Of a DNA stretch of 64,000 bases, positions 1-64,000 are shown one piece after another (position 1 is the first letter of the stretch; each line of letters starts with the position of its first letter). The stretch is taken from assembly GCA_002049455.2 (NCBI GenBank), contig KV919034.1, positions 43,301-107,300 of the forward strand, written 5' to 3'. The stretch comes from Porphyra umbilicalis (Eukaryota > Rhodophyta > Bangiophyceae > Bangiales > Bangiaceae). Both the position numbers and the translations under genes were made by a program. The notes under the pieces are model-generated. The model did not search any database, was not told the DNA's origin, and saw only the letters and a list, made by a program, of their open reading frames with translations.

Positions 1-478
1 TTTCTGTATTTACTTGCCAGATGACCGTGCCGCTGTTCTCACCGGACAATCCGACAAATACGTCCACACGTCGGTGGTAAGTCGTGTTCAGACGGTATGT
101 GTCTTGCGTTTTTCTGTATTTACTTTGGGGGGGGGGCGGGCGACACGGCGGCGGGTGTCGGCGCGCGGCGCCGCGGCAGGGGCGGAGGCGGGGGCGACCG
201 CGGAGGCGGGGGGGCGCCCGCGCGGGCGGGGCGGCGGTCGTGGCGGGGGTCCACCGTATCGCGTTTGGCCCTCGCGTCGGGGGCTCGCCGCCGTCATCAT
301 GACGGGGATGATCCCCACGGGGGCCGACGGAAAACGTTCCGGTCAGAATAGGTGCACGGTCATCTGGCAGAAAAGTGAATGGAATTAGTTTCACCCCCGT
401 GTTGTCAAAGCTGGAACAGCGCCCATTGGGGTGCCTGCATTGGGCGCACCGAGGGTGGCCTCAGAGTCACATCCGCCC
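1..478. repeat. Direct duplication, first copy (second at about 1123-1601)
   Basis: Reading both stretches side by side, bases 1-478 recur at about 1123-1601 with few differences. The shared block runs from a TIR-like end through a very G-rich core to a common flank ending cacatccgcc, after which the two diverge. The left copy is cut by the window edge, so the duplicated block may be larger. No credible gene lies in it: the open frames are products of G-rich composition. Confidence 0.85.
18..371. mobile_element. MITE-like element with about 30-bp inverted ends and a G-rich core
   Basis: The left end reads ccagatgaccgtg followed by a ttctcaccgg block. The right end, read in reverse, has gccagatgaccgtg followed by the same block in the form ttctgaccgg. 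The core is over 75% G+C with no credible ORF. A near-identical copy occupies 1143-1497. The same terminal motif recurs in forward or reverse orientation elsewhere in the window (676, 1882, 3448, 18293, 23670, 31497), so this is probably a non-autonomous member of a TIR transposon family. No target duplication was resolved. Confidence 0.55.
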
Positions 479-739
479 GGTGCAATACGACTGAACAACG
501 GGCCCACCCGTCCGAGCATGACTGGCAGGTGTTCACCTGGAACGGTCGACACACAACGGACGAGCCCCAGCGCATGGACGGTTTCACGACACGCATGGGG
601 TTGGGCGCATATTGATTGCAAAATGAATGTATAAGTCGTTTTCAGATGGTATGTACTTTTATGTATTTGATTAGCCAGATGACCGCGCACCTGTTCTCAC
701 CGGATAGTCAGATGCCCTCCTGTCGGCGCCGCGGACGCA

Positions 740-1250
740 CAAATACATGATCTTGTTGGTGGTAAGTCGTGTTCAGACGGTGTGTGTCTTGCGTTTTTCT
801 GTATTTACTTGCCAGATGACCGTGCCGCTGTTCTCACCGGACAATCCGACAAATACGTCCACACGTCGGTGGTAAGTCGAGTTCAGACGGTATGTGTCTT
901 GCGTTTTTCTGTATTTACTTGCCAGATGACCGTGCCGCTGTTCTCACCGGACAATCCGACAAATACGTCCACACGTCGGTGGTAAGTCGAGTTCAGACGG
1001 TATGTGTCTTGCGTTTTTCTGTATTTACTTGCCAGATGACCGTGCCGCTGTTCTCACCGGACAATCCGACAAATACGTCCACACGTCGGTGGTAAGTCGT
1101 GTTCAGACGGTATGTGTCTTGCGTTTTTCTGTATTTACTTGCCAGATGACCGTGCCGCTGTTCTCACCGGACAATCCGACAAATACGTCCACACGTCGGT
1201 GGTAAGTCGTGTTCAGACGGTATGTGTCTTGCGTTTTTCTGTATTTACTT
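740..1250. repeat. 110-bp tandem repeat made of TIR-end units
   Basis: Four consecutive near-identical units have exact 110-bp spacing (the same codon context recurs at 782, 892, 1002 and 1112). Each unit contains one copy of the ccagatgaccgtg transposon-end motif plus a subterminal stretch including gtaagtcg and gttcagacgg. The last unit forms the left end of the element at 1143-1497. A diverged relative lies at about 625-720. The repeats create short open frames that I regard as spurious. Confidence 0.9.
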
Positions 1251-1497
1251 TGGGGGGGGGCGGGCGACACGGCGGCGGGTGTCGGCGCGCGGCGCCGCGG
1301 CAGGGGCGGAGGCGGGGGCGACCGCGGAGGCGGGGGGGCGCCCGCGCGGGCGGGGCGGCGGTCGTGGCGGGGGTCCACCGTATCGCGTTTGGCCCTCGCG
1401 TCGGGGGCTCGCCGCCGTCATCATGACGGGGATGATCCCCACGGGGGCCGATGGAAAACGTTCCGGTGAGAATAGGAACACGGTCATCTGGCAGAAA
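1143..1497. mobile_element. Second copy of the G-rich MITE-like element
   Basis: It has the same architecture as the element at 18-371: ccagatgaccgtg left end, G-rich core and inverted right end (ggtgagaatagg followed by acacggtcatctggc). It belongs to the larger direct duplication 1123-1601, so the pair probably arose by segmental duplication and not by two insertions. Confidence 0.55.
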
Positions 1498-1601
1498 AGT
1501 GAATGGAATTAGTTTCACCCCCGTGTTGTCAAAGCTGGAACAGCGCCCATTGGGGTGCCTGCATTGGGCGCACCGAGGGTGGCCTCAGAGTCACATCCGC
1601 C

Positions 1602-1881
1602 GACGCATACACACTTTGGGATGTGCACTGCCAGTATGGTATGGCCCCGCATTGGCCCTACCGTGCAGCTCTGGTGCCAGCCACAATCCCCACCGACTTT
1701 GTGACGTCCTTGCGTGGTGGACGTCGCCGACCCACAGTATTGGAACTGGCCACCACCATCCCCCAAAGGGCCAGTGTCTGGACAAGCTGCTGGGATCCTT
1801 TTGCAATCACCAAAGTATAGCACCCAGTGCGCCCGTGGCGCCGCTTCTTGTCATGAGAAGTAATTCCAAGTACTTTTCTTG
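1602..1881. other. Unassigned stretch of about 280 bp
   Basis: It lies between the duplicated G-rich block and the next TIR end. I see no protein family, RNA gene or repeat in it. The open frames crossing it share no coherent reading across neighbouring segments. Confidence 0.5.
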
Positions 1882-3448
1882 CCAGATGACCGTGCACCTA
1901 TTCTCACCGGATAATCCGAGAGGGTTCCGGCGGCGTTGCTTCATGCCAACTACGTGGAATTTTTTGTGGCACCAGCCATTGCGCAAAGCATGGACGGTCC
2001 ACACGTTCTCACTGGTCTATGTCGGGCTCGTCCTGACTGTCGAGTCGGTGAAGAGACATGCACCACCCCAATAAATGCGGCAACTTCGGTTACACCGTGC
2101 ATCGGCCAAACGGCCCGCGTTGTCCTTTCCACGCCACCCCCGGCGCGCACGCGGCTGCTTGAGGTGTGTGCACCGTTGGTCCCTCCCAAGGGCCGACCCC
2201 AGCGCTCATGCGCCGCGCCCCCCCCCCCCCCACTCGCCCTCGCCCATTCCTTGGTCCCACTCTGAAGTTGTGTTGGCTGTTCGCTCCCACCCGCAGCTGT
2301 GGAATGTCGGTCGCCGTGGGCAAAGTGGTGCCCCATGATATCACCGTCGCGGACCTTCGTTTGCCGGCAGAGTCTGCGCGGACGGTGGATCGCGGGCACA
2401 TCGCTCGCATCAAGGCAGAGGTCCGAAGTGGGAACTTCGCCTCTAACGTGTTGCACATGATCGTCTGCGTCGCACCGGAGGACCCTGCCAAGAACCGTCC
2501 TTTCGACGGCTTTCACCGTCGTCGGTCTGTCGGAGGAATTTCCCAACCCGCCGCGACGGACAGCCGTCACCGCCGATGCGAACGGCGTGGCGACCGACGA
2601 CGCGGGCGCTCCAAGCCACCTTGTGAGGGACGATGGGCACGAGGAGGACGGGACCGCCGCGGACGACGGGCTGGAGGAGACCCACAGTTTCGCCACGGAC
2701 GTCGAAGTGGTGGAGGACGAGGTTGACGCCACGGACGACGAGGTGCAGGAGGAGGGCAGTGCCAACGCGGAAGACGGGGAGGCGGACACTGCCGCCGCGG
2801 ACGACGAGGAGGCGGGCAGTGATGAAGAGTACGACGAGGAGGCGGGCAGTGCTGACAAGTACGACGAGGAGGCGGAAACTGCCGCCGCGGACGAAGAGGG
2901 CATCTACGAGGACGACGTGGAGCTTTCAAGCAGTGGCGACGCGGACGAGGGAGCCGCCACGGCAAACGATCCCATGCAGGTGGATCCCGGGGAGGACGGC
3001 GTCGAGACTGGCGGTGGCACGTTCGCCGGCTCTGCCAACGACGTCGCGGAGGATGACGGGAAGGGTGGCGACGATCAAGATGACGGGGAGGGCGTCGATA
3101 TGGATGGTGTGGTCGACGGTGGTGACGCCAATAGGGCGGCTGGTCAGGGGGGGGTTGCCTCCGTCCCGGGCTGCTGGCGGGTGGGGGTCATGACGTGGGC
3201 TCATAGCCACGGGGGGTGACCGCGACCGCAGACGGGCCCCTGTGGGCCCCGTTGTATTGGTTGGGCGGACGCTCTGCGTCTGTTGGACACAAGTAAAAAA
3301 CACACACGCAGATCGACTCGTCTGCGCAAATCAATACATCGGAATACTGCGAGCATGCCAAAAAAGTCCAAGGATTTGTCGTCTTCCACCGCCGTCGGAA
3401 TGCTCTCGGATTATCCGGTGAGAATAGGTTCACGGTCATCTGAGAAAA
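1882..3448. mobile_element. Candidate TIR DNA element carrying the acidic-protein gene
   Basis: The forward end at 1882 (ccagatgaccgtgcaccta, then ttctcaccggataatccgag) is matched by an inverted end at about 3412-3448. The match continues past the outermost 45 bp into a GC-rich subterminal segment, giving arms of roughly 65 bp with mismatches. The interior is about 1.57 kb and contains the acidic ORF at 2304-3219. In units B and C the right end is preserved (about 23638-23670 and 31463-31497), but I found no matching left end. No transposase is encoded inside, so it would be non-autonomous. Element boundaries are inferred. Confidence 0.45.
2304..3219 (+). pseudogene. Acidic-tail protein with an alternative N-terminus, frameshifted (unit A)
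   Basis: The ATG at 2304 opens a frame whose first 65 or so residues (ITVADLRLP...HIARIKAEVRSGNF...MIVCV) faintly resemble a ParB/sulfiredoxin-like fold. I would not name a function. From about 2515 the homology to the LRR/acidic gene of unit B begins, but its acidic reading frame is one base away from the frame of the N-terminus. A frameshift or splice between about 2500 and 2590 is therefore needed to join the parts. The tail is roughly one third Asp/Glu, built from short repeats such as DEEAGS and ADDEV. The stop that ends the unit B protein (TAG) is CAG here, so the frame runs on about 25 residues to 3219. It is unlikely to be functional as assembled. Confidence 0.5.
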
Positions 3449-3459
3449 GAAATACACAG

Positions 3460-6400
3460 AAGTACGAGGGGCCACGCAAGGTGAACAAAGTCAGTACATG
3501 GAAGTACGAGGGGCAACACAAGGTGGGCCATGGGACGGCCCCATGTGAGTACGTATTTCGTCTGTTTGGCTGCTGCTGTCGCGCGTGCGACGTTGAGCCA
3601 TTGACCTGGACCTGGGGCGCAGGGCAGTGTGAAACCGCCTCTTTACCACTTTTTCGTGCGTGTGAGTAGGGTTGTTGAGTGCGCCCAGGCCGACGCTTTG
3701 GGGCGCATTGTTCGCGCTCTATGGGCGCTCAGAGGGCTCTCCAGCGCCCAGCGCCCACAGTTTTCTGGGCGCTTTGCTGCGCGCTATGCATATTAATTGT
3801 CATAATATTGTAATTACGGAGTCGACCGGGAGACCGGCGACACTGTCTGCAGCCTCTATGGGCGCAGCGGCCCTGCCTGCAGCTGCCTCAGCGGTACGGC
3901 GGGAAGGGTCCGTCGGGAGGTGGCCGTGGCAGCAAAATCCTTCCTATCCCCCCCCCACGACTGCAAGACGTGCGTCACAAGGATCTCTGTTGGGCGTCGG
4001 CGATCGCTACTTGGCCACCGCTGCAGCCGTACATGGTGGGTGTGACTCTGCAGCGTGTGCGGGTTTTTCTTTTCCTTGTGACCCGGCGGTCTGGTCTGGC
4101 TGGTTGACCCCGTCACCACCTGGAGCATATGCAGCTGTTCTCTTGGTTGTCCTTGACACGCAGACACCCTGCGGTTGGAGGATGACCGTCCGTAGTACTT
4201 TTTTCACAGATGGTCGCTGGTGATGGCGAAACACACGCAAGGTTGTGAGATCAAGGGGTGGCTGCCTGACCATTTCTGGGTGCTACGACCGTCTTCCCAA
4301 TGTTGGCCGCTGCATGGCTGTATTTCCAAATTTGGTCAAAGTCAATACGTGGTCTCGGTCAACTGCCCACAGGTCGGAGGACTTTTGACGGCATCGGCGG
4401 GAACTGGGAAGATTGAACCCTGTGGCGTGTGCGGGACGGCCGTAATTGGTGGTACGGGTGCACCAGTGGCACAACACTGGCCAGTCATTCGACCCTGAGC
4501 GATGGGTCCAATAAGGAGTCACCACAAAACCGTGCTGATGTGTGTGGGTTTTGACTCACCCCATGACTGTCCACGTGAAGACTTGTCGTTCACATCAAAC
4601 ACAGTCAGAAACAAATTTGTCTATATTTCTGCTTGCAAGCACAGTCACTGAACGATCACGGCGCACTGGCATCTGTTGCGCACCTGGTGGCCGGGAGGGG
4701 ACCATACTGGAGGGACGCGGCACACCAGGGCCGCAGCGACAACGGATATCACCATGATATGAGTCGACGCGGCAAAGAGGGTGCTTGCCGGCACCCAGAC
4801 GGCACGCACGCTCGGCACTCACGCTCAGCGGGCGGGGGACGCAGCTGAGGACGGGCGCGTGATGACCGACACCTTGAGGACCCGCGACCGGGGGCAACGA
4901 ACGCCCAGCCGACCACACCACCAGGATGTGTCCGTCACCTACCCACACCGGCGCCGGGTCGTCGATCGACGCGTGGCCGCCGATCGACGTTTACGTCGTC
5001 GATGCGTGCGCGCCGGGGGTGTCGGTGGTGGGACCTTGCGCGTGCGGCGCGCCAGACGTCTGCCCGCACATCGCTTTGATTTTATAGGCTTGGGTGACGG
5101 TGGGCTACGTTTCAAGATTCAGCCAAACTGCGATGATTGTGTTGCTCGCTCAAGTGGTGCAGTCAATCGCCGCTTATATGGCACCCCTGTGCACTTTGTA
5201 GCCCACCCGCTGTTTCAAGAAACATATTCCTCCACGCCGGCTACTTCGTGTCGTTTGCTGGATTGGGCCAATGAGATATCAGCGATCGCGACCCTCCCGG
5301 CTATATGGCAGGGTGCCATATAACCGGGACGCATATAACCGGATATTGACCGTACCCCCTGCGCGTCCCCAATCGGCAGAGTGGGTGCAGCACACGACTG
5401 AGCGCGCCTCGTGGGGGCACCCACCGCAGCCTGCTGGGCTCAAACGGTCACACGCTTCTCCCCAGCCCCCATTCCATGGCGCAACCGGCTTGGGGGGCGA
5501 CACGCCATACGCACCACCGGGTGCTGATCACCCACCCCCACCCTCTCCGTTTGCGCATAGCAGACAGTCGTACGGGGCTGTCGTGTTTTGTGTTTCATTG
5601 TTGCCGCGCGCGTACAGGTCTGTACGCCACATGTACATAGGCGTGTGAACAGGTGGCTTTCCTTGCAGTTCCTGGCGTTTTGTGTCTCCTCCAGTGGCGC
5701 ACCTGGGGGCCCGGTCGGCGACGCGGACCGCGTCCCTGGCGAGGTGCAACCGAGCGCGAGGACGGGCATGGACCAGTGCTCACCGCGTATGGGGTGCGCG
5801 GCCGTCGTGCCGCGTGGGTGGGGGGCAAACAGGGATGTGCGCCAATTCCAAATGTCCGTGTCGGACACGACGTGTGTGCCACCCAAAAGATGTTTTCACA
5901 GACAAGAACCCGACGCCCACGATCCGTCCCGACGCGCTCTCGAGTGTGTGCGGGGCGCAGCGGCCCGCGTCTGTCGTGCCCCCACGCCACCTGTACGCGT
6001 CCACGCGTCGTGGGGGGGACGAACCCGCTGCCGCAGGGGTCGAATCATGAATCTTTGACATGATCGGTTGTCTGAATAGTGCACCCCGCCACCGTCTGTC
6101 TCACCAGATGCCAACCATGTCACGATGGAGAAGACAACGTCGTCGGGAGCGGCCGCCGCGCATCACCCCGCAGGTGCTGACACGGGGGGGCACAGCCGCC
6201 CACACCCACTGGTACAGGTGCGCGCCGCATGCCACGGGCACTGTCCCTGGCGCAATTCTGGATCAAGATTACGCCTGTGGGGGATTGCGCTTTCGGATCT
6301 CATCGCAGGAAACAGGTGCTGACGGGCCCGTCAAGGGAGGCCGACGTTGCCCCAGAATGTGCGCACCAGGAGCGGTCGGCCGGTGCGGGGCGGACAGCAC

Positions 6401-7370
6401 CCCACCTGCTGTACCGGCCTGGGTGTGACCATCGAGAGTCGCCGCCGCCCGAGGTCGAATGCTGGCCTGTGACTGGCCGGAGAAGGACTCGACGCTCGTC
6501 GAGTCGGCGTGGTGAGGTGTACCCTCCTGCCACCGTACTGTATCCTACAAACCCCCTGCCGTCATGCGCCCAAACCGGTGCGTGCAATGGGGGTTGATGA
6601 GGTCAGGCGGGCCGGTTGCGGTGGGGGACTGCACGCAGATGTGGGCCGCGACAACACGCCCTTTGCGCGGTGGCACCGCCCGGGCCCCCGCGTGTGGGGC
6701 GCGCGGCCCCGTGCAGCCCCGTGGTGGCAGACTCCCCGTCAGTCGCTCGGGCGACGGGGCCGCTTGGGCCACGACGTGTGCGGGTGTGTGGTCGCAGGGG
6801 ACGTGCGGCTGCCCCGTGACGACGGGACGCAGTTGCCGCCCACAAACGCGCACGGGACGGGCCCGGAGACGGTCGCCAGTCTACCGCGTCACAACTAGGC
6901 GCCGCCCGCCGGTGCGGTTTACCACTACGGTACCACCACCACACAGCCACGTGCATGTGGAGTGGGGATGTGTGTGGGATATACGCCTGCATGTGTGCAC
7001 CTCGGAGAGGAGGTGCGAGCATAAGCTCGGCCGACCTGGATCAAGGGTTGGGCCCGCGGTTTCGACACACAGACGTCTGTCAACGTGCTTGGGGCGTGCC
7101 ACGGCCCCGCTCAGTAGCGCGCGTCGGCGCCACAGGCGTCGGTCAAATGCGGACATGCTGTCTATCGCAGCCGCACGCCCGGCGTGCGTGGCGCCCCGTT
7201 TGCATGCGCGCTCGTGTGTTTGTCTGTCTTTCGACGCTGCCCACGCTTGGGCGGCGCGCCGTATGAACCGTCTCGCATTGCCGACCTGTCTGAGGCCTGC
7301 ATCGTCCCACAGCGTCATGCCGCGAGACACTGCCTGTCTAGTTGCTCGACCCGCCGGAATCCGTACGCGT
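3460..7370. other. Conserved gene-poor spacer upstream of the Fanzor-like gene (unit A)
   Basis: This stretch of about 3.9 kb is conserved in units B (about 23680-26970) and C (about 31500-34790), but it shows no recognisable protein in any frame. Many open frames are shared between copies, yet recent duplication explains that without coding. Visible structure includes a cluster of GGGCGCT/AGCGCCC palindromes at about 3705-3790, overlapping palindromes around gatcgacg at about 4956-5010, and an inverted repeat (cggctatatggca / tgccatataaccg) at 5298-5326 followed by a second catataaccgg. It may be a long promoter, a non-coding RNA gene or a decayed gene. Confidence 0.5.
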
Positions 7371-7373
7371 GCC

Positions 7374-7380
7374 TATAAAA
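7374..7380 (+). promoter_or_regulatory. TATA box of Fanzor-like gene A
   Basis: A canonical TATAAAA inside gcctataaaagcgcc is preserved identically in all three units, at matching distance upstream of the large ORF. The first ATG downstream (7400) is only about 20 bp away and out of frame, so the in-frame ATG at 7617 is preferred as start. Confidence 0.7.
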
Positions 7381-7616
7381 GCGCCACCGACCGGGACCGA
7401 TGGGCGGCACCAGCAGGCGCAACAGCGCACACTGGGCCGACGCCCCCCGCCGCCGCGCGTGCCGGCGGCGCGGGGCGTCTCGTGCGCGCCGCCCCCCCCT
7501 TGTTGAGCGCGGCTGCAGCCGCACGCCCTCGGCTGCCCCCCTGCTCCACCCCGGCCGGCAGACGGTGTCACCCGCCGTGGTGCCCCCCGCCTGTACGGCG
7601 CGCGGTACGTTGGGGT

Positions 7617-10600
7617 ATGGCCGACCCGGGTGACAGTGCCCGTACGCCTCTGGGGCACGCGACACACCCTGGTGTGTGGGGGTATGTTCGACCGGGCCCC
7701 ACTCCCCGCGTCCCTGACGCGGCGGGTGTCGGCGGGCACGCCCGTGCTCGCCGGAACGACGCCATGCGCGTGGACGCACCCCCGTCCGTCGCAAGCAGCG
7801 AGCACTCGCGTCGTTCGTCCGGTACCGGCGCCGGTGCGTGCGGCACCGTCCCGCTGGGGGGCATTGGGGCGACACCCGGCACCGACGCAGACGACGTGTC
7901 GTCGACAGACGAGGAGGAGGCGCCCGGCACGTCGACGGCGCTGCGAGCGCGTCGCGGCCCCACCGGGGCGCGGCGGTCAGCCATGATGGCGGGCGGTGGT
8001 GCGGGTGTGGCAGACGGCAACGGGCCCGCGGGTGGGGGCACCGCTGGCGGCGGCGCACGGGCCGTGGCCGCGACCACCAGAGTCGGTACCGCGGGCGGTC
8101 CCGGCGACGACACTCGCGCCTCGGCGATTGGCGGCGACCACGGCGGTCTGCTCCCTCGGGTGGGTGGGGGTGCCCCCGACAGTCGCCCACCACCAACGGG
8201 GGGCGTCTCCGCGCGCCCCGCGCCGTCGGCGAGTGTCCCCAGCGGCCCCCGTGTGCCCGGCGGGGTGCCCCCCCCTTCAGCACCAGTGACCGACCCCGCC
8301 CCACAGACAGCTGGTGGGAGCGGCGGTGGGGACGCCGGGGGCGGGGACGGCCCCGTCGACGGACCCGTCGACAAGGACCTCGACCGTGACGGCGCCGTCA
8401 CGCGTCTGGGTGCGACCGGCGGGGACGCGGCCATCAAGGCCGGCGGCCACGTAGACGCCGCGCGACAATGTGCCGCGTCTGCCGTGCGGTCCGCGACGGT
8501 CGAAGTCGCCGCCGCCGCCGCCGCGTGCGAGGCGGCCGGCGACGTGGGGCCGGTGGGCCCCTTGCGTGACGCGAGCACCCTGCTGGCCAAGCTGCTCGCA
8601 GCAAACCCCTTGCACGCGCGGGGCACCACGTCGTACGCGTCGGCAGCGCTGGGCGACGCCGAGTCGGCCTCGACCGCAGTGCTGCGAGCCATCGACGCGG
8701 TGACCGTGCCGCCGCACCAACCACCCGCTGCCGTCCCTGGGGACGGCGGCGCGGCAGACGCTGCCGCCGGCGCTGCGACAGCCGCCGACAATGCCGCGGT
8801 GGTCGCCTGTCGGCGCCTGCGCGCGCGCGCCCGGCACGCCGCAAGCAGCGTCTTGTCCGCGGCCAAGGGCTTGATACCCATGGCAACCCCCGACGCGGGG
8901 GACCACCCGGGCGACGACGCGGGTGCCGGTGCTGGGGGCGCGCCGTCGAGCGGCGGCGGCAAGCGCTCTGGTCGACGCCACTGTGGCGGCTGCGGGGCGA
9001 CGGGGCACTATGTGCGGACATGTCCAGCAGACGCAGCCGCCAAGGCTGCGCACGCGGCGCGCGTGGCGGCCGCCCGGGCGGCCAAGGGCGCCGCGGCCGG
9101 CAGCGGCCGTACCAGGTGCGGTGCCTGCCACGCGCGGGGCCACACGCGCGCGAGCGCAGCGTGTCCGCTGCGTGCCGTCGCCCACGGCTGGTCGGACCAC
9201 AATGAGGACCGCGGCCGCGACTTGGCGTGCGCCGACCAGTACCGCATGACGGGGGAGGTGACGACGACGGTGGCCGTGTCGGTCGACCGGTTTTTTGGCG
9301 TCTGGCGGCGGAGGCTCCCGCGGCCGCCCACAGACTGCGCGCCGCCAGCGGGACGCCCGCCGACCACCTCGGCTCATCGCAAGACCGAGGCGTCTGCCGA
9401 GGCCGACACCAATGCGGCGGCGGGCGCGGCTGCGCTGACAAAGTTGGCTACGGCGCAGACGCAGCATCTGCGCCTCGTCTCCATTGTCATGGACGGCACG
9501 ATGCGGTACCTGCTTGAGGGCGTCGACGGTGGTGGCGGCGGGCTGGGTGCGGGTGGTGGTGGCGGCGGCCGACGCACGCTCGACGAGTTTATGGCGGCCG
9601 TGCCGGCGTCGCTGACGGGCAGCTTCGGGCTTGCGTGGAAGCAGGTCGCCTCGACCGTCTCGTGTCGCGGTGTCCACGCGTTTGACGGCGCCCCCCGGCG
9701 GGCGTGTGTCTCTTGCTCGGGGTGGCGCGCGCACGCCAAGCCGCGTGCAGACGTCAAGGCGGCAACCGGCGACGGCGATTACACCGCCTTTGTTGCCGCG
9801 TCGGCGGCAGTGGCTGCGGCCGTAACCGAGCGAGAGCAGCTGCCGTGCAGCACGCTGCTGCCGAGTCCGGCCGAAACGGGCGGCTGGGCGACCGTCGCAA
9901 CGTCCTTTGAAAACCACTATGTGACGCACGTCACGTCGGCGGTCAAGGCCATTGCAAAGTGCATCGTCCTCGCGGTCTACCCGCAGGCCCCCGGCGGTCT
10001 CGACGGACAGCGCCGCGCGGCACTGATTGCGGTCCTGGTTGCCGGCCTGCAAGCCGCCGACGGCACGCGCCCGCCGTCGTTCAAGTGGCCGGCGGGCAAA
10101 GTGTCTGCGGCGCATGGGGCTGCCATGACGGCCGCCGCGGCGCTGGCCTGCGACACCGTCCTCGTGTACACGGATGGCGGCGGTCAGCGGCGCTCGCTGC
10201 TGCACCTAGACACGTTGGCCCTGCGACAGCGGCCGCTACACGTTTACCCGTTGCTGCACTATGCCCAGGCCCTGTGCGTCGGCGCCGGCATCGAGGCGGC
10301 CGACACGTCACCTGGCCGAGTCGCTGCGTGCACCGGGTACGCGCGCGTCAGCGGCGCGCTGCTCCGCAAGCGCCTGGCGGTCCACGGGGGTTCAATCCCA
10401 CCAGAGACGGCCGACGGTTTGGTCGTGCAGGCGCTGCTCCGCCGCGCGGGCATCATCCGCGCCTCGACGGTCGTTGGCCCCTCCATCGTGTCGGACGGCG
10501 TCGGCGTGCACTTTACGATACGACACCCCGCCACTGCAGCGTCGACAGCGGCCGCTCGGCGGGCGCGCCGCAGGGCGGCCAGTGACGGTCGCGGGGGGGG

Positions 10601-13061
10601 GGTCCGACCGAGACGGCGAGCGTGCGGACGCAGCTCGACCGCATGGCGTTTGCGCCCGACGCTGTCAAGGAGCTGGCGTTTGTCGGGTGGGACCCGGGCG
10701 TCGCGTCCATCGTCGCTGCCTACTGCCCCGGGCAGTGCCGTTTGCGCTCTCACCGGCACCGCACCTGCACGCGTACCGGGCGTATCGGGCGCTGCGGGTC
10801 GCGGCCGACGCGCTCGCGCGGGCGGCCATGGCCGCGACCGCAGCTGCAGAGTGCCACGTGCGGCGCAGCGGTCGGTTCCTGCCGACCGTCGACACGCTGC
10901 GCGCAACGGTGGCCCGGATTGTTCGTTCGGCCAAGGCCACCGCGGCGAACCTACCCGTCGGCGGCGGTGACGCGGTGTGCGGGACGACCAAAAAGCGCGG
11001 CCGTGGCGCGCTCGGCGCGTCGACCGGGGCGGAGGGATCTCCCCCAAAGCAGAGTCGTACAGCTCTGGTGGGGGGCCCGCCGGCGGCCACGCCGGCGGCA
11101 CAGGCGTCTGTGCCGCCTTTGGAGGACGCACCGACGCAGCCGGCTGCTGGCTGCCCCCCCCCCCCCCCCCCCGACCCGCCCAAGCGGCCGCGGTACACGC
11201 AGCCACAGTATGGCGACGAGTGGCTGACGCCCGCGCAGCGGAAAGAGGTCGCCCGCAAGCGGGGGACGAGCGGCCCCGACGGCCGGCGGCCTCTGCTGAC
11301 GCGCCTGCGCGCGCTCGCACACGCCGCGGTCAACGACGGCGGCGTCCAACCGTGGCGCCTCCCCAACCACGTGTGTGTGTGGATGGGCGAGGCGGCCCTG
11401 TTCAAGGCGTCGACCGACGCGGCCGCCGACGCAGGCGCCAAGGCTGAGGCGGCAGCGAACGCAGAGGCGGCGTGGTACGCCCTGTCGGTCAGGGATCAGC
11501 GACACGCTGCGCGCTTGTGCCACAGCGCGGCGCGCACCGCGAAACGGGCGGCGGCGGCGGCGCGCAACGCAAAGCGCGCGGCGGCTGCGGCCGCCGCCGC
11601 TGCACCCGCTGCGCCACCGCAGCTCGGCGCGCCCGGCACGTCGCTGCCGTCGGCCGACCGCTTGCGCGTGTTGTGTGCCGCACTCAAACGTGCGGCCCCG
11701 CCGGGGCGCCGGCGCGTGTGCGTCCCGCCCACTGGTGCGACGCTTGTCGTCTCCAAAGGCGCGTACCGCGAGGCGACGGGCGCCGGTATGACGAGGCGTG
11801 CCGAGGCGGCAGCGGTGGCGGTGTGGGCGGCGGCACACCCAGGCGTGCCGCGCGAGTCACTGACGGCCGGGTGCTCCCTCAAGGTCCCGACGTGGGGCGC
11901 GTGGGTGGTGGCGGCCACTGCGCGCATCGCCCGCACCTACACAGATGCCTATCAGGCGGCGTACGGGGCGGCCGCGACGTACGGTCAACGCAAGGCGCGG
12001 CTACACGCCCTCATTCAGCGCAACCGGTACGCGGCGGTGCTGGCGCGCCGCTTGACGGGTGGACTCCTGCGGCGCACGGTGGACGGCACCAAGGCGGTGC
12101 TGGCGATTGGGCGGTGCAGGCCCCGCGCCGGCAGCGTCGACCTCGTGCGGCGCATGGCCAAACACGTGCACCTCGTGTACGTGGACGAGCACAATACGAG
12201 CCAGACGTGCGCCGAGTGCGGCCACGGCTTGTGCAACACGTACGTGTCGCCCGACTCGCCGGTCGACCTGACGCCCCTCAAGGCGGCAAGCAGTTACGCA
12301 CATCGCGCGTCGGCGTCGGCGGCCAAGCGCGCCTCACCCCTCCGCGGCGGCCGGCGCGCGCGACGGGGTGTGACGACCGGCAGTCGGTCGGGTCCACGCG
12401 ACGGTGCGGCTGCCCAGCGCGCCAAGGAGCACGCAGAGGCGGTGCGGACAATGGTGCTGCAGGCGATTGCGGCTCACGGCAAGTGGGCGTTTGGGACCGA
12501 CCCGCTGGCGCTGTGGGGGGTCAAGCTGTGTACCAACGTCGCCTGCCCGGCTTCGTACGTCGGGCGAGACACCAACGCGGCGCGCAACATGTCCAAGATT
12601 GCCATCAAGAGCATGCGGGTCGGAGCATCTTCCCCCACATCCGGGGGTACACCGTGTCACGCGCGCCACCCCAGGAAGACCATGTACAGGCGGTGCGGCA
12701 CGCGGCTGCGATCGACGCGGGTACCTACGAGGCCGGCTACGGGTGGACGCGGTGTTCACCCACGTCGTGGGAGCCCTGGCGCCGACCTGTCGTCGCCGAC
12801 GCGCCGGTCGCAGAGGCGGGGACGGCCCCCACGGCCGTGCCAGTGGCGGCGCCAACGGTGCGGGTAGAGGCGCTGGGTGTGGTGGCAGACGGGGCGAACT
12901 ACGCAGCTGCTGCGTCGGCAAGCGGTGACCTGGCGACGAGTAACGTCGGCCAGATGGCTGCTGCCAGCCCCGCGCCAGCCGTGGGGCACAGCCACTCGTC
13001 TTCGAGCCGCCTCGAGCGGGTAATCGTAGACTGTTCACCAGGTTCATCTCGTGGGGTGTGA
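7617..13061 (+). pseudogene. Giant Fanzor-like (eukaryotic TnpB/OrfB family) RNA-guided nuclease, copy A, frameshifted
   Basis: The ATG at 7617 opens an uninterrupted frame to about 10600. Single-base shifts follow at a G10 run (10593-10602; copy C has G11), near 10730 and near 12616. Across them the homologous protein is about 1,815 residues. In order: a disordered Ala/Gly-rich N-terminus; zinc knuckle 1 at about 455-470 (CGGCGATGHYVRTC, CX2CX4HX4C); knuckle 2 at about 500-515 (CGACHARGH...C); a region with SFENHYVTHVTSAVK; SDGVGVHFTIRHP just before RuvC-I; GWDPGVASI (Asp codon at 10691); VVSKGAYREATG; VDEHNTSQTC (Glu codon at 12187); zinc-ribbon cysteines at 12208, 12217, 12529 and 12544; and GRDTNAARNM (RuvC-III Asp codon at 12568). 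Motif order matches Fanzor/TnpB nucleases, which cut DNA guided by an omega-RNA. The canonical RuvC-II Glu is not evident, and the Glu of VDEHNTS is the candidate replacement. The protein is much longer than a typical TnpB. I am confident of the family and uncertain about activity. Confidence 0.85.
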
Positions 13062-13064
13062 ATA

Positions 13065-13096
13065 GGGAGCTTCGCTCCTCACCTCTGCCAGAGGTG
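13065..13096 (+). ncRNA. Paired hairpins at the 3' border of unit A; candidate omega-RNA scaffold end
   Basis: Hairpin 1 is GGGAGC-TTC-GCTCCT (13065-13079) and hairpin 2 is CACCTCT-GCC-AGAGGTG (13080-13096). They abut each other, begin 4 bp after the nuclease stop codon, and are conserved in copy C, where only one loop base differs. Homology between A and C ends 10 bp later (gactactggtc), and unrelated sequence follows. In Fanzor/TnpB systems the guide RNA comes from the 3' end of the gene and reads out into the flank. Assigning that role here is inference. Confidence 0.4.
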
Positions 13097-13106
13097 ACTA
13101 CTGGTC

Positions 13107-15690
13107 TAGGGCTCCGTCGGGGACAAGGAGGTGGCGCTGGCGCCACCGCGATCACAGCGCAGTGTACCTCGTTGCTGGATCCACCGCGAGCCCGGTTCTG
13201 GCTCAAATTGCTCGTTCAGAACTTGCACGACCCCTCGTTAACGCCTCTGTGGAGCGTTTTTCTCGTGCCAACCATGTTTTCACTTGCATACTTTTGCAGT
13301 CGAGCATTTTACACCGACTTTTTGGATGCATCAGAAGCGTCTCTGGAAGCGCCTCCTATGGTGTACAGGGCCATAGTGCGAATGCCCGTATGCAAACGTA
13401 CGCAGATGCTCAACAAGCGCGTGCGAGCTCTCCCGTTCTCTCAACGAGGTGTTTCTGCTCAGAACGCCCGGGGCGTCACTATTGCCGATCCCGCAATTTT
13501 GAGAGATGCGCAGAGCGGAGATAGTTCCAAGAAGGACAACTGCAAAAGAGTGTAAAGGAAAGTGACGAAGACTGGCTCCTCAGTGCATGAAGAGTGCACG
13601 GTAAATAATTTTGCATCCACCCACGGACCTCACGAGATGACTGTCTGCCTTTGACATATCGTGAAGTAGCTGCTCATGAAAAATAGTGCGGGTCCCACCC
13701 TCAGATAAATGACGGAGCGGGGACTCGATCCGTCTTTTTGGACTTTTTCCATGTACTGGGCAGAATCTGTGAGGCCTCTCACGGCGAGACTGCACCACAA
13801 ATGCACGCCATGAGCCATGAATGTCAAATATCTGAGGCGTGTCACTACGCTGGCCAATCACAAGAGAGAGGGACGCATCTGCAGCGCGCCAGTCTGCCTG
13901 GTGTCCCAGAAAACATACCCCAAAGAGCGCCTGGCGAGAGAGACTTACGCTGAAGAAATGGAATTATGTGAGAATCGCAGGACGGCTGTGGCGAATCCGT
14001 GGCGAGGTCAGGCCTTCCCAGCAGATCTTGTGATCCACCCTCGGTTCACCTCGCTTCAAACCCCCTCCTGTCGCGGACACGCAGTGGCGCGACAAGATGC
14101 CCGCCGCCCAGCAGGTGTGCAGAGTAGAAGCTCACTCATGGGGCATCGCAGAGGCTGCCCCAGAACCCACATCTGCCTTGTCATGACGTGGCGGTCCCCT
14201 TGATGTGGTCGGGTGGACTGGCCATCATCCATTCCCATCATTTTCTCCCCAGAAGAGCCACGAAGCAGCCAGCTCATGCATCTCTTGCTGGGGGGACCGT
14301 TTGAGAACGGGGTGTCATCGACCAAGTCAGAGGGTTTTGACTTAGCCGCCATTCGCGATGGATCCGATGACACATCGTGATGTGGCACAAGTCGATTTCT
14401 GCGACTTGGCCGAAAAACGGCTGCTCCGCCGTCGCCAAATGTACAAAAAGTGCTCTGCGCTACTGCCAGACACAGACAGCCACGACAGCGGCTACTCGCC
14501 GTCCAAAAGTGCATTGCCATCCTTTCGCTGCCATTAAGCTTCTTCAGACTTTTTTTTTCATTATTGCTGCAGCTGATTGGCTTCTGATGAGTCTGTGAAG
14601 AATATGCTGGAAGTAACAAATAGAAAACGTCACCAAGGGTCCATTGGCACAGGGGCACCGTTGAGTAGCCCTTCGAACGGATGCAGGTCTTTGCGGAAGG
14701 GAGCGTCAGTACAGCCGGTGCTGGGAGAAGAGCGAGGATAAAACAGCGTCACAGCGGGGAGGGGGAAAGGAGCAGTAGGCCACAGATGCACGAAGGCAGG
14801 AGGTCAGAGCGACGCACATACCAGTAGGATGGACTTGCGAGGCGTGTCGGCGACGGGGGCGAGGGCGGGGAGCAACGACAACGGTGGCGACGGGGCGGCA
14901 GCGACGGGGTGGGGGTGACAATGAGAATTCAGCAAGGGGGGGGGGGGGGGGCGGGGGGGACGAGGACAGCGACCGCGGTGGGGGTGAGGACGACGAGGGC
15001 GACGACGACGGACGGTGGTCGTGGTTTGTGCCCGGGTGGTTTCCGGGACAGGGTCAGCTGGAATCGTTCGCCGCTGTGTTGCGACTCATGATTTCCTCCA
15101 CGGACTGACCGGTCTTGAGTCGCTTGTGCAAGGCTATCGCTCCTTAACGATTTCTTGATCTTGCTCATGTGGATCGAAGAAACTGCGGAAGAAGCCAGAA
15201 CAGTCGATATCAGACGAGGCACTCCAGACTTCTGTGGCGACTCTCCTGGAAACTGATCAGAAACATCTTCTCCGACAAGCTGATCTACAGTTCTCGCCTT
15301 TCTCAAAATTGCGGGATCGGCAATAGGGCGTCATTTGGGCGTCGTGCGCCCCTGACGCCCCAACTCAAAAGGGCGTCAGCAAGGCGTCGCGAAGAGAAAG
15401 TGTTCAGGGGGGTCTACATGATTCAGCAGGTGGCGGCTGTGCACCTTGGTTGGGGACAGGCACCCAGTCTTGATTCAAACATTTCATACGAGAGCACAGT
15501 ATGGGTGCCACTTGACCAATAATGCGAGTACCGAGGGTGCTACTTGGGGCGTCGTGAGGGCGTTTTGGCTGCCTAATGGGGCGTCAGTAAGGCGTCTTAT
15601 CCGTCGCGCGCCCCTGACGCCCCCGAAAAAGGGGCGTCGTGTGCAACCCTACTGGCGAGGAGGTGGCGCCACCGCGATCGCAGGGTGTCG
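13107..15690. other. Lower-GC segment with an unrecognised ORF remnant and no clear gene
   Basis: A frame ending at 13555 reads ...WSVFLVPTMFSLAYFCSR...FLDASEASLEAPP. The same words recur at about 42185-42270 downstream of unit C, so this is a dispersed or duplicated sequence of unknown nature. From about 13560 to 15300 composition is closer to 50-55% GC. The longest open frame there (minus strand, 14056-14658) starts with GTG and resembles nothing I know. I call no gene in this interval. Confidence 0.5.
15325..15650. repeat. Palindromic GGGCGTC/GACGCCC clusters
   Basis: Two related blocks (about 15325-15385 and about 15545-15640) each contain several GGGGCGTC or GGGCGTCA words facing TGACGCCCC, with a shared gcgccccTGACGCCCC core. 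They resemble ends of a small inverted-repeat element or a tandemly arranged stem-loop. The 155 bp between them has no feature. Confidence 0.5.
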
Positions 15691-17545
15691 GGCGGGGTCG
15701 CCTGCGCGAGCAGCTGCCCGACAGCGCCGCCGGTGCCGCGCGTCGGCGCGCCGCCCCTCCCACCACCCCCGCCGCCCCGCGCCCCCGCGCCCCCGCGCCC
15801 CCCACCGCCCCCCCCGCCGTCGACTGTGCCCGCGTCCCCGCCGCCGCCCGTCGACGCGCGGCGGCCGCCGCGCCGCCGCCGCCGCCGCCGCCGCCGTCGC
15901 CGCCGCCGCCGCCGCGACGCGGCACGCTGCCGCCCGCGGCTGCAGCGGCGGTCACCCCCCCCCCCCCCTCCCCCCCCTTTTCGGATGGCGGGGCGATCCC
16001 CCCCAGCGGGGTGCGATCCCCCCCCCCCCCCCCCCCCCCCAGCGCGCACCCCCCCCCCCCGCACCCCCCCCCATGCCGCCCCACTCCCCCACCGACGCCC
16101 TCCTCTCCCCCGTCTCGCGCATCATGACCGACGTGACCGCCGTGCGGCGGTCCCTCTTTTCCCTCGGTGACGGGCGGGGGGGGCGCCCGCCGCCGCCGCC
16201 GCCGCCGCCGCCGCCAGGGGGGGGGGCGTCCCGCCGCGGGCGCCGCCGCCGGGCGCCGCCGCCGCCGCCGCCGCGGCGGCCGAGACGGCGGCGGCTGCGC
16301 CACTGGGGGCGGGGACACCCGCGCGCCCGAGCCCGCTGGGGGGAGAGGCGTCACCGCGCCACGCGCGGCGGCGGCGGGCGCGCGGGAGGGGGCAGGGGGG
16401 GGGGGGGGTGCCGCCGATAACGGCGCCGCGCGGTAAACCACGCCGCCGTCCCCTGCGGCGCGTGGTCGCGCGGCGGCGCGTACCGGCGCGGCCGGGTGGA
16501 CCCACAGCCAGACGCGGGCCGGCGCCGCGGCGGCGGCGGCGGCGGCGGTGGCGACGGCGGCGGCGGGCCGCCGCGCGGCGGCGCCCCGCCGGCCGCGCGG
16601 CGGCGCCCCGCCGGCCGCGCGGCGGCGCGCCCGCTACCGGGCGCGGGCGGGGCAGCCCGGGCGGGTGGGGTACCCCACCCCGCCCCGTGACCGCGCGCGG
16701 CCGCCGGTGGGCGGGCGGGGGTACCCCCACCCCCCGGTGCGGCAACGTGCGGCGTGCGGCGCGCGTCGCCGCCGCCGTCGCCGCCCGCCCGCCGCGGCGG
16801 CAGCGTGCGGGCGCGCGGCGGGCGGGGGCGGGGCGGAAAAAAAAAAAAAACCAACCGGCGCGTGCGCGGGTCGCCGCGGTGGCGGCCGCCGGTCGCGCCG
16901 CGCGCACGTGCAAGAAAAAAAAAAAAAAAAAACTTAAAGATAAACACGACGCCGCCGCGGCCGCGCCGTCCTCGCGACGGCTGCAGAGGTGGGGCGTCTG
17001 TGGCCACGGCGCCGCCCCCGGTGGGAACGGCGCGTGCGTCGTCTGTCCATCGGCCCCCCCACCCCCCGCGTCGCACCACCAAAAAAAAGAAACCCACCGC
17101 ACACCCGCCCCCAGCCCCCCCCCCCTCCGCCATGGACGCGGGGCCGGCCGGCCGACGCGCGGGGCCGCTCAGCCCCCCCCCCCCCCCCCCCACGCCGCCG
17201 CCGCCGCCGCCGCCACCCGCAGCGCCTCCACCGCCTCGGCGGCGGTCGTCACCGACGCCTCCACCCGCGCCGTCGCGTCGCGCTCCGCGTCTGCCGCCGA
17301 CGCGACGCACGCGGCGGCCACGAGGCACCGCACGTCGCGGAGGGTGCCGCCCGCCGCGCGAGCGCGGCGGCGACGGCGGGTCGGTGGCCCACGCCCCCGA
17401 CGCCGCCACGAGGTCCCATCGTCAACCGACGAGCGGGCGGCGAGCACCGACACGGCCGCGGCGGTGGTGGCGTGGAGGAGGTCGGGGCGGCGGGGGCTCC
17501 CCGACGGGCGCCGCGAGTGTGGCGGCCACCGACGACAGGTGGCGG
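15690..17545. repeat. Extreme low-complexity GC tract
   Basis: About 1.85 kb is dominated by GCC/CCG/GGC triplet runs and C or G homopolymers of up to about 20, with two A14-A18 tracts near 16840 and 16915. All six frames stay open because stop codons are depleted. Products are polyproline, polyarginine, polyglycine or polyalanine, so ORF length is no evidence here. A short stretch near 16070 (PTDALLSPVSRIMTDVTAV) and a minus-strand Ala-rich helix-like segment near 17200-17400 look marginally protein-like, but I do not call them. Confidence 0.75.
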
Positions 17546-17546
17546 N
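17546..17546. other. Single ambiguous base (N)
   Basis: An isolated N sits exactly at the border between the extreme GC tract on its left and ordinary sequence on its right. It may mark a collapsed assembly join. Confidence 0.9.
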
Positions 17547-17671
17547 TTGCAGCTGCCTGTCGGTGCGTGGGGACATTGAGTTTGCCATCCTACGGTCTGG
17601 CCTCCTCCACGCCCATCACGTGCAGACGTACGTGAGGGACAGTGACCACCCACCCGGGTCGCGACACATAG

Positions 17672-18052
17672 GTGCAGACGGGTGTGTCGGCGTACCGGGC
17701 ACGTTTTGCTTCCCTCTTCAGTGGCCTGTTTGTTCGTGGGCACGCGGTGCTGCCACACGCAGCAAGCGCACTGATGATGGGCGATGTGGGTACCACCGTG
17801 TCTTTCGCTTTGTGGACCCTGCTGTGCGGCCCCATGGATGGGCAGCCCCCTCTGACCGACAACGTTCGAGCGGCCGAACACTTCCATGAGGCGATTTCGA
17901 CCAACGGCGGCGACGACGATCAGCACCGGCTCCAAGCCCGCCTCGACCTGTTTCTCACCCTTCTTTTTGCGCAGATGTCATGCGCCCACGTGCGTGTGAA
18001 TGCGGCGACGTTCCGTTCGAAACGCAAAGCCGATGGTGGTGGGGGTGCGTAG
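17672..18052 (+). CDS. Hypothetical ORF fragment, possible 3' exon
   Basis: The frame of about 126 codons opens right after a stop, starts with GTG, and ends at TAG. The peptide (LFVRGHAVLPHAASALMMGD ... then FRSKRKADGGGGA) has ordinary composition with a basic tail, unlike the surrounding low-complexity translations. No family is recognised. It lies left of a TIR end at about 18255-18293, so it may be the 3' end of a decayed transposon gene whose 5' part was lost at the composition break at 17546. Confidence 0.3.
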   Translation: MQTGVSAYRARFASLFSGLFVRGHAVLPHAASALMMGDVGTTVSFALWTLLCGPMDGQPPLTDNVRAAEHFHEAISTNGGDDDQHRLQARLDLFLTLLFAQMSCAHVRVNAATFRSKRKADGGGGA

Positions 18053-18254
18053 TGCTGGCTCCCGTTACTGTCATGTTTTCGCGCCTGTCGTTTACTTTTT
18101 TTTTTCCCGCTGCGTGTGGTGTATGCCTTTGCTTTCTCCACGTTTTGTTTTCTTTTGCCATCATTCCCTTGTCATTTGCGCAGAAGTCTCCTCTGTGTGG
18201 CCCTTCAGTCCATGTATTTGTCACCAAGCAACGCCGCTGGAACGCTCTCGTTTT

Positions 18255-18293
18255 ATCCGGTGAGAACAGCATCACAGTCATCTGGCAAAACAA
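18255..18293 (-). mobile_element. Isolated inverted TIR end
   Basis: Reverse-complemented, this reads tgccagatgactgtgatgct, then ttctcaccggat. It continues leftward into the gttccagcggcgttgcttgg subterminal block also found beside the end at 1882. A matching left end was not found between 3448 and here, so it is either a solo end or the remnant of a large element. Confidence 0.6.
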
Positions 18294-18424
18294 GTAGATC
18301 GAATTACATTTGGTGTTCCCCACGTTCTGCCGTGCGCGTCGACCCGGTGTGGGGCACTGCGACAGTGTGGGCAGTGGGTGAGGCCTCCAGGACAGGGTCG
18401 CCACCTGCCTTGTGGAGCCCAATG

Positions 18425-18431
18425 CATAAAA
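18425..18431 (+). promoter_or_regulatory. TATA-like box of the ULP1 gene
   Basis: CATAAAAG occurs about 85 bp upstream of the ATG at 18511, the distance expected for a TATA box with a short 5' UTR. The other TATA-bearing genes in this window have similar layouts. Confidence 0.5.
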
Positions 18432-18510
18432 GGGGGAGCCCGCGACAATCCAGAGCCCATGCGGGTCCATCCTTGTCCTGCTTGTCGACACCCCCCCGCC
18501 ACCCTCGACA

Positions 18511-19562
18511 ATGGCGACGTCCCCGACACGCCCGCCGATCACGGTCGAGACGTTGGTGCGCGGCTCCCGCCGTGCTGCCGCCGCTGAGGGTCCACCCGAC
18601 CCCCTCGTGGCCGACGCGCCCCGGCCTGGTGTGACCATCGTCCTACCGATCCGTGAATACGCCTCTACGCGTGAATACGTCTTTACCACGCGGGAGCGCG
18701 ACGCGCTGCACAATGGGACCATGCTACGCGATGAGACGGTCGACAAGATTGGTCAGCTGCTCATGTCGCTCCACTGCTCTGAGCGTGAAGCTGGCGTCAC
18801 GTGGCTGATGCCGTCTGCCACGGTCGGAATGATTCTGGGTGGCTACTCTGCCGACCGCTCTGGTGTTGGCGGCGGGGTGCGCCCCGCGACTGACGCGCGG
18901 TGGGCGTCTGATCCGTCAGAGGCCTTCCACTCCTCGATTTGGCGCAACACTGCGAGCACGTCGCCATTCAAGATGGAGACGGTCTTCCTCCCAATCGTCA
19001 CGGGGCAGCATTGGATCCTGGCCGTCCTTTGTGGTTTGCCAGGTCTGCTAAAGGACTTGCACCTGGAGGCCGCCAAAACCGAGGTCGTGACCGGCCGCCG
19101 ACGGCTCGATGCGGCCGCCGTCAAGCGGGGGAGGCTCCACCGATGCCAACTCTTGATGTTTGACTCGGCAGTCGGTTTCTGTAACCACGAGCACGTGGCC
19201 GCGTCTGTGCGCGCGTGGCTGTTGGAGGAGTTCGTTGGCGGCACACGGAGGTGCCACCCAATCGGCCCTTGTTGGCCCGCTTCCTGGGTGGCGTCGTCCT
19301 TTGGACACTCGTGCACACCGGCCCGCAGGCCACGGGCAGCTTGACTTGTGGGGCCTTTGTCTTGGAAGCGCTGCACACGTGGCTTGTTACGAGCGCAGGC
19401 AAACGTGCTGCATTGTTGGGAAAGGTGTGGCACTCGCACAAAGGTGACGGTCGAGATTGGGTGCTCGGCGAGGATGCCGGTCCACGGTTTTTGAAGTGGA
19501 TGACAACGTTTCTAGACGCGTCCACGTCTCTTCCCGTCGATGGCAGTGTGGTTGTGGTGTAG
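18511..19562 (+). pseudogene. ULP1-like (C48 family) cysteine protease with one frameshift
   Basis: The ATG at 18511 (gacaatggcg context) opens a frame to 19344. At about 19245-19260 the homology steps into the frame that ends at 19562. The His-Trp motif is TGQHWIL (His about codon 167). The Asp is in LLMFDSAVG (about codon 218). After the shift, TGPQATGSLTCGAFVLEAL supplies the oxyanion Gln and nucleophile Cys (codon 19347-19349). Catalytic order His-Asp-Gln-Cys and spacing match ULP1/SENP proteases, which process SUMO or related modifiers; many eukaryotic DNA transposons carry ULP1 domains. The total is about 350 residues. A small intron instead of a frameshift cannot be excluded. A 17-T tract follows the stop codon. 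Confidence 0.75.
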
Positions 19563-19901
19563 TGTTTTTTTTTTTTTTTTTTTCCCACCCCCATTCTGGG
19601 GACGTCCCCCATTTGGGCCTTGACCGCGCCAGCGGATCACCGCGGTGAATGATCAGGCGTGTGTGGGCTACCGTTGGTTGACCGTCGTGCCCCGTCCAAT
19701 CCACCCCATTTGCTGCCTGTTGGGGCTGGCAGGGCCGCTGTGCAGGATCTGCGCCGGATGTGGTCAAGACGGGTGGCAGCCGTCGGCTGCGAATCACTGG
19801 CCGTGCGTCGGTGGTCCCGTGTCGTGCTCCACCCCCCACGCGACCCGGCTCTCGCGGACACCACCCCCGAGACGGCGTGACGCCGCGCCGACGCCCCCCA
19901 G

Positions 19902-20636
19902 ATGGCGTCTGCTCCACCGCCCCCGCCTCCTTCCCGCGGGCCACGTGTGCCCCCATCTGCCCCTGCTTCCGCTCCAATGGCGCGGAGCCGGCCCCGCCAC
20001 CAGCCTGTGCGGGCAGAGGTGTTGAAGGAGGCCTCCATCCTATCCACCTTCATGACCGAGATGCTGAGGCTCCATGAAGGCCACGCGCCGACGCCGGGTA
20101 TCGAGGAGACGACAGGGAGAGGGGCGCCCCTTCCGTGCGCCAACCCGCCGGGCAAGCGCACCCGGCGCCTGGCCCGTGCCAGTGGCGGTGGGCGGCCACC
20201 CCCCGCCGCGGCCTTGACCTCGACCACCAAAAACGACGAGGCGGTGGCGCCGCCCGAAGCGACGGCCGTTGGTGGTGGTGCTGCGGGAGCGTCTCCCCCC
20301 GTTACAGCCGGGCCACGCGGCCGACCGCCCGCTGCGGCCGGCAACCGGAATGGCGGTGGCGACACGTCGGTCGCTGGTGGGCCTGACCGCCCCGACGCCC
20401 GGCCCGCACCCTCCGACGGCTCTGAGGGTATTGCTGGGGCGAGGCCCTCGACGCGGAGCGGTCGTGTCGCCGCGCATGGTCCGGCGGTGAGCACCGTCGA
20501 CGAGGGCAGCAACAGTGGCAGCAACGACGAACAAGATGATGGCGGTGATGTGGACTATGAACCGTCCCGTTCGAAGCGCCCGCGGCCCGGGGCGGGCGCG
20601 CCCGTGGGGTCTGCCAAGCGCGGCCGTCGCCGGTGA
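19902..20636 (+). CDS. Disordered basic/acidic protein downstream of ULP1
   Basis: The ATG at 19902 is followed by 244 codons. The N-terminus is Pro-rich. A short predicted helix (VLKEASILSTFMTEMLRLHE) is followed by several basic clusters that could be nuclear localisation signals (KRTRR, SKRPRPG, SAKRGRRR). The C-terminal third has an acidic patch (NDEQDDGGDVDYEPS). No domain is recognised. It begins 340 bp after the ULP1 stop on the same strand, so it may be a second gene of the same element. Confidence 0.5.
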   Translation: MASAPPPPPPSRGPRVPPSAPASAPMARSRPRHQPVRAEVLKEASILSTFMTEMLRLHEGHAPTPGIEETTGRGAPLPCANPPGKRTRRLARASGGGRPPPAAALTSTTKNDEAVAPPEATAVGGGAAGASPPVTAGPRGRPPAAAGNRNGGGDTSVAGGPDRPDARPAPSDGSEGIAGARPSTRSGRVAAHGPAVSTVDEGSNSGSNDEQDDGGDVDYEPSRSKRPRPGAGAPVGSAKRGRRR

Positions 20637-20891
20637 ACAGGCCGTGTGGGGTACTGACCTGTAGTACTACGCCAGAGGCGTTGTACTCGTGGCTGTGGGC
20701 GCTGGTGCTCGGAAGCCGGGTGGTCGGTGGTGTGTCGCTTTTGTGGCGTGCCACTGCGGCGTGTGAGCGCCTGCGGCGCACGTGTCTGGGTGAGCTCGTC
20801 CGATTGTCCGGTGCTGACAGCGGGGCGTGTCAATCCAGATTGGGTAGTGTTATGCATTGGAGGGAATTATCTGCATCGTAGGTATTTGGCA

Positions 20892-20988
20892 GCGCGGGAC
20901 CGGGCCAACTAGTGGCCCCGGTCCCCGCGCAGCGGTTTCCGCCCTTTGAGGACGAAGGGCGACGACGGTGGGAGGCACCGTCGTCGCC
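20892..20988. ncRNA. Two strong adjacent hairpins
   Basis: Stem 1 pairs GCGCGGGACCGGGCCA (20892-20907) with 20913-20930 around an actag loop, with two single-base bulges. Stem 2 is a perfect 13-bp stem, GGCGACGACGGTG (20958-20970) with CACCGTCGTCGCC (20976-20988) and a ggagg loop. No ORF uses this stretch. It could be a structured RNA, a terminator-like element or transposon ends; the role is unknown. Confidence 0.4.
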
Positions 20989-21553
20989 GGCAAGTAAACC
21001 GTGCCTGTTTGTCTTGGCGTTTCGGTCGGCCTGACTTCCTGGACCTCGAGTCCCATAGCGGGTGACGCACGAGCGGCTAGGACGGCCGGTACTTCCCTCC
21101 TCTCCGAGGTGATCGCGATTCATTTTACTACATGACCCTTGTCTGCGTTTGTCGTTTTTGTTCAATAGGGTCCCTTCGGGACAATGCAACCACACGCGAC
21201 GGACGCGAGACGGTCCGCTTTGTCCACCGCGTCCGAGTGGGTGGTGGGGGCATCAGAGGCCCTCAGCGATCCTATGAAAACGGTGCGTCCCCGCCCGCCA
21301 CACTCCGTCAATGCTGTCGTCTAGTCCACACCCGCTCCTGTCAGGTCCCCTTTTCCAATGGGGTTGCCGAGCACCGCGCCCCGTGACGGCGGCAGGGGCG
21401 CCTACTGTGCGGCAGCACTACGGACCGTTTCGCATGCATCTGATGGGAAAGAAACGGGCCGACGTGGGATGCTGGAAAACATGCACACCAACAGCACCGG
21501 CACCGGTACAGTCCATATCCGGATATGTGCGCTCCAGTGGTCTGGCACCCTGC

Positions 21554-21562
21554 TATATATAG
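21554..21562 (+). promoter_or_regulatory. TATA box of the LRR/acidic gene
   Basis: TATATATAG occurs 91 bp upstream of the in-frame ATG at 21645. This spacing supports 21645 as the start over the more internal ATG at 22029. Confidence 0.5.
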
Positions 21563-21644
21563 ATCTGGGAGAGCAGGGAAAAAAGCGTTTTTCCGGTCGC
21601 GCCACGCACACTGTCGCCCCCCCCAGTTCCTGCATCCCGACGAC

Positions 21645-23228
21645 ATGAGCGGACATTGGCTGTACACAGCGTGTAGGTCGTCCCACCACCAGTGTGGTCC
21701 TGACGCGTGGCGGGTCCTCCAACCAAAAAACCTTGTCAGGGGCGCGCCTCTGACACTGTCTCCCATTCGTGTGCATTCGTGCGCGCCCCGGGTGGACGTT
21801 GGGTCTCAACAGGGGGCACGTGGACGCGCTGAGCGCCGCACACAAAGACCGTCAAGAGCGCCCCTGCGGCCAGTGCTGCAACACGGTCGTCTTGTGGTGC
21901 CACCGCTCACCGTGCCCACCCCCGACGCGACCACCGCCGGGCTGTTTCCGCGGGCCCCCCGCCACCGTGCGGGCGCCCCAGTCAGTGCCCCCTTCCCCCC
22001 CCCCTGCCCCCCTTCCCTGTGTTCACCAATGGACAAGCAGGGCGTCTGGTTGGGACGCATCCGCGAGAGTGGCTGTTGGTTTGCCGCTTCGCAAGAGTTG
22101 GAAGCGGAAGATGTTGAAACGTTCCTTGTCGAGGGGATCGAGGTCGCGGTGAAAACCCGACCGCTGTGGTGCATCCACCTCGCTCGCAACCGGTTGACGA
22201 AGCTGAGCTGCTTTGGATGGTCGGCGGCGTGGGGTGTGCGTGTGCTCGACATCTCGTTCAACCCCTTGCGCCGTTGGCCCAAAGATCCCCTCCGAGCGCT
22301 TGCCGCGACGCTGCGCTCCCTCACCGCGACCGACTGTCCCTTTACTACCGCGGACGTGACGGGGCTGGTGCACGTGCGGTGGTTGGACCTCGCACGCAAC
22401 CAGTTGCGCGCAGCGCCGGATGGGCTCGCAGGCCTGACCAACCTGGACGTCCTCAATTTGGTTGACAATCAGATCACCGCCCGAGACTGGCCGGCGTTTG
22501 TGGCCAACATTGTCAATGTGGAGCACAACCCCGTGTGTCGGTCCCCGGGCTGGTCGGTTTCCGTGACATCCCGGAATGGCGACGCCGACCCGACCGTCGT
22601 CGGTCTGTCGCGGGAACTTCCCGCCCCGCCGCGACTCGCAGCCGTCCCCGCCGATGCAAACGGTGGGGCGACGGACGACGAGGGCGCTGCAAGCCACCCA
22701 CCCGTGGTGGACGACGGACAGGAGGAGGACGGGACCGCCGCGGACGGCGGGCGGGAGGAGGGGACGCCCAGCTCTGAAACGGTCTACGAGATGGTGGATT
22801 GTTCCACGGACGAGGACGACGACAAGGACGGCAGGAACGACGAGGACGGCAGTGCCGACACAGACGACGACAAGGAGGGCGGCAGTGGTGACGCGGACGG
22901 CAAAGAGGGCGGCAGTGGTGACGCGGACGGCCAGAAGCAGGGCAGGGGCGACGCGGACGACGACAACGAGGACAGTGAGGGCATCTACGAGTCAGACGTG
23001 GATGTTTCAGACATGGTCGACGCGGACGAGGGAGCCGCCACGGCAAACGATGCCATGCAGGTGGACCCCCGTGAGGACGGCGTCGCGACTGGGTGTGGCA
23101 CGGTCGCCGGCTCTGTCAACGGCATTGTCGAGGATGGCGGGAAGGGTGGCGACGATCAACATGACGGGGTGGGCGTCGATATGGGTGGTGTGGTCGACGG
23201 TGGTGACGCCAATAGGGCGACTGGTTAG
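21645..23228 (+). CDS. Leucine-rich-repeat protein with acidic C-terminal tail
   Basis: The ATG at 21645 gives 527 residues; starting at 22029 would give 399. From about residue 160 there are about five LRRs (e.g. LWCIHLARNRLTKL, VRVLDISFNPL, VRWLDLARNQL, LDVLNLVDNQI). A linker follows, and then about 180 residues very rich in Asp, Glu, Gly and Ser with short repeats (DADGKEGGSG). LRR domains bind proteins, and an acidic tail is common in chromatin or histone-binding proteins. Neither role is demonstrated here. The tail and everything downstream belong to repeat unit B, while the LRR half is absent from unit A, which has a different N-terminus. This is the only intact version of the gene in the window. 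Confidence 0.7.
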   Translation: MSGHWLYTACRSSHHQCGPDAWRVLQPKNLVRGAPLTLSPIRVHSCAPRVDVGSQQGARGRAERRTQRPSRAPLRPVLQHGRLVVPPLTVPTPDATTAGLFPRAPRHRAGAPVSAPFPPPCPPSLCSPMDKQGVWLGRIRESGCWFAASQELEAEDVETFLVEGIEVAVKTRPLWCIHLARNRLTKLSCFGWSAAWGVRVLDISFNPLRRWPKDPLRALAATLRSLTATDCPFTTADVTGLVHVRWLDLARNQLRAAPDGLAGLTNLDVLNLVDNQITARDWPAFVANIVNVEHNPVCRSPGWSVSVTSRNGDADPTVVGLSRELPAPPRLAAVPADANGGATDDEGAASHPPVVDDGQEEDGTAADGGREEGTPSSETVYEMVDCSTDEDDDKDGRNDEDGSADTDDDKEGGSGDADGKEGGSGDADGQKQGRGDADDDNEDSEGIYESDVDVSDMVDADEGAATANDAMQVDPREDGVATGCGTVAGSVNGIVEDGGKGGDDQHDGVGVDMGGVVDGGDANRATG

Positions 23229-23429
23229 GGGGGGGGTGCCATTGTCCCGGCCTGCTGGCGGGTGGGGCTCATGACGTGGGCTCATAGCCACGGGGGGGTG
23301 ACCGCGACCGCAGACGGGCCCCTGTGGGCCCCGTTGTACACGTTGGGGCGGACGTAGTGCGTCTGTCGGACAACAGTAAAAAACACACACGCAGATCGAC
23401 TCGTCTGCTCAAACCAATACATCGGAATA

Positions 23430-23570
23430 TTGCTGTCTTCCCTATTTTGGCCGATGCCGTCGATGTCAAGAGGGGTGATCAACTGTGCGAAACTGCTTCT
23501 CAGCCATCCATTCAGCACCGAGACCCTGTCTTGACTTTGACCACATCGGCCAAAATTGGGAAGACAGCAA
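23430..23570. mobile_element. 141-bp MITE with TA target duplication (copy in unit B)
   Basis: The termini are TTGCTGTCTTCCC and its inverse, continuing with mismatches to arms of about 40 bp (ATTTTGGCCGATG is also shared). It is flanked by TA at 23428-23429 and 23571-23572. The homologous site in unit A (about 3340-3352, ggaatactgcg) is empty with a single TA. TA duplication and length fit a Tc1/mariner-derived MITE. Confidence 0.9.
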
Positions 23571-23637
23571 TACTGCGATCATACCAAAAAAGTCCAAGGA
23601 TTTGTCGTCCGCCACCGCCGTGGGGATGCTCTCGGAT

Positions 23638-23670
23638 TATCCGGTGAGAATAGGTGCACGGTCATCTGAG
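23638..23670 (-). mobile_element. Inverted TIR end retained in unit B
   Basis: It carries the same end motif (ggtgagaataggtgcacgg, then tcatctg) as at 3412-3448. In this unit no forward partner was found upstream, so the left half of the element was lost or was never part of the duplicated segment. Confidence 0.6.
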
Positions 23671-26600
23671 AAAAGAAGTACACAGAAGTACGAGTGGCCA
23701 CGCAGGGTGAGCAAACTCAATACATGCAAGTACCAGGGGCAACACAAGGTGGGTCATGGGACGGCCCCATGCCGGTACGTATTTGATCTGTTTTGAGGCG
23801 CATTGTTCGCGCTCTATGGGCGCTCAGAGGGCCCTTCAGCGCCCACCCAGCGCCCACAATACTCTGGGCGCTTTGCTGCGCTCTCTGCACATATATATTG
23901 TCATAATAATAAGACTGTCTGCAGCGCTTATGGGCGCAGCGGCCCTGCCTGCAGCTGCCTCAGCGGTACGGCGGGAAGGGTCCTGGCCTTGTGGAACCGT
24001 CTTGGGTTTTGAAATTGACCCCTGTGGCGACGCCCGTACTTGGTGGTACGGGTGCACCAGTGGCACAACGCTGGCCAGTCATTCGACCCTGAGCGATGGG
24101 TCCAACAAGGAGTCACCACAAAACCGTGTGATGTGGGTGGGTTTTGACTCACCCCATGACTGTCCACGTGAAGACTTGTCGTTCACATCAAACACAGTCA
24201 GGAACAAATTTGTCTGCATTTCTGCTTGCAAGCACAGTCACTGAGCGATCACGGCGCGCTGGCATCTGTTGCGCACCTGGTGGCTGGGAGGGGGCCATAC
24301 TGGAGGGACGCGGCACACCAGGGCCGCAGCGACAACGGATATCACCATGATATGAGTCGACGCGGCAAAGAGGGTGCTTGCCGGCACCCAGACGGCACGC
24401 ACGCTCGGCACCCACGCTCAGCGGGCGGGGGACGCAGCCGAGGACGGGCGCGTGATGACCGACACCTCCAGCACCCGCGACCGGGGGCAACGAACGCCCA
24501 GCCGACCACACCACCTGGGTGTGTCCGTCACCTACCCACACCGGCGCCGGGTCGTCGATCGACGCGTGGCCGCCGATCGACGTTTACGTCGTCGATGCGT
24601 GCGCGCCGGGGGTGTCGGTGGTGGGACCTTGCGCGTGCGGCGCGCCAGACGTCTGCCCGCACCGCGCTTTGGTTTTATAGGCTTGGGTGACGGTGAGCTA
24701 CGTTTCAAGATTCAGCCAAACTGCGATGATTGTGTTGCTCGCTCAAGTGGTGCAGTCAATCGCCGCTTATATGGCACCCCTGTGCACTTTGTAGCCCACC
24801 CGCTGTTTCAAGAAACATATTCCTCCACGCCGGCTACTTCGTGTCGTTTGCTGGATTGGGCCAATGAGATATCAGCGATCGCGACCCTCCCGGCTATATG
24901 GCAGGGTGCCATATAACCGGGACGCATATAACCGGATATTGACTGTACCCCCTGCGCGTCCCCAATCGGCAGAGTGGGTGCAGCACACGACTGAGCGCGC
25001 CTCGTGGGGGCACCCACCGCAGCCTGTTGGGCTCAAACGGTCACACGCTTCTCCCCAGCCCCCATTCCATGGCGCAACCGGCTTGGGGGGCGACACGCCA
25101 TACGCACCACCAGGTGCTGATCACCCACCCCCACCCTCTCCGTTTGCGCATAGCAGACAGTCGTACGGGGCTGTCGTGTTTTGTGTTTCATTGTTGCCGC
25201 GCGCGTACAGGTCTGTACGCCACATGTACATAGGCGTGTGAACAGGTGGCTTTCCTTGCAGTTCCTGGCGTTTGGTGTCTCCTCCAGTGGCGCACCTGGG
25301 GGCCCGGTCGGCGACGCGGACCGCGTCCCTGACGAGGTGCAACCGAGCGCGAGGACGGGCATCGACCAGTGCTCACCGCGTATGGGGTGCGCGGCCGTCG
25401 TGCCGCGTGGGTGGGGGGCAAACAGGGATGTGCGCCAATTCCAAATGTCCGTGTGGGACACGACGTGTGTGCCACCCAAAAGATGTTTTCACAGACAACA
25501 ACCCGACGCCCACGATCCGTCCCGACGCGCTCTCGAGTGTGTGCGGGGCGCAGCGGCCCGCGTCTGTCGTGCCCCCACGCCACCTGTACGCGTCCACGCG
25601 TCGTGGGGGAGACGAACCCGCTGCCGCAGGGGTCGAATCATGAATCTTTGACATGATCGGTTGTCTGAATAGTGCACCCCGCCACCGTCTGTCTGACCAG
25701 ATGCCAACCATGTCACGATGGAGAAGACAACGTCGTCGGGAGCGGCCGCCGCGCATCACCCCGCAGGTGCTGACACGGGGGGGCACAGCCGCCCACACCC
25801 ACTGGTACAGGTGCGCGCCGCATGCCACGGGCACTGTCCCTGGCGCAATTCTGGATCAAGATTACGCCTGTGGGGGATTGCGCTTTCGGATCTCATCGCA
25901 GGAAACAGGTGCTGACGGGCCCGTCAAGGGAGGCCGACGTGGCCCCAGAATTGCGCACCAGGATCGGTCGGCCGGTGCGGGGCGGACAGCGCCCCACTGC
26001 TGTACCGACCTGGGTGTGACCATCGAGAGTCGCCGCCGCCCGAGGTCGAATGCTGGCCTGCGACTGGCCGGAGAAGGACTCGACGCTCGTCGAGTCGGCG
26101 TGGTGAGGTGTACCCTCCTGCCACCGTACTGTATCCTACAAACCCCCTGCCGTCATGCGCCCAAACCGGCGCGTGCAATGGGGGTTGATGAGGTCAGGCG
26201 GGCCGGTTGCGGTGGGGGACTGCCCGCCGCGCACACGACGCAGATGTGGGCCGCGACAACACGCCCTTTGCGCGGTGGCACCGCCCGGGCCCCCGCGTGT
26301 GGGGCGCGCGGCCCCGTGCAGCCCCGTGGTGGCAGACTCCCCGTCTGTCGCTCGGGCGACGGGGCCGCTTGGGCCACGACGTGTGCGGGTGTGTGGCCAC
26401 AGGGGACGTGCGGCTGCCCAGTGACGATGGGACGCAGTTGCCGCCCACAAACGCGCACGGGACGGGCCCGGAGACGGTCGACAGTCTACCGCGTCACAAG
26501 TAGGCGCCGCCCGCCGTGCGGTTTACCACTACGGTACCACCACCACACAGCCACGTGATGTAGAGTGGGGATGTGTGTGGGATATACGCCTGCATGTGTG

Positions 26601-26974
26601 CACCTCGGAGAGGAGGTGCGAGCATAAGGTCGGCCGACCTGGATCAAGAGTTGGCCCGCGGTTTCGACACACACACGTCTGTCAACGTGCTTGGGGCGTG
26701 CCACGGCCCCGCTCAGTAGCGCGCGTCGGCGCCACAGACGTCGGTCCAATGCAGACATACTGTCTATCGCAGCCGCACGCCCGGCGTGCGTGGCGCCCCG
26801 TTTGCATGCGCGCTCGTGTGTGTGTCTGTCTTTCGACGCTGCCCACGCTTGGGCGGCGCGCCGTATGAACCGTCTCGCATTGCCGACCTGTCTGAGGCCT
26901 GCATCGTCCCACAGCGTCATGCCGTGAGACACTGCCTGTCTAGTTGTCGACCCGCCGGCACCCGTACGCGTGCC

Positions 26975-26981
26975 TATAAAA
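26975..26981 (+). promoter_or_regulatory. TATA box of Fanzor-like gene B
   Basis: TATAAAA has flanking bases identical to unit A and lies 236 bp upstream of the homologous ATG at 27217. Confidence 0.65.
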
Positions 26982-27216
26982 GCGCCACCGACCGGGACCG
27001 ATGGGCGGCACCAGCAGGCGCAACAGCGCACACTGGGCCGACGCCCCCCGCCGCCGCGCGTGCCGGCGGCGCGGGGCGTCTCGTGCGCGCCGCCCGCCCC
27101 TTGTGAGCGCGGCTGCATCCGCACGCCCTCGGCTGCCCCCCTGCTCCACCCCGGCCGGCAGACGGTGTCACCCGCCGTGGTGCCCCCCGCCTGTACGGCG
27201 CGCGGTACGTTGGGGT

Positions 27217-29864
27217 ATGGCCGACCCGGGTGACAGTGCCCGTACGCCTCTGGGGCACGCGACACACCCTGGTGTGTGGGGGTATGTTCGACCGGGCCCC
27301 ACTCCCCGCGTCCCTGACGCGGCGGGTGTCGGCGGACACGCCCGTGCTCGCCTGAACGACGCCATGCGCGTGGACGCACCCCCGTCCGTCGCCAGCAGCG
27401 AACACTCGCGTCGCGCGGCTGGTACCGGCGCCGGTGCGTGCGGCACCGTCCCGCTGGGGGGCATTGGGGCGACACCCGGCGGCGACGCAGACGACGTGTC
27501 GTCCACAGACGAGGAGGAGGCGCCCGGCACGTCGACGGCGCTGCGAGCGCGTCGCGGCCCCACCGGGGCGCGGCGGTCAGCCATGATGGCGGGCGGTGGT
27601 GCGGGTGTGGCAGACGGCAACGGGCCCGCGGGTGGGGGCACCGCTGGCGGCGGCGCACGGGCCGTGGCCGCGACCACCAGAGTCGGTGCCGCGGGCGGTC
27701 CCGGCGACGACACTCGCGCCTCGGCGATTGGCGGCGACCACGGCGGTCTGTCCCTCGGGTGGGGGGGGGTGCCCCCGACAGCCGCCCACAACAACGGGGG
27801 GCGTCCCCGCGCGCCCCGCGCCGTCGGCGAGTGTCCCCAGCGACCCCCTTGTGCCCGGCGGGGTGCCCCCCCTTCAGCACCAGTGACCGACCCCGCCCCA
27901 CAGACAGTGGTGGGAGCGGCAGTGGGGACGGGGGGGCGGGGACGGCCCCGTCGACGGACCCGTCGACAAGGACCTCGACCGTGACGACGCCGTCACGCGC
28001 TGGGTGCGACCGGCGGGGACGCGGCCATCAAGGCGGCGGCCACGTAGACGCCGCGCGACAATGTGCCGCGTCTACCGTGCGGTCCGCGACGGTCGAAGTC
28101 GCCGCCGCCGCCGCCGCGTGCGAGGCGGCCGGCGACGTGGGGCCGGTGGGCCCCTTGCGAGACGCGAGCACCCTGCTGGCCAAGCTGCTCGCAGCAAACC
28201 CCTTGCACGCGCGGGGCACCACGTCGTACGCGTCGGCAGCGCTGGGCGACGCCGAGTCGGCCTCGACCGCAGTGCTGCGAGCCGTCGAAGCGGTGACCGT
28301 GCCGCCGCACCAACCACCCGCTGCCGTCCCTGGGGACAACAGCGCGGCAGACGCTGCCGCCGGCGCTGCGACAGATGCCGACAATGCCGCGGTGGTCGCC
28401 TGTCGGCGCCTGTGCGCGCGCGCCCGGCACGCCGCAAGCAGCGTCTTGTCCGCGGCCAAGGGCTTGATCCCCATGGCAACCCCCGACGCGGGGGACCACC
28501 CGGGCGACGACGCGGGTGCCGGCGCAGGGGGCGCGCCGGCGAGCGGCGGCGGCGGCACGCGTGGCCGCCTGCGCCGATGCGGCGGCTGCGGGGCGACGGG
28601 GCACAATGTGAAAACGTGTGCAGCCGACGCGGCAGCCAAGGCGGCGCACGCGGCGCGTGTGGCGGCCGCCGGGGCGGCCAAGGGCGCCGCGGCCGGCAGC
28701 GGCCGGACAAAGTGCGGTGCCTGCCACGCGCGCGGCCACACGCGCGCCAGCGCAGCGTGTCCGCTGCGTGCCGTCACCCACGGCTCGTCAGACCACAATG
28801 AGGACCGCGGCCGCGACTTGGCGTGCGCCGACCAGTACTGCATGACGGGGGAGGTGACGACGACGGTGGCCGTGTCGGTCGACTGGTTTTTTGGCGTCTG
28901 GCGGCGGAGGCTCCCGCGGCCGCCCACAGACTGCGCGCCGCCAGCGGGACGCCCGCCGACCACCTCGGCTCATCGCAAGACCGAGGCGTTTGTCGAGGCC
29001 GTCACCAATGCGGTGGCGGGTGCGGCTGCGCTGACAGAGTTGGCAACGGCGCAGACGCAGCATCTGCGCCTCGTCTCCATTGTCATGGACGGCACGATGC
29101 GGTACCTGCTCGAGGGCGTCGACGGTGGTGGCGGCGGGCTGGGTGCGGGTGGTGATCGCGGCGGCCGACGCACGCTCGACGAGTTTATGGCGGCCGTGCC
29201 GGCGTCGCTGACGGGCAACCACGGGCTTGCGTGGAAGCAGGTCGCCTCGACCGTCTCGTGTCGCGGTGTCCACGCGTTTGACGGCGCCCCCCGGCGGGCG
29301 TGTGTCTCTTGCTCGGGGCGGCGCGCGCATGCCAAGCCGCGTGCAGACGTCAAGGCGGCAACCGGCGACGGCGTTTACACCGCCTTTGTTGCCGCGTCGG
29401 CGGCAGTGGCGGCGGCCGTAACCGAGCCAGAGCAGCTGCCGTGCAGCACGCTGCTGCCGAGTCCGGCCGACACGGGCGGCTGGGCGACCGTCGCAACGTC
29501 CTTTGAAAACCACTATGTGACGCACGTCACGTCGGCGGTCAAGGCCATTGCAAAGTGCATCGTCCTCGCGGTCTACCCGCAGGCCCCCGGCGGCCTGGAC
29601 GGACAGCGCCGCACGGCACTGATTGCGGTCCTCGTTGCCGGCCTGCAAGCCGCCGACCGCACGCGCCCGCCGTCGTTCAAGTGGCCGGCGGGCAAAGTGT
29701 CTGCGGCGCATGGGGCTGCCGTGACGGCCGCCGCGGCGCTGGCCTGCGACACCGTCATCGTGTACACGGATGGCGGCGGTCGGCGGCGCTCGCTGCTGCA
29801 CCTAGACACATTGGCCCAGCGACAGCGGCCGCTGCACATCTACCCGCTCCTCCACTATGCCCAG
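27217..29864 (+). pseudogene. Fanzor-like gene copy B, N-terminal part only
   Basis: The ATG at 27217 corresponds to that of copy A. Single-base indels near 27750 and in the following 300 bp move the frame. From about 28000 one frame reads through both zinc knuckles (CGGCGATGHNVKTC; CGACHARGHTRASAAC) to LHYAQ. There it is cut by the Copia LTR at 29865, before SDGV...RHP and RuvC-I. The nuclease domain is therefore absent and this copy cannot cut DNA. Translation continues only two residues into the LTR before a stop. Sequence is close to A and C, so the knuckle region is well supported by three copies. Confidence 0.85.
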
Positions 29865-30240
29865 TGTTGAGCATGGCTCAGCAATTCCACTTGTCTGTAT
29901 TTACCCGGTTGAGCATTGGGACTCAGTTTTGGGTATTTACCTATGCACTTGTTGTATGTTTTGTACTTGCGTGTACTTGATTTGTTGGTCTCGTAGTGGG
30001 CACTCTCTGCTGGGGTGAGCTCGGGGGGGGGGGGGACTTGTGTGGGGAGGTGCATGCCCCGTTCTGGGAGGTGCGCCGCGGCCCGCGCGCACTGAGAACT
30101 GAGGCACGTGGGTGTGCTCCGAGAGCGGGCTGCACGACGACCTGTCCTGGGGCCGCCTGGGGTACATTAGGTGGCTGGACACGGCCCAGGACCTCTGCCA
30201 TAGTAAAACAACGCACCCACTTGACCACACCGACTTCACA
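29865..30240 (+). mobile_element. 5' LTR of a Copia element (376 bp)
   Basis: It begins TGTTGAGCATGG exactly where homology to the Fanzor gene ends, and finishes CCGACTTCACA directly before the primer-binding site. The TG...CA termini are standard for LTRs. It is not similar to the 276-bp LTR of the Copia element at 43864-48844, so it is a different family. Confidence 0.8.
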
Positions 30241-30254
30241 GGTTATGGGCCCAG
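30241..30254 (+). promoter_or_regulatory. Primer-binding site, initiator tRNA-Met anticodon arm
   Basis: GGTTATGGGCCCAG immediately follows the LTR. It is complementary to the conserved CTGGGCCCATAACC of eukaryotic initiator tRNA-Met (anticodon CAU included), not to a tRNA 3' end. Half-tRNA priming of this kind is established for Drosophila copia. Confidence 0.8.
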
Positions 30255-30396
30255 TGTCGCTGGTGGTCATCGTCGTCTTCCGTGCCGTTGTTGGCGGGAC
30301 GACCTTGGTTGGGTTGCCGTGTGTTCCGGCGTCGGGCAGGTGCGTATAGCCTCCCACGTCGTCAGTGCCGCGCCTGCTGGCGTGGTTGTCATCGCC

Positions 30397-30691
30397 ATGT
30401 CGGAGTACGGCCGCTACGCTGGCCCTCGCTTCGCGCAGCTGGACGACGACTACAAGGTCTGGGCTGTGTACTGCCGTGCACAGATCATCAAGGAGAAGGT
30501 TTGGGCTGCGGTTGTGACGGACCGCCCCGCGTCTGGGAGCGGTGCCAAGAGCGACGTTGCAGCTGAGGCGTGGGACCTCATGAACGAGTCGGCCCTGGCG
30601 ACTATCCAGATGTCGGTCAAGCCGGTTCATCTTTATTCGGTGACGGCGGTCAGTACGGCCAAGGAGGCGTGGGATGCGCTCAAGACATCTT
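30397..30691 (+). CDS. gag: Copia Gag N-terminus, cut by an assembly gap
   Basis: The ATG at 30397 starts MSEYGRYAGPRFAQLDDDYK and continues with VWAVYCRAQIIKEKVWAAV, ending at STAKEAWDALKTS before the gap. The pattern (short leader, L-N/D-Y-x-x-W, STAKEAWDAL) is the Gag domain of Ty1/copia retrotransposons, which forms the particle shell. The element at 43864-48844 has the same words (LDNDYATWAVLF, SAKEAWDAL) with different intervening sequence. The rest of the polyprotein is missing from the assembly. Confidence 0.8.
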
Positions 30692-30880
30692 NNNNNNNNN
30701 NNNNNNNNNNNNNNNNNNNNNNNNNNNNNNNNNNNNNNNNNNNNNNNNNNNNNNNNNNNNNNNNNNNNNNNNNNNNNNNNNNNNNNNNNNNNNNNNNNNN
30801 NNNNNNNNNNNNNNNNNNNNNNNNNNNNNNNNNNNNNNNNNNNNNNNNNNNNNNNNNNNNNNNNNNNNNNNNNNNNNNNN
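30692..30880. other. Assembly gap (189 N)
   Basis: The gap runs from inside Copia gag directly into the tail of an acidic-protein gene (unit C). A Copia element is about 5 kb, and the missing 3' end of unit B would also have to lie here. The true gap is therefore much larger than 189 bp, or the join is wrong. Confidence 0.95.
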
Positions 30881-31255
30881 CGAGGATGGCGGGAAGGTGG
30901 CGACGATCAACATGACGGGGTGGGCGTCGATATGGGTGGTGTGGTCGACGGTGGTGACGCCAATAGGGCGACTGGTTAGGGGGGGGGTGCCATTGTCCCG
31001 GCCTGCTGGCGGGTGGGGCTCATGACGTGGGCTCATAGCCACGGGGGGTGACCGCGACCGCCCCGTTGTACTCGTTGGGGCGGACGCAGTGCGTCTGCTG
31101 GCGGGTGGGGCTCATGACGTGGGCTCATAGCCACGGGGGGGTGACCGCGACCGGCCCCGTTGTACTCGTTGGGGCGGACGCAGTGCGTCTGTCGGACAAC
31201 AGTAAAAAACACACACGCAGATCGACTCGTCTGCTCAAACCAATACATCGGAATA

Positions 31256-31396
31256 TTGCTGTCTTCCCTATTTTGGCCGATGCCGTCGATGTCAAGAGGG
31301 GTGATCAACTGTGCGAAACTGCTTCTCAGCCATCCATTCAGCACCGAGACCCTGTCTTGACTTTGACCACATCGGCCAAAATTGGGAAGACAGCAA
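31256..31396. mobile_element. 141-bp MITE with TA target duplication (copy in unit C)
   Basis: The sequence and insertion point match 23430-23570, flanked by TA on both sides. It was inherited through duplication of the B/C ancestor. Confidence 0.9.
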
Positions 31397-31462
31397 TACT
31401 GCGATCATACCAAAAAAGTCCAAGGATTTGTCGTCCGCCACCGCCGTGGGGATGCTCTCGGA

Positions 31463-31497
31463 TTATCCGGTGAGAATAGGTGCACGGTCATCTGAGA
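31463..31497 (-). mobile_element. Inverted TIR end retained in unit C
   Basis: It is the same end motif and context as in units A and B (gattatccggtgagaatagg, then tgcacggtcatctgag). Confidence 0.6.
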
Positions 31498-34400
31498 AAA
31501 GAAGTACACAGAAGTACGAGTGGCCACGCAGGGTGAGCAAACTCAATACATGCAAGTACCAGGGGCAACGCAAGGTGGGTCATGGGACGGCCCCATGCCG
31601 GTACGTATTTGGTCTGTTTTGAGGCGCATTGTTCGCGCTCTATGGGCGCTCAGAGGGCCCTCCAGCGCCCACCCAGCGCCCACAATACTCTGGGCGCTTT
31701 GCTGCGCTCTCTGCACATATAGATTGTCATAATAATAAGACTGTCTGCAGCGCTTATGGGCGCAGCGGCCCTGCCTGCAGCTGCCTCAGCGGTACGGCGG
31801 GAAGGGTCCTGGCCTTGTGGAACGGTCTTGGGTTTTGAAATGACCCCTGTGGCGTGTGGGCGACGCCCGTACTTGGTGGTACGGGTGCACCAGTGGCACA
31901 ACGCTGGCCAGTCATTCGACCCTGAGCGATGGGTCCAACAAGGAGTCACCACAAAACCGTGCTGATGTGTGTGGGTTTTGACTCACCCCATGACTGTCCA
32001 CTGAAGACTTGTCGTTCACATCAAACACAGTCAGAAACAAATTTGTCTGCATTTCTGCTCGCAAGCACAGTCACTGAGCGATCACGGCGCGCATGCATCT
32101 GTTGCGCACCTGGTGGCTGGGAGGGGGCCGTACTGGAGCGACGCGGCACACCAGGGCCGCAGCGACAACGGATATCACCATGATATGAGTCGACGCGGCA
32201 AAGAGGGTGCTTGCCGGCACCCAGACGGCACGCACGCTCGGCACCCACGCTCAGCGGGCGGGGGACGCAGCCGAGGACGGGCGCGTGATGACCGACACCT
32301 CGAGGACCCGCGACCGGGGGCAACGAACGCCCAGCCGACCACACCACCTGGGTGTGTCCGTCACCTACCCACACCGGCGCCGGGTCGTCGATCGACGCGT
32401 GGCCGCCGATCGACGTTTACGTCGTCGATGCGTGCGCGCCGGGGGTGTCGGTGGTGGGACCTTGCGCGTGCGGCGCGCCAGACGTCTGCCCGCACAGCGC
32501 TTTGGTTTTATAGGCTTGGGTGACGGTGGGCTACGTTTCAAGATTCAGCCAAACTGCGATGATTGTGTTGCTCGCTCAAGTGGTGCAGTCAATCGCCGCT
32601 TATATGGCACCCCTGTGCACTTTGTAGCCCACCCGCTGTTTCAAGAAACATATTCCTCCACGCCGGCTACTTCGTGTCGTTTGCTGGATTGGGCAATGAG
32701 TATCAGCGATCGCGACCCTCCCGGCTATATGGCAGGGTGCCATATAACCGGGACGCATATAACCAGATATTGACTGTACCCCCTGCGCGTCCCCAATCGG
32801 CAGAGTGGGTGCAGCACACGACTGAGCGCGCCTCGTGAGGGCACCCACCGCAGCCTGTTGGGCTCAAACGGTCACACGCTTCTCCCCAGCCCCCATTCCA
32901 TGGCGCAACCGGCTTGGGGGGCGACACGCCATACGCACCACCGGGTGCTGATCACCCACCCCCACCCTCTCCGTTTGCGCATAGCAGACAGTCGTACGGG
33001 GCTGTCGTGTTTTGTGTTTCATTGTTTCCGCGCGCGTACAGGTCTGTACGCCACATGTACATTGGCGTGTGAACAGGTGGCTTTCCTTGCAGTTCCTGGC
33101 GTTTTGTGTCTCCTCCAGTGGCGCACCTGGGGGCCCGGTCGGCGACGCGGACCGCGTCCCTGGCGAGGTGCAACCGAGCGCGAGGACGGGCATGGACCAG
33201 TGCTCACCGCGTATGGGGTGCGCGGCCGTCGTGCCGCGTGGGTGGGGGGCAAACAGGGATGTGCGCCAATTCCAAATGTCCGTGTGGGACACGACGTGTG
33301 TGCCACCCAAAAGATGTTTTCACAGACAACAACCCGACGCCCACGATCCGTCCCGACGCGCTCTCGAGTGTGTGCGGGGCGCAGCGGCCCGCGTCTGTCG
33401 TGCCCCCACGCCACCTGTACGCGTCCACGCGTCGTGGGGGGACGAACCCGCTGCCGCAGGGGTCGAATCATGAATCTTTGACATGATCGGTTGTCTGAAT
33501 AGTGCACCCCGCCACCGTCTGTCTGACCAGATGCCGTCCCTGTCACGATGGAGACGACGTCGTCGGGAGCGGCCGCCGCGCATGACCCCGCCGCAGGTGC
33601 TGACACGGGGGGGCACAGCCGCCCACACCCACTGGTACAGGTGCGCGCCGCATGCCACGGGCACTGTCCCTGACGCAATTCTGGATCAAGATTACGCCTC
33701 TGGGGGATTGCGCTTTCGGATCTCATCGCAGGAAACAGGTGCTGACGGGCCCGTCAAGGGAGGCCGACGTGGCCCCAGAATGTGCGCACCAGGAGCGGTC
33801 GGCCCGTGCGGGGCGGACAGCGCCCCAACTGCTGTACCGACCTGGGTGTGACCATCGAGAGTCGCCGCCGCCCGAGGTCGAATGCTGGCCTGCGACTGGC
33901 CGGAGAAGGACTCGACGCTCGTCGAGTCGGCGTGGTGAGGGGTACCCTCCCGCCACCGTACTGTATCCTACAAACCCCCTGCCGTCATGCGCCCAAACCG
34001 GCGCGTGCAATGGGGGTTGATGAGGTCAGGCGGGCCGGTTGCGGTGGGGGACTGCACGCAGATGTGGGCCGCGACAACACGCCCTTTGCGCGGTGGCACC
34101 GCCCGGGCCCCCGCGTGTGGGGCGCGCGGCCCCGTGCAGCCCCGTGGTGGCAGACTCCCCGTCTGTCGCTCGGGCGACGGGGCCGCTTGGGCCACGACAT
34201 GTGCGGGTGTGTGGCCGCAGGGGACGTGCGGCTGCCCAGAGACGACGGGACGCAGTTGCCGCCCACAAACGCGCACGGGACGGGCCCGGAGACGGTCGAC
34301 AGTCTACCACGTCACAAGTAGGCGGCGCCCGCCGGTGCGGTTTACCACTACGGTACCACCACCACACAGCCACGTGCATGTAGAGTGGGGATGTGTGTGG

Positions 34401-34796
34401 GATATACGCCTGCATGTGTGCACCTCGGAGAGGGGGTGCGAGCATAAGGTCGGCCGACCTGGATCAAGGGTTGGGCCCGCGGTTTCAACACACACACGTC
34501 TGTCAACGTGCTTGGGGCGTGCCACGGCCCCGCTCAGTAGCGCGCGTCGGCGCCACAGGCGTCGGTCCAATGCAGACATGCTGTCTATCGCAGCCGCACG
34601 CCCGGCGTGCGTGGCGCCCCGTTTGCATGCGCGCTCGTGTGTGTGTCTGTCTTTCGACGCTGCCCACGCTTGGGCGGCGCGCCGTATGGACCGTCTCGCA
34701 TTGCCGACCTGTCTGAGGCCTGCATCGTCCCACAGCGTCATGCCGTGAGACACTGCCTGTCTAGTTGCTCGACCCGCCGGCACCCGTACGCGTGCC

Positions 34797-34803
34797 TATA
34801 AAA
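34797..34803 (+). promoter_or_regulatory. TATA box of Fanzor-like gene C
   Basis: TATAAAA occurs in the same context as units A and B, 236 bp upstream of the homologous ATG at 35039. Confidence 0.65.
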
Positions 34804-35038
34804 GCGCCACCGCCCGGGACCGATGGGCGGCACCAGCAGGCGCAACAGCGCACACTGGGCCGACGCCCCCCGCCGCCGCGCGTGCCGGCGGCGCGGGGCG
34901 TCTCGTGCGCGCCGCCCCCCCTTGTTGAGCGCGGCTGCAGCCGCACGCCCTCGGCTGCCCCCCTGCTCCACCCCGGCCGGCAGACGGTGTCACCCGCCGT
35001 GGTGCCCCCCGCCTGTACGGCGCGCGGTACGTTGGGGT

Positions 35039-38000
35039 ATGGCCGACCCGGGTGACAGTGCCCGTACGCCTCTGGGGCACGCGACACACCCTGGTGTGTG
35101 GGGGTATGTTCGACCGGGCCCCACTCCCCGCGTCCCTGACGCGGCGGGTGTCGGCGGGCACGCCCGTGCTCGCCTGAACGACGCCATGCGCGTGGACGCA
35201 CCCCCGTCCGTCGCCAGCAGCGAACACTCGCGTCGCGCGGCTGGTACCGGCGCCGGTGCGTGCGGCACCGTCCCGCTGGGGGGCATTGGGGCGACACCCG
35301 GCGGCGACGCAGACGACGTGTCGTCCACAGACGAGGAGGAGGCGCCCGGCACGTCGACGGCGCTGCGAGCGCGTCGCGGCCCCACCGGGGCGCGGCGGTC
35401 AGCCATGATGGCGGGCGGTGGTGCGGGTGTGGCAGACGGCAACGGGCCCGCGGGTGGGGGCACCGCTGGCGGCGGCGCACGGGCCGTGGCCGCGACCACC
35501 AGAGTCGGTGCCGCGGGCGGTCCCGGCGACGACACTCGTGCCTCGGCGATTGGCGGCGGCCACGGCGGTCTGCTCCCTCGGGTGGGGGGGGTGCCCCCGA
35601 CAGCCGCCCACAAGCAACGGGGGCGTCCCCGCGCGCCCCGCGCCGTCGGCGAGTGTCCCCAGCGACCCCCTGTGCCCGGCGGGGTGCCCCCCCTTCAGCA
35701 CCAGTGACCGACCCCGCCCCACAGACAGCTGGTGGGAGCGGCGGTGGGGACGGCGGGGGCGGGGACGGCCCCGTCGACGGACCCGTCGACAAGGACCTCG
35801 ACCGTGACGACGCCGTCACGCGTCTGGGTGCGACCGGCGGGGACTCGGCCATCAAGGCTGGCGGCCACGTAGACGCCGCGCGACAATGTGCCGCGTCTGC
35901 CGTGCGGTCCGCGACGGTCGAAGTCGCCGCCGCCGCCGCCGCGTGCGAGGCGGCCGGCGACGTGGGGCCGGTGGGCCCCTTGCGAGACGCGAGCACCCTG
36001 CTGGCCAAGCTGCTCGCAGCAAACCCCTTGCACGCGCGGGGCACCACGTCGTACGCGTCGGCAGCGCTGGGCGACGCCGAGTCGGCCTCGACCGCAGTGC
36101 TGCGAGCCGTCGACGCGGTGACCGTGCCGCCGCACCGACCACCCGCTGCCGTCCCTGGGGACGGCAGCGCGGCAGACGCTGCCGCCGGCGCTGCGACAGA
36201 TGCCGACAATGCCGCGGTGGTCGCCTGTCGGCGCCTGTGCGCGCGCGCCCGGCACGCCGCAAGCAGCGTCTTGTCCGCGGCCAAGGGCTTGATCCCATGG
36301 CAACCCCCGACGCGGGGGACCACCCGGGCGACGACGCGGGTGCCGGTGCAGGGGGCGCGCCGGCGAGCGGCGGCGGCAAGCGCTCTGGTCGACGCCACTG
36401 TGGCGGCTGCGGGGCGACGGGGCACTATGTGCGGACGTGTCCAGCCGACGCAGCCGCCAAGGCTGCGCACGCGGCGCGCGTGGCGGCCGCCCGGGCGGCC
36501 AAGGGCGCCGCGGCGGCAGCGGCCGTACCAGGTGCGGTGCGTGTCACGCGCGGGGCCACACGCGCGCGAGCGCAGCGTGTCCGCTGCGTGCCGTCGCGCA
36601 CGGCTGGTCGGACCACAATGAGGACCGCGGCCGCGACTTGGCGTGCGCCGACCAGTACCGCATGACGGGGGAGGTGACGACGACGGCGGTCGTGTCTGTC
36701 GACCGGTTCTTTGGTGTTTGGCGGCGGCGGCTCCCGCGGCCGCCCGCAGACTGCCCGCCGCCAGCGGGACGCCCGCCGACCACCTCGGCTCATCGCAAGA
36801 CCGAGGCGTCTGCGAGGCGACACCAATGCGGCGGCGGGCGCGGCTGCGCTGACAGAGTTGGCTACGGCGCAGACGCAGCATCTGCGCCTCGTCTCCATTG
36901 TCATGGACGGCACGATGCGGTACCTGCTCGAGCGCGTCGACGGTGGTGGCGGCGGGCTGGGTGCGGGTGGTGGTGCCGGCGGCCGACGCACGCTCGACGA
37001 GTTTATGGCGGCCGTGCCGGCGTCGCTGACGGGCAGCCAGGGCTTGCGTGGAAGCAGGTCGCCTCGACCGTCTCGTGTCGCGGTGTCCACGCGTTTGACG
37101 GCGCCCCCCGGCGGGCGTGTGTCTCTTGCTCGGGGCGGCGCGCACACGCCAAGCCACGTGCGGACGTCAAGGCAGAAACAGGCGACGGCGATTACACCGC
37201 CTTTGTTGCCGCGTCGGCGGCAGTGGCGGCGGCCGTAACCGAGCCAGAGCAGCTGCCATGCAGCACGCTGCTGCCGAGTCCGGCCGAAACGGGCGGCTGG
37301 GCGACCGTCGCAACGTCCTTTGAAAACCACTATGTGACGCACGTCACGTCGGCGGTCAAGGCCATTGCAAAGTGCATCGTCCTCACGGTCTACCCGCAGA
37401 CCCCGGCGGGTCAGACGGGCACCCCCGCGCGGCACTGATGCGGTCCTCGTTGCCGGCCTGCAAGCCGCCGACGGCACGCGCCCGCCGTCGTTCAAGTGGC
37501 CGGCGGGCAAAGTGTCTGCGGCGCATGGGGCTGCCATGGCGGCCGCCGCGGCGCTGGCCTGCGACACCGTCCTCGTGTACACGGATGGCGGCGGTCGGCG
37601 GCGCTCGCTGCTGCACCTAGACACATTGGCCCTGCGACAGCGGCCGCTGCACGTCTACCCGTTGCTGCACTATGCCCAGGCCCTGTGCGTCGGCGCCGGC
37701 ATCGAGGCGGCCGACACGTCACCTGGCCGAGTCGCTACGTGCACCGCGTTCGCGCGTGTCAGCGGCGCGCTTCTCCGCCGGCGCCTGGCGGTCCACGGGG
37801 GTTCAATCCCACCACAGACGGCCGACGGTTTGGTCGTGCAGGCGCTGCTCCGCCGCGCGGGCATCATCCGCGCCTCGACGCTCGTTGGCCCCTCCATCGT
37901 GTCGGACGGCGTCGGCGTGCACTTTACGACACGACACCCCGCCACTGCCGCGTCGACGGCGGCCGCTCGGCGGGCGCGCCGCAGGGCGGCCAGTGACGGT

Positions 38001-40435
38001 CGCGGGGGGGGGGGTCCGACCGAGACGGCGAGCGTGCGGACGCAGCTCGACCGCATGGCGTTTGCGCCCGACGCTGTCAAGGCGCTTGTCTTTGTCGGGT
38101 GGGACCCGGGCGTCGCGTCCATCGTCGCTGCCTACTGCCCCGGCGCAGTGCCGTTTGCGCTCTCACCGGCACCGCACCTGCACGCGTACCGGGCGTATCG
38201 GGCGCTGCGGGTTGCGGCCGACGCGCTCGCGCGGGCGGCCATGGCCGCGACCGCAGCTGCAGAGTGCCACGTGCGGCGCAGCGGTCGGTCCCTGCCGACC
38301 GTCGACACGCTGCGTGCAACGGTGGCCCAGATTGTTCGTGCGGCCAAGGCCACCGCGGCGGGCCTACCCATCGGCGGCGGTGCCGCGGTGTGCGGGACGA
38401 CCAAAAAGCGCGGCCGTGGCGCGCTCGGCGCGTCGACCGGGGCGGAGGGATCTCCCCCAAAGCAGAGTCGTACAGCTCTGGTGGGGGGCCCGCCGGCGGC
38501 CACGCCGGCGGCACAGGCGTCTGTGCCGCCTTTGGAGGACGCACCGACGCAGCCGGCTGCTGCGCTGCCCCCCCCCCCCCCCCCGACCCGCCCAAGCGGC
38601 CGCGGTACACGCAGCCACAGTATGGCGACGAGTGGCTGACGCCCGCGCAGCGGAAAGAGGTCGCCCGCAAGCGGGGGACGAGCGGCCCCGACGGCCGGCG
38701 GCCGCTGCTGACGCGCCTGCGCGCGCTCGCACACGCCGCGGTCAACGACGGCGGCGTCCAACCGTGGCGCCTCCCCAACCACGTGTGTGTGTGGATGGGC
38801 GAGGCGGCCCTGTTCAAGGCGTCGACCGACGCGGCCGCCGACGCAGGCGCCAAGGCTGAGGCGGCAGCGAACGCAGAGACGGCGTGGCACGCCCTGTCGG
38901 TCGGGGGCCACCGACACGCTGCGCGCGTCTGGCACAGCGCGGCGCGCACCGCGAAACAGACGGCGGCGGCATTGCGCAGGGCAGAGCGAGTGGCGGCTGC
39001 GGCGGCCGCCGCTGCGCCGACAGAGCCCCCGCAGCCTGGTGCTCCGGGCACGCCGCTGCCGTCGGCAGACCGCTTGCGGGTGTTGTGCGCCGCCCTCCGG
39101 CGCGCGGCCACGACCACGAGACCGCGCGCGCGCGCTCCGCCGGCGGGGGCGACTCTGGTCGTCTCCAAGGGCGCGTACCGCGAGGCGACGGGCGCCGGTA
39201 TGACGAGGAGCGCCGAGGCGGCAGCGGCGGCGGCGTGGGCGGCGACCAATCCCGACGTGTCGCGCGAGTCACTGACGGCCGGGTGCTCCCTGAAAGTCGC
39301 TTCGTGGGGCGCGTGGCTGGTGGCGGCCACTGCGCGCATCGCCCGCACCTACACAGACGCCTATCAGGCGGCGTACGGGGCGGCCGCGACGTCGGGCCGG
39401 CGAAAGGCGCGCCTACACGCCCTCATCCAGCGCAACCGGTACGCGGCAAAGTTGGCCCGCCGCATGACGGGTGGGCTCCTGCGGAGCACGGTGGACTGCA
39501 CCAAGGCGGTGCTGGCGATTGGGCGGTGCAGGCCGCGCGCCGGCAGCGTCGACCTCGTGCGGCGCATGGCCAAACACGTGCACCTCGTGTACGTGGACGA
39601 GCACAATACGAGCCAGACGTGTGCAGAGTGCGGTCACGGCTTGTGCAACACGTACGTGTCGCCCGACTCGCCGGTGGACCTGACGCCCCTCAAGGCGGCA
39701 AGCAGCTTCACGCATCGCGCGTCGGCGTCGGCGGCCAAGCGCGCCTCGCCCCTCCGCGGCGGCCGACGCGCGCGACGGGGTGTGACGACCGGCAGTCGGT
39801 CGGGCCCACGCGACGGTGCGGCTGCCCAGCGCGCCAAGGAGCACGCAGAGGCGGTGCGGACAAAGGTGCTGCAGGCGATTGCGGCTCACGGCAAGTGGGC
39901 GTTTGGGACCGACCCGCTGGCGCTGTGGGGGGTCAAGCTGTGTACCAACATCGCGTGTCCCGCGACGTACGTCGGGCGAGACACCAACGCGGCGCGCAAC
40001 ATGTCCAAGATTGCCATCAAGAGCATGCAGGGTCAGAGCATCTACCCCCACATCCGGGGGTACACCGTGTCGCGCGCGCCACCCCAGGAAGACCCTGAAC
40101 AGGCGGTGCGGCACGCGGCTGCGATCGAGGCGGGTACCTACGAGGCCGGCTACGGGTGGACGCGGTGTTCACCCACGTCGTGGGAGCGTTGGCGCCGACC
40201 TGTCGTCACCGACCCGGCGGTCGCGGAGGCCGGGACGGCCCCCACGGCCGTGCCAGTGGCGGCGCCAACGGTGCGGGTAGAGGCGCTGGGTGTGGTGGCA
40301 GACGGGGCGCACGATGCAGCTGCTGCGTCGGCAAGCGGTGACCTGGCGACGAGTAACGTCGGCCAGATGGCTGCTGCCAGCCCCGCGCCAGCCGCCGGGC
40401 ACAGCCACTCGTCTTCGAGCCGCCTCGCGGGGTAA
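35039..40435 (+). pseudogene. Fanzor-like RNA-guided nuclease, copy C, frameshifted mainly in the N-terminal half
   Basis: The ATG at 35039 matches copy A. Single-base indels relative to A occur near 35585, 36295, 36515, 36815, 37040 and 37415-37435, and at a poly-C run at 38568-38584. One frame runs from 37365 through SDGVGVHFTTRHP and RuvC-I (VGWDPGVASI, Asp codon at 38103) to the poly-C. A second runs without a stop from there to the TAA at 40435. The latter contains VVSKGAYREATG, VDEHNTSQTC, the four zinc-ribbon cysteines and GRDTNAARNM (Asp codon at 39980), then a Ser/His-rich tail. All catalytic motifs present in A are unchanged. About 100 residues separate the two CxxC halves of the zinc ribbon, far more than in bacterial TnpB. 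Confidence 0.85.
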
Positions 40436-40476
40436 TCGTAGACTGTTCACCAGGTTCATCTCGTGGGGTATGAATA

Positions 40477-40508
40477 GGGAGCTTCGCTCCTCACCTCTTC
40501 CAGAGGTG
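40477..40508 (+). ncRNA. Paired hairpins at the 3' border of unit C; candidate omega-RNA scaffold end
   Basis: GGGAGC-TTC-GCTCCT (40477-40491) and CACCTCT-TCC-AGAGGTG (40492-40508). The stems are identical to copy A, with one loop substitution. Homology with A stops at 40518. Confidence 0.4.
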
Positions 40509-40718
40509 ACTACTGGTCAAGAAGGGCGTGAAACTGTGTCTTGGCCAATAATTGAGCCGGATAACATGGATCGACAGCAACAGCGCAGAACGCAGGCGTT
40601 TGCTCTCCTGGCAACAACCTTTGATTGTGACGCAAAAATCGCACTGAAGCTTGTGAGCCAACCAGCGCAGTGCACCTCGTTGCTAGATCCACCACGAGCC
40701 CGGTTCTGACTCAAATTG

Positions 40719-41429
40719 CAGGCACGTGCGTGCAATACCCTGGCCTTCAGGGCGGTGGCGCGCTCGGCGACGCATCGACACCGAGCACGCCGGCCGGCTC
40801 CAAAGCCGCGAGCGCGCACGGGGGCACATACAGCCACGCTGCCGTGGTGGGGAGATTGTGGGGCGGGGAAGGTGGTGCCGCCGCCGCCACCGCAGCGGCG
40901 GCAGCCCGCCGGCGTCGCGCGAGGCCCACAGGAGGGGCCGTCACTCCGCCGCGCAGTGCACCTGCGCACGGCGGGCAGGGCGGCCGACACGGCGCACGGG
41001 TGGGCGGATGGGACTGATCGCCGCGCGATGGGGTGCCTCCAACCGCGCCACTAGGTGGCGTCAGCAACCGCCCATGCGCCGCCGCAACAGAAGACGGCGC
41101 GCAGGCACGATCACCCGCGGGTCATCGTGGGCGCGTCGAACCCCGGAAGTCGCTGCGCGCGGTCGCCGCGCGCAACTCGGGGCGGTGGGGGGGGCAGAAG
41201 GTCAGACGCCGTCCGGGCCCTGTGACCCTTGTGGCAAGAGAGTCCATGCCACGTAACTCTATTCACTTTTTAGCGTCATCGCGACCCTTCCATTGCTGAC
41301 ACGCCCTCAGATCCCTGAGGACACGAATGCAGACTGCCACCTCTGAAACGGAGATCAAGTCCCGTTACCTAAGTATATGTGTGCATCACTACACTTTGAG
41401 AGCACCCTGTTCTACAGACCAGGGAAATG
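40719..41429. mobile_element. About 710-bp insertion X1, first of two copies
   Basis: It runs from caggcacgtgcgtgcaata to accagggaaatg. The paralogous locus after unit A (13201-13222) reads caaattgctcgttcagaact with no insertion, so X1 entered after caaattg. It contains gcgcacggg-rich sequence and no recognised gene. Possible short target duplication attg/aatg is imperfect. Confidence 0.65.
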
Positions 41430-41440
41430 CTCGTTCAGAA

Positions 41441-42154
41441 TTCCAGGCACGTGCGTGCAATACGCTGGCCTTCAGGGCGGTGGCGCGCTCGGCGACGCAT
41501 TGACACCGGGCACGCCGGCCGGCTCTATGGCCGCGAGCGCGCACGGGGGCACGTACAGCCACGCTGCCGTGGTGGGGAGAATGTGGGGCGGGGAAAGGGG
41601 TGCCGCCTCTGCCACCGCAGCGGCGGCGGCCCGCCGGCGTCGCGCGGCGCCCGCGGGCGAGGCCGTCACTCCGCCGCGCAGCGCACCTGCGCACGGCGGG
41701 CAGGGCGGCCGACACGGCGCACGGGCGGGCGGGTGGGACTGATCGCCGCGCGACGAGGCGCCTGTAACCGCGCCACTAGGTGGGGTCAGCAACCGCCGAT
41801 GCGCCGCCGCAACAGAAGACGGCGCGCAGGCAGGATCACCTGCGGGTCATGGTGGGCGCGTCAAGCCCCGGAAGTCGCTGCGCGCGGTCACCTCGCGCAA
41901 CTGGGGGCGGTAGAGGGGGCACGGGGGCAGGCGCCGTTCTGGCCCAGTGACCCCTGTGGCAGGACAGTCCTTCTCAGCCACGCAACTCCATTCGCTCATA
42001 GCGTCATCGCGACCCTTTCAACACTAACATGCCCTCAGATCCCTGAGGACACGAATGCAGACTGCCACCTCTGAAACGGAGAGCAAGTCCCGTTATCTAA
42101 GTATACGTGTGCATCACTACACTTTGAGAGCACCCTGTCCTCAAGGCCAGGGAA
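41441..42154. mobile_element. About 710-bp insertion X2, same element, same orientation
   Basis: It is a near copy of X1, separated from it by only 11 bp (ctcgttcagaa) that correspond to target sequence seen uninterrupted at 13211-13221. Both ends (ccaggcacgtg; gccaggga) match X1. Confidence 0.65.
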
Positions 42155-42184
42155 CTTGCACGACCCCTCGTAAACGCCTCCGTG

Positions 42185-43574
42185 GAGCGTTTTTCTCGTG
42201 CAAACCATGTTTTCACTTTTGCAGTCGAGCTTTTTACACCGACTGTTGGATGCATCAGAAGCGTCTCTGGAAGCGACAGCGGCAGCGCCTGCACCGGCAA
42301 CTCTTGCGACACCGCCGACGCCCGAAGGTGAGCCACCGCCGGAGGCGGCCGCCTAGCCACTAAAGGCGGCGGCGGCCACGGCGGCGCGCGCACCGCCAGC
42401 ATTTCCGCCAACACCCACGCCCACTGACGAGCCACGGCCGGTTGCCGCCGCCAAGCTACCAAATTCGGCGGTCGCGGCGGCGGCGCCCGCACCGTCGGCT
42501 TCTCCGCCATCTCCCACGCCCGCTGACGAGCCATCGCCGGCGGCAGCCGCTGAGCTACTAATGGCGGCAGCCGTAACTGCGGCGCGCGCACCGCCAGCAT
42601 TTCCGCCGACACCCGCGCCCGCTGACGCGCCACCGCCGGCAGCCGCCGCCGAGCCACCAAAGTCGGCAGCCGCGGCGGCGGCGCCCGCACCATCAGCTCC
42701 TCCGCCATCTTCAACGCCTGCTGGCAAGCCACCGCCGGCGGCCGCCGCCGAGCCACAAAGGGCGGCGGCCGCGTTGGTGGCGCGCGCACCGCCAGCATTT
42801 ACGCCGACACCCACGCCCGCTGACGAGCCACTGCCGGTTGCCGCCGCCGAGCCACCAAATTCGGCAGCCGCGGCGGCGGCGCCCGCACCATCAGCCCCTC
42901 CGCCACCACCCACGCCTGCTGGCGAGCCAATGCCGGCAGCCGCTGCCGAGCCACCATAGTCGGTTGCTGCGGCGTTGGCGCCCACATCGTCATCACCGCC
43001 GCCGTCACTCACGCCTTCTGGCGATTTCCCGCTGGCGGCCGCCGCAGACCAACAAAATTTGGCGGCCGCGGGGGCGGAGCCCGCACCACCAGCTCTTGCG
43101 ACCTCGCCGACGCCCGCTGGCGAGCCACCGCCGGCGGCGGCCGCCGAGCTGCTAAAGGGCGCGGCCGCGGCGGTGGCGCTCGCACCACCAGCTTCTCCGC
43201 CACCGCCGACGCCTGCTCGCGATCCATCGCCGGTGGCCGCCGCCACGGCACTTAGACCGGTGGCCGCGGCAGCCACACCAATGGCACCATTTGTTCCCTG
43301 CCCATCAGCGCCAGTGAAGGGGTCTTCGCTGGCGGCTGCGGCCCAATTGTCATTGCCGGCAGCCGCCGCACCATATCCCGCATCGCCAGCCCCGCCGACG
43401 TCGCCTGCAGAGACGACATCGTCGGCGGTTCTGCCCACTCGCTTCTTCGGGTTACTTCTTGGTAACTTCGAGGCGACACAGGCGCGAGCTGTGTCGCCAA
43501 GAAGTCGCCAACGGGGGCTACAAAGAGAGTCATACGGTGGATCCAAGGGGACACCCACGCAAACGGATAGCTAA
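42185..43574 (+). repeat. 198-bp tandem repeats encoding Pro/Ala-rich 66-residue units
   Basis: The first part repeats the LDASEASLEA sequence of locus A (13320-13350). From about 42275 to 43260 a 198-bp unit recurs (caccgccagcatt at 42391, 42589 and 42787, later units diverged). Each unit comprises two 99-bp halves encoding PPAFPPTPTPADEP...AAAAEPP. The plus frame has at least two in-frame stops (42355, 42957) and ends at 43574. It may be a decayed structural or disordered protein gene. Confidence 0.7.
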
Positions 43575-43831
43575 CCGGTTTGTCCGGTTTCAGGCATAAT
43601 CTGCAGAACATATTTACCACTGATTTTGGGCATATGTTTCAGTACTATTTAGCTGATGCAGATTTGTTATTCCAATTGAGTGCTAATCAATGACTGACAC
43701 GCGACCAACCATATTAGTCAAATGACATTGTCGATCACGCAACGCCGCTGCCGCCGCGGCCGCAGTGGCGGCCGCCCCCCCGCCCCCCCCCTGCGGCCCG
43801 CCGCGTCGGCGGGCCGCAACCCCCGGCGGGG

Positions 43832-43863
43832 GTCCCCCCCCCCCCCCCAGCCGCCGCCGACCG
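43832..43863. repeat. 32-bp direct repeat flanking the Copia element, left copy
   Basis: GT, C15, AG, then CCGCCGCCGACCG. It is nearly identical to 48845-48877 on the other side of the element. The usual Copia target duplication is 5 bp. Confidence 0.75.
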
Positions 43864-44139
43864 TGTCAAGTCGTGCACGTTGCCTTTTACGACGGGTGGC
43901 TGTGGCCGCGCCACGCCACGCCCTATGTCTCCCCCGGACGGCCCGGCGGGCCGTCCGGGAATCTCCCGTCGCCAATCGCGGACCTGTGCCGGTACCCGTC
44001 ACAATTCCCACGTGCCCACACGCAATTCCCTCTGACCCGCGGTCACAAGTCACACACGCAATCTCGCCACCCACAATCTCTCTGTTGGTCCGAGTGGCAC
44101 GCGCCGCCGTTGGGCACGGCCGTCTGGCGGCGTCCAACA
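43864..44139 (-). repeat. 3' LTR of the Copia element
   Basis: On the minus strand it begins TGTTGGACGCC and ends CTTGACA. It contains a perfect 13-bp-arm palindrome (CCCGGACGGCCCG, one-base centre, CGGGCCGTCCGGG) at 43933-43959. Confidence 0.92.
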
Positions 44140-44150
44140 CTCCCCCACGG
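44140..44150 (-). promoter_or_regulatory. Polypurine tract of the Copia element
   Basis: The minus strand reads CCGTGGGGGAG immediately before the 3' LTR, the position where plus-strand DNA synthesis is primed in LTR retrotransposons. Confidence 0.6.
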
Positions 44151-44262
44151 CCGTGGCCATCCCGGCCGGCCGTGCCACCATCGCAAAGTCGCCGTGCCGG
44201 CGCTGACCACATGTCCCGCTCCCGTTCGCGCGTCGCCCTCGTGGCGGTTGGCGCCACGGTAC

Positions 44263-47200
44263 TCATGCCGTCCGGTTGACCTCAGGCGCCGTCGCCCCCG
44301 TTGCGCACACACCCAGGCGGGAGCGATAGGTGGTAAAGGCGGGGTTGGGCAGCGCCTTGGTCATCCCGTCCGCCAGCACCTCCACACCCGGCGTGTAGGT
44401 GAATTTCACCTCCCCCATCGCCGCGCGCTCCCGCACCATGTGATGGGCGATATCAATGTGCTTGGCCCGTCCGGTGGTTTCCGGGTTGGCGATGAGGGCG
44501 AGGCAGGCCTGGTTGTCCTCGGCCATGTTGACGGTCTCGGCCGGCTGGCCCAGGTCCTTCATCAGCTTTCGCACCCACAATGCCTCACGGGTAGCCGTCG
44601 CGGCCGCCACGTACTCGGCTTCCGCGGTTGATGACGACACGGTGGGCTGCCGCTTGCTCCCCCAGGAGAACGCCGCACCGTTCCAGGTGAACACCCAGCC
44701 GGAGGTCGACCGTCGCGTCTCGGGGCAGCCGCCGAGGTCGGCGTCCACCGCCCCTGCCAGCGCCTCCGAGGCCCCGTAGCGCAGCCCGTAATCGGGCGTC
44801 CCGGCGAGGTAGCGGAGGATGCCCTTGGCCGCCCGCCAGTGCTGTTCCTCGGGGTTGGTCATGTAGCGCGCCAACAAACCGGCGGCGTACGCAATGTCTG
44901 GGCGGGTGGTAGTGGAGAGGTACAGGATGCTCCCGACCAGCTCCGCGTACGGCGTGCCGTTCGCCAACAGCTGCTCCCCCGTTCGCATCAGCGTCGTTTT
45001 GGCCGGCATCGGCAGCTTGTTGGGTCGGGCCGCGCCCATCCCATACTGCTCCAGCAGCGCCGCGGTGACACCCGGGCAGCTGAGCATCAACGTGTCCGCC
45101 GCGCGGTCACGGTCGATCCGCATGCCGAGGAAGGTGTTGGAGGCCCCCAAGTCGCGCCCCTTGTACGTAGTAAGCACGACGTCCTTGACCGCCGACACGC
45201 CCGCCAGCGTCTTGGCCGCGACAGCCATATCATCCACATGCACGAGGATAATGATCGGCCCGTGTACGGGGTGCTGCCAGACGTACATAGTCGGGTCGGC
45301 CGTGGAGCGGGTGGCGCCGATCGTGGTGAGCGTCCCGTGGAAGTGTTCCCCCCACAGCCGCCCCGCCTGCTTGCAGCCATAGAGGGCATGCAACAGGCGG
45401 GCGACTGTTCCCGCGGGGCCCTCCTCGTACCCCTCCGGCTGCCGCACATACACATCCATGTCCATGGGGGCATTCAGGTAAGCAGTCTCGATGTCGATGA
45501 CGTGGAGTTCCAGGTCGTCGGCAGCAACCAGCGCCAGGACCGCACGGACTGTCGCACGCGCCGGGCACGGCGCCCACACGTCGTTGTAGTCCACCCCCGC
45601 CCGCTGGGTGTAGCCTTGCGCCACATACCTCGCCTTGTATCGGGTCACCGTACCATTGGCGTCACGCTTGTAGGCGAGCACCCAACGGCCTCCGGTAACC
45701 GTGGCGCCGGCAGGCAGGGCCAGGAGCTCCCACGCGTTGGCGGCGCGCAGCTAAGCCATCTCTTCGTCCATGGCCTGCTGCCACAGGAAGGCGTCGGGGC
45801 GGGCGAACGCCTCAGCTCGGGTCTTGGGTGGCGTGGCGCACCACTCGGGGCGGGCGACAGCCTCAGCGACCGTCACGGGGATCAGCGGCGCCAGCGGCGG
45901 GGCGACCCAGGTGGCCATGGCCGATGAGTTGGGCTGGTCCGACTCTGCTCGGTGGCGCAGGAAGTATCCATGGCCGATCGGCCCCGTAGAGTCTTCGGGA
46001 TGGTCGACATCGGCCTCGTTCACCATAGGCACTTCCGTGCCGTCGGTTGTGTCATGGCGCGGCACGTCCCTGTCGCCCCCATCATCCCCACTGGTGCTGC
46101 CAACCGGTGTATCCACGGACCAGCCGTCGGGTAAGAGGAGGGACACGGGCAGAGCGCTGGGGTGCACAGGCTTGGCCGGCATCGTCTCATCGGCAGTGAC
46201 GTCGCGCCGAATCAGGATCTGGCCCGTCGTGGCCGACTTGATACGGAACGCGTGCCCGCCGGCCGCGTAGCCGACGATCGTGCCGAGCAGAGTCTTAGCG
46301 TCGAGCTTGTTGTACGTTTTCGCCGGCTTTAGCGCGTAGGCGGCACTGCCCAACACCCTCAGGTGTGACACGTCGGGCTTCTTGCCATAAAAGCGCTCAA
46401 AGGGGGTGGTCGTGCCGTCGACGGTTGGCGAGCGGTTGCGCAGGAAGAACAGGGCCATGAGCAGCTCTGCCCAAAGCGACTTGGGCAACTCATACTCCAG
46501 CAGCACCGCTCGAAGGCGCTCCATAATCGTTCGGTTCAGGCGCTCTGCCTTGCAGTTCATTTGTGGGTTGTAGGGCGCGGTCGTCTCGGCCTTGATCCCC
46601 GTATTGTTGAAGAACGCGACCATGGTGGCGCTCTTGACGAGCTCCCCCGCGCCATCACAACGGATTTTCTTGACCTTGAGGCCCGTCTGCTTCTCCAGGT
46701 GGGTGACCCACACTTGGAGCGCCGGGCCCGCATCGGCCTTGGTCTTGATGGGGGTGGCGAATCCCATTTCTGTAGCGTCGTCGAGGGCCGACATGAAGTG
46801 GACCGCCCCTCCCTCCGACGGGTCCAATGGTCCCACAACGTCAACGTGTAGCTTCTCGAGCTTGACCGTGTCGGTTCGGCCGTCCCCGTGCGGGCTGTGC
46901 ACCAGCCGGGCCCGCACACAGGGCACACAGGGGGCGCCCTCAGTGGGTGTCACATCCGACGGCTTGATGGTCATCCCGGTGACGAGTTTGGACACCTTGG
47001 CCACGTTGGCCAGGCCGAGGTGGCCGAGACGGCGGTGCCACAAGTGCCCCACGTCACCGGCGCGGCCATAGGCGACGGCCGCGTTCACCTTGGTGGCCGA
47101 CTGCTGCGCCGAGAACGCCACGCTCTCCGCGGTGTTGCCCGAAAACATGTACTGCTCGTTGGCGTCCACTCTTCCCGTGGCCACGACTCGCCCGTCTTGC

Positions 47201-48417
47201 TCGATGGTGACGTCGTCGCCCTCGAACGTCACCTTGCCACGCTTGGCCATGGCGCGCACGGACAGTAAGTTCGTGGTGATGTCCGGCACGTACAGGGCGC
47301 GGCCAAGCGACACGGTGCCCCCGAGGGAGGTCGACAGGGTGACCGACCCGTGCCCGGGAGACGGTACCGAGTGACCGTTGGCAATGGTCACCTCGGACTC
47401 CACCGGGGCGTAGGTGTTGAACCCCACGCGACAGGTGTGCATGCGGTTTGTTGCCCCCGAGTCGATCATCCACGTGGTGCGCGTCGGGGTTCCGGCGCTA
47501 CCTCCAGCCACCGATGCCGTCGCAGACGCCTGGGGCGTCGGCTGGGTGAGGACTGCCACAGATATCTCCTCAATCGCCTCCTTGTCTGGGTTGAGGGACG
47601 GGTGCTTGCCGTCTGTCAGCGTTCTGCCCGCCATAAATGCGGCGTTTGGGCCCCCACCGGTGCCAGGGCGGTCGCCACTGCCCTTCGTGCACTCCCGCTG
47701 GTAGTGGCCCCTCGTACCGCACGTCCAGCAAACGACGCGACGGCGGCGTTCCTCCCTGGGCATGGGGGTGTTGCGGGGCCACTTGGGGTCGTGCTGAGCG
47801 GCGTAGGCGCCAACGGACGGCCCTTCCTTGGCGGTCGCGGCCGTCGTGCACTCGTTCTCTACGGGATAGAGCATCGGCATCACCTCGTCCCACTGCATCG
47901 CGGTGCCCTGGTAGGTGAGCATCTTCTTCTCCATCTTGTACTCCTCGCCAAGTCCATTGAGGAAGTGGATCAGGACCGTGTTGTCATCATACGGATGGCC
48001 GGTGGCCGCCATCTCCAGCTGCAGCTTCTTCGCTCGCCCCGAGTATGCGAGGAGGTTCTCGCCCGGCTTGATCTTAAGCAGCGCAAAGTCTTGCGTCAAC
48101 TGCAGCCGCCGGGCGTTCATCTTGGCGGTGAAGACGCCCGGCAGCGCGTCCCACGCCTCCTTAGCGCTCGTACACGCTTGCACCGTCGGGAGGTGGTGTA
48201 GCGCAATGCTCATCTTGAGACGCCCGAAGGCGCGTCGGTCCTTCTTGGCCCATAGGGCCGCCGCCGTGGGGTCGGCGTCCGCGTCGGGCTGCGGGTCCGC
48301 AATCGCCTCCCACAGCTCCTTGTCCTCCAGGCTTGCCTGAAACAGCACCGCCCACGTCGCGTAGTCGTTGTCGAGCTTCTCGACCCGGTACTCGTTGGTC
48401 TCGACCGGGTCAGTCAT
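44263..48417 (-). CDS. Copia Gag-Pol polyprotein with a single amber stop
   Basis: The ATG at 48417 (MTDPVETNEY) replaces a longer TTG-initiated frame. About 1,385 codons: Gag (LDNDYATWAVLF ... SAKEAWDAL); zinc knuckle at about 229 (CWTCGTRGHYQREC); aspartic protease at about 317 (MIDSGATNRM); GAG-pre-integrase HLWHRRLGHL...CVPC; integrase Asp/Asp/Glu in HVDVVGP, IRCDGAGE and NCKAERLNRT (about 528, 585, 622); RT with DIETAYLN and LVHVDDM (usual YVDD is HVDD); and RNase H with DADLGG, TAEAEY, EDNQAC and LADGMTKAL. Codon 889 is TAG (45751-45753) in ...AMDEEMA*LRAANAWELL. The frame is otherwise open on both sides. One C-to-T change in a CAG would explain it. The element is otherwise coding-complete. 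Confidence 0.93.
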
Positions 48418-48554
48418 CGTGGCGGGATCCGCCAAATCCAGATCGGGTTATCGGTGCGTGCCGGTCAACGGGCAGGGGATTGAACGTGCGAAAGCGGGGT
48501 GCCGCACCGAGCGCAGCGGTCTCGACGGCGGCGTTTGGATCGTCGCCGTCACTA

Positions 48555-48568
48555 CTGGGCCCATAACC
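48555..48568 (-). promoter_or_regulatory. Primer-binding site of the Copia element
   Basis: The minus strand reads GGTTATGGGCCCAG directly after the 5' LTR. This is complementary to the anticodon arm of initiator tRNA-Met and identical to the site at 30241-30254 in the other Copia family. Confidence 0.85.
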
Positions 48569-48844
48569 TGTCAAGTCGTGCACGTTGCCTTTTACGACGG
48601 GTGGCTGTGGCCGCGCCACGCCACGCCCTATGTCTCCCCCGGACGGCCCGGCGGGCCGTCCGGGAATCTCCCGTCGCCAATCGCGGACCTGTGCCGGTAC
48701 CCGTCACAATTCCCACGTGCCCACACGCAATTCCCTCTGACCCGCGGTCACAAGTCACACACGCAATCTCGCCACCCACAATCTCTCTGTTGGTCCGAGG
48801 GGCACGCGCCGCCGTTGGGCACGGCCGTCTGGCGGCGTCCAACA
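48569..48844 (-). repeat. 5' LTR of the Copia element
   Basis: It matches 43864-44139 over 276 bp with one difference that I can see. The same internal palindrome lies at 48638-48664. Confidence 0.92.
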
Positions 48845-49289
48845 GTCCCCCTCCCCCCCCCCAGCCGCCGCCGACCGCGCCGCCGCGTAGGCGCGGCGCC
48901 CCCGCAGCAGCGCGCCCACGTCAAGGCCCCCCCCCAGCTGCGCCGCTCCCGCGCCGTAGCGGTGGGCCTAAAACGCCGCGTGGGAGGCGACCACCGCGTC
49001 CTTTCCCCCGGCGGCGAGCACGTAGGCGACGAGCGCCTTGACGGCGGAGGGAAGGCGGCGGCGGGGCCGTCAGCACCCTCGGCGGCGGCGCCCGCGGCGG
49101 CGTTGTGGTTGGCCGTTGCCGCCGCCGCCCACCCGTCCCAGGCGTTCCGCAGTGCGTTGGCCGGCAGACGGCCGGCCGCGGGAGCGGGGGGGGGGGCATC
49201 CGCCACCGCATGGGGGCAAGGCGCGTCACCAGCCGCCGCCGCGTCGGCGCCGCCGTCGGCCGCCGCCGCGCCGCCGCCGTCTGCCGCCG

Positions 49290-49320
<31 letters not shown>

Positions 49321-50870
49321 ACCGTCGGCCGCCGCGCCAACACCGCCGCCGCCGCCGCCCGCCACCACAAGCCCCGCCGCCGCGTGCCCGTCGGGCACCG
49401 CCTGCGCCGCCATCGGCGGCGCCTGGGCCACGTGCAGCCGCCGCCGCAGCGGCGGCGTCGCGGGCAACGGCGCCGCGGGGCGGCCCGCGCCCGCCGCCGG
49501 TGCGGCCCGCCCCCCCGCCAGCGCCGCCGACCCGTCGGGCGACGCCGCGGTGGCCTTCGGCGGCGGCGGCGGCGCGGCGGGCGCGTCGGCCGAGGGCGCG
49601 GCCGCGGCCACACCCGCCGGCGGGGCGTCTGCTGCGTCTGCCGCCGCGGGCGCGTCGGCGGGCGACGCCGACGGCGGCCGCCGGCGGGGCGACCGCGACG
49701 GCCGCCGCCGCTCCCGCCGCCAGTCGGCGGCGGCCGCGTCGCCGCGCGGCCGCCACGCGCGCGGCCGCGGCCCCCAGGTCCCAAAAGGGCTCAGGGGGAC
49801 GTGTTGGGGCGGCGCCACCCGCCGCCGCCCCACCGCCGGTGAAGCCCGCCACCTTGCCGCCGGCCACTGCCGCCGTCGCCCCGCCGTCGCCCGACGGCGG
49901 CCGGCCGCGCCGAGGCACCGTCGCCGAGTCGCCGCCGCCGAGTCCCTGCCCACGTCGGCTGCCACGGCGCCGCCCCGCGCGGGGTGCCTGTCGCCTGCGG
50001 GCGCGAAATCCGCGGCAGCCGCCGCGGCGCCGCCCCTTGCCGCCGCTGGCGCCCGCCCCTCACCCGGGGTTGACACGGCGCAGGCGACGCCGCCCCCCCC
50101 CCCAGCCGCGCGCACCTCCTTTGCCGCCAAGACTACCACCGCCGCTCCGTCGCTATCGCCTCCCGCCGCCGCGGCTTGCCGCCGTCGCCGCCGACACCGC
50201 GCACCTCCCCAGCACGTCCGCTCCCCCCGGCGCGCCGACAACGCGGCAGCCGCGGCCGACGACCGCCGCATCACCGCCGCCCCTTGCCGCCGCCGCCGCC
50301 TTGTGCATTGGCGGCGGCGGCGACGACGCCTGGCGGCGGCGGCCGACTCCGCGGCAACGCCCGACACCGCCTCAGCTTGCCGCCGCCGCTGCCGACACAG
50401 CGCACCCCCCCCGCACGTCCGCCCCCCCCCGCGCGCCAACAACGCGCCAGCCGCGGCCGCCGACCGCCGCATCGCCGCCGCCCCTTGCCGCCACCGCCGC
50501 CTTGTGCATTGGCGGCGGCAGCGTTGACGCGTGGCGGCGGCGGCCGACGCCGCCGCAACGACCGACACCGCCTCGGCTTGTAGCCGCCGCCGCCGACACC
50601 GCGCACCCCCCCCGCACGTCCGCCCCCGATGGCCCCCCCGCGGCGGGAGGCCGCGGACGCGATCCTGCTCCTTGCCGCCGCCGCTACTTGCCGTCTCATC
50701 GCAGCCGGCGGCGGACCGCGCCGGCACTCTGAGTCGCGGCCACCGTACGGGCGGCGGGGGCGGGGGATGGCCACCGGCCGCCAGGGGTGCCTTTCGTGGC
50801 CGCCGGTGGTGGCGGTTGGAGCCTCTCCCGCCCCCCCAAGTGCTCTGGGGGCATTTATGGTAGAAGATGT
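48845..50870. repeat. Low-complexity GC tract with 201-bp tandem repeats
   Basis: It starts with the right copy of the 32/33-bp flanking repeat (48845-48877), then long GCC/CGC-rich sequence open in several frames on both strands. From about 50150 to 50640 a 201-bp unit recurs (gacaccgcgcacc at 50193, 50394 and 50595). A 711-codon minus frame and a 719-codon plus frame both cover it. Neither has a recognisable domain, so I do not call a gene. Confidence 0.7.
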
Positions 50871-50883
50871 CACCGCAAACCAA

Positions 50884-51230
50884 TCATATCGCTGAAAACA
50901 CAAGGGTAAACGAGCAGAGCAATGAGGACATGGCTCTTATCCAATGAAAATCGTCTTAGCGCACCTCGCCGCAGGGCAAAAACACGGTCAGTGTCAGAGT
51001 CCCTCTGATACTTTCATCGCAGTGCAGCACCAGCCAATCAGAGGCAGAATTCACCGGCACGATTGCTATGATAGACGGCGGACGCCGGTCTGCTGCTGTC
51101 CTCATCATTCCGTGCTGACAGTGATCTCGCCTGAGTGCACCAGGGGCGAGGTCCCTCCTGAATTCGTGAAATTGCATCATTTCAGTGATACACAAGCCTG
51201 GGACTTGGCCGTGTCAGCTTGATTCTCGTT
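50884..51230. other. Intergenic, downstream of the Harbinger transposase
   Basis: About 350 bp of balanced composition. Three ccaat-containing words (accaatca, tccaatga, gccaatca) are spaced 60-95 bp apart. No gene was found, and it may hold the 3' UTR and element end. Confidence 0.4.
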
Positions 51231-51233
51231 GTC

Positions 51234-53090
51234 TTAGCCGTTGGACATGCCATCCGAACCGAACAATTGTGTCGCCAGATCCACGACCGGCCATTCCAAG
51301 TCGTAGGCTGCGGTTTCGATGGGGCACCACACTGTGTCGCCCGCAAATCGCTTGAAAGTATCCAAAGAAGCGCGATGGCAGAACCGCCGACGACCGGCGC
51401 CGGCACCACCACCATCAACCATCATACCCGTCCCACCACCGCCACCCCAACCAGCCCCGCCGCCGGCTGCGCCAACACCGGCGGCGTGGCTGCCACCATC
51501 ACCCATCATCCCCGTCTCACCGCCCCCACCTCCGGCAGCCCCGCCGCCGGCTTCGTTAGCACCGGCGGTGGGAGCCCCACCATCAGGACCCAAACCCGTC
51601 TCACCACCGCCACCTCCACCAGCCCCGCCGCTGGCTCCGTTAGCACCGGCGGCGGGAGCACCACCATCAGGACCCAAACCCGTCTCACCAGCGCCACCCC
51701 CACCAGCCCCGCCGCCGGCTGCGCCAACACCGGCGGCGGGAGCACCACCAATAGGAACAAAACCCGTCCCACCACCGCCACCCGCACCAACCCCGTCGCC
51801 GGCCGCACCGCCGGCCGCACCACCGGCCGCGGCCGGGGTCTCAGCAGCCCCGTTCCCCTCGCCCTCGGCTCCGCCACCGACTGCGCCTCCGCCGCCGCTA
51901 CCGCCGGCCGCCGCCTGGGCAGCGGCGGCCATTCGAGTGCGTGACACGTACCCATCGCGTCGCTTCTCCGTCACCATATTGTGTAAGATGGCCACCGCCT
52001 TCGCGACGGTGACCATTGACTCGACGGTGACATGCCGTGCGGGGTGTAAAGCAATGTGGAAGCGTGCAGTTAGAATGGCATATAGCCGTTCCACATCTTT
52101 CCTCAAAGCTTCTTGGAGCCGGTTGAATGTCGTCTCAACTTCTGTGGTCGGGTCGGGGAACGGAGACACGAAAAATGCAAAGAGAGGGTAAATTCCATCA
52201 ACCAGATAATACAAGAGCGTGCGGGTGGTGCCGTTAGCTGTGTATGAAAACGTACGAGGCGGCCAATCGCCTCCCGTCACATACAAATACAGAGGGGAAG
52301 CATGCATAACATTGAGATCATTCTGAGAACCAGGGCAACCAACAAAAAAATGCCATATCCATAGGTCCTCATCGCAAGCAGTTTCCATTACCACAGAGCG
52401 TTTGCCGTGCCGATTCTGATACATGCCGGCAAACGCCTTGGGGCAATTCGCCCACTCCCAATAGCTGCAGTCCAGCGATCCCATACACCCAGGCAATCCC
52501 AGTTGCGCATTGCGCTCCAGGATTTGCTCCAGCTCGGCCGGGGTGGGGGGACGCAAATATGCCGGACCAAACTCATCCACAATAAAACGTAGAAGCTCTC
52601 GAACAGACATAGCAATGGTCGATGCGAACAAACGAACGTATTCATCAGTTCGATCGGGCGCCTCTCCGTAAGCAATCACTCGGAAAGCAGCCACCACCTT
52701 TTGCAAGGGGTGTGCATGCGGTCTGCCCGTCGCGTTAATACGTTGCGCAAAGAAGGGGCGACCCTTCACGGCGTGGTAGATACGCAAAAACACTGACCGG
52801 AGCACACGGAACCGTCTCTCAAAGTCCGCCTCGTCGTATACGGGAGGGGAGCCGTCTAATCCAAAATAGTCCCTCAAAATAGCTCGCAAACCTGATCGAA
52901 AATCACGGTTCTTGTTCGGCCGGCGGCCAGGCACCGACCCAATATACCGCCGCCGGCCGAGCCGCGACCGGCGGATGCGACGACGATAGCGCAACAGCGC
53001 CTGCATGTGGGCCGCCACCGCGGCGGCAACTTCGCCGTCGATGGGGTCCGCCAGCATCGCATCCGCAGAGACGTCGAGTGGATCATCCAT
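51234..53090 (-). CDS. PIF/Harbinger-type DDE transposase, intact
   Basis: The ATG at 53090 is followed by 618 residues without interruption. Region 200-370 matches the plant transposon protein/Harbinger nuclease family: GCMGSLDCSYWEW (Asp207), GCPGSQNDLNVM (Asp258), YYLVDGIYP, and QEALRKDVERLYAILTARF (Glu334), ending KAVAILHNMVTEKRR. An Arg-rich N-terminus (RYRRRIRRSRLGRRR) could bind DNA or be a nuclear signal. Residues from about 395 to 570 are an unusual Gly/Ala-rich tail with a roughly 30-residue repeat (GGAPAAGANGASGGAGGGG), followed by a charged 50-residue end. Harbinger transposases work with a separate Myb-like DNA-binding protein and duplicate a 3-bp TWA-type target. I did not resolve the terminal repeats of this copy. 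Confidence 0.9.
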   Translation of the reverse strand: MDDPLDVSADAMLADPIDGEVAAAVAAHMQALLRYRRRIRRSRLGRRRYIGSVPGRRPNKNRDFRSGLRAILRDYFGLDGSPPVYDEADFERRFRVLRSVFLRIYHAVKGRPFFAQRINATGRPHAHPLQKVVAAFRVIAYGEAPDRTDEYVRLFASTIAMSVRELLRFIVDEFGPAYLRPPTPAELEQILERNAQLGLPGCMGSLDCSYWEWANCPKAFAGMYQNRHGKRSVVMETACDEDLWIWHFFVGCPGSQNDLNVMHASPLYLYVTGGDWPPRTFSYTANGTTRTLLYYLVDGIYPLFAFFVSPFPDPTTEVETTFNRLQEALRKDVERLYAILTARFHIALHPARHVTVESMVTVAKAVAILHNMVTEKRRDGYVSRTRMAAAAQAAAGGSGGGGAVGGGAEGEGNGAAETPAAAGGAAGGAAGDGVGAGGGGGTGFVPIGGAPAAGVGAAGGGAGGGGAGETGLGPDGGAPAAGANGASGGAGGGGGGETGLGPDGGAPTAGANEAGGGAAGGGGGETGMMGDGGSHAAGVGAAGGGAGWGGGGGTGMMVDGGGAGAGRRRFCHRASLDTFKRFAGDTVWCPIETAAYDLEWPVVDLATQLFGSDGMSNG

Positions 53091-54320
53091 CGTGGGAAGA
53101 AGACGGTGTCGTCAACGGTGACGTCGTCCGTGGACACGGGCGTCGCGACGCGCCTGTCGCTGTCCCAAAATCACGCCGCGGGGCGGCAAAAGGACCTCGT
53201 CCCACTGCCCCCTCCGACAGGCCCACAAGTTTATGCCATCTCCCAGCCTCCAACGTCCCCAACCCCCCGCCGCGAGCACGGACAGGATCGATCTCGCGAG
53301 GCTGCGGAAACCAGTGCCTGGGGATACCGCAGCCGTGCCCTGATTCACGCTGTGCGCGCCACACAGAGCGGCAGCGGAGCGACCCACCACACCCCCAACG
53401 TGCGTCGAATGGGGGGTCCTGAAACGGTCAGACTCGCTCAGGCTTTTCTGGGTCTCGATAGTGATCGCCGAGATCGTAGACGGCCCCGGAAAGCGCCAGT
53501 ATCGGGCCGTAAGATTTCAAATCTGATCATGCCACGTGAGCTCGTTTTCCGAAAGGAACTGAATTTGCAACAGCCAATGGCACACCAGGAAAAAATGGGG
53601 AGGAGCAGCGGGTCCCCCCAAATCGGTGAGAAAATGGGGGACGGGGGCGCCTCCCCCCAATTCTGGCGCATGAATGTCGGAGGACTTATCCGATTCAGAT
53701 TCACTGTATTCAAGTTCTATCTGAGCGTTTCGGGGTGCCTGACGTTGCTGTGGGACCCTCCCCATCCCCTAGAGCTCAAATTAGGGCACGTGGCACATTT
53801 AAGAGACACGTTTCTGACACGTTAGCATATTCGAACTTGTGGAAGACGTTGTTGGGTGTGCTCTGAGAGCACACCCACCAACGTCTCCCCCAAGTTCTGA
53901 AACCCCAAATGGAATCTGCCACGTTTGCTTACGTGGAGGACGCTCAGTGGCTCCCCATTTTTCTCATCCAAGAAGGCCGTCCGCGGTCCTGGAGTTATCG
54001 AAAACATGGGCTACATGGTCCAGAGATGGGTGCGAGAAGATCGGGGAAGCGTGCCCAGCAGCGTCGACCCCCAAGAGGACAGAAATCGAACATATATCCA
54101 AGCAGTAACGAGGTGAGGGAGGGAGGGACGAAAAGGCTGCGATCCCGACAAGAGCGCGTCGCCACTTTCCAATCGTCTGTGCAGACTTTTGTTATCTGAG
54201 TAAACATACCGAAAGTCAGGTTCACACGTCTAAAATAAAGCGCCACGAACTGACAGGAACTGGTCGTCCTACTGGCACGACGCAGAAAAATCTCACTTCG
54301 GGAAGACACCTGGCGAACTA
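53091..54320. other. Upstream of the Harbinger transposase; no gene called
   Basis: It includes the probable 5' UTR/promoter of the transposase. Near 53595-53670 a stretch of about 35 bp containing aaatgggg and cccccaa words is imperfectly duplicated. A large inverted repeat lies at 53834-53895. The long plus-strand frame over 53007-53825 is antisense to the transposase start and is not credible. Confidence 0.5.
53834..53895. repeat. Inverted repeat with 31-bp arms and a one-base centre
   Basis: The left arm AACTTGTGGAAGACG... runs to GTGTGCTCT. After a central g (53865) the inverse follows, with four mismatches over 31 bp. It resembles two transposon ends fused head to head, or a cruciform. 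Confidence 0.8.
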
Positions 54321-55290
54321 ATGACGGATGGCGAGCCTCACGCGACAGCGCAGAGCCGCGGCTCTCGGTCGAGGACCCTGGAAATGGTGCGCTGTGCGAC
54401 GCCCTGTCAAGACGCGGCCACGGCAGGCACAGCGCGGTTCAACAGATGCTTCGATTCGAATGCTTCCAGAACGAGAGGCAGACGGCACCTTTGCTGGTGG
54501 CGGCGTTGGCTTGCTCAGAACGAGCACTGCCGCAATCGTCGAAACGAACAGTGTCGGTGGGCGCGCGCGGGAATATCGGTGCGGTCGCGCAATCAATCAT
54601 GCGATCCGTTTGCATGCAAAGAGAAATCTTTGAAAGTTTCCAATCTGATCCAAGCCATACCATTGGCTGCTGGAAATGTTCACAGATATGTTGGAAGGGA
54701 GGCGGATCCATCATCGCCAGGGGTCAGCCGGCCCGTGATCAGATTGCTCTGGTCCCTGTTGGCGCCAGGCCCGCCCCCCCCCTCCAATCGCTCGTAGAGC
54801 AGCCTCACGTCAAGCGTGGCGCCGCGGGTGCCTCAGCCGCTTCCACGAGGCGGGGATCTCGTCGACACAGGGGCACGGACGAGGCCCCGTGCCAGTGTCC
54901 GTGTGGCCCGACTCGTGGGCAGCGCTGCGTGGGGCCGTGTCGCAGAGAGGGCCGTTCGGGGAGCCTCAAATGCACCTCCCTGGGCGGTCTCGGGCACACC
55001 TCCCGCTCGGGCGGGCCCGCAGCACCCTGGGCCCCCCCACCCACGCACGCGCACGAGGGGCCGCAGCGTGGGATGCCATCCGCCGCTCGTTGGGGCGCCC
55101 CCTGGGCCGCTATCGGCTGTACGGAGGGGCGTCCCCTGGGCTGCGGTCGCGCGCTCGTGCTCCGCTTGTGCGCGCTTCTCGTATCGCGTGCAGTCGGCCG
55201 CCGGCGACAGCATATGAGCACGCCGTCCGCCAGCGGCTCGTGCTCCCTCGCTCAGTCATCCCAACGACCTCCCGCACGCATCCCCTTACC
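54321..55290. other. Unassigned stretch
   Basis: A 478-codon plus frame (from 54446) and others cross it. The translations are inconsistent in character and become polyproline downstream. I recognise no domain, RNA gene or repeat. Confidence 0.4.
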
Positions 55291-55299
55291 GTTGAGTTC

Positions 55300-55690
55300 T
55301 TTCCGCCCTTGCCGCCGGCGTGGGACGCCGGCGGCTGCCCCCCCCCCCCCCCTGCTACCGTTGAGTTTTTCCTGCTCTGCCGCCGGCGTGGGACGCCGGC
55401 GGCTGCCCCCCCCCCCTCTCTGCTACCGTTGCATTCATCTCGCCCTCACCGCCGGCGTCGGACGCCGGCGGCTGCCCCCCCCCCTCTGCTACCACTGCGT
55501 TTTTCCCGCTCTGCCTCCGGCGTGGGGCGCCGGCGGCTGCCCCCCCCCCCCCTCTCTGCTACTGTTGCGTTTTTCCCGCGCTTGCCGCCGGCGTGGCACG
55601 CCGGCAGCTATTTCCCCGACCCCCCCTTCTACTGTTGAGCTTTTCCCACCCTTGCCGCCGGCGAGGCACGCTGGCGGCGGTTCCCCGCCC
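55300..55690. repeat. Array of six GC hairpins alternating with poly-C tracts
   Basis: About every 67 bp a near-perfect palindrome of the type GCCGCCGGCGT-n-ACGCCGGCGGC recurs (about 55312, 55379, 55446, 55514, 55584 and 55654). It is followed by a C7-C14 tract and a tctgctaccgttg-like spacer. The copies vary in spacer and poly-C length. No convincing ORF explains the arrangement. Confidence 0.75.
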
Positions 55691-55842
55691 TCCCCCCCGC
55701 TTGTTCTTTTTTCCGCCGGCCACCCGCGTGTGGCTCTTTGCCCGCGTGCGCCGCCGGTACTGCGTGGGCGCCGGCGGTGTGCCGTGTGCGCAACGGTGCC
55801 CCGTCCCCTCCGCCCCCCCCCCCTCCCTGTCCCTCGGCCAAT

Positions 55843-57153
55843 ATGTTCAAGAGCCGCCGCTCTCCCCCGTCTCCCACCATGACCCGCAAGCCCGACCCGG
55901 AGCGCGACACGGAGCAGAGGAGGGACCAGCGTCGGCGGCACCAAGAGCGTCTCGCTGTGCTCGCGCGGTACACCTGTTCGTGCCACCTCGGGGGGTGCCC
56001 GCCGTGCTCCACATCGTCACCGTCGTGCGGCGGACGGGCGCCATCACCACCGCGCAACAACTGGGCGCCGCCGGCTGTTCGGCACCCTCAACAAGCCGGC
56101 GGCAGCTGGGGTGGGGGACAAGGGCGTGCACCGTCGGCACCGCGCAACAACTGGGCGCCGCCGGCTGTTCGGCACCCTTAACAAGCCGGCGGCTACTGAT
56201 GCGGGGGGCAAGGACGGGCGCCGTCGCTGCCGCGCGACAGCTGGGCGCCGCCGGCTTACTTGTACCAACACCAAGCCGGCGGCAACTGGGACGGGGGGCA
56301 AGGACGGGCGCCGTCGCCGCTGTGCAACAATTGGGCGCCGCCGGCTGGTCGGTACCTCCAACAAGCCGGCGGCAACTGGAGCGGGGGGCAAAGACGGGCG
56401 CCGACGCCGCCGCGCAACAACTGGGCGCCGCCGGTTGATTCGCACCAACATCAAGCCGGCGGCAACTGGGGTGGGGGGCAAGGACGGGCGCCGTCGCCGC
56501 AGCGCAATAACTGGGGGCCGCCGGCATATCCGCACCCACACCAAGCCGGCGGCAACTGGGACGGGGGACAAGAAGGGGCGCAGTCGTCACCGGGCAACAA
56601 CTGGGCGCCGCCGACTGGTCGCCATCCACAACAAACCGGCGGCAACTGGGGCGGGGGGCAAGGACGGGCGCCGTCGCTGCCGCGCGACAGCTGGGCGCCG
56701 ACGGCTGATCGACACGCACATCAAGCCGGCGGCAACTGGGGTGGGAGGCAAGGACGGGCGCCGTCGCCGCAGCGTACGGACTGGGCGCCGCCGGCTGATC
56801 CCCACCAACGCCAAGCCGGCGGCAACTCGGGGCCGCCGCCTGAAGGTCGGTCACCACAATGGGACGGCCATTGGGGCGGCGGGCCAGGACGGGCGTCGTT
56901 GCCGCCGCGCAGCGACTGGGTGCCTCCGGCTGGGCGGATCCCTCGTCATGCCGGCGGCAACGACGGACGGCATCCGACAGGCGGGGGACCGCCGCCTGGA
57001 GGCGTTATCGGCGGCGGGCCGCGAGACCAAGGTCAACTTCTGCCGCAAGACGTGAGCGCATCGCTGGCTCGCGGCTGTCTTTTGCTCGCCGGCGGCAGGT
57101 GCGCGCCGTCGCCAGACGGTGTGCCGCCTCAAGGCGGCGGCCAATTGCGTTGA
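55843..57153 (+). pseudogene. 30-residue tandem-repeat protein (QAGGNWGGGQGRAPS...), interrupted
   Basis: The ATG at 55843 begins MFKSRRSPPSPTMTRKPD with a basic, charged N-terminal region. From about 56030 a 90-bp unit repeats about nine times, encoding QAGGNWGGGQGRAPSPQRNN followed by WAPPA. In-frame stops occur at about 56179 and 56197, after which the same frame is open to 57153. Another plus frame through the repeats (RRRL...NKPAATGAGGKDG) is open for over 300 codons, so the true frame is not certain. The repeat directly precedes the Myb-like gene and may be part of that element. Confidence 0.5.
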
Positions 57154-57362
57154 GGCGAGGTACGGGCGGCGTTGCCGCCGCCGGCTAATCGTGTGTTGCC
57201 ACAAGCCGGCGGCAACCTCACATGTTACGGGGCCACCCGCCGCGAAAGCGGTGGCTCGCAGGCGCCGCCGCCATCCAACGGGCCGTCTGAAGCCGTCTGG
57301 GAGTCGGAACCGCCGGCTGTAGATCAACCGTAAGCCGGCGACGCGCAGCCCTCACCCTCCGA

Positions 57363-58886
57363 ATGCCGGCCGCCGGCAGCCACCGTGCCCCCCCGGCCGA
57401 TGGGCACGTCGCCGCCGGTGCACAAGTAGTGGACGTTGACGCCGTCGGCTGTGGCGTTGCTGCGCCGACGTACGCACCCCCACCGATGGGGACTGGGCTG
57501 GGGTGGACGGATGAGGAGCGTGTGGCGCTGTGTAAGGCGTACTTCAGCACGTCCGTGGACCTCGTCAAGGGGGCGGACCAGAGTGGGCCGACGTTTTGGG
57601 CCTCGGTCGTGGCGGCATGGAAGGGGCTGCTGGCGGGGCGCCCTGTCGTCCGCCGGCGCACTGAGCGCGGCGTGGGGGGGATGCAGAAGCAGTGGGACAA
57701 GATCCGCAAGGGCGTGAACGAGTTTGGCTCCCACTACATGGCGGTCAAGCGCATGGAGCTGACGGGCAACCCAAGTGACGATTACATGATCAGCGCTGCG
57801 ATGGCGCGCTTCTTTGGCGCCAATGTGTACGAGGCGATACGCAAGGACCGCACGGTGGACAAAGGCAAGGGCAAGGCTACCAAGCGCAAGGCCAAGCAAG
57901 TGCACTGCCCGTGGGTCCCGTGCTGGCGGGTGCTGCGTCACGTCGACAAGTTCAGCGGAGCCGCCGGGGCCGCCGCAGCCGACGGCGGCCCCGCCGGTGC
58001 CGGATCAGCCGGCGGCTGTCCCGGCGGCCGCTCGACAAGCGACTCTGACGAGGACGGAGAGGACGCGGGTGCTGGCGGCTACCAGTCGCGCCCGCGTGGT
58101 GCGAAGGCCGCCAAGCGTGAAAAGGCGGCGGGCATCCAGGAGTCGCGTATGTTCAAGGCGAGCACCAACGCGCTGTCCGCGCTGGCGCAAGCAACGTCGG
58201 AGCGCGCGACCGTGGCTTTTTTTCACTCGGCCGAGATGCGCGACACGCTGGAAGCTGTCGCGTTTCGTCGCGCGCATGCTCGCAAGCTGATGGCGGCGGC
58301 CGGACTGGCGCTGTCCCCGCCGGATACTTTGTCGGAGGCGTCTCCGCCGCCGGAGTCTACAGGAGATGCGCCGGCGGCAGGGGAGTCTACACCCTCCACA
58401 CCCGCGCTGACATCATCGTCGACGCCGCGTATGCCGCCGGCGCAGGAGCCGCCGGCTGGCGCTGCGGTAGTGCCGGCATCTACGCCGGCGGCGAGCGCCC
58501 CTGGGGGTGCGCCGCTGGCGTCTGCGGTCAAGACGACGACTGCGACTGTGTCCTCACCGGCGGCCTCGGCCGCCGTCTCTGGTGCACCTGGGGGTGCGCC
58601 GCCGGCGTCTGCGATTGAGACGACGACTGCTACTGTGTCCTCACCGGCGGCCTCGGCCGCCGGCTCTGGTGCAGCAAGCCGTGGTCGGCGGTCGCTGTCT
58701 ACAAAGCAGGCCAAGGCAGCGGCGGCTCTTGCCGCTGGTTCCAAGACACTCGACGATGAGAACGATGGCATTTACGTGGTGCCTGTGTTTCCTGTGCGCG
58801 ACGATGGCGCGGATTGTGCGGAGGACCGGCAAGACGCTGAGGGGGACGGCTCGAGTGATGAGGATAGCAACGCGGCGTACCAGTAG
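57363..58886 (+). CDS. Myb/SANT-like DNA-binding protein, probable Harbinger partner
   Basis: The ATG at 57363 is followed by 507 residues. An alternative start at 57486 (MGTGLGWTDEER) would begin at the domain. Residues about 43-120 (LGWTDEERVALCKAYF ... FWASVVAAWKG ... GVGGMQKQWDKIRKGVNEF) have the trihelix/Myb-like or NAM-associated pattern. This pattern accompanies PIF/Harbinger and similar transposons and binds the element ends. Further on are basic segments (KGKGKATKRKAK), a helical segment (NALSALAQATSERATVAFFH), and a Pro/Ala/Ser/Thr tail with two near-identical repeats (TTTATVSSPAASAA). The end is acidic. It converges with the minus-strand transposase relic at 59297-61240, the layout expected of one Harbinger element. 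Confidence 0.7.
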   Translation: MPAAGSHRAPPADGHVAAGAQVVDVDAVGCGVAAPTYAPPPMGTGLGWTDEERVALCKAYFSTSVDLVKGADQSGPTFWASVVAAWKGLLAGRPVVRRRTERGVGGMQKQWDKIRKGVNEFGSHYMAVKRMELTGNPSDDYMISAAMARFFGANVYEAIRKDRTVDKGKGKATKRKAKQVHCPWVPCWRVLRHVDKFSGAAGAAAADGGPAGAGSAGGCPGGRSTSDSDEDGEDAGAGGYQSRPRGAKAAKREKAAGIQESRMFKASTNALSALAQATSERATVAFFHSAEMRDTLEAVAFRRAHARKLMAAAGLALSPPDTLSEASPPPESTGDAPAAGESTPSTPALTSSSTPRMPPAQEPPAGAAVVPASTPAASAPGGAPLASAVKTTTATVSSPAASAAVSGAPGGAPPASAIETTTATVSSPAASAAGSGAASRGRRSLSTKQAKAAAALAAGSKTLDDENDGIYVVPVFPVRDDGADCAEDRQDAEGDGSSDEDSNAAYQ

Positions 58887-59296
58887 TGTGTTAGAGTGCG
58901 TATCGGACAGCGACTTTAAAGGGGTTTTTTTCCCCGTTGGGCAGGGGCATTTTTTCCTACTTACTTCGTCTTTGCGTCCAGCAGAGACTATCCCTCTCGC
59001 GTCGGTCTCGGGTAGTTCACCACGCCAGCAGCGGCAGATATCTGCGCGATAGCCGCAGCGCTGCTCGCCGTCACGCCGAATTCGCGCCCATGCTGAGCTG
59101 CTGTGCTGTGCCTTTCGCACGCCGCCGCCGTCGGCGCGTCAGTAACAACTGTGCGTGCGTGGCGGCGGCGGCCTTTGGGCAGGTCTACCTCTCAAAAGGC
59201 AGCCAAGGCAGGCTCCACGAAACACGTTCACGAAGAAACACAGATGTAAGGAAAAAAAACCGCGAGGCGGGAAAAAAAACGTGTGTTCGTCTCTAG
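58887..59296. other. Convergent intergenic gap between the Myb-like gene and the transposase relic
   Basis: About 410 bp of AT-richer sequence with T- and A-runs, consistent with the 3' UTRs of two convergent genes. Nothing else was seen. Confidence 0.5.
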
Positions 59297-61240
59297 TTAA
59301 AGGTACGGCTCCAAAAGCGTTGCTCTGTCCGCCCATACGTCCTCCGCCAGGTCATGCCTCAGCTTCAGGTGCTCCTCCTCGCTCCACGCTTCTGCCCAAG
59401 CGCCTAACGCTTGCCCAAAAGTGGCTACAGGTAGCCAGACTCCGTGTGCAATGGCGGGCGCAATAACGAGGATGGGACCACTGCCCTTCACAAGGCCGTC
59501 TCCATCGTCCTGCATTCCCTCAGTACCACCGCCGGTCTCCTGACCGCCGCCAGCGGCAGCGGCCGCCGCCACAACTCCCCAAGCACCCCCACCCGCAACC
59601 AAATCGCCGCCGGCGGATCCATCACCGCCGGCTGCGGCCGCTCCTCCATTGCCGCCGCTGGCGTTGCCAGCGGCGCCGCCGTGCGCACCCACATCGCCCG
59701 CCGCCCCGCCGCCGCCGCCGGCCGCCTGACCGCCAGCGGCGGCGGCCGCCGCCGCAACTCCCCCAGCACCCCCACCCGCAACCAAATCGCCGCCGGCGGA
59801 TCCATCACCGCCGGCGGCGGCCGCTCCTCCATTGTCGCCGCCGGCGTTGCCGGCGGCGCCGCCGAGCGCACCCACATCGCCGGCCGCCCCGCCGCCGCCG
59901 GCTGCCTGACCGCCGGGGGCAGCGGCCACCACCGCAACTCCCGCAGGCCCCCCACCAGCAACCAAATCGCCGCCCGCGCATCCATCACCGCCGGCGGCGG
60001 CCGCTCCTCCATTGCCGCCGCCGGCATCGCCGGCGGCAGCACCGCGCACACCCCTGAGTACCGCCGCCCCGCCGCCGCTGCCGGCCGCCTGACCGCCGTC
60101 GGCGGCGGCCGTCGCCGCAACTCCCCCAGCCCCCCCACCCGCAACCAAATCGCCGCCGGCGGATCCATCACCGCCGGCGGCGGCCGCTCCTTCATTGTCG
60201 CCCCCGGCGTCGCCGGCGGCAGCACCGTGGACACCTCCACGTACCGCCGCCCCGCCGCCGCCGCCGGCCGCCTGACCGCCGGCGGCGCCCGCCGCCGCAA
60301 CTCCCCCAGCCCCCCCGCCCATAATCACACCACCGCCGGTGCATCCGTCACCGCTGGCGGCGGCCGCTCCCCCATTGCCGCCGCCAGCGTTGCCGGCGGC
60401 GCCGCCAGGCCCACCTGCAGGCCCCGCCGCCCCGCCGCCGCCGGCCGCCTGACCGCCGGCGGCCATACGGGTACGGGACACATAATCGTCGCGTCGCTTC
60501 TCGGTGACCATGTTGTGCAGGATGGCAACCGCCTTAGTGACGATTACCATCTGCTCATCGATGGAGTACTTTGCAGAGTGCAAAGCCACATGAAAACGTG
60601 CCGTAAGCACGGCATACAGTCGTTCGACATCTTTCCGCAGGGCTTCTTGAAGTCGGTTAAATGTAACCTCTACTTCTGTCGTGGGGTCAGGAAACGGAGA
60701 GACGATCAGTGCAAACCGAGGATAAATACCATCCACAAGATAATACAGGAGCGGGCGGGTCGTGCCGTTAGCAGTCTAGGAAAACGTACGGGGCGGCCAT
60801 TCTTCGTTCGAAACGGATAAATAGAGGGGGGAAACATGCATAACGTTGAGGTCGTTGTGAGATCCAGGACACCCCACAAATAAATGCCAAATCCAGAGGT
60901 CCTCATCACAAACGGTCTCCATCACCACGGAACGCTTCCCGTGACGATTCTGGTACATGCCAGCAAACGCCTTAGGGCAGTTGCGCCACTCCCAGTGGCT
61001 GCAGTCAAGGGAGCCCATGCAACCGGACATCCCGCGCTCAGCATTGCGCGTCAGAATGCGCTGCAGTTCTTCAGGGGTGGGAGGACGCAAATATGAGGGT
61101 CCAAACTCATCCACAATAAAGCGCATCAACTCTCGCACTGACATAGCAATAGTTGAAGCGGACAGTCGCGCATATTCGTCAGTCCTGTCCGGCGCCTCCC
61201 GATACGCAATGACTCGAAAAGCCGCAACCACCTTTTGCAA
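59297..61240 (-). pseudogene. PIF/Harbinger transposase relic, 5'-truncated with one nonsense codon
   Basis: Homology to the transposase at 51234-53090 starts at HPLQKVVAAFRV (about its residue 127), and the upstream sequence is unrelated, so about 126 N-terminal residues are missing. GCMGSLDCSHWEW, GSHNDLNVM and RKDVERLYAVLTARF keep all three catalytic acids. At 60776-60778 (minus) a TAG replaces the TAC of RTFSYTANG; the frame is open on both sides. The tail is a long Gly/Ala array (GGQAAGGGGGAAG..., about five repeats of roughly 180 bp). It ends in a charged segment unlike that of the intact copy. Confidence 0.88.
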
Positions 61241-61259
61241 GGGGTGAGCCTGGAGCTAG

Positions 61260-62190
61260 CGGGCAGTAGATTCGCCTGGAGGTCAGCAGTGCTACGGTTC
61301 CGCCTCCCTCCAATCTGCCGTCTCCTTTTTTCTTTTATGCACCACGAGGCGGTGGAAGCGGTGTGTATGGCTACCCGGCCGGTGGCCAGCAGAAGCGACG
61401 CAGTGTGCCAGAGCGGGAGAGCAGGTCTGCTGAAGAGAGCGTTTCAGGTCTGCACTGTCCATCGTGGCGACACCGTCGAGACTCACCGCCGCAGCAGCTA
61501 TGGTCGGATGGCCACTTCACACGCAAGTGAGAACCTCCCCATCACCCGGTGGTTGACATCCTTACCTAAATTTTAGGTGAGTTCTTGTGGTACGCGAAGC
61601 TGCGGAGCCCCGCACCCGATTCAGAGGACCGGTGCGCGCGACGAGGCGCCGCCACCACACTTGACTAGCTTCACGGCCGCGCCATCTTCAGTTCCCCTCA
61701 CAGCGTTCCGCTGGTACCCCCACTACACAGTACACAGCCCTTCTCAAGTAGGCGCCCGCTGTGCGACCTCGCAAACCCACGACCATGGATGCTGCTCGTG
61801 CCACACGTGACTTTTTCTCTGCGACATTGTCACACCCACGAAGTATCGCGAGGAGCTCAGGCCGGGCGGCCGCCGTTTTGGATTCGCGGCGCACGCGCAT
61901 TCGGTCTCTGCCGCAGGAAGCCGGCGGTGGCCGCCCAGGTGTGACCCCCGGAACCACAATCGACTCACCATCATCGACGTTTCGGGGAGCGGGGCCATGG
62001 GGCCTCTCACAAGGCGCCACACGTGAGCCCGTCGCACGTGACCTCATTGCAATTGCAAGGAAAAAGCAGGGGGAGGAGCAGCATGGCAGGGGAGGAGATG
62101 CAGCGGGGGAAGACGTGCGCCGCGGAGCGTGACGATAGGGACGGACGGGGTGGTGGCGTACGCTTCTGCTGCAGCTCGAAGATCACTGGA
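61260..62190. other. Mostly unassigned; one weak ORF
   Basis: The only candidate is 61785-62132 (+), ATG in a good context (gaccatggatg), 115 codons: basic, Arg/Ser-rich, no family. It ends near the MITE at 62195. Nothing else is supported between the transposase relic and that MITE. Confidence 0.3.
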
Positions 62191-62194
62191 GATA

Positions 62195-62430
62195 TGGCGC
62201 GTCGCCAAAGAATGATCGGATCCGAGTAAGTTCCACAGCAAGTTGCAGCATGCTGTGACCGTGCTGTGACTGTGCTTTGAAATAAAATTGCATGCTGAGG
62301 GCTCCTGGATGGCTCTGTGGGAGGCAAGGACGATCACAGCAATTTTAAATTCTGTGCTGTGAGCTGCTGTGAACTGCTGTGACTTGCTGTGAGCGTTTCT
62401 CATATCCGATCATTCTTTGGCGACGCGCCA
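62195..62430. mobile_element. 236-bp MITE with perfect 27-bp TIRs and TA target duplication
   Basis: TGGCGCGTCGCC, then AAAGAATGATCGGAT, at 62195-62221 is exactly inverted at 62404-62430, and similarity continues inward with mismatches. TA flanks both ends (62193-62194; 62431-62432). The interior is rich in gctgtga/cacagc words and has no ORF. TIR and TA duplication fit a Tc1/mariner-type MITE, unrelated in sequence to the 141-bp one. Confidence 0.9.
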
Positions 62431-62812
62431 TAGCAGCCCGCCTGGGGCGCCGCCACAGAGGCCCGCAGGACAACGGCAGAGGGCCGCACGACGGCCCAGA
62501 GGGCCACAGCGCCTCAAGGAAGGGTAGCCCGTTGTCGGCGGCGAAATCGAGTGGAGAGGGACGATCAACAACGTCGAACATTTCGTACAGGAGACAAAAT
62601 CTCGGTCAGCCTGTCCAGATTATATGTCACTATGGACTTCTGTACTGTATCGTTCATACGATTGCATGTGTGATGGCCACAACTTAAACGGAGCGGCCCG
62701 GCCTCGCTCGTCTTCCCGACCACACCCACAGCAGAGCGGCTCTGACGCACTTGCACATTCACCTCCCACCCGCCACCCCCCGCCCCCCACCTCGTCGTAT
62801 CACCCCCACACC

Positions 62813-63292
62813 ATGTGGCAGCTATTATCCCTTATCGCTCTCATTGGCGCTCCTCTGGAGCTTGTCCGTCGCGTTGAGGCCACTCTCCCCCCTCCCCCGC
62901 CCGGCGCACCGCCCCTGCCCCCCCCCACCGACCTACGGCCGGCGCACCCAAAGGCCACAGCCCCCGCTCCGTGGACGGACGGCCGAGCGTACCACGGTGT
63001 TTCCAACACGGCAACGGCGGACGCCCTGGGCAAGGACATTTGGACGTCCAAGCGAGCAAGCCTCAACGATGACGTGTGGGTGGCCGTGCGGGGTGGCCGC
63101 GGCGGCCGAGCGGCGGCGGGCGGCGGGGCGGCGGCGGTGGCGGTGGCGGCGGGCGGTGATGCATGCGACCTTGGTGGACCCCTCATGCGCCCGCTCCCTC
63201 GGGTGGCAGCACGGCGGGAGACGGGCGAGGTCAGGCGCGTGACGGTGCGGAGCGCGCCGGGGAGCCGCGGCGAGCGGTCCCGGTGCCGCTAG
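62813..63292 (+). CDS. Possible secreted Pro/Gly/Ala-rich protein
   Basis: The ATG at 62813 (cacaccatgtgg context) encodes MWQLLSLIALIGAPLELV..VEA, a good secretory signal peptide with a plausible cleavage after VEA. A polyproline stretch, a segment of ordinary composition (WTDGRAYHGVSNTATADALG), and a Gly/Ala/Arg-rich end to 159 residues follow. No family is recognised. The frame upstream of the ATG is open but less protein-like. It might be the first exon of a longer gene. Confidence 0.45.
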   Translation: MWQLLSLIALIGAPLELVRRVEATLPPPPPGAPPLPPPTDLRPAHPKATAPAPWTDGRAYHGVSNTATADALGKDIWTSKRASLNDDVWVAVRGGRGGRAAAGGGAAAVAVAAGGDACDLGGPLMRPLPRVAARRETGEVRRVTVRSAPGSRGERSRCR

Positions 63293-63299
63293 ATTGCGA

Positions 63300-64000
63300 A
63301 GCAGTGGAGTGACGTACCGAGGGCGCGCCGATGCACTGGGGTTCACCAGTGCCTGTCGACCGTCAAGCGGCTCTCCGACGTCACACTCCATCTGGCATTC
63401 AAGCAGATTTATTCTCGTGCTACCGGCCTGTCGACGATGGCGAGAGATGGAGAGAGGATGTCCACCGCTGTCGGCCGAGGACACGACGAGAGCTGCTGCG
63501 TATGGGTCAAGCTCCGCTGCTTTAGCTCTGATGTGGGAGGCTCACATCAGCCATGCCGTGTGCCATCGGCGCGTACGTGCGGCCCCGATATGTTGTCAAC
63601 GGCCTTGGTGTGGTCGCCTTTTGGCTGCTCACACGGTGCGCCGGCCACTCGTGGCGATTCTTGTTGTTAAGGGAGTTGGTCGTTGGAGGTGGCTGTTTCC
63701 CTCTTACGTTCCCTTTTGCAGTGTGAATATTGTGTAGGCCTTCGTTATGGTTTCCTTGTCTTCCATCGTCTTGTCCACAACCGCGTCTCCCTACTGTTTT
63801 TTTGGATGCTCTATCCCGCTTGTCTCGTCGTGCGTTGTTGTCGGGACTCTTCGCTTTATCTGAACATGTGTTTCATCAACTTGACGCTCCTCTTGCGATT
63901 GTGTTGTGCCATGATAGACATGCTGGCACCCTTTTTCACCAGTCTTTGATACAGGCGCCGTCTTCTTTGTTTTGTACACCTTCGTTGTGGGAAGAGGTGC
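63300..64000. other. No feature recognised
   Basis: About 700 bp of moderate GC, T-rich towards the right edge. Short frames only; none resembles a known protein or RNA. Confidence 0.5.

Follow-up and report, generated by a model that had tools for sequence, protein, structure and literature searches.

We consider it likely that the gene described here encodes a giant Fanzor1-like RuvC nuclease and stands last in a large DNA element made up of several genes, a reading that comes from sequence comparison. The gene lies in a stretch of 64,000 nucleotides of the Porphyra umbilicalis genome (the window). The window holds three copies of it (copies 1 to 3) and the genome holds dozens. An initial annotation had proposed a giant Fanzor-like gene at the position of copy 1, and the analysis upholds both its great size and its place on a transposable element. 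The features of copy 1 are as follows.

7374..7380, plus strand: TATAAAA box read in the sequence, about 240 bp 5′ of the Fanzor ATG
7617..13061, plus strand: Fanzor1-like gene, copy 1, a frame of about 1,824 codons that lacks three single nucleotides present in locus L009
8982..9023, plus strand: zinc knuckle 1 (CGGCGATGHYVRTC), from Pfam (below cut-off) and alignment
9117..9164, plus strand: zinc knuckle 2 (CGACHARGHTRASAAC), from zf-CCHC_6 and alignment
9177..10616, plus strand: presumed WED/REC lobe, assigned by position, ending in SIVSDGVGVHF (SDG for the TDG of Fanzor1)
10691..10693, plus strand: RuvC-I catalytic Asp of GWDPG, from motif and alignment
12187..12189, plus strand: RuvC-II Glu at the Fanzor "Ealt" position (DEHNTSQTC), from alignment and fingerprint
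12208..12546, plus strand: TNB zinc ribbon (PF07282), CxxC followed 103 residues later by CX4C
12568..12570, plus strand: RuvC-III Asp of GRDTNAARN, from alignment and fingerprint
13036..13105, plus strand: 70-nt terminal hairpin, a candidate right-end (omega) RNA scaffold, with a folding z of -3.47; the terminus CTACTGGT ends at 13105

Size and reading frame of the gene

The length of about 1,800 codons given in the initial annotation holds for L009 (contig C3), whose uninterrupted frame has 1,921 codons, or 1,824 counted from the ATG equivalent to window position 7617. In copy 1 itself the frame is broken, and the length is reached only after correction of three frame-changing indels relative to L009, all of them 1-nt deletions, near 10.60, 10.73 and 12.62 kb. 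All of the motifs quoted in that annotation are present, distributed over several frames: SDGVGVHF in the frame ending at 10970, GWDPGVASI in the frame from 10622, and VSKGAYREATG, VDEHNTSQTC and GRDTNAARNM in the frame ending at 12867. Read in the frame of L009, copy 1 contains no stops, and neither does copy 3, which has 12 frame-changing deletions of 1-2 nt. Because the breaks in these two copies are deletions of one or two bases without stops, they fit assembly errors. Broken frames are common among the genomic copies of the gene.

Affiliation with Fanzor and TnpB proteins

Fanzor1 proteins have a fingerprint consisting of a RuvC-I DPG and a Glu six residues before the first CxxC (PMC10711439, in the part of the article consulted). 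The L009 protein has the DPG, a Glu six residues before a CxxC, a CX4C, RDxNAA, and SDG where WED domains carry TDG. When the L009 protein was shuffled 200,000 times, this ordered fingerprint with relaxed spacing never appeared, while DPG and Glu-x6-CxxC alone occurred in 503 of the shuffles. All eight aligned sequences retain the Glu, the last Asp and the four Cys of the ribbon. DPG is conserved in the four that cover its region, and SDG stands at the expected WED position in the six that cover it, the published Fanzor1 motif being TDG.

Profile comparisons agree in part. The TNB family PF07282 matches at 32 places of the genome; it exceeds its cut-off of 26.3 bits in L023 (26.4 bits) and P0004 (33.2 bits), and falls below it in the frame of the window (26.1 bits, just under), in L013 (25.5 bits) and in the whole L009 frame (19.7 bits). 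The NCBIfam TnpB model matches at the right place at a sub-threshold score (12.2 of 100 bits). An hhalign comparison with 23 TnpB/Fanzor-like proteins of viral contigs gave a match of 87% (P 3.8e-6) over 21 columns only. Together with the motif order, the PF07282 and hhalign matches uphold the Fanzor/TnpB affinity that had been proposed. A sequence search of solved structures matched none, and the profile search gave only chance-level TEF-1 matches. Beyond the protein's own family, at 62-94% identity, no homologue was found among the 8000 candidates scored per search.

The missing outside homologues and structure matches, and a composition rich in Ala and Gly, are what would be expected if the motifs were due to chance or convergence in a protein unrelated to Fanzor/TnpB. 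However, we regard this explanation as very improbable, given the result of the shuffles, the scores of PF07282 over cut-off in several copies, and the order of catalytic residues, which is kept in diverged copies.

The protein deviates from known Fanzor1 proteins in its spacing. Counted from GWDPG, and not from a further DPG at residue 3, the distance to the Glu is 495 residues, and the two Cys pairs of the zinc ribbon are 103 residues apart. The published patterns are DPG-x120-160-E with a zinc spacing of x12-18, or D-x125-275-TS, and the L009 protein matches neither. Because these spacings lie beyond the published motifs, we class the protein as a Fanzor1-like variant, and not as an ordinary member. 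Like SpuFz1, GtFz1 and PpFz1, it has DPG, the Ealt glutamate, the TNB zinc ribbon and RDxNAA, with SDG for TDG, and it is borne by a transposable element with a predicted right-end hairpin. Unlike them, it has 1,824 amino acids and a long N-terminal extension that carries zinc knuckles, and its element shows no terminal inverted repeat, the 5′ end not having been located. Fanzor1 proteins mostly have 600-700 amino acids (PMC11423790, in the part consulted).

N-terminal extension

The initial annotation had described an N-terminal extension of about 1,000 residues with two zinc knuckles, and had likened it to retroelement Gag proteins. The knuckles are real and mostly conserved: all Cys and His of both are kept in four of the five database proteins that span them (P0001, P0002, P0012 and P0015), the fifth, P0016, having lost some in each knuckle. 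In L009 the second knuckle lacks its first Cys. In copy 1, knuckle 2 scores 23.2 bits with zf-CCHC_6 (cut-off 22) and knuckle 1 scores 15.9 bits with zf-CCHC_2, below the cut-off of 27; zf-CCHC_6 is also below cut-off in P0001 and P0002 (17.6 and 18.4 bits). The length, on the other hand, was probably overestimated. The approximately 480 residues before GWDPG, ending in SDG, occupy the place of the WED/REC lobe of Fanzor1, which probably leaves nearer 520 residues for the extension proper. The likeness to Gag was not borne out either, since a Pfam scan of the protein found no Gag family. The same kind of scan does give a Gag match for a Copia element in the window. The zinc knuckles and long N-terminus would probably contribute to RNA or DNA binding.

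The multi-gene element

The element is 16.5-23 kb long, and its Fanzor gene follows genes A and B, a C48 protease gene and an LRR gene. We found the following further parts in the window.

2515..3350, plus strand: LRR gene of the element, 3′ part, lying 5′ of copy 1 (homology)
17669..18046, plus strand: fragment of gene B, copy 2 (homology)
18508..19341, plus strand: C48 (Ulp1-like) protease gene, copy 2, a 32% match to the C60 copy, which matches PF02902
21996..23225, plus strand: LRR gene, copy 2 (homology)
27217..29864, plus strand: Fanzor gene, copy 2, 3′-truncated (similarity to other copies)
35039..40517, plus strand: Fanzor gene, copy 3, with the same 3′ terminus as copy 1, at 40517

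The C48 protease of copy 2 had no Pfam match of its own, and no transposase was recognised among the element genes read. The order of the four upstream genes is conserved across two backbones whose proteins are 30-36% identical, while the Fanzor gene is about 94-97% identical in DNA between these backbones. The DNA similarity of copy 1 to copies on the other backbone begins at 7341, immediately 5′ of the TATAAAA box. Comparison of the sequences thus shows that the Fanzor gene has been exchanged between long-diverged element backbones. Upstream of gene A, similarity passes into arrays of a repeat of about 195 bp, and the left end of full-length copies was not found there. One candidate for a complete locus, C5 (506-534 kb), was rejected; the terminus at 534.6 kb is that of another, second Fanzor copy, L010, with the other kind of upstream region.

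Selection and recombination

In the most divergent subfamily (L014, L016, L017 and L028), dN/dS relative to L009 is 0.32-0.37 in the N-terminal extension, 0.27-0.31 in WED/REC, 0.43-0.44 in RuvC-I and its linker, and 0.17-0.20 from RuvC-II to III; the last of these values is low because that segment was later exchanged with the main family. Values for all copies against L009 are scattered, at 0.30-0.79 in the extension (16 copies) and 0.16-1.00 from RuvC-II to III (21 copies). As judged from these substitution ratios, protein-level selection is shown over the tested length, with the exception of the C-terminal tail, where dN/dS is near 1. The low dS of the tail was considered as a sign of an overlapping RNA and rejected, as recombination explains the near-identical tails: that of L014 differs from copy 1 by 1.3%, and its first 1,300 codons by 17.7%.

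It is conceivable that the insertions of 495 and 103 residues abolished guided cutting, and that the protein is now a regulator that binds DNA or RNA. The spacing outside both published motifs, the frames broken in many copies and the scatter of dN/dS among close copies would all fit such a dead or repurposed Fanzor. We nevertheless consider it improbable, in view of the conserved Glu, ribbon Cys, last Asp and DPG, the uninterrupted copy in L009, and the resemblance of the breaks in copies 1 and 3 to assembly errors.

The shared 3′ terminus

The terminus CTACTGGT is common to 18 of 20 fetched loci and to window copies 1 and 3, with one base changed in one of them. Its last 14 nt have 71 exact copies in the genome, compared to one of the reversed control. 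Among 64 ends whose right flanks were compared, only one pair shares a flank, and nearly all of these ends therefore mark independent insertions. The 3′ end has no A-rich or simple-repeat tail. An unrelated family has only the last 121-126 bp or so in common with the element.

The terminus sits at the base of the predicted 70-nt hairpin, whose folding z is -3.47 and -2.70 in the window copies and -3.32 in L019; for the 70-nt pieces of L018 and L027, in both of which the hairpin is short of its first 4 nt, z is near zero. Copy 3 folds best into three stems, with the same closing stem, and not into one long hairpin. Covariation analysis showed no pairs changed on both sides and no excess over shuffles, as the stems vary too little for covariation to show. 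There was no match in Rfam.

Target duplications and their flanking motif

While 3′ ends are intact, 5′ truncation is variable, down to about 20 bp. Ten of 20 strongly 5′-truncated copies are flanked by target duplications of 8-20 bp. The main search found them in 9 of 23 truncated copies, or in 9 of 20 if three copies of the hybrid family are set aside, compared to none of 506 mispaired flanks; the tenth, at L190, came from a wider search. The count varies with the search range, which was widened after looking: a narrower first pass gave 3 of 17 with duplications of at least 8 bp. The copies fetched afresh as a test of the motif described below included none suited to it: three belong to the hybrid family and a fourth is not truncated, L201 matches over 15 nt only, and L203 has the right flank of L019. 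Around longer copies, we found no duplications of at least 9 bp within the fetched stretches, up to about 8 kb upstream; one of these copies, L017, has a single 8-bp match, with a chance expectation of 0.12. The 5′ ends of complete copies are situated beyond these stretches.

Immediately before the duplication, T[TCG]AT occurs in 7 of 10 cases and exact TTAT in 5 of 10, a pattern that derives from 10 truncated copies and was spotted after the fact. AT directly precedes the duplication in 6 of 9 cases (binomial P 2.3e-7), the next best place in the same intervals reaching 4 of 9. L190, which played no part in finding the motif, reads TTTTAT before its duplication. By analogy, a duplication after a TTAT-like motif resembles both the layout of a TAM followed by a guide and the insertions of Chlamydomonas Fanzor1 elements.

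Comparison with known elements and routes of movement

The Chlamydomonas elements CRe-1/2/3, of the Helitron2 group, are described in the part of PMC3627910 consulted as 5′-truncated with intact 3′ ends, a 3′ hairpin and duplications of about 7-19 bp after TTTT. The P. umbilicalis element shares the frequent truncation, the intact 3′ ends, the hairpin (by predicted folding) and the variable-length duplications. In 7 of the 10 truncated copies that have them, the duplications directly follow a TTAT-like motif, a candidate counterpart of TTTT. It differs from CRe-1/2/3 as described there in this motif, in its single uninterrupted ORF (5-10 exons in CRe-1/2/3) and in its four additional genes. 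According to the same part of PMC3627910, CMe-1A, a Fanzor1 element of the red alga Cyanidioschyzon merolae, is also multi-copy without terminal inverted repeats, but has about 3 kb, compared to 16 kb or more here, and no duplications or target motif are given for it. The Mucor MCi-2 Fanzor elements, as described there, likewise join differing 5′ parts to a near-identical Fanzor-bearing 3′ part, but no conserved multi-gene backbone is reported for them in that part.

These likenesses raise the possibility, to which we assign slightly less than an even chance, that the Fanzor gene travels as a passenger on a Helitron2-type element moved by a Rep-helicase encoded elsewhere, with the nuclease dispensable or regulatory. 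This would account for insertion after a T-rich tetranucleotide, the 3′ hairpin and one-ended copies with variable duplications, the pattern of CRe-1/2/3 in the cited part of PMC3627910, and it agrees with the 28 matches to Helitron Rep domains in the genome and with the unrelated family that shares just the element's end. However, visual comparison of the 28 Rep matches with the 71 termini found no match and terminus within 100 kb of each other on one contig, the terminus does not read CTRR, and the nuclease residues are conserved in aligned copies.

Variable 5′ truncation, intact 3′ ends and target duplications are classic signs of target-primed reverse transcription, whose usual nicking site has an A-rich start. 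Copying through an RNA intermediate, with the 3′ hairpin recognised by a LINE-type reverse transcriptase, would explain the truncation to about 20 bp and the duplications of 8-20 bp. We find this route unlikely, because the 3′ end is tailless and TTAT at the insertion point is unlike an A-rich start. Moreover, among 150 of 847 candidates scored, no reverse transcriptase lay within 20 kb of the 71 termini (by eye), and no LINE had the element's 3′ end.

In IS200/IS605 elements, insertion takes place beside a short motif that doubles as the TAM of TnpB, and the right-end RNA uses the flank as guide. The present element can be likened to these in its insertion beside a short motif, with a flank-guided right-end RNA here only proposed; unlike them, it has no HUH TnpA that we found, and its truncated copies have duplications. 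In the mechanism that we propose, RNA from the element's 3′ terminus would bind the protein as a scaffold, and the DNA immediately outside the element would act as guide. Because the insertion site reads TTAT followed by the right flank, the guide would match the empty site, with TTAT as TAM. The nuclease would cut empty sites, favouring the copying or retention of the element there, as TnpB does for IS200/IS605. Insertion would be carried out by other machinery that starts at the 3′ end and is supplied in trans, most likely Helitron-like, as Rep genes occur in the genome.

A more direct role, in which the giant Fanzor itself directs insertion, seems doubtful, and we rate it below the reverse-transcription route. 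The protein would open a TTAT-flanked target, to which an RNA or single-stranded DNA copy of the element, held through its terminal hairpin by the zinc-knuckle N-terminal domain, would be joined 3′ end first. This would leave 5′-truncated copies with duplications after the TAM. With a single complex reading the TAM and the integration motif, the two would be identical.

Implications

The 1,824-amino-acid protein extends the range of Fanzor sizes that we found in print. The element unites in one system an exact end, dozens of copies, a candidate guide scaffold, an uninterrupted copy, a candidate TAM from insertion sites, and conserved partner genes including a C48 protease. It thereby makes directly testable whether the target motif of a eukaryotic element is the TAM of its nuclease, which bears on how Fanzor1 elements move and on why many DNA elements carry the nuclease.

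Gene copies and reading frame

The window has a G+C content of 55-80% (in 2-kb steps) and contains three copies of the Fanzor-like gene, together with other elements:

Features of the window
7617-13061, copy 1
27217-29864, copy 2, cut off at 29864
30692-30880, run of N (189 bases) just 5' of copy 3, at the junction of copies 2 and 3
35039-40517, copy 3, from its start to the element end
44263-48447, - strand, Copia-type retroelement with gag, zinc knuckle, integrase and SH3-like domains
51234-53111, - strand, PIF/Harbinger-type transposase (Plant_tran, DDE_Tnp_4)
57291-58886, + strand, further ORF with only a sub-threshold Pfam match (NAM-associated)
59297-60775, - strand, second PIF/Harbinger-type fragment

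A profile search of the assembly (84 Mb in 665 contigs) with the TNB profile listed 32 places, around which 20 loci were fetched. Among these, L009 alone is open over its entire length (1,921 codons), with 1,824 codons from the ATG equivalent to window position 7617. This agrees with the roughly 1,800 codons initially annotated for copy 1, which itself needs frame correction. Relative to L009, copy 1 has three frame-changing deletions, each of one base, and copy 3 has twelve that remove one or two bases apiece; read in L009's frame, both are free of stops. Such stops are absent from 18 of the 22 compared copies, and one to three occur in L019, L020, L023 and L027. Because the frame breaks in copies 1 and 3 are of one kind only and come without nonsense changes, they appear to be assembly errors.

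Identity of the protein

The initial annotation placed the protein in a Fanzor/TnpB motif setting, and this assignment held up. The motifs run in the order GWDPG, DEHNTSQTCAEC, CX4C and RDTNAARN, and the glutamate of DEHNTSQTCAEC lies six residues before the first cysteine. DPG and a glutamate in that position form the Fanzor fingerprint in PMC10711439, which also describes TDG in Fanzor1 WED domains; at that position, our protein has SDG preceding GWDPG. The full motif order, with relaxed spacing, was found in 0 of 200,000 shuffles of the L009 protein (DPG plus Glu-x6-CxxC alone: 503 of 200,000). In the profile search proposed in the annotation, PF07282 (cut-off 26.3 bits) scores above the cut-off in locus L023 (26.4) and database protein P0004 (33.2), and just below it in copy 1 (26.1), with 25.5 for L013 and 19.7 for the whole L009 frame. 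In a profile-profile comparison, 23 TnpB/Fanzor-like proteins from viral contigs, selected for their motifs (one of them, L113, has DPG), matched the gene family at 87% probability over 21 columns only.

The distance from DPG to the glutamate is 495 residues and the gap within the zinc ribbon is 103, both beyond published Fanzor patterns, and sequence searches found no solved structure matching the protein. We therefore file it, from its sequence, as a Fanzor1-like variant. Our search of the open-access literature found no paper on a Fanzor in Porphyra umbilicalis. A Fanzor in the red alga Cyanidioschyzon is treated in PMC3627910, and published Fanzor lists may hold unnamed red-algal entries.

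As a separate observation, many TnpB-like proteins of viral contigs (L070-L144) place a glutamate six residues ahead of the zinc ribbon (DE..TS..C..C) without a preceding DPG. L113 is the only one of 54 listed viral frames with DPG, 133 residues before that glutamate.

N-terminal extension and selection

Fanzor1 proteins mostly have 600-700 residues, according to PMC11423790. In comparison, the giant protein adds about 520 residues ahead of the probable WED/REC lobe that precedes GWDPG, so the extension of about 1,000 residues originally proposed is probably too long. Its two zinc knuckles were correctly recognized: in copy 1 the second lies above the Pfam cut-off and the first below, and all Cys and His of both are kept in four of the five database proteins spanning both. 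A Gag-like nature of the extension did not find support, as a Pfam scan of the protein detected no Gag domain.

For the divergent subfamily (L014, L016, L017, L028) compared with L009, the extension has a dN/dS of 0.32-0.37 (260-262 comparable codons), WED/REC 0.27-0.31 and RuvC-I plus linker 0.43-0.44. The values for RuvC-II to III (0.17-0.20) and for the C-terminal tail (0.81-1.02) both come from a segment later exchanged with the main family, so few changes were counted there. Across all copies, the values against L009 scatter over 0.30-0.79 for the extension (16 copies) and 0.16-1.00 for RuvC-II to III (21 copies). Judged by these ratios, the extension is under selection as protein and the tail gives no sign of such selection.

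A multi-gene element

Four genes lie 5' of the Fanzor gene, in constant order and orientation:

Genes 5' of the Fanzor gene
A, 450-residue stretch with a DGGHR motif, no Pfam match
B, no Pfam match
C48 protease, PF02902 above cut-off in the copy on contig C60
LRR, LRR protein

Gene A (L032 2415-4586, + strand) carries CDGGHRVSAIL, which we take to resemble ParB/DGQHR proteins.

Combined search results, compared by eye, show genes A, B, protease and LRR together with the 3' terminus in eleven loci (C60, C88, two on C232, C25, C31, C363, C345, C272, C8 and C33). Measured from gene A to the terminus, these loci are 16.5-23 kb long, and the weakest single match is gene A of C33 (E 1.6e-4). C8 and C33 represent a second backbone, with 30-36% protein identity to the other nine, and parts of it occur on C5 (two), C62, C334 and at window copy 2. 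By this divergence, the A-to-LRR genes of the two backbones are old. The first 1,300 codons of the Fanzor gene, however, are 95-97% identical between L012 (first backbone) and L020 or L025 (second). Moreover, in six loci the similarity to copy 1 sets in at window position 7341, just 5' of its TATA box (five at 94-95% identity, L019 at 82-88%), with no match upstream. Because of these differing identities and the start of similarity at 7341, we conclude that the two backbones have exchanged Fanzor genes. Sequence comparison also indicates a second exchange, in which the 3' part of the gene is swapped between subfamilies.

No transposase was recognizable among the element genes read, and no left end was found upstream of gene A, where similarity enters arrays of repeats of about 195 bp. 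On C60, this tandem array occupies L033 157-7551 (about 38 copies) and L032 1-1801; related units lie between the protease and LRR genes (period 193 bp, L032 9247-9991) and 5' of gene A in other element copies. In the second backbone, opposite-strand ORFs occur 5' of gene A (L034 1437-4510, - strand; L035 581-3534, - strand). By eye they partly resemble an ATPase of the AAA type or a ParB-like protein, and a Pfam scan of two L034 frames gave no match.

Right end and predicted hairpin

A common terminus, CTACTGGT, ends 18 of the 20 fetched loci and window copies 1 and 3, with unrelated sequence beyond. The L018 terminus is CTACTGAT, and L011 and L014 are without a 3' terminus. Genome-wide there are 71 matches to the final 14 nt, against one to a reversed control. 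In copy 1, the terminal 70 nt are predicted to form a long hairpin whose base pairs close at the terminus (z -3.47), as are those of L019 (z -3.32). For copy 3, the best predicted fold has three stems and shares the closing stem (z -2.70; equalled by 4 of 200 shuffles). For L018 and L027, z is near zero for 70-nt pieces, their hairpin being 74 nt. The pairs vary too little for covariation. In position and size, the predicted hairpin is like the 75-nt RNA scaffold of SpuFz1, which has the flank as guide (PMC10432273); it is a candidate guide-RNA scaffold.

Truncated copies and target duplications

Another 46 3' ends were read from short stretches of sequence, which brings the total to 66 ends. 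Of the 46, ten (L169, L178, L181, L182, L189, L193, L194, L200, L202, L204) belong to another, unrelated multi-copy family that has only the last 121-126 bp in common with the Fanzor element, a situation comparable to that of the Spizellomyces ghost loci; L199 is also listed with this family. Fifteen ends are uncut within the stretch (among them L168, at a contig end), L170 has an internal deletion, and 20 are truncated at the 5' side, in some cases leaving no more than about 20 bases. Two of the 20 are doubtful (L201, a 15-nt match; L203, whose right flank is common with L019).

A duplication of 8-20 bp of the right flank lies near the left junction in 9 of 23 script-counted truncated copies (three members of the other family being among the 23), versus 0 of 506 mispaired flanks; 5,000 permutations gave at most 4. 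A looser earlier count gave 9 of 26 versus 2 of 650, and a narrower first pass found duplications of at least 8 bp in 3 of 17, the search range being widened afterwards. With offsets permitted, all nine begin at the right flank's first base. Unexplained bases separate duplication and element in some copies (up to 15 in L166), and a wider search yielded a tenth duplication, in L190 (10 bp, 133 unmatched bases before the element). Around longer copies, no duplication of at least 9 bp was found within the stretches fetched.

Bases before the duplication
CTTAT, L160, L174, L180
ATTAT, L191
TTTAT, L190
ATCAT, L173
ATGAT, L187
ACTTT, L159
TGTAC, L165
ATGGT, L166

The preceding bases suggest a TTAT-like insertion motif, less firmly established than the duplications themselves: TTAT occurs in 5 of 10 and T[TCG]AT in 7 of 10. 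AT fills the last two places in six of the first nine (next best place, 4 of 9), with a binomial P of 2.3e-7 given flank composition, calculated after the motif had been noticed in these nine. L190, outside the motif-finding set, fits the motif, and L163, whose duplication is below threshold (5-6 bp), has GTTAT. Ends fetched afresh to test the motif held no usable copy.

Proposed mechanism

Chlamydomonas Fanzor1 elements keep their 3' ends, are truncated at the 5' side and carry duplications of about 7-19 bp immediately following TTTT, according to PMC3627910, whose authors link the pattern to Helitron2. The same triad is seen here, with the candidate TTAT-like motif in place of TTTT. The main rival explanation is that the gene is a Helitron2 passenger; none of the 28 Helitron Rep domain matches in the genome lies near a CTACTGGT terminus.

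Our preferred explanation is a giant, RNA-guided Fanzor1-like nuclease on a multi-gene element that is inserted 3' end first. We consider this explanation as a whole reasonably probable, with confidence slightly lowered because the sample for testing the motif yielded nothing usable and a different fold is favoured in copy 3. The data here establish the sequence features, the selection, the terminus and the duplications, and with less certainty the motif, from which the RNA, its binding, the cutting and the insertion enzyme are inferred. Helitron-like, 3'-first machinery would insert the element after TTAT. RNA from the right end would then guide the giant Fanzor, with the flank as guide, and the guided protein would recognize precisely the empty site, TTAT|flank. 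If the guide is the flank and insertion follows TTAT, the insertion motif and the TAM would coincide, as they do in IS200/605.
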